From positions 1 to 37,147 of the forward strand of contig CANIWM010000061.1 of the NCBI GenBank assembly GCA_947471505.1: 37,147 nucleotides of DNA, given 5' to 3'. Positions 1 through 37,147 of this stretch are shown here, piece after piece. The notes under the pieces were generated by a model. It did no database searches. It was not told the DNA's origin and saw nothing but the letters and a program-made list of their open reading frames with translations. The position numbers and the translations under genes were made by a program. Numbering within the stretch: the first letter of the stretch is position 1; the number at the start of each line of letters is the position of its first letter. This stretch comes from Chthoniobacteraceae bacterium. Its GTDB lineage: Bacteria; Verrucomicrobiota; Verrucomicrobiia; Chthoniobacterales; Chthoniobacteraceae.

Positions 1-482
1 CTCCCCACCCAAACAAAACGCGCTGATTTTCTAAAACAGCGACCGCGCAACCACCGCGCGCAGCATCATCGACCTGCCGCCACCGTGAAATCCAACCCGC
101 GCCGCTCCCCCTCGCCCTCAACCCTCAACTGCCGTTTTTAGGTTCAATCAGGCTCCGCAGTTTGACTTCGCTCGTCGAGACTGCGCTATCGCGCATCGTG
201 GATGCCGTGACTGGACAAAATCCGAAAGCGAACCTCGACGCAGTGGTGAAAACTATTTCACGGAACTTCTACCGCGGCGCTGCAATGGGGCTCCAGCGCT
301 CCAACGATTCTTTGCGAAAGGCAGCGCACCAGCAGAAAGCGGCGGCATCCATGATCTTCGAGACGTGATTCTGGAGGTTTAGGAATAGTGCTGCTTCGGA
401 ATCTTCGAACCGACCGCGTTCCGTCGTTCTCGCGGACGGCATCAAGCGCATCGTGAGGCCGTAGAGCAGTTTTTCCGACTCC
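1..482. other. gap without a convincing gene
   Basis: I see no credible gene here. Short open frames exist on both strands (for example 162-368 plus and 269-538 minus), but they overlap each other, show no recognisable motif and have arginine/serine-rich compositions typical of chance frames. No tRNA, array or clear terminator hairpin was noticed. The stretch lies directly downstream of the minus-strand restriction operon and of a short hsdR scar, so decayed gene remnants are the likeliest content. Confidence 0.4.
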
Positions 483-569
483 TCACACCCACTCCGCGCA
501 GAGCAGCTTCGCCTGGCCCTGCATCGGCTTGTCGGCATACATGGTGTGCAGGCAGGGCGCGTCGAAGTC
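483..569 (-). pseudogene. hsdR-family scar behind the intact hsdR
   Basis: Two bases after the hsdR stop, a new minus-strand frame reads DFDAPCLHTMYADKPM and continues for twelve more residues to a TGA. That is the helicase-motif V/VI neighbourhood (TGFDAP-LHTMY-DKP) of a type I restriction subunit R. It differs from the matching stretch of the intact gene, which reads TGFDAPILQVMYLDKP, so it comes from another HsdR subfamily and not from a local duplication. There is no start codon and no room for a protein. I infer it is the relic of a second R-subunit gene lost when the present operon was installed or rearranged. Confidence 0.6.
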
Positions 570-571
570 GG

Positions 572-3559
572 TCAATAATACTGCCGGATGTATCCGTAGG
601 CCTTGTCGAAAAGTTCCTGGTCCGTGTGCAGCTTGTATTTGAGGAGCGCCTTTCGCAGGGCTTGCCGCACTTCGCGCTCGCCTTGCGCGGTGTCCTGCCA
701 GCCGTCGAAGCGCACCTGCTTCACGATGGCGTCGATCTCGGCGACGATGCGCTCGACGATGACGTGCGTGTTCTTGCTCTTCACCTCGTTGAATAGCTCG
801 GTGAGGGCGGAGAGCGCTTTGTCCTTCTCTTCCTCTGGCTCGACCTGCTTCTCGGCTTCCACGGTGTCCTTGGCGACTTCGAGGATGGCTTTCAGAAACT
901 CCAGGCTGTTCAGCAGTCCTTGCTCGTGCTTCTCGCGGATTTTCTCCAGGCGCTCGCCAAGTTCCGTGAATTTCGGATTGCCGGCGTGCTTCCGCAGCCG
1001 GGCGATGAGCTTGATCTCCACCTCCTTCGCCTTCTTGGCGGGGTTGCTATCCTTGAGAATACTTTCCAACACATCGGCATCGAGCACCAGCGCCTCCACG
1101 TCATCGCGCACGGCCTCCACGTGGACGTTCTCGTTGATCAGTTCGATGGTCTTCGCCCCCAGCCGGTGCCAGAGCATCCTGCCGTTCCCGCTCACGGGCT
1201 TCACGGATTCATAGACCTGCGTCAGCCACTTGTAATCCGTCGCGTAGGCGCCGAGGCACGGGTCGGGTGACAGCGCCTCCCAGATGGTGCCGAGCACGGT
1301 GTATTCACCGGCGAACTTGTCGCGCACCGCGTTGTTGGGCAGGTGCTGTTGCGCGGCCAACAGTCCCTCGTAGCCGCCGACCGTGCGATCCACGTTGGGG
1401 AAAAAGGCGAGGCACTTCTGCATCTGCCCCGGCAGGGCCTTGCGGAGTTCCTCGATGTTGCTCACCACCTGCTGCACAGCCTTCTCGTCGAAGTCCAGCG
1501 CCTGCGCCACGTCGTCGAAGATGCCGATGTAATCTACGATCAGCCCGTGCGTCTTCGACTGGCCGTAGGTGCGGTTCACGCGGCAGATCGCTTGAAGGAG
1601 GTTGTGATCCTTCATCGGCTTGTCGAGATACATCACCTGCAGGATCGGCGCGTCGAAGCCTGTGAGCAGCTTGCTCGTCACGATGACAAACTTCAGCGGG
1701 TCCGCCGGATCGCGGAAGCGGTCCAGCAGCTTTTCCTCGGCGTCCTTGTCGCGCATGTGGACGCTCCATGCGGGCGGGTCCTTCTGCGCACCGCTCATCA
1801 CGATGGCGCTGGCGTCGGGGCCGGTGATCTCGTCCATCACCGCCTTGTAGAGCACGCAGCACTCGCGATCGAAGCACACCACCTGCGCCTTGAATCCGTT
1901 TGGCTCCACCTTCGTCTGGAAATGTTGCACGATGTGCTCCACCACGGCCCGCACGCGCTCCGGGTTCTTCACGAGCACGGCCATCTTGGCGGCGCGTTTG
2001 GCGAGGTCATCGCGGTCCTGTTCGCTGAGGTCGCCGGTGATCTGCTTGTAGGCTTCATCGATCGCCGCCTTGTCGATCTTCAGCTTCACCGTCGGTGCTT
2101 CGAAGTGCAGCGGCAGTGTGGCCTTGTCGCGGATGCTGTCCTGGAAGGAATAGCGGCTCATGTAGCCCGCGCTGTCCTCGTCCGCGCCGAAGGCCCAGAA
2201 GGTGTTGCGGTCCGCCCGGTTGATCGGCGTGCCGGTCAGGCCAAAGAGGAAGGCATTGGGCAAAGCCTCGCGCATCTTGCGGCCAAGGTCGCCCTCCTGC
2301 GTGCGGTGTGCCTCGTCCACCATCACGATGATATTCTTGCGGTCGTTCAGCACTCCGCCGGCCTCGCCGAACTTGTGAATGGTCGTGATCAGCACCTTGC
2401 GCACGTCCTGCCCTAGCAGCTTTTGCAATTCCTTGCGGTCGCTCACGCCCACCATGTTCGCCACATCCGCAGCGTTGAAGGTGGCGCTGATCTGCGTGTC
2501 GAGGTCGATGCGGTCCACCACGATCAGCACCGTGGGATTGCCCAGCCTCGGGTGCATGCGCAGCTTCTGCGCGGCGAAGACCATCAGCAGGCTCTTGCCG
2601 CTGCCCTGGAAATGCCAGATGAGGCCCTTCTTCGGATACCCGGCCACCACGCGGTCCACGATCTTGTTCGTCGTCTCGTATTGCTGGTAGCGGCAGATCA
2701 CCTTGATGCGCCGGTGCTTCTTGTCCGTGGCGAAGAGGGTGAAGTTTTGCAGGATGTCCAGCACCACGCCGGGCCGCATCAGGCTCTCCACCGTGGCCCG
2801 CACATGACGCAGCTCGCCTTCATCCTGATTGTCGTCATCGCGCCACGGCCCCCAGAGATCGATGGGCATGCGGATGCTGCCGTAGCGCAGCAGCCGGCCT
2901 TCCGTGGCAAAGGAAAACACGTTCGGCACAAACATGGCCGGGATCTCCTTCTCGTAGATTTCGTTCACCTGATACGCCCCGTCGAACCACGTCACCGCGC
3001 TGCGCGTCGGCGTCTTCGCCTCGCCGATCACCAGCGGCAGACCGTTCACCAGAAAGACCACGTCGAAACGCTTCACCACGCTGCCCGTCTGGTAGGTCCA
3101 CTGGCTCGTCACCGTCAGCCGGTTCTTCGCGGGCTGGGTGAAATCCACCAGCCGCACCGCCACATGCTCGCCGTTCGGGCCAAAGGGCATGGTCTTCTCC
3201 CCGCGCAGCCAGGCCATGAAGTTCTCGTTCGCCCGCACCAGCCCGTCGCCCTGCACGGAGAGCAGGATGGCCCGCAGCGCATAGATCACCTCGTCCGCCC
3301 GGTCCGGCTGCGCGGCGATCTCGGGATTCAGGGCAATGAGCGCCTCCCGGACCCAGGGCTCCACCATCACCTCGCCCGGCTGACGCGGCAGCGCCGTCGC
3401 CGCCACGTAGGTCCAGCGCGAAGGCTTAAACTCCTCGCCCAACGAACCGCCCCAGCCCGAAGGCGGATCCTCGCGCAGCACGGAACTGCCCGCGCCGCTG
3501 CCGAGGCTGGTCGCGGCGTCGAGGATCATCTGCTCGACGGTGTTGGATTCGGTGAACAT
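572..3559 (-). CDS. hsdR: Type I restriction endonuclease subunit R (HsdR)
   Basis: This is the motor and nuclease subunit of a type I restriction-modification complex, which translocates and cuts DNA lacking the cognate methylation. The 995-residue length is normal for the family. The N-terminal PD-(D/E)xK nuclease shows Asp166 and the E-x-K pair Glu180/Lys182 (GEAKTP). The SF2 helicase follows, with Walker A QGSGKS around 318-323, DEAH at 415-418, TGTP at 442-445 and TGFDAP further on. A C-terminal helical region would contact HsdM/HsdS. It is the last gene of the operon; its ATG lies 4 nt after the hsdS stop, which suggests coupled translation. All motor and nuclease residues I can identify are intact, so I expect an active protein. 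Confidence 0.96.
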   Translation of the reverse strand: MFTESNTVEQMILDAATSLGSGAGSSVLREDPPSGWGGSLGEEFKPSRWTYVAATALPRQPGEVMVEPWVREALIALNPEIAAQPDRADEVIYALRAILLSVQGDGLVRANENFMAWLRGEKTMPFGPNGEHVAVRLVDFTQPAKNRLTVTSQWTYQTGSVVKRFDVVFLVNGLPLVIGEAKTPTRSAVTWFDGAYQVNEIYEKEIPAMFVPNVFSFATEGRLLRYGSIRMPIDLWGPWRDDDNQDEGELRHVRATVESLMRPGVVLDILQNFTLFATDKKHRRIKVICRYQQYETTNKIVDRVVAGYPKKGLIWHFQGSGKSLLMVFAAQKLRMHPRLGNPTVLIVVDRIDLDTQISATFNAADVANMVGVSDRKELQKLLGQDVRKVLITTIHKFGEAGGVLNDRKNIIVMVDEAHRTQEGDLGRKMREALPNAFLFGLTGTPINRADRNTFWAFGADEDSAGYMSRYSFQDSIRDKATLPLHFEAPTVKLKIDKAAIDEAYKQITGDLSEQDRDDLAKRAAKMAVLVKNPERVRAVVEHIVQHFQTKVEPNGFKAQVVCFDRECCVLYKAVMDEITGPDASAIVMSGAQKDPPAWSVHMRDKDAEEKLLDRFRDPADPLKFVIVTSKLLTGFDAPILQVMYLDKPMKDHNLLQAICRVNRTYGQSKTHGLIVDYIGIFDDVAQALDFDEKAVQQVVSNIEELRKALPGQMQKCLAFFPNVDRTVGGYEGLLAAQQHLPNNAVRDKFAGEYTVLGTIWEALSPDPCLGAYATDYKWLTQVYESVKPVSGNGRMLWHRLGAKTIELINENVHVEAVRDDVEALVLDADVLESILKDSNPAKKAKEVEIKLIARLRKHAGNPKFTELGERLEKIREKHEQGLLNSLEFLKAILEVAKDTVEAEKQVEPEEEKDKALSALTELFNEVKSKNTHVIVERIVAEIDAIVKQVRFDGWQDTAQGEREVRQALRKALLKYKLHTDQELFDKAYGYIRQYY

Positions 3560-3563
3560 GATC

Positions 3564-4820
3564 TTAATTGGTAAAGCTATTGCACAGAATAGACTGCAGT
3601 GCCCGCAGTGATCTGGCCGTATGATCTACTTCTCTTCGGCACTGGTTCATCCCGTTCATCACCGCCAAAATTCGCTCTTGTTCAGCGAGCGACGGAGTTG
3701 GGATTCGCAGGCCAGCGATAATTCCAACGGTCAATTGTTGCTGTGCGCTGCCATACGATAGCAATTTCACCTGTGCGGCCACAAAGGGAGTCGTCAAAAA
3801 CTGATGGAGAAACTCCGTCGAAAGTCGCTCGGAGTTATTTCTCAGGATTACCATCCCCGAGTTGATACGAACATGTTCCCATTCAATTTCGTCCCCGTAG
3901 AAGGCAATATTGCCTACCGTCCCCCTTGTGGTGAGGACGATATCTCCGCGTCGCAGTTTTCCCTTTCCCAACAATTCATCGCGCTCACGCGAAATGAACT
4001 TAGTTTCCTCAAAAGCGAAGCCTGCTTTGGTCACGTTTCCTGCGTTCAGGAACAAGCAATGACCGCTTAACGTATACTCGGAATCCTTCGGGTAGTTCTT
4101 GCCTCGATCTCCGTCGATTACTTGAACGCCAGCTCCACTCAATGTTTGCCACTCTGGATCGGTAGCTTTCGCGCTTTTTGAAAAATCCGCCGCTCGAAAA
4201 AGTGAATCGCCTTTGACCGAGTAAAATGATTTTAGCTCCACATCACACGCGGACCACTTGTCCAAAGCCTCATCCACCGCCCAGAGGATTTCCGCGATGC
4301 GGCGCTGCTGGTCGAGCGGCGGGAGGTCGAACTCGAAGCTGGCGAGGCTGCTCCAGTTAGTGCGCGGCGAGAGCGAACCGGCACTCGTCCCGACCGCGTG
4401 CTGAAAGAACCGCTCCGACAGGCAAAGGAACGGCAGCAATTCCGGCAGCAGGCGCTCGGTGTCCTTCGGCGCGAGCACATAGATGTCGCCCGACACCACC
4501 GCCTCGAACTCCGCCAGGGCCACCTTCCGCTGATAGGCCCGCCGTTTCCCGAACAACACCTGCCCCGGCCGGCACCGCCGCGTGAATGTCGTCCCATCCG
4601 CCACATTCCCCCAGCTCCGCACATGCAGCGACCCCGGCTCCAAATGCTCCATCGCCACAAACCGCTCCAACCCCGCCTCCGTCGGATCGCAGGTCTCGTT
4701 GCAGTTCTCTACCACGTCACCAAAGCGCACACGCTGCCAGTTGCTTCGATCAAACAACGGGAGGGAGGCCCATGCGGGGTTGGGCTTCAGGCTGGCGAGT
4801 GATGGAAGAGTTGCGGTCAT
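3564..4820 (-). CDS. hsdS: Type I restriction-modification specificity subunit S (HsdS)
   Basis: HsdS carries the DNA-recognition domains that tell the methylase and the restriction complex which bipartite site to bind. I chose the ATG at 4820 because it overlaps the stop of the upstream small gene as ATGA; that gives 418 residues, normal for the family. Layout: target recognition domain 1 at about 24-170, a conserved helical spacer (QQRRIAEILWAVDEAL) near 171-186, TRD2 at about 220-380, then a second helix (EQERILAVM). The TRD2 half (roughly 3600-4230) is visibly richer in A/T than the TRD1 half, as expected if TRD2 was exchanged by recombination. It is the only hsdS in the window although two hsdM genes are present. 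Confidence 0.93.
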   Translation of the reverse strand: MTATLPSLASLKPNPAWASLPLFDRSNWQRVRFGDVVENCNETCDPTEAGLERFVAMEHLEPGSLHVRSWGNVADGTTFTRRCRPGQVLFGKRRAYQRKVALAEFEAVVSGDIYVLAPKDTERLLPELLPFLCLSERFFQHAVGTSAGSLSPRTNWSSLASFEFDLPPLDQQRRIAEILWAVDEALDKWSACDVELKSFYSVKGDSLFRAADFSKSAKATDPEWQTLSGAGVQVIDGDRGKNYPKDSEYTLSGHCLFLNAGNVTKAGFAFEETKFISRERDELLGKGKLRRGDIVLTTRGTVGNIAFYGDEIEWEHVRINSGMVILRNNSERLSTEFLHQFLTTPFVAAQVKLLSYGSAQQQLTVGIIAGLRIPTPSLAEQERILAVMNGMNQCRREVDHTARSLRALQSILCNSFTN

Positions 4821-5164
4821 TCCCGTTCGGTCCTCCGGTTCGCGAGGTATGAAAGCCATCGTTCGCGAATTTCATGAAGCTCTTCGTCACACCCAAGAAA
4901 GCGCCGCATCGTTTCTGGAACCAAGGAGTCGGTCTGGTGCCCCGGCTGATTCGTTCCGTCATCGTGATACGCCAGCAATCCACCGAGGTGATAGCACGCT
5001 TCCGTTCCGAAATTCCAGTATGTCTCCATAATGGCTCCAGTGGTAACGCTCTCATCCGTCGCCGCAATCCGGTGCAACTCGCGCAACAAGAGTATGGCGA
5101 CTCGGCGGACAGTTTCGCCGTCGCAGCCACTCTCCTTCGCAACGATGTCAGCGATGTTGTTCAT
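4817..5164 (-). CDS. small unknown protein nested in the RM/AbiE operon
   Basis: This 115-residue protein belongs to no family I recognise. It starts with MNNIADIVAKES, continues as a helical segment rich in charged residues, and ends in a basic, Arg-rich tail (WLSYLANRRTERE). No membrane segment, signal peptide or nuclease motif is visible. The case for a real gene is architectural: its ATG overlaps the abiEii stop as ATGA and its TGA overlaps the hsdS ATG as ATGA, so it is locked into a coupled series. An accessory to the toxin-antitoxin pair or to the restriction complex is possible, but nothing in the sequence decides this. Confidence 0.7.
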   Translation of the reverse strand: MNNIADIVAKESGCDGETVRRVAILLLRELHRIAATDESVTTGAIMETYWNFGTEACYHLGGLLAYHDDGTNQPGHQTDSLVPETMRRFLGCDEELHEIRERWLSYLANRRTERE

Positions 5165-6165
5165 GCGGTGGCGTTAAACTTTGTTTCAAATTCGCCGACT
5201 ACACGAAGGATTTCATCGAAGTCTGGAGCATCGCCAAAGAACATTTCCTTTTGCATTTCGGCGTAGTCGCTTCGCCATGTCGCGAGTTGGTCTCCATGCG
5301 GGAGTAATTTCAAGGAACCGGGCTTCAACGTCGCGTAATCCATCCAGCCGTAGGTGAAAAACATCTGCCGGTGGGTGGCGACACGGTCAAACAAACCGAC
5401 GTCTGCAACGGCTTCGTCGGCAATGCCTTTGCGGATGAGGCTCCAGAGGTCGTAGTAGTGGCGAGCAAGCGGGCGTTTCCGAGGCTTATCGGCGGGTCGG
5501 AAAGTTTCTTCGTGGAGGAGCATGGCTTTGTCCCAAAAGGTGCGCCGAGCCGCCACGGTCTTGATGTGGAAGTCCGTTTTGCCGAGTTGCTCTGGAAATG
5601 CGTCGGAGAGATAAGGAGTGAGAGCGGGAGACTCGGACGGCTCGGTGTCTGAACGGGCTCCCATCTCGATTTTCACAATTTGCCGGACGTATTTCGGGGC
5701 ATCAGGGAAGACGGTCGGATATGTGAAAAGCAGGGTCTGCTGGTCTTTGTCTTCGGCGACTGAGGCAGGCAAAAGGGTCCATTTTGCGGTCTTTGGAAGG
5801 AGTCTCGATATGTGTTCCGTCAAAATCGGGAGAAGTTCCTGATGAATGCTTTCGCTGCATTTCTTGATAAGTTTATTCTGCCGATTGTTGCTCAACGTCT
5901 CCCCTCCGAATCCGAGAAATTCGCGTGAGATGACGACATCAATGTCCTCGGAAAAGCGTTCGATGAGCTTCCATGCCTTGGAGAGTGAAGTGCCGCCTTT
6001 GAATGCAAAGTGTTCGCCCCATTTTGGGAGTCCAAAAAGTTCGCGAAGCGTCCAGCAAACCCAGAAGTCTTTCTCGATACTGGTTGCAGGAAGGTTCAAT
6101 AGCGTCTGCGCTTGGTCACAGTAGAGGCGCTGGTCGTCGGGTGATAGGGCGATGTATGCGTCCAT
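5161..6165 (-). CDS. abiEii: AbiEii/AbiGii-type nucleotidyltransferase toxin
   Basis: This is the toxin of an AbiE-type (type IV) toxin-antitoxin system. The family is a DNA polymerase-beta-like nucleotidyltransferase that arrests growth, and members have been linked to abortive phage infection. The signature is clear in the 334 residues: FKGGTSLSKAW at about 55-65 and ERFSEDIDVV at about 69-78, which supply the GS motif and the paired metal-binding aspartates. Later blocks typical of the family are also present (TFWDKAMLLHEE, ARHYYDLWSL). It lies 3 nt after the antitoxin-like gene and overlaps the next small gene by ATGA. Toxicity and target are inferred from the family. The unusual point is its place inside a type I RM operon, between hsdM and hsdS. 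Confidence 0.9.
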   Translation of the reverse strand: MDAYIALSPDDQRLYCDQAQTLLNLPATSIEKDFWVCWTLRELFGLPKWGEHFAFKGGTSLSKAWKLIERFSEDIDVVISREFLGFGGETLSNNRQNKLIKKCSESIHQELLPILTEHISRLLPKTAKWTLLPASVAEDKDQQTLLFTYPTVFPDAPKYVRQIVKIEMGARSDTEPSESPALTPYLSDAFPEQLGKTDFHIKTVAARRTFWDKAMLLHEETFRPADKPRKRPLARHYYDLWSLIRKGIADEAVADVGLFDRVATHRQMFFTYGWMDYATLKPGSLKLLPHGDQLATWRSDYAEMQKEMFFGDAPDFDEILRVVGEFETKFNATA

Positions 6166-6168
6166 GGT

Positions 6169-6840
6169 TCAGCGATGCTCGGGGGCGGCGATCTTGCGCA
6201 TCACAGCAGCCACCCACGCAGGTGCGTGCTGGAGGTCTTTGATGAGCTGCTGCTTGTCGGCAGGATCAAGCCTTTGCCGAAGGCTGTCGACGAGTGAGTC
6301 GTCCGCATGACGCTGCCCGAGATGCCGCAACGCCTGGATGACCAGACCGCTCGTCCTGCCTGCTGTGGCCATATTTTTTGGCGTTGTCTGTTTTAACATG
6401 ATGGTCTGCTTTCCCAATACGACTTTTCGAGTGGGGCCGTCGGTGAGAAAGACGACCTTCATCGGCACTTGCTCGGACAATCCGAGGAGGTTCGCAGCGT
6501 ATCCGCCGGACGGCTGAAGTCTTGTGACATCGCGGCTCGAAATGGCGCGTGCGATGGCGTCGGCAGTGGGATTAAGAAAGCCGAGCACGGGGTGCTGGCG
6601 TGGGTAATCGTAAATTCCTCGCGCCAGTTGCCGAATCGTGCCACTGGCCTTGAGGCGACGCAATGCCACGTCAATTGCATCGCTGCTTCCAAGGTCTTGA
6701 AAATGCCGGGGAGTGAATACCCACCCCCTTTTATTTCCAAAAATCCGGCTACGAATCTTGTAGTCAATAGATTGCGTGTGTCTCGGCATATTCGTTTTGA
6801 CGGAAATAATGGGTTGTTTTTGCGTCAAAACAAGGCTCAT
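6169..6840 (-). CDS. abiEi: AbiEi-like antitoxin / transcriptional regulator
   Basis: Likely partner antitoxin of the nucleotidyltransferase downstream. The 223-residue protein has an N-terminal winged-helix segment (DYKIRSRIFGNKRGWVFTP, then a recognition-helix-like AIDVALRRLKASG and the wing LARGIYDYPR). A C-terminal antitoxin-like domain follows with GGYAANLLGLSEQVP and VFLTDGPTRKV, as in AbiEi/DUF6088-like proteins. AbiEi proteins neutralise the toxin and repress their own promoter. Here the gene has no promoter space of its own, because the ATG at 6840 overlaps the hsdM stop as ATGA. A second possible start, MPRHTQSID at 6789, would better match the usual N-terminus; neither start has a good ribosome binding site. 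Confidence 0.85.
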   Translation of the reverse strand: MSLVLTQKQPIISVKTNMPRHTQSIDYKIRSRIFGNKRGWVFTPRHFQDLGSSDAIDVALRRLKASGTIRQLARGIYDYPRQHPVLGFLNPTADAIARAISSRDVTRLQPSGGYAANLLGLSEQVPMKVVFLTDGPTRKVVLGKQTIMLKQTTPKNMATAGRTSGLVIQALRHLGQRHADDSLVDSLRQRLDPADKQQLIKDLQHAPAWVAAVMRKIAAPEHR

Positions 6841-8327
6841 TTTTGGGCAACGAGGAGGCTTTCGAGCGACTGCCGGACAGACTGCGAGCTTTCCAGCCAG
6901 CTCGCGAGCACCACTGGCAGGGCGGTGGTGGCCGACTCGGTAGCCGCATCAGTTTGCGCCTGGGTTTCGCCGCCCACATACAGCGGGATGCTCAGATTCC
7001 CCTCCTTCGCCCGTATTTCCTCAATCGGCACGACGCGGGTGAAGCCGGGTTCGTCTTTGAACTCCTGATAGGCACGGACGACGCGCTGGAGGTGCTCGTC
7101 GGTGAGGAAGCTCTGGGCGCGCTCGCGGGTGACTTCGTTCACCGCATTGATGAAGAGGATTTTCCCGCGCCGTGCCTTCGGTTTCTGCGTGCGGCAGACG
7201 ACGACGCAGGCCTCCATGGGCGAATTGTAGAAGAGGTTCGGGCCGAGGCCGAGGACGCACTCGATGAGGTCGGCCTCGATGAGTTTGCGGCGCATCTCCG
7301 CTTCCTCCTGCCGGAAGAGGACGCCGTGGGGCCAAAGGACGGCGCAGCGACCGGTCTTGGGCTTGAGGCTTTGCAGGATGTGCTGCTGAAAGGCATAGTC
7401 GGCGCGGCCCTGCGGCGGGACGCCGAAGACATTGCGCCCCCAGGGGTCGGCGGCGAAGGCTTCGCGGTTCCACTGCTTGATGGAGTAGGGCGGATTGGCC
7501 AGCACGACATCGAAGCGCTGGAGGCGGTCGCCTTCGACGAGCTTCGGCTCGGCGAGGGTGTCGCCGCGCTCGATGCGAAAGTCCTCGATGCCGTGGAGAA
7601 AGCAGTTCATCCGGGCGATGGAGGAGGTCATGAGGTTCCGCTCCTGGCCGTAGAGCTTCACATTCCGCCATTCCTTCTTCTGATTCCGCAGGTGGGCGAT
7701 GCAGGAGAGCAACATGCCGCCGGAGCCGCAGGTGGGATCATAGACGGACTCGCCGGGCTGCACGTCGAGCATCTCGGTCATGAGGTGGACGACGGTGCGG
7801 TTCGTGTAGAACTCGGCGGCGGTGTGGCCGGAGTCGTCGGCGAACTTCTTGATGAGATACTCGTAGCCCTGGCCCAATTCGTCCTCAGGCAGGTTGGCGA
7901 CGGTGAGTTCCAGCGTGGAGAAATGCTCGATGAGATCGCGCAGCATGGCGTCGGACAGGCGGTCCTTATTCGTCCACTGCGCATCGCCAAAGATGCCGAA
8001 GAGCTTGTCGGGATTGGCGGTCTCGATGGCACGCATGGCCTGCTGCAAGGCCCGGCCCACATCCCGGCTGACCTTCCGAATCTCGCGCCAATGCGCGTCC
8101 GCCGGCACCTGGAACCGGTGGTTTTCCGGAAAAAGTGCAAAATCCTGATCCCCGCCCGACTCCCGCAGCGCAGTGACGGTCTCCTCATCAAAGACATCGC
8201 ACAGCCGCTTGAAGAACAGCAGCGGGAAGATGAACTGCTTGTAGTCGCCCGCATCAATCGTCCCCCGCAGGAGCACGGCGGCGCCCCAGAGGTAGGATTC
8301 GAGTTGCTGTTGGGTGATGCGGGTCAT
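6837..8327 (-). CDS. hsdM: Type I restriction-modification methyltransferase subunit M (HsdM), copy 1
   Basis: This is the adenine-N6 methyltransferase subunit of a type I system. The 496 residues show the N-terminal HsdM helical domain (LESYLWGAAVLLRG; FPLLFFKRLCDVFDEE), the SAM-binding motif DPTCGSGG at 197-204 and the catalytic NPPY at 278-281. Both are intact. It follows the DAC-like gene by 4 nt and overlaps the antitoxin start by ATGA. Among the two hsdM genes it lies closer to hsdS and hsdR and is the probable core subunit. The AbiE pair and the small gene separate it from hsdS, whereas ordinary operons keep M and S adjacent. Confidence 0.95.
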   Translation of the reverse strand: MTRITQQQLESYLWGAAVLLRGTIDAGDYKQFIFPLLFFKRLCDVFDEETVTALRESGGDQDFALFPENHRFQVPADAHWREIRKVSRDVGRALQQAMRAIETANPDKLFGIFGDAQWTNKDRLSDAMLRDLIEHFSTLELTVANLPEDELGQGYEYLIKKFADDSGHTAAEFYTNRTVVHLMTEMLDVQPGESVYDPTCGSGGMLLSCIAHLRNQKKEWRNVKLYGQERNLMTSSIARMNCFLHGIEDFRIERGDTLAEPKLVEGDRLQRFDVVLANPPYSIKQWNREAFAADPWGRNVFGVPPQGRADYAFQQHILQSLKPKTGRCAVLWPHGVLFRQEEAEMRRKLIEADLIECVLGLGPNLFYNSPMEACVVVCRTQKPKARRGKILFINAVNEVTRERAQSFLTDEHLQRVVRAYQEFKDEPGFTRVVPIEEIRAKEGNLSIPLYVGGETQAQTDAATESATTALPVVLASWLESSQSVRQSLESLLVAQK

Positions 8328-8331
8328 GGGG

Positions 8332-9579
8332 TCATCCGACTGAAGCCATTTCTACGACTTTGCTTTCTTTTTTGGCGAAGACCCGAATCGCTCCGTCACT
8401 GGAAATCTTGATGGCCAGGCCATAGCTTGCGAGCGCCTTAGTTGCAGCCAACCTTCCTCCACCCGAACTTCCCGCAGGAACTTTCACGATTGCTCCAGCC
8501 GCTAGGACCTCACCTTTGTAGCTCAGCACTGTTGCGCCATCCATGGCGAGAATCTCGGCACGAAGGCGACGATCTAGTTCTGGGAACGGCTTCCCAATTA
8601 TCTTTCTCAAACAATTGGCTTTGATTCCACTGCCTACAGCAATCAAGTCGCCCTTCGCGACGACATCAGAATCGCGGAAATCATCTGCCTGAGTTCTTCG
8701 AACTACCGCAATGCAGCCGCCGCTCCTTGCGAATGAAACATCCAGCGAAGACTCATAAATTGCTGCACAAACATCAGGCGGTATCGCTTTTTCTAAAGCT
8801 ATTCTCTTGATGACCGCTTCATGCGTGAAGTGATGCCAAGATCCGCGGCGTTTGCAGAAGACCAAGACCTTGTTCTTAAATACCAAAATCTCCCCGTTTC
8901 GGTTCAGCCCAATTCCAATCCGGTTGCCATCAGTCCATTCCGCAATCCGTGCGAATCGCATCGGCGCAAAAAGCCCAGCGATCTTGGGTGCCTCGGTTGG
9001 CAGAGGCTCATACGAATTGATGAAGCCGTCGGAACTGACGGTCAGGAACGTTTCCAATCCTCCTGCGAGCACGGTTCCAAAGTCCTCACGATAGACATCC
9101 CCGAGTGCGACACCCTTAGAGACGAGCAATGAAGGTTCAATCCCGAGAGCTGCCGAAATTCTACGGCCTTCGTAGGTTTGTTCAGCCCAGGATTCATACT
9201 GCATAATGACCTCGGCAATCGTCGCCCGGAGAGCCTTCTGACTTTCATCTCCGCCAGCCAATGCCCTCGCGATCACCCGCCGCATCGTCGCCCTAATCAG
9301 ATCGGGAAGTGAAGTCTTGTCCCAGAGCGGCTCTAAAGTGCGGAGAACGAGAAGAAAAGACCTCACGACCTCGGTGTCGGCCTCTTCGAAAGGTTGGCTT
9401 CGCGTCAATGTCAGACGATAATCAGCGTCCTTCGATGGGCGAAAGGCGATCTTGCATGGATCAACGTAGGCAACCAATTTTTTGCTGCTTTTTGGGGCAG
9501 TTTCCTCGCCCAAGTCAGACCCCGTAAAGAGAGGCTGAATGAAATGCTTCGTGATGTCCTCAAATTTTGCCTTGTCCAT
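8332..9579 (-). CDS. DisA_N/diadenylate-cyclase-like (DAC-fold) putative nucleotide sensor
   Basis: This 415-residue protein is soluble, with no signal or membrane segment. Its last 70 residues look like the end of a DAC (diadenylate cyclase) domain: DGATVLSYKGEVLAAGAIV from residue 347, then SSGGGRLAATKAL around 372-384, then a closing strand pair. In true cyclases the DGA motif is followed by G-T-R-H-R. Here DGA is kept, but the RHR triad reads R-L-A (Arg376 kept, His and second Arg lost). That favours a binding or sensing role over synthesis. The preceding stretch (GEILVFKNKVLVFCKRRGSWHHF) resembles the non-catalytic DAC-related sensor families described in predicted nucleotide-signalling conflict systems. 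It is wedged between two hsdM genes, with gaps of 30 and 4 nt. The family assignment is by eye. Confidence 0.6.
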   Translation of the reverse strand: MDKAKFEDITKHFIQPLFTGSDLGEETAPKSSKKLVAYVDPCKIAFRPSKDADYRLTLTRSQPFEEADTEVVRSFLLVLRTLEPLWDKTSLPDLIRATMRRVIARALAGGDESQKALRATIAEVIMQYESWAEQTYEGRRISAALGIEPSLLVSKGVALGDVYREDFGTVLAGGLETFLTVSSDGFINSYEPLPTEAPKIAGLFAPMRFARIAEWTDGNRIGIGLNRNGEILVFKNKVLVFCKRRGSWHHFTHEAVIKRIALEKAIPPDVCAAIYESSLDVSFARSGGCIAVVRRTQADDFRDSDVVAKGDLIAVGSGIKANCLRKIIGKPFPELDRRLRAEILAMDGATVLSYKGEVLAAGAIVKVPAGSSGGGRLAATKALASYGLAIKISSDGAIRVFAKKESKVVEMASVG

Positions 9580-9609
9580 TGTTCGGTTGTTTGATGTTTG
9601 AGGTTCTGT

Positions 9610-11124
9610 TCAGGCGCCGGGACTGGTGAGAAGCCCTTCGCGCTTGAGGATTCCCACCAGCCTCTCCTCCGCCGCAAACGCCGCCTCCGCGCTCTCACGC
9701 AGCCGCTTCATCGCCTCCTCCACGGTGAGCACCTCAGCGGTGACCTTCGGCTCGACGTAGCGCGGGATGTTGAGGTTGTGGTCGTTGGCGGCGATCTCGT
9801 CGAGGGTGACGACGCGGGCGATGCCTTCGACATCGGTGTAGTCGCGGACCCAGCCGTGGATGCGCTCGACGTGCTCGGGAAGCAGTTCGTTTTGGGCACG
9901 ACCGGTTTTGAACTCCTTCGAGGCATCGACGATCAGCACCTTGTTCTTCCGGTCCTTCGCCTTCTTCTGCCGGAAGACGAGGATGCAGGCGGCGAGGCCG
10001 GTGCCGTAGAAGAGATTCGGCCCGAGGCCGATGACCGCCTCCAGCAGGTCCATGCCGAGGAGTTTCTTCCGAATCTCGCCCTCCTTGCCCATGCGGAACA
10101 GGGCTCCGTGCGGGAGGACGACGGCCATGCGCCCGGTCTTGGGGGCCATGGATTTGATCATGTGCTGCACCCAGGCGAAGTCGCCGCTCTTGGCGGGCGG
10201 CATGCCGGCGAAGTTTCGGCCATAGGGATCGCTGGACCAGACTTCGTCGCCCCATTTCTCCAGCGAGAAGGGCGGATTGGCGATGACGCAGTCGAAGGTG
10301 GCGAGGTTGTCGCCGGAGAAGAAGGCGGGGCTGCGCAGGGTGTCGCCCCGCACGATTTGGAAATCCGCCGCGCCATGCAGGAAGAGGTTCATGCGAGCAA
10401 TGGCGGAGGTGGTGAGGTTTTTCTCCTGACCGTAAAGCTTGCCCCAGAGCGTGCGGTCGTCGCCGTGGGCTTCTTTCACGTGCTGGATGGATTCAATGAG
10501 CATGCCGCCGGTGCCGCAGGCAGGGTCGTAGAGTGTCTCGCGTTCGCGGGGATCGAGGATGTTCACCATGAGCCGCACAACGGAGCGCGGGGTGTAGAAC
10601 TCGCCCGCCTTCTTGTTCGTGGCGTCGGCGAACTTCTTGATGAGATACTCATACGACTGTCCCAGCACGTCTGCCTTGGCCACGGTATTCCCCAGCGAGA
10701 GCCGCGAAAAATGCTCGATGAGATTCTTGAGCAGCGCATCCGAGAGCCGGTCCTTATTGGTCCACTGCGCATCGCCAAAGATGCCGTAAAGCGTGTGCGG
10801 ATTCGCCTGCTCGATCCCGCGCAGCGCCGTCTGAAGCGCCTGCCCGACATTCGTCGCAACCTCCCGCACATCCCGCCAGTGGCAGTCCTCGGGAATCTGG
10901 AAGCCGTAATTCTCCGGGAACAGCGCGGCTTCCTCATCGCCATCGAACTGCTTCAGCGCCGCCGTGTGCTCCTCGTCATGCACATCCGAGATGCGTTTGA
11001 AAAACAGCAGCGGGAAGACATACGACTTGAAGTCCGCCGCATCCACCGGCCCGCGCAGAATGTTCGCCGCTTCCCACAGGTGGGATTCGAGCTGGCTGAG
11101 TGTCACCGCGCCGGATGCCGTCAT
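9610..11124 (-). CDS. hsdM: Type I restriction-modification methyltransferase subunit M (HsdM), copy 2
   Basis: A second, distinct HsdM, clearly homologous to copy 1 but diverged throughout. The SAM motif reads DPACGTGG at 200-207 and the catalytic motif NPPF at 283-286. I placed the start at the ATG at 11124 (MTASGAVTLSQLESHLWEAAN) because this is where HsdM homology begins. The frame stays open for another 825 bases upstream, but that stretch is a phosphoesterase remnant, not HsdM. The 504-residue product appears complete. It has no hsdS or hsdR of its own nearby. It may be what remains of another RM locus, or it may work with the DAC-like protein encoded 30 nt downstream. The promoter is unclear. 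Confidence 0.92.
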   Translation of the reverse strand: MTASGAVTLSQLESHLWEAANILRGPVDAADFKSYVFPLLFFKRISDVHDEEHTAALKQFDGDEEAALFPENYGFQIPEDCHWRDVREVATNVGQALQTALRGIEQANPHTLYGIFGDAQWTNKDRLSDALLKNLIEHFSRLSLGNTVAKADVLGQSYEYLIKKFADATNKKAGEFYTPRSVVRLMVNILDPRERETLYDPACGTGGMLIESIQHVKEAHGDDRTLWGKLYGQEKNLTTSAIARMNLFLHGAADFQIVRGDTLRSPAFFSGDNLATFDCVIANPPFSLEKWGDEVWSSDPYGRNFAGMPPAKSGDFAWVQHMIKSMAPKTGRMAVVLPHGALFRMGKEGEIRKKLLGMDLLEAVIGLGPNLFYGTGLAACILVFRQKKAKDRKNKVLIVDASKEFKTGRAQNELLPEHVERIHGWVRDYTDVEGIARVVTLDEIAANDHNLNIPRYVEPKVTAEVLTVEEAMKRLRESAEAAFAAEERLVGILKREGLLTSPGA

Positions 11125-11309
11125 GGAAGTGTGCGTGCAGAGACCCGACTCTGGAGAAAACGGACTTGATAGCTGGTTGCGAGCAGTTGGAACACTTCTG
11201 GACACTAAAGAACACGCGCAGATGAAGGCAACTGGGAATCGAACCGCTAACCAAAGTTTTTGCGGCAGATTGCGAATCCAACCATGCGAGGTCGCCATCG
11301 GCAACCATG

Positions 11310-11925
11310 GCGTGCTCCGTTCCACCCGCACGAATTTCCCGCCATCGACCGCTGCTTCTCCGCACCAGCGATAGGCGGCGAGATTTCCGCCCAGCTTTCC
11401 GGCGACGCTGTAATCGAGGCACACTGCGTTCTCTGCCAGCGGAACCGGTGGCTTTGGCGGCAGCCAGTGGTGGCCAAACGCCACGACGGGCTCTTCCTCG
11501 CCGTAATACGGAACTCGCGCGAGGATCTCGGCGGGAACAGCAACCTCGGGCGGTTCCGAGCTCGGCGGAAAGACCAGTTTCCGATACGTCACGCCCGCGC
11601 GGTGCCCAGGGCTGAACCACCGTGCGCGGATGTCCTCATTGGCGTGTCCTTCCTTGTCGATGAACTCCACGCCTTCGGGCAGCAGCGCCTCCGGACCCAC
11701 AAGCAGCGCCACGACCGCCGCATGGTCCGGCGTTCCCTCCGTTCCCGATTCGTGGAAGAATGAACCGTCTGCAAAGAGCCGTCCGCCGATTTTTGCCACT
11801 GCATCGCGGCACCACGCAGCATGAACGATCCGGATGCCGCAGAGGTCGAGATAAAGCGGCACTCTGCGAAACCAATCGAGACATCTCATCCATTCGTCGG
11901 CGTGGAATGTCCTGCGTGCAAATTC
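11310..11925 (-). pseudogene. 5'-truncated metallophosphoesterase remnant
   Basis: The open frame reading into hsdM2 encodes the C-terminal part of a calcineurin-like phosphoesterase. It has WMRCLDWFRRVPLYLDLCGI, VHAAW, FGHHWLPPKPP and CLDYSVAGKLGGNLAAYRW, which align along their length with the intact gene at 20415-21356 (WDGYLAWFATLPLWLDLGGL, VHANW, FGHYWLPFEG, CLDYSVAKDGPLTAYRW). About the first 120 residues are missing, including all N-terminal metal-binding motifs (GDIHGH, GDFIDRG, GNHEY). The remnant begins almost exactly at the zorD stop codon, so the break coincides with the Zorya 3' edge. The two copies are diverged, so they are paralogues and not a recent duplication. No activity is expected. 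Confidence 0.82.
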
Positions 11926-14900
11926 AGCCGACGCGCTCTCGACTGGCATCCTTTGCTAAAAGCATTGCCAACGAAATGTTGGCCTTGCTGAGCTCGCAGG
12001 AAAGCCACGCACGGTCATGCACGGATACTCCACATATTCGCGCGGCTTGTTGCGTGCGTTTGCTGAGGCGGCGGGCGGTCGTGTGAAGGCAACGCTGGCT
12101 GAAGGAGACGGCCAACGAATTTTCGTAAAACGGCCTCGCTCCCTCAACTTCTCGCACGGCCACTTCGCTATCCAATTCATCGCGGGAAGTCGCCTTGCAC
12201 TGGATGAGTAAGTTTTCCCGCTGCGTGCCCCAGCCAAGCACCACGACATCGCACCCGTGATCGCTTCCGCCGGGCGTGAGAATCACCCGCTCCGCATCGC
12301 GTTCGTAAAGCACCGCGATGAGCGCCTCGAACAATCTCCACGACAGACGCAGCGCAGCGGTGAGGTCGAGAGTGGCGGATGGGACAGTGGCGGCGATTGG
12401 ACCGAGGACGCTCTCAATGAGTTCTGAATCTGTGACAGACTGCGGCGGAACAAGGCCGAGTGCGCCTTGGAGTCCACGCTTCTTTTCAATCAGCCCGTGC
12501 AGCACGTCATCAAATGATCGGCGCTCTGAGTTTGGATGCCGCGCGGCGGGTAGATACACTGTAACAGCGCGGGTTTGGCCGATTCGATAGGCGCGGTCGG
12601 TAGCCTGATCTTCCTTCGCGGGATTCCAATGGCGTTCTAGGTGAATGACGTGATTTGCCGCCACGATGTTTAGCCCGGCACCAGCGGCAATTGGGGAAAG
12701 AATACAGATGCCGAATCCTTCCCGTTTGCTGAAGTGCTCGATCAAACCGAGCCGCGTTTCCTCGGGGTCGTGACGCGAAGTGGCTTTCGTATCGCCATTG
12801 ATAATCGGCACGTTGATCCCGTGAATCAGCGCAAGGTGACGTGCGAGCGCTTCCTGGAGTTTTTTCTGCACGCAGAAGACGAGCACCTTTTCCCCGAGCG
12901 GCTTGATCTCATCCAGTCGCCGCAGCAGCCACGTCAATTTCCCGGAACGCTGAAGCATCGCGCGAGAATCGCGGGGGTTATTGGCCGTTCCAATGGTGCC
13001 GCCAGCAAGCAAGTCGGGGTGCAAGGAGACTTGGCGGAGTTGCCAGAGCGCGGCGAGTTGCCGGTTCTGGCGCACGGGGTTGCTCTCGGCGGCGGGGTCT
13101 TCGCCTTGCGCACTGGCTACGATGGCGTCGTAGGCGATCACTTGCTCGGCAGTCAACTCGACGGGGACTGCTTGATTGTGTCCGGTCTTCTTGGGCAACC
13201 CAGTCAGCTCCTCTTCCTTCATCCGTCGAAGCATCAACTCGCCAACGTGGGCACGCAGCCGCAACCCGATTTCACCCATGTTGTCAGGCTCCCGGATCAT
13301 CGGCGTAATCCAGTTCTTGCGAAACTCCACGAACGAGCCGAGTGGGCCGGGTTCTGAGGTATCCAGAATAGACCAGAAATCGCCGAGATGGTTTTCGACC
13401 GGAGTGCCAGTGAGCGTCAGCCGGAACAGCGCCTTGAGCGATTTGGCTGCGATGGTCTGGAGAGCGTTCGGGTTTTTGATGTTTTGCGCCTCATCGAAAA
13501 TCGCCGCGCTCCACTCTGCCTTGGCAAAAGAGAAGCGGTAATCACGAAGCGTTTGATACGTGGTCAGCACACAGCTTCCCGGAAGGTCGAGACTGCGTTC
13601 CGTTCCATCGCCAAAGCCGAGTCCGTATTCCAAAACCTCTCCCGGCACCGCTTTGTCGCGGCCACCGGGACGCCGCCGCACGCGATTCAACTCTCCATCG
13701 GTTTGCGCGATCAAAACGCGGCTGAATACCGGGTTTCCCTCGCCGTAGCTTTTCGTGATTTCGGCCTTCCAATTTTCCAGCAAGGAAAGCGGGGCGACAA
13801 TGAGCACGGCGGGCGGTTCTCCGCCGACCGTCGCACGCCAGAGATCGAACCATTCGCGCAAGAAAATGAGCGTGCTGAAGGTTTTGCCGAGTCCCATATC
13901 ATCCGCCAACAATGCACCTGCGCCGAGGCCGGTTATTTCATCGGGACTTTCGCGGCGGCGCATGGCACGCCGGGCGTGGCGGAGCAGCCAGAGCACCGCC
14001 GCCTGCTGGTGCAGCATGGGTTCACGCGCATAACGCAGAAAGTTCGGCTCCGCGCAGTCCTGATCCATTTCAGGGTCGCGCCAGCCGAAGGTGAGATCGG
14101 TATCGTTGGCGAGAATCAGGGGAACCATCGGCCCTGAGTCATCCGCATCATCGTCGCTCGGTTGTGGGTCGCCACTTCCACCCGGCTCTCCTTTTCCTTC
14201 ATCCTCGCCCGGAGGCTTTTTGTCCGGCTGCGGCTTTTTGCCAAACCAGTCTTCGCCTTCCTCCCACATCGAACCCGCATAGACCGCCTTCCAAACTCCA
14301 ATCCCCGTGACGCGCGGGCTGAACTCCGTCTCGATGTCCGGGAAGACGTGTTCTGCCATCCACGAAGCCGGGTCTTTTTGAAATGCCTCCACCGCCGCCT
14401 TTGGCACCCGTCCGCGCTCGACGAGTGCGCGGGCCTGCCGGGTTTGCGTGGGATCGAGGAGGATGATGGTCTTCCCCACGCGAAACACCGCTCGCGGCGC
14501 ATCGCCCGACATCTGGCCGAGGCGTTTCTCCACCTCATCAACACTCAAAGCCGGAAAGTCGCCGCTAACCATCGGGCGCAAAATGAGATCGCCGCTACCG
14601 CCTTCGGGCCGGGCATCCACGCTGAGTTCGCGCGCATTGGCGATGAGCGTTTCGTCGAACGCTGCGAGGTCAATGTGGCAACCCGCCTCACGCGCTTCAC
14701 GGAGCGTTGCAAGCAAGCTCAGGTTTGCCAGTTCGTCGCGCTCGCCTGCATCGCGCCAAGTCTGGAAAGCGAGCAATGCCGCGTATTGCGCGGCTGTGGG
14801 GAGGTACCTTTCTTTGCCAACCTCAAGGATCGGCCCGCGTAGCTTCCACTCCCAGCGCACTTCCGCGCCCGGATCGACCAAGCCCAACCGAATGGTAAAG

Positions 14901-15217
14901 CTCGGCGACTGCGGCACAGAGCCAGTCTGGAGACGCATCCCTCCCGCCCACGGCGAAGGGAGCAGAAAACCTTCGCGCGTCTCTCTATCGAGCCGCACGG
15001 CGTCTGCCGCCGCGATGAAAATCCCCGCATCCACTTCTCGAACCTCCGCTTGCCCGCACTCTGCGAGCATTTGCATCCGAATCAGCCCAAGTTGCCCGTC
15101 TTCATCCGCACTGCCTTGCTTGGCCTTTGCGTAGTGCTTGGCGTTGGAAAAGCGGATCGCGAGGCCGTCGGCGTTGGCAGACCAAGTGAAAGTGGGCGTG
15201 GATGAGAATAGTGGCAT
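11924..15217 (-). CDS. zorD: Zorya type I effector ZorD (SNF2 helicase with Mrr-like nuclease)
   Basis: ZorD is the DNA-acting effector of type I Zorya. I placed the start at the ATG at 15217, 4 nt after the zorC stop (1097 residues); a longer frame exists but would overlap zorC by 83 nt. Layout: an N-terminal region of about 325 residues, an acidic, Pro/Gly-rich linker at about 327-363, an SF2/SNF2 motor with Walker A DDMGLGKT 439-446, DEAQ 575-578, TGTP 603-606 and RIGQTRA 878-884, then a C-terminal restriction-endonuclease-like domain with Asp990 (HGCD) and the Q-x-K motif QCK 1006-1008. All key residues are present. The 3' end abuts the phosphoesterase remnant, which marks the island boundary. 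Confidence 0.94.
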   Translation of the reverse strand: MPLFSSTPTFTWSANADGLAIRFSNAKHYAKAKQGSADEDGQLGLIRMQMLAECGQAEVREVDAGIFIAAADAVRLDRETREGFLLPSPWAGGMRLQTGSVPQSPSFTIRLGLVDPGAEVRWEWKLRGPILEVGKERYLPTAAQYAALLAFQTWRDAGERDELANLSLLATLREAREAGCHIDLAAFDETLIANARELSVDARPEGGSGDLILRPMVSGDFPALSVDEVEKRLGQMSGDAPRAVFRVGKTIILLDPTQTRQARALVERGRVPKAAVEAFQKDPASWMAEHVFPDIETEFSPRVTGIGVWKAVYAGSMWEEGEDWFGKKPQPDKKPPGEDEGKGEPGGSGDPQPSDDDADDSGPMVPLILANDTDLTFGWRDPEMDQDCAEPNFLRYAREPMLHQQAAVLWLLRHARRAMRRRESPDEITGLGAGALLADDMGLGKTFSTLIFLREWFDLWRATVGGEPPAVLIVAPLSLLENWKAEITKSYGEGNPVFSRVLIAQTDGELNRVRRRPGGRDKAVPGEVLEYGLGFGDGTERSLDLPGSCVLTTYQTLRDYRFSFAKAEWSAAIFDEAQNIKNPNALQTIAAKSLKALFRLTLTGTPVENHLGDFWSILDTSEPGPLGSFVEFRKNWITPMIREPDNMGEIGLRLRAHVGELMLRRMKEEELTGLPKKTGHNQAVPVELTAEQVIAYDAIVASAQGEDPAAESNPVRQNRQLAALWQLRQVSLHPDLLAGGTIGTANNPRDSRAMLQRSGKLTWLLRRLDEIKPLGEKVLVFCVQKKLQEALARHLALIHGINVPIINGDTKATSRHDPEETRLGLIEHFSKREGFGICILSPIAAGAGLNIVAANHVIHLERHWNPAKEDQATDRAYRIGQTRAVTVYLPAARHPNSERRSFDDVLHGLIEKKRGLQGALGLVPPQSVTDSELIESVLGPIAATVPSATLDLTAALRLSWRLFEALIAVLYERDAERVILTPGGSDHGCDVVVLGWGTQRENLLIQCKATSRDELDSEVAVREVEGARPFYENSLAVSFSQRCLHTTARRLSKRTQQAARICGVSVHDRAWLSCELSKANISLAMLLAKDASRERVG

Positions 15218-15221
15218 GGTG

Positions 15222-16649
15222 CTATATGCGAACGTCGTCCCACTCGAAGTGGAAGCGGCTGCGGAGCTGGTCAAAAAAGCGATTGATCCATTTACCGCCT
15301 TCATCGTGCCGCAGAAACACTGGGCATTCTCTGGGACTGATGCGCAGCTCCCTATCTTGATAAGTCACTTTAGGACGCTCCCAAAAGCCGTGAATTGGAA
15401 AATCTTGGTGGAACATCCGAAGACCAAAGCTGTGCGTTCCCTCGATGACGTAAATATCGTCCACGCACCGTAAGCAGATCATGCTCGTTTCATCGGTCGT
15501 TGCGCTCAGATGCGCGACAGTCCACACGTCGCGATACTGTCGGTCGAGGTGCTGGTATGCCGACCAGTTCAGTGCGAGCCGTGCTGACTGGATTTTGCCC
15601 GCATCATAGAGCCCAAGAAGAAAGCGGGAGCGAAGAGCGAATTGAGGCTCCTTGTCGGTTCCTTGCAGGCTCCGTCTGAGAAACTCGATAAAGAAGCGCA
15701 GCGTCAGCCCAGTGATACCCTGTTGCGCAAGCCTGAGTTCATCGTCCGTTGCCCAACCCCACCACTTCGCTCCTTCGGCGGTTGCCCGACCGTGGCGAGG
15801 ATCACAGCCTAGCCTCACGATCCAATTTGACCAGTCCCCGCTCCATTTGCGTGCTCCCTCTTTGGCGACACGTTGAACCATGATTTGCAAAGCAGCCGCG
15901 CCCATCAGTTGCGAAGCAGACGCTCGCTTTTCCCTGATCGAGTCCGATGCGATCTCCGCCAAAGCCGGAATCTCCTCTCCGAATGCACAGTTTTTGAGCG
16001 CGTTCAGCAGGAAAAGCCGCCGCAGGGATTCCATGAACCGTCCCTCACTGGGAACCGCAAACCGTTCGATTAGAGACGGCAGCGGCTCATTCTTTTTAGC
16101 CGCACGGACAACATTTTGATCCCCCTCAGTGCTAAATAAGACTTTTCGATAGAACCGCCATTGGAAGATCGGCCCTTCACCTTCGGGCTCTATACTCTCG
16201 AATGCCTCAACCAGACGCGCACACAGACGGGACAAGCCAGAAAAAGGCAGATGCTCGAAGTGCGTGAAAAATAGCAGGACAGCCTGCTTGCGGAGCCTGC
16301 CATTCCACTCGCGACCGTTTTCGCCAAGCACAGAACTGGCGTGGGATTCGTCGAATTGCGGAAGCCATGATGCGTCCGGCTGCGCGGCATATTGAATGTA
16401 GAGGCTAAGGAGTAGTCGTGTGCGCCCGTCCACGTCCGTGGCCTGCTCGAAGGTGACGCCTTCCCCGGGGTTCATCAGCCGCCGCTTCATCATGTCTTTG
16501 CGATTCTCATACACGCGCGAGTTCGTATCGCCTGCAGCGTTTGCATAATTGCGGTCGGTAATGACCTCCAATTTCCGAACAGCAGAGACCAGTTGGATAG
16601 CGTGGATACGGGGAAAGGGCATCTCTTTGAGGTCAAGGTGCATGTTCAT
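15222..16649 (-). CDS. zorC: Zorya protein ZorC (EH-signature domain)
   Basis: ZorC is the EH-signature component of type I Zorya. It binds DNA and is thought to act with ZorD after the membrane motor senses invasion. The 475-residue protein is helical and soluble. The two residues that name the domain are visible near the C-terminus: Glu403 in VIEGTHSFGLR and His448 in FLRHDEGGKWINRFF. The ATG at 16649 overlaps the end of zorB by 17 nt; an internal ATG six bases later (MHLDLKEMPF) is equally plausible. It ends with TAG 4 nt before zorD. Its position between zorB and zorD is the canonical type I gene order. Confidence 0.93.
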   Translation of the reverse strand: MNMHLDLKEMPFPRIHAIQLVSAVRKLEVITDRNYANAAGDTNSRVYENRKDMMKRRLMNPGEGVTFEQATDVDGRTRLLLSLYIQYAAQPDASWLPQFDESHASSVLGENGREWNGRLRKQAVLLFFTHFEHLPFSGLSRLCARLVEAFESIEPEGEGPIFQWRFYRKVLFSTEGDQNVVRAAKKNEPLPSLIERFAVPSEGRFMESLRRLFLLNALKNCAFGEEIPALAEIASDSIREKRASASQLMGAAALQIMVQRVAKEGARKWSGDWSNWIVRLGCDPRHGRATAEGAKWWGWATDDELRLAQQGITGLTLRFFIEFLRRSLQGTDKEPQFALRSRFLLGLYDAGKIQSARLALNWSAYQHLDRQYRDVWTVAHLSATTDETSMICLRCVDDIYVIEGTHSFGLRMFHQDFPIHGFWERPKVTYQDRELRISPRECPVFLRHDEGGKWINRFFDQLRSRFHFEWDDVRI

Positions 16650-17553
16650 CTTCTTTGAGTTCTTTTAGTTCCTTGATCAATGAGTTCGTCTTTTTGCCCA
16701 TCGCTTCTAGCTTGCTCTGGAGACCTTCAAGGTTCTGTTTTTCCGAAGAAACGAGGGTGAAGCGAATATCTATGCGGCGATCCTCTGGGCGATCGTTTTT
16801 GAGAGGGACTCCGTCTAAACGGCGATTGGTTGAACGAGTATCCGCGTAGCCACTCACCGATATGAGGAGCTTGGGCTCGATGTTTGGATTAGTGGGCTTC
16901 GTTATGAGGGTTTTAAGTCCGGCCAATTCCCCCGGCTTATCTGTCCAGAAGTTCCAGAGAGAGATCGCTCGGTAGGTGCTCAATCCCCAGTTTCCCATTT
17001 TCCGCGAATTCGGCACCGAATCGGTGTGCCCTTCGACGAAAACGGTATCGAGCAATGTCCGGTTTTCATCTTTGGAAAGTGCTTGGAGCAATGCTTGTCC
17101 GATGGCGCTGGCCGGGCCAGTGTGCGCGAGCGGAATTTCGTCTTGGCCGAGTGCAAACTGAAGTTGCTGCTCAGGGATACGAAGCACGGTGTCGTTCTCC
17201 ACAATGGCGATGTCGATACCCCGCTCCTTAAGGTCTTTTTTGATATCCTTGAGCATCACTGAAAGAGCGCCCTCCCGCTGAGTGACGTCTCCCAGCGAAT
17301 TCGCGATGCTGCCTTGAATATCCTGAATATCCTCAAGGCTTTTGAGCAGTTTATCCTTCGCGACAGTAATTGCAGCCTGCCGTTTTTTGTGGGCGGCATC
17401 CTGATCCTTCTTATTCTTATCAAGTTCGATCAATGTCACGATCAGCACGAGAATGAAAATCGCCAAAAGGCTTGCCATAAAGTCGGAGAAAGTCAGGAGA
17501 AACGGATTCTCTCCTTCTCCCGATTTCTTCGGTATCTGGCGTCTGCGGAACAT
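16633..17553 (-). CDS. zorB: Zorya motor protein ZorB (MotB/OmpA-like)
   Basis: ZorB is the stator-rotor partner of ZorA, comparable to MotB. It has one N-terminal transmembrane helix (about 18-44) carrying Asp24 (TFSDFMASLL), the position of the proton-carrying aspartate in MotB-type proteins. A periplasmic coiled-coil linker follows, and then an OmpA-like peptidoglycan-binding domain with VEGHTDSVP at 173-181 and the closing DRRIDIRF at 258-265. At 306 residues it matches the family. It starts 9 nt after zorA and overlaps zorC by 17 nt. In characterised type I Zorya, two ZorB copies sit inside a ZorA pentamer, and ion flow drives rotation. Confidence 0.95.
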   Translation of the reverse strand: MFRRRQIPKKSGEGENPFLLTFSDFMASLLAIFILVLIVTLIELDKNKKDQDAAHKKRQAAITVAKDKLLKSLEDIQDIQGSIANSLGDVTQREGALSVMLKDIKKDLKERGIDIAIVENDTVLRIPEQQLQFALGQDEIPLAHTGPASAIGQALLQALSKDENRTLLDTVFVEGHTDSVPNSRKMGNWGLSTYRAISLWNFWTDKPGELAGLKTLITKPTNPNIEPKLLISVSGYADTRSTNRRLDGVPLKNDRPEDRRIDIRFTLVSSEKQNLEGLQSKLEAMGKKTNSLIKELKELKEDEHAP

Positions 17554-17562
17554 AGGTGCGTG

Positions 17563-19548
17563 TTACTTGCGCAGCTTGCTGATTGCCTCTTGCAGTTCTT
17601 CGAGGCCGTCTTGAAGTCCAGAAACCTGAGCGTCGTAGGATTTTAGGCATTCAGCTACTTTGTCCGTCCATTGATTCATCAGATTGCGCGTCTGCCCGTC
17701 CACTTGCTCCCCATACGCTTTGAGCAAACTTTGCAATCGGTCTTTCATGCCATTCAGACCAAGTTCAGCGCCATCAAACCACCTCTTTTGAAGCACGATC
17801 AACTCGCTGTAGGAGTCGCGAGCGGCTTCTGCCCCGGTGCGCACGCTATCGCCTGCGCTCGACAAACCATCCGCGAGCGCGGTGATGGCTTCAGGAAGCG
17901 GTTCATACGCTTTCGCGGTTCGCTCGCCAGAGAGAGCGGCTGCACGAGCCGCCTCCGATGCCTCGCGTTGGTCTTGGGATGCTTGCACTATCTGATTACC
18001 AAACGTGGACAGTTTGCCGCTCGCTTCCGAAAGGCTTTCGGCAGACTCGGTCAACTTGTCGGCCAGCGCACCAACCTCAGAAAACTGCTTGGCAGCGAGC
18101 CCCACTTTTTCAGCAAGGTCGCCTGACATCGCGAGAAGCATCTGGCTCCGCTCCGCCTCTGATGTTGAGCGTGCATTGTCCATTTGCCGCTGCAACTCCG
18201 GTTGTCCGGCAAGCAACGCCTGCAAGTCAGCGATAGGTGATCCCAGCGAACCAATGACACGGGCAGCATCTTCCAAAGTTTGACGAATCTCCGGCAAGCC
18301 CTCGCCAATTTTCCCAAACTGCTCCGACACACGCTCATTCGCCTGCGCCGCCGATAGCTGCGCCCGCGCCGCCTCTTCATTGCGTGCGGCTGATAAAGCG
18401 AGCGTTTCATTCATTGCGCCAAACTCCACCGCCGCCTGCCGGATATTCGCTGCCGCTTTGACCATTTCCGTCATCACCGTCTCATGCGCGTTCAATTTCC
18501 CGATTGCATCCACCACCGTGCGCTGTGCATCGCCGACGACTCCTGACAGAGCCTCTACCGTCGGTTGAAAACTCTGCACCGACTGCATCAACCCCTCGCT
18601 CGCGCCGTTGAACCGCTCGGAGAATTGATCTGACATACTCCCGATCTGCTCTTTCAGTCTTCCTAACTCCGCAGTCAGTGCGGATGAAAGCAACTCAGCC
18701 GACTGCTGCATCAACGGCCCATGCCCTTCGGCAGTCGCACTCGATACGGCATCCCGAATTTCCGTGCCCAACCGCCCAATCGCCTGCTGCATTTCCGCCC
18801 CAATCGCCACCGCCAAGCCCTTCAATAAATCCTCTGTCCCTCTGGAAGTGCGCTCCAATTCCGACATCGCCTCTTCCGGCACGTATCGTGGGAACAAGAA
18901 ATCAATCCGGTTTTGAAGTTTATGAATCCGCCAAAGCGCAATGCCTTCTCCCAATTTTTCCCACCAACTAAAAAGCAAACTCGCCCCAACTCCCCATACG
19001 GAACTGGAGAACGCCACAGCAAACGTATCGATCAATGCCCAAATTTTCGCCACCAGCGCATCGGTGTCTTTACCGCCACCAGCGAGGCTACCAATTCCCA
19101 ACTGAAGCCCCACAAAAGTCCCAAGAACACCCAAGCCAGTCAGGATACTCGGTATCGCGAGGATCAGACGGCTGGCGGAAAACGCAGGTGCCAAAATCGC
19201 CTCGCTGAAAACATCCGCCGCATCCACGCTCCGACGTTTGGATGTCGTGCCAGTGCCGTCGCGTGAAGGGAACTCGATCAAGTGATGTCGCATCTCTCGG
19301 AAACACGGGAGATTCACCGTGAGGACTGCGTTGGTCGCTTGCTCGTTACCTTGGAGCTGCTTCAGATACTGCTTAACGCGGAGCCATGAAGCAACCGTCT
19401 GCCACAGCACAACCAAAGCAAATATCCCCGCTAACGCGCATGATGCAAAAATAACGAGGTCTCTAAAACCGTGAGGATCGCCATTGCGAAGGTGAGAGTA
19501 AGCTTCGACCGGATTCCAAAAAGAAGGGAGCAGCGAGGACCAGTTCAT
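17563..19548 (-). CDS. zorA: Zorya motor protein ZorA (MotA/TolQ/ExbB-like with long tail)
   Basis: ZorA is the membrane motor subunit of Zorya, in the MotA/TolQ/ExbB superfamily. Hydrophobic segments are visible at about 30-54, 128-152 and 172-196; the last two (LTGLGVLGTFVGLQLGIG and FAVAFSSSVWGVGASLLF) are the conserved TolQ-type core. From about residue 220 to the C-terminus (661) the protein is a long Ala/Gln/Glu-rich, coiled-coil-like region, matching the intracellular tail that in characterised systems relays the signal to the effectors. It is the first gene of the operon. The start codon is preceded by an A/T-rich TACAATAAA stretch and a short open frame. Confidence 0.95.
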   Translation of the reverse strand: MNWSSLLPSFWNPVEAYSHLRNGDPHGFRDLVIFASCALAGIFALVVLWQTVASWLRVKQYLKQLQGNEQATNAVLTVNLPCFREMRHHLIEFPSRDGTGTTSKRRSVDAADVFSEAILAPAFSASRLILAIPSILTGLGVLGTFVGLQLGIGSLAGGGKDTDALVAKIWALIDTFAVAFSSSVWGVGASLLFSWWEKLGEGIALWRIHKLQNRIDFLFPRYVPEEAMSELERTSRGTEDLLKGLAVAIGAEMQQAIGRLGTEIRDAVSSATAEGHGPLMQQSAELLSSALTAELGRLKEQIGSMSDQFSERFNGASEGLMQSVQSFQPTVEALSGVVGDAQRTVVDAIGKLNAHETVMTEMVKAAANIRQAAVEFGAMNETLALSAARNEEAARAQLSAAQANERVSEQFGKIGEGLPEIRQTLEDAARVIGSLGSPIADLQALLAGQPELQRQMDNARSTSEAERSQMLLAMSGDLAEKVGLAAKQFSEVGALADKLTESAESLSEASGKLSTFGNQIVQASQDQREASEAARAAALSGERTAKAYEPLPEAITALADGLSSAGDSVRTGAEAARDSYSELIVLQKRWFDGAELGLNGMKDRLQSLLKAYGEQVDGQTRNLMNQWTDKVAECLKSYDAQVSGLQDGLEELQEAISKLRK

Positions 19549-19549
19549 T

Positions 19550-19672
19550 TTATTGTATCGAGTCCCAATTCGGCGTGCCAGTCATTCTCCGAGTATTAAG
19601 GCGGGAATCTTTGGAGCCTTCGAAGCCGAGAATAGCAATGGAGTCCTTTCCTGTCGTCGCTTTTGGAAGCAT
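19550..19672 (-). CDS. possible 40-residue leader ORF ahead of zorA
   Basis: A short frame starts with ATG at 19672 (MLPKATTGKDSIAILGFEGS) and ends with TAA one base before the zorA ATG. That spacing would allow translational coupling with the Zorya operon. There is no recognisable domain and no clear ribosome binding site. It lies in the 279-base gap between zorA and the histidine phosphatase gene, where the promoter of the minus-strand island should be. It may be a chance frame; I rate it low. I see no other structured element in this gap. Confidence 0.2.
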   Translation of the reverse strand: MLPKATTGKDSIAILGFEGSKDSRLNTRRMTGTPNWDSIQ

Positions 19673-19827
19673 GGCGGTGGGTCTAGGGTTTCTGCTCTAC
19701 GATTGCAAGAGGGGTGGATGATTTATCACCGGGAAACCAACGGGGTCGCTGAATTCATTACTGGGAACATGGGAGAGAGTGGGTTTCTGGGACTGCTGGT
19801 AAAATAGGTTCCAAGCTCGCCGCGATC

Positions 19828-20418
19828 TCACACAGTCGGACAATTCCAACGGCCAAGATTCGGAATGGTAAACGTCAGGGCGAACTCTCTGAATCGCTGC
19901 GGGGCATGAGTGTCCCCGATGTCCGGCTTTTGGGACTCCATCCACATCGCTAGCTTGATGACCATCTCGTGGCAGACGACGAGGATGGCTTGCTCCGGCA
20001 GACTTCGCAGTTTTTCCAACGCCACCTGCACCCTCGCGGTAAAGTCGTGAAACGACTCGGCTCCCGGCCCGTCGTTTGTCTCGGGGGTTGCAGTGTTCCA
20101 ATAGGACTCCACCAAGGGACGCCGCTCTGCGGCGGAACTTGTGCCGCAGCGGGCGGGGCTCAGATAGGTGAATTCTTGCACCGCCCATTCCTCAACGAAG
20201 GCGCTTGCGAACCGTCTTCTGAACGGGACCGCTGTTTCTTGAGCTCGTCGGAAGGGCGAGACGACAATCAGTTCCGGCGGCGGACCGTCGTAGTCGCGGG
20301 CGACGTCATCCGCAGCCGTTCTGCCAGCTTCAGTGAGCGGGATGGCACCGGGGTCGGAACTCGGCAGACCGGCATTCGCGGCACTTTCCGCGTGTCTCAG
20401 AAACGTGATGCTCTTCAC
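19828..20418 (-). CDS. histidine phosphatase family protein (phosphoglycerate-mutase-like)
   Basis: A branch-1 histidine phosphatase of 196 residues. The catalytic block is FLRHAES (Arg8, His9), with a second arginine in SPFRRAQET (Arg57) and the late histidine in VVCHEMV (His150), so the active site is complete. I chose the GTG at 20418 because it overlaps the stop of the upstream phosphoesterase gene as GTGA and is preceded by a strong GAGGGAGGGC ribosome binding site, one of the few clear ones in the window. The substrate cannot be told from the sequence; members act on sugar phosphates, nucleotides or phosphoproteins. With the upstream gene it forms a two-phosphatase operon. Confidence 0.85.
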   Translation of the reverse strand: MKSITFLRHAESAANAGLPSSDPGAIPLTEAGRTAADDVARDYDGPPPELIVVSPFRRAQETAVPFRRRFASAFVEEWAVQEFTYLSPARCGTSSAAERRPLVESYWNTATPETNDGPGAESFHDFTARVQVALEKLRSLPEQAILVVCHEMVIKLAMWMESQKPDIGDTHAPQRFREFALTFTIPNLGRWNCPTV

Positions 20419-21356
20419 TTGCCCTCCCTCGCGAATACCATCTTTCGGGCGTCCAGTGTTTGCTCGCCATCCCAGCGGTATGCGGTGAGAGGACCGTCCT
20501 TTGCGACGCTGTAGTCGAGACACGCCACGTTGGGCGCAAGTAGCTCGGCCTTGCCCTCAAATGGGAGCCAGTAGTGCCCGAAGAAGAGCGGCGGGGCATC
20601 CGCCGCGTATCCGGGGCACAACGTATGGACGGTCTCGGGCACGATCACATGAGGAACGGTGTCCGACTCCGGCATACAGAGTTGGTTGTAAGTGCGCCCC
20701 GCTGCCGCGAGCCACCATTTGAGCCGGACCCGCGTCCGCACGATGTCTTCCTTGTCGGTGAAGAAAAAGCCCTCGGGCAAATCCGCCTCGGTTCCTTTCA
20801 TGAGAGTTTCGCAGTGCTCAAACTCTGGGCCGTCCTTGATCACCGAGCGGCGTAAGAGTTCGGGGTTGAGGAACTGCCAACCCGGATTTCCGCCTACGAG
20901 CCGGTCGTCCCAGTTTGCATGAACCGCGCGTAGTCCGCCCAAGTCCAGCCAGAGAGGCAAGGTGGCGAACCACGCAAGGTAGCCGTCCCATTCCTCACGG
21001 CAGTCCCAGAACTGCGCGAGGGTGGCCGCGTGCTGATGGACGTTTTTTGGCAGGCGGCGGCGCAGCAACTCGCCGTCGGCTCCGCGGGTGTGGTAAAGAA
21101 GCGCGTTGTACTCATGGTTGCCCATGATGGCCAACGCCTCTCCCGCATCGACCATCGCCTTTACCGTCCTGAGCGTCTGTGGAATCGCGGGGCCACGGTC
21201 AATGAAGTCGCCAAGGAAGACGACTTTGCGGCCTTCGGGATGTCGCCAGACGCCATTGAGTTTTTCGTAGTCGAGTTTGCACAGCAGTTTTTCGAGAACA
21301 TCCGCGTGTCCGTGGATGTCGCCGATGATGTCGTATTTTTCGTGGGTTATTTTCAT
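20415..21356 (-). CDS. calcineurin-like metallophosphoesterase
   Basis: An intact 313-residue PPP-type metallophosphoesterase. The metal-binding motifs are in order: GDIHGH at 12-17, GDFIDRG at 49-55, GNHEY at 79-83, then VHANW near 145-149 and GHYWLP near 260. The family includes protein serine/threonine phosphatases and diadenosine tetraphosphatases such as PrpE and ApaH; the exact substrate is not decidable here. It is translationally coupled (GTGA) to the histidine phosphatase gene. A divergent LysR-type regulator begins 69 bp upstream and may control it. A diverged, 5'-truncated paralogue lies at the other end of the Zorya operon. Confidence 0.88.
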   Translation of the reverse strand: MKITHEKYDIIGDIHGHADVLEKLLCKLDYEKLNGVWRHPEGRKVVFLGDFIDRGPAIPQTLRTVKAMVDAGEALAIMGNHEYNALLYHTRGADGELLRRRLPKNVHQHAATLAQFWDCREEWDGYLAWFATLPLWLDLGGLRAVHANWDDRLVGGNPGWQFLNPELLRRSVIKDGPEFEHCETLMKGTEADLPEGFFFTDKEDIVRTRVRLKWWLAAAGRTYNQLCMPESDTVPHVIVPETVHTLCPGYAADAPPLFFGHYWLPFEGKAELLAPNVACLDYSVAKDGPLTAYRWDGEQTLDARKMVFAREGK

Positions 21357-21425
21357 GCCCGAACCGTAGCTGATCCGCTGATACTTGAATAGTGCGCGGA
21401 ATGTTCATAGACTTACTCCACAGTC

Positions 21426-22319
21426 ATGTATCAATCTTTGCTCTCACAATCCGGATTCTCCATGGAGCGCCTCGCCAATTTCTGCTCCGTGGCGGACGCC
21501 GGTTCGATTGTCGGGGCGGCGAGGGGCGACACCGTTCGGCAGTCGCTCATCAGTCGGCAGATTCGCGAATTGGAAACCTTCTTCGGCGTGGAGTTGATTC
21601 GCAGACGCGGTCGTGGATTGGAACTCACCGAGGCCGGACGGGAGCTTGCCGCCGTGGGTCGGGAGAATTTCAAAGGGCTGTCGGACTACGCCGCGCGCTG
21701 TCGCGGTGCCGCGTGGAGCGTGCGGATTGTGGCGTCCAACAGCGTTGCATCATGGTTGCTGCTGCCCCGACTCAAGGGACTGGAGAATGCAAACGGGAAC
21801 ATCCGCTTTGAGATCCATCATGAGCAGACCCGCGAGATCATCACCGCCACTCGCGAGGGGATCTACGACATCGCATTTGTCCGCAAGGATGCGCTCGGGA
21901 CCGGACTGCGGAACGCAACCCTCGGCGAAATCGGGCATTCTCTGCTCGTCCCGAAGATACTCCTGCGCACCGAACCAAAAGGCATCCTGTCCGTGCTGGG
22001 GACGGTTCCGATGGCGCTTCCCATCGGTGGAAAAATGCGCGAATCCATCGACTCAATGGCCGACAAGGGCAAGGTCAGGATGAACGTCGCCGTAGGCTGC
22101 TCATCCTACCTGCAAGCCGCCCAAGTGCTGCAATCGGGCATGTGCGCAGCAGTCCTCCCCGATACCGCACTTTCCGCGCTGAAGCCGGGCCAGTTCCACC
22201 GTCTCCCATTGCGCGACCGCTACACCCTCTGTCTGGCATGGAGCGCACGCAACGCCGACACCCGCCCCGCCCTCGCTGGCTTGATTGCGCAGCTCACGGA
22301 GACGATGGCGTTTAGCTGA
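21426..22319 (+). CDS. LysR-family transcriptional regulator
   Basis: A 297-residue LysR-type regulator. The N-terminal winged helix-turn-helix is clear: ERLANFCSVADAGSIVGAA followed by VRQSLISRQIRELETFFGVEL and the wing RRRGRGLELTEAG. The periplasmic-binding-protein-like effector domain starts around residue 95 (VRIVASNSVASWLLLPRL). The start may instead be the second ATG at 21462 (MERLANF); neither has a good ribosome binding site. It is divergent from the two-phosphatase operon, the classic LysR arrangement, so that operon is its likely target. The inducer is unknown. Confidence 0.87.
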   Translation: MYQSLLSQSGFSMERLANFCSVADAGSIVGAARGDTVRQSLISRQIRELETFFGVELIRRRGRGLELTEAGRELAAVGRENFKGLSDYAARCRGAAWSVRIVASNSVASWLLLPRLKGLENANGNIRFEIHHEQTREIITATREGIYDIAFVRKDALGTGLRNATLGEIGHSLLVPKILLRTEPKGILSVLGTVPMALPIGGKMRESIDSMADKGKVRMNVAVGCSSYLQAAQVLQSGMCAAVLPDTALSALKPGQFHRLPLRDRYTLCLAWSARNADTRPALAGLIAQLTETMAFS

Positions 22320-22380
22320 TGCCTCAGCTCTTCGGAAAATTTGGGTAGTGAGGGAACCCGAGTGTCGTTGAGAAAGCCAA

Positions 22381-22440
22381 ACCTTCGATCCCGCCGCACC
22401 GGAAAGCGTAAGCACTCGGACGGGCGTCGGGGAGTGAGGG
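22381..22440 (+). repeat. dispersed repeat, copy 1 (short, diverged)
   Basis: The most diverged of four copies. It keeps CGCACCGGAAA and the conserved core CTCGGACGGGCGTCGGGGAG, ending in TGAGGG, but lacks the GACTGCTAGGAATTTGC left end. Its right edge runs straight into the signal-peptide codons of the broken DUF2459 gene. Confidence 0.75.
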
Positions 22441-22441
22441 G

Positions 22442-23107
22442 GGCTGTTTTCTGCTCTCGCTTGCGCCTTTGTTCTTCGGCGGCTGTTCCGAAGGGGCCCG
22501 GGCGCGGCGACTCGTTCGTAAATCAGCCAAGCGTCCGCCGGCCAAGGTGTGGCTAGTGAGCAACGGCTGGCATACTTCCGTGGCAATGCGCACGACGGAC
22601 GCGAAGCCGGAATTGCGAGCGTTTGCACCGGACTCGAAGTGCCTCGTCATCGGCTTGAGCGGTCCGGATTTCTATATGTGGCGAAATATGAACAACCCAT
22701 TGAAGCGCATGTGGGCGACGTTTCTGCCCACAGCGAGCGCGTTGTAGGTCATCCCAATCAAAGCTTCCATCGTGCAGCAGTGTCCGAACAGCGAGGTGAT
22801 CGAGTTTGAAATGACCGAACAAGGCTTGGAACGACTACGCAAGAAATTGCAGCTCGCATTTAAGCGCGACCCAAATGGGAAGCCTGCCGTTGCAGGGCCG
22901 GGAAAGATCGCAACGAGCAAGTTCTTCGAGGGAACGGAAACGTATTTCCTGCCGAAGACGTGTAACTGGTGGGCCGCGCAGAATCTCGACGAGGCAGGCG
23001 GTCCCATCCGCGTGAGCGCGGCGATTGTCGCGGACAATCTTTGCTGGCAGGGGCGCAAGCACGGCAAGTTACTCGCTTCCCAAACTACGATGCAGGACCC
23101 GCTCTAA
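22442..23107 (+). pseudogene. DUF2459 (TIGR02117) family lipoprotein, start lost and in-frame TAG
   Basis: This is a DUF2459 gene that cannot be read straight through. The frame begins in a lipoprotein-type signal core (CFLLSLAPLFFGGC), continues with VWLVSNGWHTSVAM and MWATFLPTASAL, meets a single TAG at 22745-22747, then goes on in the same frame through VIEFEMTEQGLERL and YFLPKTCNWWAAQNL to a TAA at 23105-23107. The family's conserved NGWHT and TCNWWA blocks are intact on either side of the stop. No ATG or GTG lies in frame between the signal core and an upstream in-frame TAA at 22409, because the repeat occupies that place. It therefore has two defects: a lost start and one nonsense codon. 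A sequencing error at the TAG cannot be excluded. It overlaps the dinB stop by 4 nt, convergently. Confidence 0.75.
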
Positions 23108-24180
23108 AGAGCCAGCCGGAGCTGGGAAAATGGCGGGACTAATGTGGAGACGCAGATCCCGAGCAGGCGCAGCGGTTTGGTGACGAGTTTATGCTTCGCG
23201 AGCAGGGTGCAGGCGAGGCGGTAGAGGTCTGCGGCGCTGGTGAGCGGCTCTTCCACGCGGAGTTGCCGGGTGAGAGTCTTGAAGTCGCTGTATCGGACTT
23301 TCACTTGGATCGTGAGTGCGCCCAGGCCTTGCAGTTCCAGCGTTTGCGCGACGTCGGCAGCGAGTTCGCGTAACGCGGCGCGGAGGGTTGTGCGGTTGTC
23401 GGTATCGTTGAGAAATGTGGTTTCGCTGCTGATGCTTTTGCGTTCATCGCTGAGGTCGAGCGGGCGGTCGTCCACACCCAAGGCACGTTCGCGCAGCTGG
23501 TCGGCAAAGGAGCCGACAATCGTGTGCAAGTCGCGCTTCGTGGTTTGCAGGTCGCCGATGGTGACGAGCCCGGCCTTCTCCAGCGAGGCCGCGGTGACAG
23601 GACCGACGCCGTGGATCGCGCGGACGGAAAGGGGGCTGAGGAAGGCGACTTTTCCCGTTTCAGGAATGAGGGTGAGGCCGTCCGGCTTCTTGAAGTCGCT
23701 CCCGATTTTCGCGAGGAATTTGTTCGCAGCAACGCCGATGCTGGCAGTGAGCCTGCGCTCGGTTTCGATGCGCGCTTTGATTTCCTGAGCGAGCGGCAAT
23801 GCGGCTCCAAGGGCGACATCAGCATCGGCGATTGCTGCGAAGCGCTCGCTGAGGTCGAGGTAGGCTTCATCGACGGAAACTTTCTCCACAATGGGCGTCA
23901 CACTGCGAAGTATCGCCATGATTTCCCCGCTCTCCGCACGATACGCATCCATGCGCGGGCGGACGAATACCGCCTGCGGGCACAGCCGCGCTGCGGTGCG
24001 CGACGGGATAGCGGAACGGACGCCAAACTTCCGGGCTTCGTAGCTGGCCGCACATACAACGCCACGCTGATCCGGAGGCGAACCTACAACGAGAGGCACA
24101 CCGCGAAACGCGGGTTCATCGCGCTGCTCAATGGATGCGAAAAAAGCATCCATATCGACATGAAAGATGACGCGAGGCAC
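23104..24180 (-). CDS. dinB: DNA polymerase IV (Y-family, DinB)
   Basis: A 358-residue translesion polymerase. Catalytic residues are visible in HVDMDAFFA (Asp9 with its Asp11 neighbour) and SVDEAYLD (Asp104/Glu105). The fingers/palm motif VVCAASYEARKFGV, the helix-hairpin-helix region (SIGVAANKFLAKIGSDFKKP, then AIHGVGPVTAASLEKAG) and the little-finger domain all follow in order. The C-terminus ends QLRLAL, a plausible degenerate beta-clamp-binding motif. It ends with TAG, so TAG acts as a stop in this genome. No LexA-type operator was recognised upstream. This gene appears intact among broken neighbours. Confidence 0.94.
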   Translation of the reverse strand: MPRVIFHVDMDAFFASIEQRDEPAFRGVPLVVGSPPDQRGVVCAASYEARKFGVRSAIPSRTAARLCPQAVFVRPRMDAYRAESGEIMAILRSVTPIVEKVSVDEAYLDLSERFAAIADADVALGAALPLAQEIKARIETERRLTASIGVAANKFLAKIGSDFKKPDGLTLIPETGKVAFLSPLSVRAIHGVGPVTAASLEKAGLVTIGDLQTTKRDLHTIVGSFADQLRERALGVDDRPLDLSDERKSISSETTFLNDTDNRTTLRAALRELAADVAQTLELQGLGALTIQVKVRYSDFKTLTRQLRVEEPLTSAADLYRLACTLLAKHKLVTKPLRLLGICVSTLVPPFSQLRLAL

Positions 24181-24291
24181 TGCGCACTGTCTTACAAGGC
24201 TTTTCCTACGCGGACAAAAGAATCCCGCAGGGAATTATTGTGCTTTCGGAGTCTCGGCTGGAGCCGGAGCTGCGGATGCCGGTGTCCCAGG

Positions 24292-24367
24292 TGACTGCTA
24301 GGAATTTGCTTTCGCGCCCGGCGCACCGGAAACGGTCAGAACTCGGACGGGCGTCGGGGAGTGAGGG
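24292..24367 (+). repeat. dispersed repeat, copy 2
   Basis: A 76-bp copy running from TGACTGCTAGGAATTTGC to GGGGAGTGAGGG. It shares 69 of 76 bases with copy 3. It contains ACCG-GAAA-CGGT, a perfect 4-bp stem closed by a GNRA tetraloop, followed by an ACTC...GAGT imperfect hairpin. Its right edge abuts the 3' end of the broken secreted-protein gene. Beyond its left edge, on the minus strand, a Pro/Ala-rich frame (TPASAAPAPAETPKAQ then TAA) looks like a detached C-terminal tail. Confidence 0.85.
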
Positions 24368-24950
24368 GGCTGGACGTCATCGCGCGGTGCGCTGGTGTCT
24401 TGAATTCGAAATAATCCTTGTTCGGTGGAGTCGGCGCAGAGCGGATCTCAAAAAACCGGCTCTCGCCGATGGCACCCGCGGCACCGTTGTGGTCGCGCGC
24501 CTGAGCTTTGAGATTCATCGTGCCGACGCGCACGAGCTTCGGCTCGCCCGAAAAATCCGCGCTCGGAAACGACGCAACTTCCGAGAACGCATAACCGTCC
24601 TTGCCCGCATACACGACGACTCTTTCCGCGCCGAGTCGGATGGAAATCGCGATGCTGCCATCGCCCTCGCCCGCCGGTTTCGTCGCAAGGCAAAAGAGTT
24701 CCGCGCCCTGCTGATCGAATCGCTGGCCGGTCAGCTTGTTGACGATGAGTGCGGGAAAGATGCCGCCATCGCGCACATCCTAGGTCGCGCCGATCACGTC
24801 ATTCTCGAGCGACAATTTCCCGTCCTTCGATTCCGTGACAGCCTTGCCGGGTTCTCTGCCAGGAAAGGCAATGCCTGTCGCGATGTCCTGCGAATATGCC
24901 GTGTGCGAAACTAGCAGCAGGGCGGTGAGGATAGAAATTGCCTGCTTCAT
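24336..24950 (-). pseudogene. secreted protein gene with in-frame TAG and repeat-derived 3' end
   Basis: From the ATG at 24950 the frame encodes a clear signal peptide (MKQAISILTALLLVSHTAYS) and a mature start at QDIATG. Codon 57 is TAG (24780-24782), in the context ENDVIGAT-stop-DVRDGGIFPALIVN. The frame continues after it with NKLTGQRFDQQGAELF and ends by running into the dispersed repeat, so its last residues ([10 protein letters not shown]) are repeat-encoded. In proteins of this style a tryptophan fits the stop position, so a TGG-to-TAG change is the simplest explanation. The family is not recognised; a polysaccharide-related exported protein is a guess. It follows the beta-propeller gene by 24 nt as the probable third gene of that operon. 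Confidence 0.65.
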
Positions 24951-24974
24951 GGATTCAAACAGAAATTCGTATGA

Positions 24975-26303
24975 TCACGGTCTCCGCTCCGATTCGGGAA
25001 TGTGGACCACCGTCACTACGACGGAATCCCATGCCTTCGTTCCACGGCTGTTGTTCCAAGTAATGTAGAGTTTGTCGCCCGCCGGGTCCAGGGCGGTGCT
25101 ATAGGTGCCCTTCAATGTGTTGCCGTATTTTTGGGTGAAAAACGGTGAGAGAAACGCGAGCACTTTTGGTGTCTTCGTCTTCACGTCGAATTGCACCACT
25201 GCGCCACCGTCCTTGTCGCCGCTGCCGTGGGCGCCGGGGACGTAGTAGAGGTAGCGGCCGGTCGGGTCCACATCGAGCGATGCGATATAGCTCTGCGTGC
25301 CCACCACCGCAGGCCCGAGCGCTTCGACCTCCTCGGTCTTCGTGTTGAACGAATAAAGCACAGAAGCTTCTCCGGCTTTGCCCTCGGAAACGGTATAAAC
25401 GAATCCCTGCTTCGTTTCATCTGACGCCGCGCGGATGCCGATGGTTCCTGCAATACGAACCGGCGCTCCGCCTTTTTGCGGGTCGTAGCGCAGGAGGTCG
25501 CCGGACTTGCTGCCGGTAAAGTACACACGCCCCGTGGATGGCGCGAAGGCCATGTAACGCGCGGGTCCATCGGGGCCTGAGTAGAGGACTTTGTGCTCCC
25601 GGATGTCGTAGGCGAAGAACTGGATTCCCAAGGGATCGGTGTCGCTGCCCGGCGCGGTGCCGCCGTAGTAGATGAGCCGTGTCGCGTCCAGCACGCTGCA
25701 CGGGATACAATGTTTCGGCAACGGCGCGGTCGCCACGATCTCCGACTTTCCGTCTGCCGGATTGCAGCGGATGATCCAGTCGCCTTTGTAAAAATTCGCA
25801 TCCGTCGTGATCCGCGTGGAGCCGCGATGGGTGGAGCAGTAGAGCCATCCGTCGCTGCCGAGATCGAGCCGGCTGTGAATCTTTCCCGGCGTGTAGTGGC
25901 CGTCGGGAAGTTGCAGTAGTTTCTTCACGTCGGCGAGCTGTCGGAACTGCTTCGTCGTCGGATCGTATTCGTAAACAAAGGCATTTCCCGGCGCGAGGTG
26001 GTCGCCCACCGCAGCGTAGTATTTCCCATTCACCGCGAGACTGTCGCCCCATGCCGACCATGGTTTTCCCGGATAATCCTGCCCCGGAAAAAACGCGAAA
26101 TCCACGATCGGCGCAGCTTTCGCGATGGCCACATCGGCCGGAAAACCAGCGGGCGGTTTCAGAAAATCCGGCGAACTTTCCGTGACGCTCGACGCACCGT
26201 CCGGAAGCCGCGGCGGGAATGCGACATCAGCAGGTTTGTCCGCACCAAAGCCCGAAACCGCGACTGCCAGCAGCGGCGCTGCGTGAAGAAAAAAATTTCT
26301 CAT
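24975..26303 (-). CDS. secreted beta-propeller-like protein, function unknown
   Basis: A 442-residue exported protein. I chose the ATG at 26303 because it overlaps the stop of the upstream gene as ATGA and gives a proper signal peptide (MRNFFLHAAPLLAVAVSGFGA). The mature part is made of repeated blade-like units with Tyr-Asp turns (FVYEYDPTTKQFRQL, QFFAYDIREHKVLYSG, LLRYDPQKGG, LYSFNTKTEEVEAL, VVQFDVKTKTPKVL), as in seven-bladed propellers of the YVTN/SMP-30/gluconolactonase type. No catalytic motif is clear. It is probably co-expressed with the FG-GAP/UnbV protein, as in many Verrucomicrobiota and Planctomycetota gene sets for extracellular polymer or sulfated-glycan use (inference). Confidence 0.7.
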   Translation of the reverse strand: MRNFFLHAAPLLAVAVSGFGADKPADVAFPPRLPDGASSVTESSPDFLKPPAGFPADVAIAKAAPIVDFAFFPGQDYPGKPWSAWGDSLAVNGKYYAAVGDHLAPGNAFVYEYDPTTKQFRQLADVKKLLQLPDGHYTPGKIHSRLDLGSDGWLYCSTHRGSTRITTDANFYKGDWIIRCNPADGKSEIVATAPLPKHCIPCSVLDATRLIYYGGTAPGSDTDPLGIQFFAYDIREHKVLYSGPDGPARYMAFAPSTGRVYFTGSKSGDLLRYDPQKGGAPVRIAGTIGIRAASDETKQGFVYTVSEGKAGEASVLYSFNTKTEEVEALGPAVVGTQSYIASLDVDPTGRYLYYVPGAHGSGDKDGGAVVQFDVKTKTPKVLAFLSPFFTQKYGNTLKGTYSTALDPAGDKLYITWNNSRGTKAWDSVVVTVVHIPESERRP

Positions 26304-27889
26304 GGTTGTTCTACCGTAATGATTTGATCCGCTTTGATGTTTGGAAGTTTCACGACTGCGGAATTCGGCAGGCGCACTTCCACATCGACCGTCTCCGCGC
26401 CGCCGAGCCCAAAGTGACATGCCGCCGACTGACCGCTCGCATATCCAAAGCCCGTGCCGATTTCCTGCGCACCGATCCGATGTGCGGGCTCGCCCAAATG
26501 TCCCGCCGCAAAAACGTCCACGCGCGAACCGATACCCATCGAGTTAAACGTGCGGCCCTTCACGCGCACATCGAGCCACGACTTCGCCAGAGCGTCGTTC
26601 CGCAGCATTCGCGAGTGATTTCCCGCAAACCAATTGACGAGGAACAAATCGAGCCGTCCATCGCCATCGAAATCTCCCGACGGGCCGGCAGGATAATACA
26701 CCATCGGCATCGCAATCGGACGCGGCGGAGAGAAGCGAGGAACGCCATCCCGCACGCCATCGTGATGATAAATCAGCGGCGTGACCTTGCCGTCATCCAC
26801 CCACGCCGCCGACACGTAAATATCCGGCCAGCCATCGTTGTCGAAATCCTGAATCTCCACATGCGGGCATCGCACCGGCACCACATCCGCGAGTCCCGCT
26901 TCGGCTGTGATTTCACGAAACCGCAAAGCGCCATCCTTCATCCCTTCGTTGAGAAATACCCGGTTCCGCGCCTTCACGGAATGTGCGCTGACCACGAGGT
27001 CCATACGTCCGTCGCGATTCAAGTCCCCAAACGCCGCACCGCACGGCCAATCCTCTGCGTCGAACGGCGAGTGCTTGAACACCGGCGCCAGCTCCACCGC
27101 TTCCCGATACCGATTCCCCGGCTGACTGAGAAACAGGCGATTGCCGTGCCCCACAAAAAAATCCGGTCTCCCGTCTTCGTTCACATCCGCCACCGCGAGG
27201 CCGAGACCGAAAACATCCGGCGGCAGCCCGGCCGCTTCGCTGGCGTCCGTAAATTTCAGCCCGCCGAGATTGCGCATCAGCACCGAGCGCGGAGCTTTTG
27301 TGAACTTGTCCTCGACGATCAAAAGATCCAGCAGCCCATCGCCATCGTAATCCAGCACACCCACATTGCGCGCCGTGAATAGCACCTCCGGACACGCCCC
27401 GCTCGCCACGGAAACGTCGGCGAGTTTGCCCGCGTCATTGCGAAACAACTGGCTGTGCTGCGCCTGCGCGGGCTTTCGCGGAGCTTTACCCGCGCTCTGC
27501 TTCGCATTGTTCGCCACGTAGAGTTCGAGCGTCCCGTTATTGTCGAGATCGGCAAACACCGCGCCGCTCGTCCGCGCAGGAGCACTGATTCCCGGCACAT
27601 CCACCGCCGCAAACTTCCCGCCGCCCTCATTCCGAAACAACCGGTTCAACACCGGCCCCGGCGAGGGCGCATACTCGGCATCCGGACGGTCCGCAAAACC
27701 GCCGACAAACAAATCTACTCGCCCATCCCCATCAAAATCTCCCCAAGCCCCGCCATGCCCCATCAACCCCGCGAGCGGTGCCCGCAGCCCCGCATGCTCT
27801 GTGACATCTTCAAAGCGAATATCCGCAGCGCTCAACGCGGCCAGCGAAGCGAGCATCAGGGCGGGGACGAATGTGAAAGTCTCTTTCAT
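26300..27889 (-). CDS. secreted FG-GAP/VCBS repeat protein with ASPIC/UnbV C-terminal domain
   Basis: A 529-residue exported protein with a signal peptide (MKETFTFVPALMLASLAALSAA). It carries seven calcium-binding D-x-D-x-D/N-G repeats: DFDGDGRVD at 51, DLDNNGTLE at 114, DYDGDGLLD at 180, DVNEDGRPD at 235, DLNRDGRMD at 289, DFDNDGWPD at 348 and DFDGDGRLD at 406. Their even spacing of about 55-65 residues fits a seven-bladed integrin-alpha-like propeller. The last 85 residues (GIGSRVDVFAAG, GYASGQSAACHFGLG, VDVEVRLPNS) match the ASPIC/UnbV domain. Its stop overlaps the start of the next gene, so the two are coupled. Its role is probably adhesion or extracellular binding; no enzymatic motif is seen. 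Confidence 0.9.
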   Translation of the reverse strand: MKETFTFVPALMLASLAALSAADIRFEDVTEHAGLRAPLAGLMGHGGAWGDFDGDGRVDLFVGGFADRPDAEYAPSPGPVLNRLFRNEGGGKFAAVDVPGISAPARTSGAVFADLDNNGTLELYVANNAKQSAGKAPRKPAQAQHSQLFRNDAGKLADVSVASGACPEVLFTARNVGVLDYDGDGLLDLLIVEDKFTKAPRSVLMRNLGGLKFTDASEAAGLPPDVFGLGLAVADVNEDGRPDFFVGHGNRLFLSQPGNRYREAVELAPVFKHSPFDAEDWPCGAAFGDLNRDGRMDLVVSAHSVKARNRVFLNEGMKDGALRFREITAEAGLADVVPVRCPHVEIQDFDNDGWPDIYVSAAWVDDGKVTPLIYHHDGVRDGVPRFSPPRPIAMPMVYYPAGPSGDFDGDGRLDLFLVNWFAGNHSRMLRNDALAKSWLDVRVKGRTFNSMGIGSRVDVFAAGHLGEPAHRIGAQEIGTGFGYASGQSAACHFGLGGAETVDVEVRLPNSAVVKLPNIKADQIITVEQP

Positions 27890-27921
27890 AGTCCGGAGTT
27901 TAGTAAACGGGTTTCAATAAC

Positions 27922-27997
27922 TGACTGCTAGGAATTTGCTTCCGCACCCGCGGCGTCGGAAACGGTCAAAACTCGGACGGGCGTCGGGGAGTGAGGG
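27922..27997 (+). repeat. dispersed repeat, copy 3
   Basis: A 76-bp copy, 69 of 76 bases identical to copy 2. The first hairpin arm reads GTCG instead of ACCG, so both changes replace Watson-Crick pairs with G-T wobbles against the unchanged CGGT. Its right edge abuts the truncated mnmA, whose frame reads through the repeat to a TAG inside the left end. The left edge is 32 bp upstream of the FG-GAP/UnbV gene start. Confidence 0.87.
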
Positions 27998-28431
27998 AGT
28001 CTGATGGCGTAATGGCCCGTCGCGATAAAGTCCGCGCCGATCGCCTTCGCCTTTCCCCACAGATTGCCAAACTTCACCTTCTCATTGCACATCACGCACG
28101 GATTCGGAGTCCGCCCCGCCTTGTATTCCGAAGCGAAATAATCAATCACCGCCCGCTCGAAGTTCACCGACTCATCCACCACATAATGCGGGATGCCCAG
28201 CCCGTGCGCCACGCTGCGCGCATCCGCGCTCGCCTGCGGACCGCAGCATTTGTCCTCCGCCCGCGAGATGCAGTCCTGCGGCCACACCTTCATCGTCACG
28301 CCGATGCCTTCGTAGCCCTGCTGTTTCAAATGATACGCCGCCACCGAAGAATCCACACCGCCCGACATCCCCACGACGACACGCGCAGGCGGTTGCGGCG
28401 GCGTGTGTCGGGTCGGTGGGTGGTCGTTCAT
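27928..28431 (-). pseudogene. mnmA: truncated tRNA 2-thiouridylase MnmA
   Basis: MnmA makes 2-thiouridine at the wobble base of tRNA-Lys/Glu/Gln. From the ATG at 28431 the frame shows the PP-loop (GMSGGVDSS, residues 21-29), the [20 protein letters not shown] block and [13 protein letters not shown] with the probable nucleophile Cys115. It breaks off after [12 protein letters not shown] (about residue 142), where a full protein would continue for more than 200 residues. The remaining 25 or so residues are mostly repeat-encoded, and the frame stops in the repeat. The rest of the gene is not found beyond the repeat. MnmA is normally highly conserved, so either another copy exists elsewhere or the contig is misjoined at the repeat. 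Confidence 0.85.
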
Positions 28432-28496
28432 CGCGCAGACAGTCGCCCGCTGTGCCTCGCGGCTCAAACGTAATTTCTTCGCCCCATCATTTCTGC

Positions 28497-29519
28497 CTAC
28501 ATGATCGAATCCTGAAACGAGTTCAGCTTTTGCGCCTTCGGATCGTCTGCCACGTTGACCCAGACGTGGACGTGCGGACGGCCACGGAAATACCACACGA
28601 ACGACGGGCCTTCGATGCGCCAGTTGTCGTAGACGCCGTCGTTGCCGAGGTCGCCTTCTTTATAAAATGCGAGGTGGCATTGATCGAGGCCGCCTTGTGC
28701 GTCGAGGCACTTCACCGCTTCCTCCCGGTCGGATTTGCGGAAGGGTTCGAGCAGGCTCTTCAGGATGCGCTGGAGCTCGGCTTTCTGGTCTGCTGCGAAC
28801 TCGGTGACGGGGCATCCCTGGAACACCCCGTCGCGACCTTTGAAGCCGACGAGTTCTTCGCTCGGCATTCCATTTCCCACCAATGCAAGCGCCTGATGCT
28901 TTGAGTCGAGCATGTGGTAAAGTTTGTTCGCTTCCACGGCTTGCTGCCAAAAGACGTTGTTCGGATGGTCGGGCTTTTCATGGAGGTTCTCGCCTTCATG
29001 CGCGTAAAGGATCGGGCCGCCAAAGGCCGCGTGGCCTTCGCTGTCACCGTCGCACCGCAGTGTCATGTGACGGCTCGTGAGGACGAACTCGAACGCTCCC
29101 GTATTCGGTTCGCCGAAGATGGCGATGGACTGTCTGTTCCCGAACCCGCCGACGTCGTCCTTCAACTGCTTGTCGAAACGCGCGTGCCATTCGGGGTTTG
29201 TGATTTCCTCAAAGATGGCGCGGATCATCGCCTGTTGCCCGGCGGTGTAAAACGACGAATTGATGAATGGTTTGGTGATTCGCCAGTTGTTCTCGATGCG
29301 CGTGCGCAGAAGCCCGCGCTCGGCATCGACGTGGTCCCAGGCAAAGCACATTTGCTTTTTCTGCTCGCGGCTGAGGGTGTCGAAAAGGGCCTTGACGATG
29401 GATTCAGAGGTCCGCGCCGGAGCATCGGCAAACAACGAACCCGGACGGATGGCTGAGAGGGCGGTGATAGCGGCAGCATTACGCAGAAAGCTGCGACGAT
29501 TAAGCGGAGTGGTATTCAT
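28497..29519 (-). CDS. DUF3500 family protein with Tat signal
   Basis: A 340-residue protein that I assign to DUF3500 from its overall pattern: [69 protein letters not shown] and the C-terminal [13 protein letters not shown]. The start is at 29519, giving a twin-arginine signal ([17 protein letters not shown]) with Arg8/Arg9, so it should be exported folded. The biochemical role of the family is unknown. Two conserved-looking histidines in the final HVHVWV strand could bind metal, but this is a guess. It is upstream of, and on the same strand as, the truncated mnmA. Confidence 0.82.
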
Positions 29520-29672
29520 AGGGCGGGCGCGAGTCTCGGGCATCCGGCGGAAAATGCGAACTATTCCGCCCCGAGGAGATCGGGATTTCGGAAGAGAATT
29601 AGAAAGCGCAACCATCGGTCTGGCGCTTTATCCGCGGACCAAACGGAGCCGCACCGGTCCGTCAACCAGCTG

Positions 29673-31013
29673 CTATGGCGTCGTCACGATGACCTTCGCA
29701 GTGGGGCAGGTGGAAAGATCCGGGCGCTCGGCCAAGGCGGCGGCGATGACTTCGGCGCTGCGTTCGATGGTTCCTTTGAAGACTTCCTTTCCGTTGGCGA
29801 TGACGGTTACGGGCTTGTCGAGATCGAGAAGCGCGTCGCCCAGGAGAAGCTCCAGCTTGGTATTGCCCAGCGCGGTGCGCTTTGCTTCGCCGACGTTGTC
29901 TTTGCCGTGGGTCCGGTTTCCATCGGTGTTTGTGGCGTCGAGCGTGGCTGCATCGATGGTGATGGTGTTGGTCTCTTTGTTCGCCACGGCGTCGATGCGG
30001 ATGTCTCCTTTCTCCGGTGCCTCGGGAAGCGAGACCCAGTAGAACCGATTGCGACGCAGGCCATCCATCACCTGATTGACCCACACCACTTTCGCCGGCC
30101 ACGGATTGCGGGAGTATTTCGAGATCCACTGAACGCCCTGGCTGTAATCGATGCCGTGTCCGCGGCCCGGCTGGACGTTGATGGAATGCACATAGCCGTC
30201 GCTGTCGAGTGAATGAAGACGCTCGATCTCAGCGTGGAACGCTTGCGCCATCGCACTGCGGTCAAACCCCATGTCCTTTTCCCCCACGTCGGTGCGAAAG
30301 GCCACATTGCGGAGGTTCGCCGGCGGGTTTCCGAGGCCCACTCCGCCCGCCATCGCGTTGGCTCCGGCGAGGCGATCCGCCATGAACGGCGCGAGGATAT
30401 CCGTTCCATAGCCGCCTTCGGAAATGCCCATGATGTAAACGCGGTTCGGATCCACGTTCCAGTGGACGATCGCCTGGTCGATCACTTTGTCGAACGCGAC
30501 CTGATTGTGCTTGTACCACCAGCGCCCGCGCCGGTCGTCGGCCATTCGCGGGACGAAATAAACGCCGTCGGGTTTGTAAACTTTCACAGTCAGATTGATC
30601 TGCGCCTGAAACTCGCCGTTGTTCACTTTGGATGTATGCGGCCCCGGCTCGGCGTCGTATTTCCCGCCACCGTGCATCGCGATAAACAGCGGGCGCTTTT
30701 CACCGGTCTCCTTCGCTTCACGAACCAGCACCGTGAACGGCATCAGCATCCCTCCCCCGAGATCGAGGGATGCCACTTGCACCGCCAGCTTTCCGCCCGC
30801 GTCCACCTGCTTCTGGATCGGCTCCGGAAGTTTGGCCGGTAGCGCCGACTTGTTTTCGCCCGCATGGAGCGCGGCGAACTGTTCCGCGATGGACTTTTCG
30901 GCCGCATCCTTCGAGAGCCCGCCGAGGGCGGATTGTGCGGCGAGCAATGCCGTCAACGGCCCTGCGAGGCGGAGCGCACGGAGGGTGGAAATGAGGTTCA
31001 TCATGGAAATCAC
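29673..31013 (-). CDS. secreted alpha/beta-hydrolase (esterase/PHB-depolymerase-like)
   Basis: A 446-residue exported protein. The signal peptide contains LRLAGPLTALLAAQSALG; ATGs at 31013 and 31001 are both possible starts. The hydrolase core shows an oxyanion-type HGGG (114-117), the nucleophile elbow GISEGG with Ser198, and a late GRGHGIDY with His286 as the likely catalytic histidine. The last 110 residues form a separate beta-rich domain (DIRIDAVANKETNTITID, then DLDKPVTVIANGKEVFKG) like the C-terminal module of secreted esterases in this phylum. The substrate is unknown. Copy 4 of the dispersed repeat lies about 50 bp upstream of the start, in what should be its promoter region. Confidence 0.82.
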   Translation of the reverse strand: MISMMNLISTLRALRLAGPLTALLAAQSALGGLSKDAAEKSIAEQFAALHAGENKSALPAKLPEPIQKQVDAGGKLAVQVASLDLGGGMLMPFTVLVREAKETGEKRPLFIAMHGGGKYDAEPGPHTSKVNNGEFQAQINLTVKVYKPDGVYFVPRMADDRRGRWWYKHNQVAFDKVIDQAIVHWNVDPNRVYIMGISEGGYGTDILAPFMADRLAGANAMAGGVGLGNPPANLRNVAFRTDVGEKDMGFDRSAMAQAFHAEIERLHSLDSDGYVHSINVQPGRGHGIDYSQGVQWISKYSRNPWPAKVVWVNQVMDGLRRNRFYWVSLPEAPEKGDIRIDAVANKETNTITIDAATLDATNTDGNRTHGKDNVGEAKRTALGNTKLELLLGDALLDLDKPVTVIANGKEVFKGTIERSAEVIAAALAERPDLSTCPTAKVIVTTP

Positions 31014-31061
31014 GGAGTCTGGCTTCGGTTGTTATGGTTGTCGGAACGAATCGCACGCACC

Positions 31062-31130
31062 GACTGCAAGGAATTTGCTTTCGCGCCCGCCGCACCGAAA
31101 ACGGTCAGACCTCGGACGGGCGTCGGGGAT
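31062..31130 (+). repeat. dispersed repeat, copy 4
   Basis: About 69 bp from CGACTGCAAGGAATTTGC to CTCGGACGGGCGTCGGGG. The first hairpin is retained as ACCG-AAAA-CGGT. The terminal AGTGAGGG of the other copies is replaced by ATCGATGGG, so this copy's right end differs. The 160 bp to its right, up to the DUF72 stop, hold no full gene; short minus-strand frames there (for example HLHERINYHWIDDQPQP) could be the tail of a lost gene. Confidence 0.82.
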
Positions 31131-31290
31131 CGATGGGCTGTGGCTGATCGTCGATCCAGTGGTAATTGATGCGCTCATGGAGATGTTTCGGAGCATGTCC
31201 CGCCAATCTGCTTTACCAAGCAGCTCTCGGAAAGACTGATCGCATAAACTTTCGTGAGGGCATCTTGGTAGTCGGCGTTGCGAGGTAGCG

Positions 31291-32220
31291 TCACGATTCC
31301 AAAATTGCAGCAATGGTCGCCGGTGCATTCCCTTCGAGCCGGTTGTTCGCGTAAATGAACGAAGGACGTTTTCCTCCTTTTGCTTTTGCGACCATGGCTT
31401 TAGCGGCTGTGCGAGCATTCATGTCCGGTGCTTGAACTTCTTTGTACGGGCTGAACGTCTCGACAGCTTTCGCGTAAGTTCGACCGGGCGTGAGTAAGAA
31501 ACGCGCTGTAACAAAATCCGTGGTGACACTGCCCGGCAGCTCAATCTGCTCGCTCACCGGAGGCATACGAGCCCATGAATTGAAGACGTGTGCGACGCCA
31601 TGCTTTCGCAGAGTGGCGAAGTATTCCGGTTCGAGAAAAGTGCGGTTGCGAATCTCGACAGCGTATTGCCAGCCCGGAGGCAGTTCGGAGAGGAACCGGT
31701 CGAGTGCTTCGACGAAGTCACGACCACGTTCAAAGTCTGTTGGGTAGAACTGCGAGAACTCAAAAATCAGAGTGCCGATTTGCTCCCGAAAACTCTCACA
31801 CGGACGAATGAAGGCAGAACGAAACAAAGCCGCGTTGAGAAAGTTCTCGTTGGCTTTACCCGCATGGCTTCCGTGTCGCGGCTGATTTGGGAACTTCTTG
31901 AGCGTGATGAAGTCGGTGACCTTGAACGAAAATCGGAAATGCTGCGGCACCTGATTGCAGAGCTTTTCCAGCCCCTTTTCAGTGGGGAACTGATAGTAGC
32001 CCGCATCGACGCACACCGTTGAAAAAGTCTCCGCGTATTCGGCGAGGCATTCCCGCTCGAACTTGGCTTCTGAAAATTTACCGCGAGTGAGATAGCGCTG
32101 CTCGTCGTAAATTTGCCCGCACCAGCCGGGGTATTTCCATGAGGAGGTGCCGACGAAAACATTCGCCTTTGCGACATCCTTCACACGGCTTGCGAGCGAG
32201 TCTCTAAATGAAGCGTTCAT
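31291..32220 (-). CDS. DUF72 (YecE-like) family protein
   Basis: A member of the DUF72 TIM-barrel-like family of unknown function. Characteristic blocks are FVGTSSWKYPGW near the start, FPTEKGLEKLCNQVP, FRFSFKVTDFITL, a central FEFSQFYP, YAVEIRNRTFLEPEYF and the C-terminal SFIYANNRLEGNAPATI. I prefer the ATG at 32220, which has a modest AAGAG sequence six bases upstream; an ATG five codons earlier (32235) is also possible. At 309 residues it is slightly longer than many members. It appears intact and is not linked to the defence island. Confidence 0.88.
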   Translation of the reverse strand: MNASFRDSLASRVKDVAKANVFVGTSSWKYPGWCGQIYDEQRYLTRGKFSEAKFERECLAEYAETFSTVCVDAGYYQFPTEKGLEKLCNQVPQHFRFSFKVTDFITLKKFPNQPRHGSHAGKANENFLNAALFRSAFIRPCESFREQIGTLIFEFSQFYPTDFERGRDFVEALDRFLSELPPGWQYAVEIRNRTFLEPEYFATLRKHGVAHVFNSWARMPPVSEQIELPGSVTTDFVTARFLLTPGRTYAKAVETFSPYKEVQAPDMNARTAAKAMVAKAKGGKRPSFIYANNRLEGNAPATIAAILES

Positions 32221-32272
32221 TGCGTCTCTTGGCATTAAAGCATCATGAGGCGCACGGTCGCCAGTGCTGTTT

Positions 32273-33562
32273 TTACCTCACCACTTTGAGTCTCACGAAA
32301 AACGGGGCCGTGGACGTTGGGACTCGAAGTGTGACCTGTTCAGTTTCAAAATCAGTCACCGTAGAGCTGACGATTTCTGATGCTGCCGGAGCCCATGATT
32401 GAAGGTTTCCGGAGCTTTCGCACGAAATCACCACGTCCGTCGCGTTCCTGTTTTTTGGGAAGGACAGATAGACGTAATTGCTGGCGAAACTTGAGGTCAC
32501 TGCGGGTGACGTATCGACCTTCTTCGGATTGCGATTGAAGGTGTATTCCAAGAGATTCACTTGTTGGTCGCCATCGGGATCAGCCAGGTCACCGCTCTGC
32601 AAAGGATTACCAAGTTCAATGGATGAAAAGCGGATGTTCTTCCAAGCCTGCGCTGGTGACGTCCCATTAAACACCATGTCTGCGTAATCCGGGTGATCGA
32701 TGAAAGGATTCCGATTGTGTTGGTAGTCGGTGTAAATGCGTTGGTTCCGTTGCCGCTCTGCATCAGTCACGGGGAAATCACGATTCCACGCGATGAATGT
32801 GCTGAGCTTTCCAAATCGGTAAAGCGCGAGATTTGGAGAGTCTGAGAGTTCAAGGTCTGGTGCATCAGCATCGGTGCCTTCGTAACGAACAGCCATATAG
32901 AACATGCTTCGTGCGATGAGTCCTTTGTCTGTGTCACGAGGCTCCCAAGAATCCGAGTCATACGTGGACATTGGGGCCTCGGGATGAATGGATACGGGCG
33001 CGATGGACCAATCAAAAATCTTGTTCCCGCGTGAGCTGTTCACCGACGCATCAATTGGCCGAAGGTTGAAAATGTCGGTCTTCGCCCTGCTGTTGGCGTC
33101 CAGCGCAACAAGACCGTAGGATTGAGGCCACAAATGTTCACGATTCCATGTGCCAGTGGTTCCGTTGTCTTGGTTGACCTTTAAGTCGGTGAAACCCGAG
33201 TAAATGAGCACGACGTTGTTTGAGCTGAGCGGGTCTTCATCAATGACTTTCAACGCATCCCATGTGTCCGTGCTCGTGGAGGTATATGGCAGGACGGTGT
33301 GAACTTTGATGGCGGCGTGAAGCGCGGCTTTCAATGGCGCGCCGGTTTTTCCAATCGCCTGGTCGTAGTAAGCAGCGGGTGGTTGAAATTGCGCGAAGAG
33401 GGACGACGCCAACGATAAAAACGCGATGGCGAAAAAGCTGGAGGAATTTACGGGTGAGCGAGCGGGCGAGTGCAGCAAAGGTGGACGGGACAATAACCAG
33501 GAAGCTTCGATGCACAAGCTGGGGTCATATCGAATCCCACAACTTCTCCAACGCCGGTTCAT
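32273..33562 (-). CDS. secreted endonuclease I family protein with Verrucomicrobial C-terminal tail
   Basis: An extracellular nonspecific nuclease related to E. coli EndA. The catalytic block WNREHLWPQS lies at 139-148 and the second block DIFNLRPIDASVNSSRGN at 163-180, as expected for the beta-beta-alpha metal fold. An export signal is visible (SSFFAIAFLSLASSLFAQ), but the annotated ATG places about 40 extra residues before it. A TTG at codon 24 may be the true start, which would also remove the overlap with the TPR gene. After the nuclease domain comes DPDGDQQVNLLEYTFNRNP (328-346) and a beta-rich end, a tail I associate with secreted Verrucomicrobiota proteins. The likely role is nutrient acquisition from environmental DNA. 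Confidence 0.88.
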   Translation of the reverse strand: MNRRWRSCGIRYDPSLCIEASWLLSRPPLLHSPARSPVNSSSFFAIAFLSLASSLFAQFQPPAAYYDQAIGKTGAPLKAALHAAIKVHTVLPYTSTSTDTWDALKVIDEDPLSSNNVVLIYSGFTDLKVNQDNGTTGTWNREHLWPQSYGLVALDANSRAKTDIFNLRPIDASVNSSRGNKIFDWSIAPVSIHPEAPMSTYDSDSWEPRDTDKGLIARSMFYMAVRYEGTDADAPDLELSDSPNLALYRFGKLSTFIAWNRDFPVTDAERQRNQRIYTDYQHNRNPFIDHPDYADMVFNGTSPAQAWKNIRFSSIELGNPLQSGDLADPDGDQQVNLLEYTFNRNPKKVDTSPAVTSSFASNYVYLSFPKNRNATDVVISCESSGNLQSWAPAASEIVSSTVTDFETEQVTLRVPTSTAPFFVRLKVVR

Positions 33563-34004
33563 CCAGTGACCTTTTCCTTAGCTCCGGAGCAGCTTTTATC
33601 GCCGAGTGAAGGGCTTCCTTTGCTGCTTCGATGTTCCCGGCTGTCGCATCAAGACATGCCAGGGCGAAATAAAGCTCCCCACTGCCCGATGTGAGCTTGA
33701 TACCGTCCAATAGAATCAAACGCGCAGCACCCGCATTTCCACGTAGTGCCACAGCTTTTGACCATTCGATTCGCCATCGTGATTCGTCAGGATCGTATTG
33801 CGTCAGCTTGCGGGCAACAACTTCCACGAGCTCCCATTTTTCCAACGCACGATAAACGCCGAGTCTGACTTCGAGCACTTCCGGCAAATGGCGAACGTCA
33901 GCATCCATTTCTTCCAGCTCATCGTTTGCTTCGATGAAAAGACCGAGTTCCAAATAGCCCTGCGCTGCGGTCAAATGGCGGTCATCGGTTTCTTCGAGTG
34001 GCAT
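33525..34004 (-). CDS. tetratricopeptide-repeat protein
   Basis: A 159-residue cytoplasmic TPR protein. The start at 34004 (MPLEETDDRHLTAAQGYLELG) gives the N-terminus I recognise from short TPR proteins of Verrucomicrobiota. Helical repeat pairs follow: LELGLFIEANDELEEM, RLGVYRALEKWELVEVVARKL, WSKAVALRGNAGAARLILLDG and FALACLDATAGNIEAAKEAL, with the usual small residues at turns. Such proteins mediate protein contacts; the partner is unknown. It is divergent from the SLOG-like gene, 25 bp away, and its 3' end overlaps the annotated start of the nuclease gene. Confidence 0.78.
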   Translation of the reverse strand: MPLEETDDRHLTAAQGYLELGLFIEANDELEEMDADVRHLPEVLEVRLGVYRALEKWELVEVVARKLTQYDPDESRWRIEWSKAVALRGNAGAARLILLDGIKLTSGSGELYFALACLDATAGNIEAAKEALHSAIKAAPELRKRSLDEPALEKLWDSI

Positions 34005-34029
34005 TGTCTGTGGCTGATGATACGACGAC

Positions 34030-34536
34030 GTGGTGAATCTCGTCATTAAGATCGTTTCTGGAGGACAAACCGGCGCAGACAGGGCCGGGCTTGACGCCGC
34101 GCTCTGGCATCAGTTTCCGCACGGCGGTTGGTGTCCGAAGGGGCGGAAGGCGGAAGACGGAGCGATTGGCGGGCAATACCAACTTACCGAGACGCCGAGC
34201 ACGAGCTACCTACAGCGCACTGAATGGAACGTGCGCGATTCGGATGGCACGATTGTGTTCACGTTCGCCGAGGATATCACCGGCGGCTCATTGCGGACCT
34301 TGGCGTTCGCGAAGAAACACCAGAAGCCATGCCTACACATCAGCCGCAGCATCTATCAGCCCGAAGTGCTGATTCAAAAATTCATAGCCGAACATTCGAT
34401 CAAGGTGCTGAACATCGCAGGCTCGCGCGAGAGCAAAGAGGTCGGCATCCACCATTGGGTGAAGAGGTTGTTGAATGATGCGCTGTTCTGGAGCGAATCT
34501 CACCCCGGCATGTTTGGTGGTCCCGGTGAAGGCTGA
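34030..34536 (+). CDS. SLOG/YpsA-like putative molybdenum-carrier-family protein
   Basis: A 168-residue Rossmann-like protein of the SLOG superfamily, usually annotated as a putative molybdenum carrier. The nucleotide-binding loop reads SGGQTGADRAGLDAAL (10-25), followed by GGWCPKGRKAEDG (32-44), the strand SDGTIVFTF (71-79) and TGGSLRT (84-90). A GTG start at 34030 or 34033 must be used, because no ATG precedes the first motif. SLOG proteins bind nucleotides or nucleotide-derived ligands, and some act as sensors in bacterial conflict systems; a carrier role for molybdenum is only an annotation habit. It converges with the HEPN-like gene about 300 bp downstream. Confidence 0.85.
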   Translation: MVNLVIKIVSGGQTGADRAGLDAALWHQFPHGGWCPKGRKAEDGAIGGQYQLTETPSTSYLQRTEWNVRDSDGTIVFTFAEDITGGSLRTLAFAKKHQKPCLHISRSIYQPEVLIQKFIAEHSIKVLNIAGSRESKEVGIHHWVKRLLNDALFWSESHPGMFGGPGEG

Positions 34537-34838
34537 ACGTCCGGCATGGCTTGCCCTTGCTTTTGCTGTTCTACGAGAAGCGGACAACGCGGTGCCAAGT
34601 TGCGCTGCGGTGAAGAGTATGCCCTCGCCTGCTCCGCGTCGCTGTGCGGGCTTCTAAGCGTCGCAAAGGGGTGTCTGGAAGAATGTTTCGCGCTCGATAC
34701 ATTGCTGCGGATTAAGGCTCTCGATGATGAAGACATTACCGCGCCGTGGGATTCGCCCGGTGCAAGCTGAGAGTCAGTTCAACCGTGATGACACCGGGCA
34801 AGCTCGAATGCCTCCGGAAAAGTTTCGGCTCCGTTGCG
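34537..34838. other. gap between convergent genes, no convincing gene
   Basis: This lies between the stops of the SLOG-like gene (plus) and the HEPN-like gene (minus). A 74-codon plus-strand frame at 34546-34770 is unusually rich in cysteine (MACPCFCCST...) and a minus-strand frame overlaps it. Neither has a recognisable domain or ribosome binding site, so I do not call a gene. No strong terminator hairpin with a T-run was noticed. Confidence 0.35.
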
Positions 34839-35654
34839 TCACGCATAAAAATCCATCAACTGATGCATCTTCTTGCAGTAGGGCGGAAAGAGTTGCAGTA
34901 GGATGTATGCCTGTTCTCGGTCGATAATCTTGCCGGAAGGGTGGCCCGATTGATTGCGGAAATTGCGGATGATCGAGAGAATGCCGGAAAAGTTTGTGTC
35001 GAGGTCCTCCTTCACTTCGGACGGCAGCGCCTTGGTCTGCTGTTCGAGAATATGCCGGAACTTGTTGACCTTTTGCAGGATGGTTCTCTCCTTGGATACG
35101 GATGCAAAAGTCGTTTGATGGGTTGTGCTCCGGTCAATAGCCTCCATCAAAAGGAGAAATGTGTGCTCGGTAGCGACACCAAGCATAACGGTAGCTGAAA
35201 GAACGCATCCGGAACGGAATGTCTGTAACGCCTCCTTGAGGTAGAGCAGGGTTACGGGGTCGATCTTTGGAATCTCCTTCACGATTCGCTTCTCGTATCC
35301 AGAGACATCGTGAACGAAGTAGGCGTCCTCGCCCGCAACAACGCGTTCTCCAAGCGCTGTGAGATGAAACCACGGAAACTCTGGATTGGAGTCATCAAGG
35401 CCAAGAGTGATGATGCCCTGACGAAACAAGTCCCAAAAGACTTCGAGGAAGGTGTTGGCATCTTCGGATTCAAGGCTCGCGTCTCTCGGAGAGACCGAAT
35501 GATGCTGCTGCTTGATGGGGGCGTCGCGCTCCAACAGTGCTGTCGCGACGCCGATGGTCAGATGACGATACTGACTCGGGTCATATGCGACTCGCACGCG
35601 CCGCGCCAATACGTCGAAAGCTGCGGTTCGGAGTTCTTCGTAGCTATGTGGCAT
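34839..35654 (-). CDS. HEPN-like protein with Rx4H motif and N-terminal winged-helix-like region
   Basis: I chose the ATG at 35654 (MPHSYEELRTAAFDVLARR), giving 271 residues; the frame extends upstream, but that extension is low-complexity and unlikely. The middle (FWDLFRQGIITLGLDDSNPE, then FHLTALGERVV) resembles a winged helix as found in DUF4145-like proteins. The C-terminal half is helical (ALQTFRSGCVLSATVMLGVATEHTFLLLM) and contains IIRNFRNQSGHPSG at 228-241. Arg233 and His238 form an R-x4-H motif, the signature of HEPN ribonucleases. Family placement is by eye; the RNase activity is inferred. It could be a stand-alone defence or toxin protein, or a regulatory HEPN. No antitoxin partner is adjacent. 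Confidence 0.6.
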   Translation of the reverse strand: MPHSYEELRTAAFDVLARRVRVAYDPSQYRHLTIGVATALLERDAPIKQQHHSVSPRDASLESEDANTFLEVFWDLFRQGIITLGLDDSNPEFPWFHLTALGERVVAGEDAYFVHDVSGYEKRIVKEIPKIDPVTLLYLKEALQTFRSGCVLSATVMLGVATEHTFLLLMEAIDRSTTHQTTFASVSKERTILQKVNKFRHILEQQTKALPSEVKEDLDTNFSGILSIIRNFRNQSGHPSGKIIDREQAYILLQLFPPYCKKMHQLMDFYA

Positions 35655-36099
35655 AGGGTATAAGGAGGCTAGAACAACGACCCCAAGCTCAGCGACGGCG
35701 GAGGCTGGCGCGATGGCTGCGCGGGCGAAGGTGGCGGAGCAGCCAGCGTGACAGCCGGAGCCGTTACAGGCATGAAGGATTGAAAAGAGAACATTGCTGT
35801 GGGGAGGGAAGCTGAAAAGGGAAACCGCTTCAACGATGAAAACATACCAACTCAAACCATTCACTGCCGCACCCAAAGCCACCGTCATTGAGCGAATGCC
35901 TTCGCTTTTGCGGCGACTTGGCGTGCTCGAAAAACTTCACCCCGAAAGCTGGCGGGCGCGCGCCGATTTGCCCCGGCGGGGACCGCGAAAAGTCCGGTGC
36001 ATGTCTCGCCATCCAAGTGGGGGTAGAGAGCGTCGCGGGGGCGAATACGGTCCAGCCGTCTTCACAGTGTTCGCCTATTTCGATTTGGTTGTTCGCAGT
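35655..36099. other. gap upstream of the HEPN-like gene, no convincing gene
   Basis: A plus-strand frame with an ATG at 35836 (MKTYQLKPFTAAPKATVIER) looks protein-like for its first 50 residues. It then becomes Arg/Gly-rich and runs antisense into the small exported-protein gene, so it is at best a broken gene start. The promoter of the HEPN-like gene should lie at the left side of this gap. No RNA gene or repeat was recognised. Confidence 0.35.
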
Positions 36100-36399
36100 T
36101 TATTTGCGTTCGTAGGTGAATGTGAGTGTGCAGTGATGCTGGAAAGAGTCCTTGGAAAACTTGGTGTTGGTGACGCGATGACTCGTGTAGCCGCGTGCCG
36201 CAATGGTATTTTCGACACTGGCGCGTGCTTCCTCTTGGGTCTTGCCGCTGCCGGTAACGCTCGTCTGTCCGGAGGAATAAAGCGTTGATGGAGCTTGGGT
36301 GTCGGCGGTCATGTGGGATGGCATGAAGCTGATGGAAGCCGCGTGTGAAGAAGCGGCAAGGGTAAGTGCAGCGATGGAATTTAGGATTTGTGTTTTCAT
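36100..36399 (-). CDS. small exported protein of unknown function
   Basis: A 99-residue protein with a clear Sec signal peptide (MKTQILNSIAALTLAASSHA, cleavage after SHA). The mature part is short, Ser/Thr-rich and ends in TLTFTYERK. I chose the ATG at 36399 because it gives the signal peptide; a start 14 codons upstream would bury it. The pattern GKTQEEARASVENTIAARGYTSHRV suggests one alpha/beta unit. The family is unknown. It is probably periplasmic or outer-membrane associated. Confidence 0.6.
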   Translation of the reverse strand: MKTQILNSIAALTLAASSHAASISFMPSHMTADTQAPSTLYSSGQTSVTGSGKTQEEARASVENTIAARGYTSHRVTNTKFSKDSFQHHCTLTFTYERK

Positions 36400-36732
36400 G
36401 GTTGGGGTTTCAGTGGGCGCGTAGCAACGCATAACTTCCAATTATATGGCTGGAGACTTTCGCCAGTCGGATGCCAGGCGACTCAGCGATATGCGGATTC
36501 CCTCTGTCGAAGTGGTTGATTTCAGTGAATGGCGGGCGCATTCCCAACGGATAACGAATTCTGAAAATCAACGCGAGGGGAAAACGCCTTCCGTGGATGC
36601 CGCCTCGGGCGAATCGAGGTTTGAACGGAACTCTGTTTAGTCTATTTGATCCGGGCTGTGGCTCTCACGGCTTACCGCTGCCATCGTTATCGCCCTTGTG
36701 AAATGAACGCAACCGGCTTTTGTTCTCCGCTC
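36400..36732. other. intergenic gap, nothing recognised
   Basis: This lies between two divergent genes for exported proteins, the small protein (minus) and the thermonuclease (plus), so it should contain both promoters. A 64-codon plus-strand frame at 36446-36640 has no signal, motif or ribosome binding site and is not called. Confidence 0.35.
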
Positions 36733-37014
36733 ATGCGTCTCTCAATCCTGCTCCTCTTTCTCGCCTCGCTGCTGTGCTCTGCCGCGACTCCCGCAAAGCC
36801 GTGGGACAAGCTCGATGGCGTGACGTTTAAGCCGCAGCGGTGGGATGATGGCGACTCTTTCCATTGCACTTTGGCCGATGGGAACGAGTTGATTTTGCGG
36901 CTGTATTTCGTCGATACGTGCGAAGCTGAAAAAGTCTATGCGGATCGCATTCGTGACCAGTCCGCGTATTTCGGCATCACGGAAGCCGAAAGTCTGGCAC
37001 TAGGGAAAGGCTGA
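36733..37014 (+). pseudogene. thermonuclease (SNase-like) gene cut by an insertion sequence
   Basis: From the ATG at 36733 the frame gives a signal peptide (MRLSILLLFLASLLCSAATPA) and the first half of a staphylococcal-nuclease-like domain: GVTFKPQRWDDGDSFHCTL, with the DGDS block, LILRLYFVDTCEAE carrying the conserved Arg and Asp, and DQSAYFGITEAESLALGK. In this family the sequence then continues for about another 60-80 residues, including the second catalytic Arg. Here it ends abruptly two codons later, and an IS5-type transposase gene begins within 75 bp. The nuclease is therefore very probably interrupted by the element and inactive. Confidence 0.8.
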
Positions 37015-37147
37015 AGAAATCGGCTACGCCTGTAAAATAGCGGGACAGCGGGCGAAAATGCTGATCTAAGGAAAGCACAAACAGCGATGGACAAACAATT
37101 GAGCTTTGCAGCAGCCGAATACGCCGGAAAAAAGAAAACCACGAGGA
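37011..37147 (+). mobile_element. IS5-like insertion sequence, left end (runs off the window)
   Basis: The 75 bases between the point where thermonuclease homology stops and the transposase ATG at 37087 should contain the left terminal repeat, probably starting close to GGCTGAAGAAATCGGC. The right end, target duplication and rest of the element are outside the window, so neither the exact boundary nor the IS name can be given. The + orientation is that of the transposase gene. Confidence 0.65.
37087..37147 (+). CDS. IS5-family transposase, N-terminal fragment
   Basis: The window ends 20 codons into this gene. MDKQLSFAAAEYAGKKKTTR matches the typical start of IS5-group DDE transposases, which begin with a short Met-x-x-x-Leu-Ser-Phe-Ala segment followed by a Lys-rich KKKTTR block. 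The catalytic domain would lie beyond the window. Because the gene is cut by the window edge and not by a visible mutation, nothing can be said about its integrity. Confidence 0.72.
   Translation, partial: MDKQLSFAAAEYAGKKKTTR

Follow-up and report, generated by a model that had tools for sequence, protein, structure and literature searches.

We propose, with a probability of roughly 0.6, that P0001, a 415-residue protein encoded without internal stops in the 37,147-nucleotide stretch of Chthoniobacteraceae DNA analysed here (the window), belongs to an unmodelled family with two diadenylate cyclase (DAC) domains, that this family is kin to the DACN-DAC proteins of nucleotide-centred conflict systems, and that it acts as a nucleotide-signalling partner in defence. 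We place good confidence in the putative role as a defence partner, and we are evenly divided on whether the predicted activity is catalysis over pure sensing. If the proposal is true, restriction-modification and DISARM, which act on DNA, are tied to the nucleotide-signalling side of bacterial immunity, and P0001 may be a portable nucleotide-signalling part of that immunity. Neither NCBIfam nor PADLOC holds a model for P0001.

The P0001 gene lies tightly packed within a type I restriction island (Table 1). HsdR, HsdS, AbiEii, the AbiEi-like protein, HsdM2, P0001 and HsdM1 are all encoded on the minus strand and constitute a type I restriction operon, which agrees with the earlier note, in which the gene had been placed in such an operon. 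The two HsdM proteins are 52% identical over 465 residues, and a genome search found P0001 as a single copy in its own genome. The AbiEi-like/AbiEii pair (5161-6840) sits between hsdM2 and hsdS and overlaps hsdM2 by 4 bp. Directly upstream of hsdM1 lies a Zorya operon (11924-19548) with a ZorA-like gene (17563-19548), ZorB, ZorC with EH_Signature, and a ZorD helicase-Mrr. The hsdM1 frame itself starts, ahead of HsdM_N, with a metallophosphatase-like remnant that is 40% identical over 191 columns to a phosphatase-like protein at 20415-21356; this pair brackets the Zorya genes.

Table 1. Features of P0001 and of the surrounding operon, in window coordinates.
Feature	Position	Strand	Basis or remark
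P0001, tandem-DAC-like protein	8332..9579	-	ORF and translation; AlphaFold2 mean pLDDT 93.2, pTM 0.92
Residues 1-108: N-terminal helix, strands, further helices	9256..9579	-	Weak GAF-like resemblance over 1-90 (Z <=5.1)
First predicted DAC-fold domain, residues 109-250, without DGA/RHR	8830..9255	-	Fold of the N-terminal half; Foldseek; VIA
YEG motif (136-138)	9166..9174	-	84/84 aligned
Second (C-terminal) predicted DAC-fold domain, residues 255-415	8335..8817	-	Structure comparison, Z 9.9-13.5; profile comparison
DGA motif, D347-G348-A349	8533..8541	-	84/84 aligned
GSSGGGRLAA (370-379), equivalent of the G-T-R-H-R loop	8443..8472	-	R376 at 8452-8454
hsdM1	9610..11949	-	30 bp upstream of P0001; HsdM_N from residue 287
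hsdM2	6837..8327	-	Starts 4 bp downstream of P0001
AbiEi-like (DUF6088) antitoxin	6169..6840	-	
AbiEii nucleotidyltransferase toxin	5161..6165	-	
hsdS	3564..4859	-	
hsdR	572..3559	-	

The C-terminus of P0001 is, by its predicted structure, a DAC fold, as the earlier note had claimed. Compared with the PDB by Foldseek, the AlphaFold2 model (built on 80 sequences; Table 1) has DACs at ranks 1-17, with a best E of 4.3e-4 and three at E<=1e-3. Similarly, the top 40 of the 50 VIA-align matches listed are DACs (Z 9.9-13.5), nearly all aligned over residues ~255-415, and the remaining 10 are GAF-type domains at Z <=4.9 over residues 1-90. One entry in both lists, 2fb5, is 'hypothetical' by title and is presumably a DAC as well. 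At the sequence level, the Pfam DAC model matches P0001 with an E of 0.013 (15.5 bits, below the curated cut-off of 27 bits). Two of five relatives scanned give sub-cut-off matches (E 9.5e-6 and 7.6e-4; best score 25.6 bits) and the other three, P0003, P0004 and P0005, give no match; among seven further relatives, L016 (2.9e-5), L104 (6.8e-5) and L018 (0.0088) match below the cut-off, with no match in L082, L080, L088b and L013. No DAC occurs among the PDB matches found with P0001 by sequence. Profile comparison with seven canonical DACs yields an E of 0.0025 at a probability of 11.8% for the P0001 profile, and likewise 0.0025 for the C-terminal domain alone, for which the best of 20 column-permuted controls reaches 0.099. 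The same profile alignment sets R376 on the first R of RHR, L377 on the H and A378 on the second R, and so recovers the reduction of the triad to R-L-A that had been read from the sequence.

P0001 is probably a tandem DAC, a reading based on predicted structure that sequence comparison does not confirm for domain 1. Folded without the remainder, the N-terminal 262 residues (pLDDT 91.9) have DACs at Foldseek ranks 1-14, 13 of them at E<=1e-3, and the top 40 VIA entries, mostly over residues 109-250, score Z 6.9-9.0, the next rows standing at <=5.1; the rmsd is ~3.5-4.4 for most entries and 6.5 for the first. The predicted DAC fold of this half is not borrowed from the C-terminal domain, because that domain is absent from the model. 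Domain 1 holds W131..TYEG (136-138) and W248. Its sequence gives an E of 0.63 against canonical DACs and 0.051, out of register, against domain 2, and the Pfam DAC match of L018 falls on domain 1 (residues 193-256), a weak hint of DAC identity there. Positions 173-174 read [DN]G in most relatives (D in 58 and N in 21 of 84) and GG in P0001; no conserved counterpart of RHR was found in domain 1 across the 84 aligned sequences. Taken together, this suggests that a DAC fold can also serve as the 'sensor' half in proteins of this kind, and the two halves of P0001 may form an internal dimer.

The residue pattern of the family was read from an alignment of 84 sequences, namely P0001 and 83 relatives that are 25-38% identical to it, with two rows excluded: L076, whose frame runs open to the end of its contig, and L088b, the second copy in Brachybacterium. 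The DGA and RHR blocks described earlier are present in P0001, where DGATVL...GEVLAAGA spans residues 347-363 and SSGGGRLAATKAL residues 371-383. D347, G348 and A349 are invariant (84/84), as are E342, D280, Y136, E137, G138 and W248, and R376 is kept in 83/84, the exception being P0003, which is truncated in that region. The second position of the triad is H in a single sequence (L058, 1/84) and the third is never R (A in 79, S in 4, a gap in 1). Because the Asp and the Arg stay fixed at 25-38% identity, this is, as far as the alignment goes, a fixed pattern of the family's own and not decay; D347, R376, E342, D280 and YEG are candidate residues for function. L088b, outside the alignment, reads TVEG where the others have TYEG.

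This pattern bears directly on the claim of the earlier note that the domain is degenerate and that ligand binding is likelier than synthesis. In its full form, such a reading makes P0001 a non-catalytic sensor whose DAC fold binds a host ligand or the product of a partner cyclase and thereby switches defence allosterically, which we regard as a serious possibility that stays short of even odds. The replacement of two of the three RHR residues in nearly all members would suit a sensor, as would an N-terminal half with a DAC fold and no DGA/RHR; yet the Asp of DGA is invariant, though a pure sensor could dispense with it, and the pattern around it is fixed. Furthermore, DACNG/DACNH-DAC proteins show the same loss, keeping only the first Arg of RHR (R-Y/L-N in 6/6), so that the step from degeneracy to ligand binding is not supported.

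These DACNG-DACNH-DAC proteins share a genomic slot with the P0001 family. In L018, genes for a patatin, a CD-NTase and a P0001-family protein are consecutive and co-oriented, with gaps of 9 and 31 bp (longest frames). When this cassette served as a DNA query against 5,426 E. coli genomes, 18 of them matched in a patatin gene; the P0001-family gene alone had no match in E. coli DNA. At the one E. coli locus examined, the patatin and the CD-NTase are 58% and 48% identical to those of L018 and are joined by a third gene, whose product carries Pfam DACNG and DACNH and is related to canonical DACs in its C-terminal part (profile E 1.5e-5). The trio is kept in Citrobacter and Gluconobacter relatives, with the Gluconobacter third gene on the other strand; of three other such loci, only that of Priestia has a nucleotidyltransferase nearby. 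PDLC00788 is the best PADLOC model for the CD-NTases of E. coli, Gluconobacter, L012 and L018. L012 and L018 have a P0001-family member in this slot, where E. coli and Gluconobacter have DACNG-DACNH-DAC. Behind the E. coli patatin/CD-NTase/DACNG-DACNH-DAC locus comes a second CBASS, with a phospholipase and DncV (L109, 4929-10548).

By profile, the two families are homologous in their C-terminal domains (E 1.4e-5, probability 80%; for the domains alone 5.2e-7, with 0.015 as the best of 20 permuted controls), which upholds, at that level, the kinship with predicted nucleotide-centred conflict systems that the earlier note had raised; blastp between the proteins of the two families gives an E of 0.33. 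The N-terminal domain aligns with DACNH in register over 88 columns at E 0.066, the best of 20 permuted controls being 0.073. No DACN Pfam model, and so neither DACNG nor DACNH, matches P0001 at E<=1, and L013 matches DACNK at E 0.13. DACN domains, which are Pfam models found N-terminal to a DAC-like part, are not degenerate DACs; DACNH is absent from the genome of the window and occurs in 1/288 genomes of its phylum, and five of eight plasmid matches of the DACNG-DACNH-DAC family are recorded as 'diadenylate cyclase'. Like the E. coli protein WP_001593457.1, which is encoded beside CBASS, P0001 joins an N-terminal part to a C-terminal DAC-like domain with DG[AT] and a lone first Arg, and the patatin and nucleotidyltransferase partners seen in E. 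coli, Citrobacter and Gluconobacter are of the same kind as those found with the P0001 family; unlike it, P0001 has a different N-terminal sequence and its family also has members inside type I RM and DISARM operons. At least two protein families thus seem to serve as the DAC partner of CBASS, and clear homology between them is confined to the C-terminal domain.

A published defence system offers a further line of evidence. According to the main text of PMC13092281, the E. coli phospholipase-cGAS-DAC system DS-2 loses defence on mutation of either of two predicted catalytic DAC residues, and CBASS adjoins 15 of 30 DAC homologues in DefensePredictor. As given there, the gene content of DS-2 (phospholipase, cGAS, DAC) equals that of L012 and L018, whereas our matching E. 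coli locus has other N-terminal domains (DACNG, DACNH) and the DAC of the other family; we infer that DS-2 is the kind of locus described above. The need for predicted catalytic residues in a system of such gene content (PMC13092281, main text) argues against a pure sensor and against the earlier preference for ligand binding over synthesis, but the CBASS loci already possess a CD-NTase of their own, which speaks for a sensor. The terms 'type I restriction' and 'DISARM' are absent from the main text of PMC13092281, and DAC terms from that of PMC7159879; we found no link of DAC with restriction or DISARM in the literature that we searched, which does not prove that none is in print.

Canonical DACs (CdaA, DisA, CdaM and others; PF02457) share with P0001 the DAC fold, DGA and the first Arg of RHR, and their Ser-Glu corresponds to a conserved Ser-x-Asp close to the end of the P0001-family proteins; P0001 differs from them in its R-L-A in place of RHR, its two DAC folds per chain and its score below the Pfam cut-off. 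Given the fold and the DGA, P0001 might be a divergent but ordinary c-di-AMP synthase or sensor tied to the c-di-AMP of the host, and the genome of the window indeed encodes a canonical CdaA-like protein and a 7TM-7TMR_HD (PgpH-type) match. We nevertheless consider this quite improbable: a canonical DAC is present in 12 of 25 host genomes, that of the window included, and in none of the 7 alphaproteobacterial hosts tested or of the 8 small Bacillota genomes. PF06153 was found in 0/22 genomes and PF07698 in 2/22, and for most of the hosts tested these models lend no support to c-di-AMP signalling. With a canonical DAC absent from all seven alphaproteobacterial hosts tested, the general ligand is unlikely to be ordinary host c-di-AMP. 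Six sigma-linked Firmicute genomes tested (0.9-1.4 Mb) have no canonical DAC, and the CdaA-like protein of the window's genome (L090, 439-1323) reads HDGG as against the DGA of canonical DACs.

The strongest fact against a purely defensive role comes from the wider family. A profile-led scan of GTDB representatives gave 84 relatives, of which 80 were kept, and plasmid and phage-labelled records supplied 4 more; context counts cover these 84 loci, with the window and L104 added for the tree-group counts. Firmicutes by record title make up 44 of the 84 loci, in each of which the member lies directly behind a co-oriented sigma-factor gene (one Pfam-checked, the rest assigned by BLAST cluster); smc is nearby in 38 of these loci, and ftsY likewise in 38. 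This Firmicute majority is apparently inherited vertically and lies outside known defence; its loci (L013 and 43 others) all have the member immediately behind a gene of the sigma-70 family. Such neighbours, together with three loci in a focal-addB-addA arrangement, could point to a housekeeping or DNA-repair protein, active in genome maintenance or sporulation, that is captured incidentally in defence islands, which we think unlikely in view of the defence contexts and patchy occurrence described below. In the three loci just mentioned (L071, L072, L073), addB-like and addA-like genes directly follow the member, the first of them without a gap or with a 1-bp overlap (neighbours Pfam-checked in L073).

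In a quick, midpoint-rooted tree, the window protein falls in a group of 15 rows (96% SH-aLRT), 9 of which lie in or beside defence systems, 3 with type I RM and 6 with CBASS; in the other 6 rows the neighbours inspected, some of them scanned, included none recognised as a defence gene. On the question raised in the earlier note of whether the family sits mostly outside defence, the answer is therefore split: it does in the 44 Firmicute loci and does not in the group of the window protein, where the RM and CBASS rows speak against a housekeeping role. CBASS genes accompany L002, L012, L018, L019, L022 and L043 (the last assigned through gene clusters that it shares with L019 and L022), that is, 6 of the 11 alphaproteobacterial members. 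An unbroken same-strand run with the cyclase occurs in L018 only; strands differ in three of the remaining five, and an opposite-strand gene intervenes in two. The type I RM rows are the window, L028 (hsdS-focal-hsdR) and L104 (hsdM-hsdS-ORF-focal-hsdR); the frame between hsdS and the DAC-like gene of L104 (10973-12049) gave no Pfam match over the 270 aa scanned. A distant relative, L080, stands at the end of a DISARM operon, after DrmMI, DrmA, DrmB and DrmC.

A single origin of all type I RM cases was considered and rejected: the hsdR products of L104 and L028 are 79% identical, and that of the window is 27-31% identical to them, so that, by this comparison, L028 and L104 represent one RM lineage and the window a separate one. 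The RM label is unclustered on the tree (3 changes against a shuffled mean of 2.8), a result compatible with exchange and also with chance. L028 nests among CBASS-side genes in the tree, and the gene thus seems to have moved between system types. Occurrence is patchy, which also speaks against housekeeping: in the phylum of the window 1 of 387 genomes has the gene, namely the window's own; a profile search among 57 relatives gave 1 further true match; a class draw for Rhizobium found 2 in 385 genomes, the seed and L104 (inside its type I RM operon); and a class draw for Brachybacterium found 1 in 394, the seed itself.

Within our preferred reading of P0001 as a two-domain, nucleotide-signalling defence partner, the C-terminal pocket would bind a metal-nucleotide, and the two DAC halves may pack like the subunits of a DAC dimer to leave one asymmetric site, whose activity could be gated by the N-terminal half. 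The trigger might be infection, or damaged or unmodified DNA dealt with by the neighbouring system; P0001 would then make, or be switched by, a nucleotide signal distinct from the ordinary c-di-AMP of the host, and would thereby drive or license the partner system. A more specific and tentative version, which we hold to be on the doubtful side, is a single-chain asymmetric cyclase in which residues 109-250, lacking the catalytic motifs, and residues 255-415, with DGA and one Arg, would form an internal dimer with one working site and a product other than c-di-AMP, as a module passed between type I restriction, CBASS and DISARM. If this version is true, DNA-cutting systems gain a second-messenger arm, as in CBASS.

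Further searches yielded 26 pattern matches in a single-protein scan of genome contigs, none of them confirmed, and 19 and 7 in viral contigs, likewise with none confirmed. A further candidate, L008 (G425, profile match E 9e-4), overlaps a frame that by eye resembles the Res protein of type III restriction and was dismissed as spurious. In Brachybacterium (L088, 9104-13341), two divergent members of 738 and 670 aa (longest frame) lie tail to tail, and this pair adjoins an AAA_11/AAA_12 helicase.
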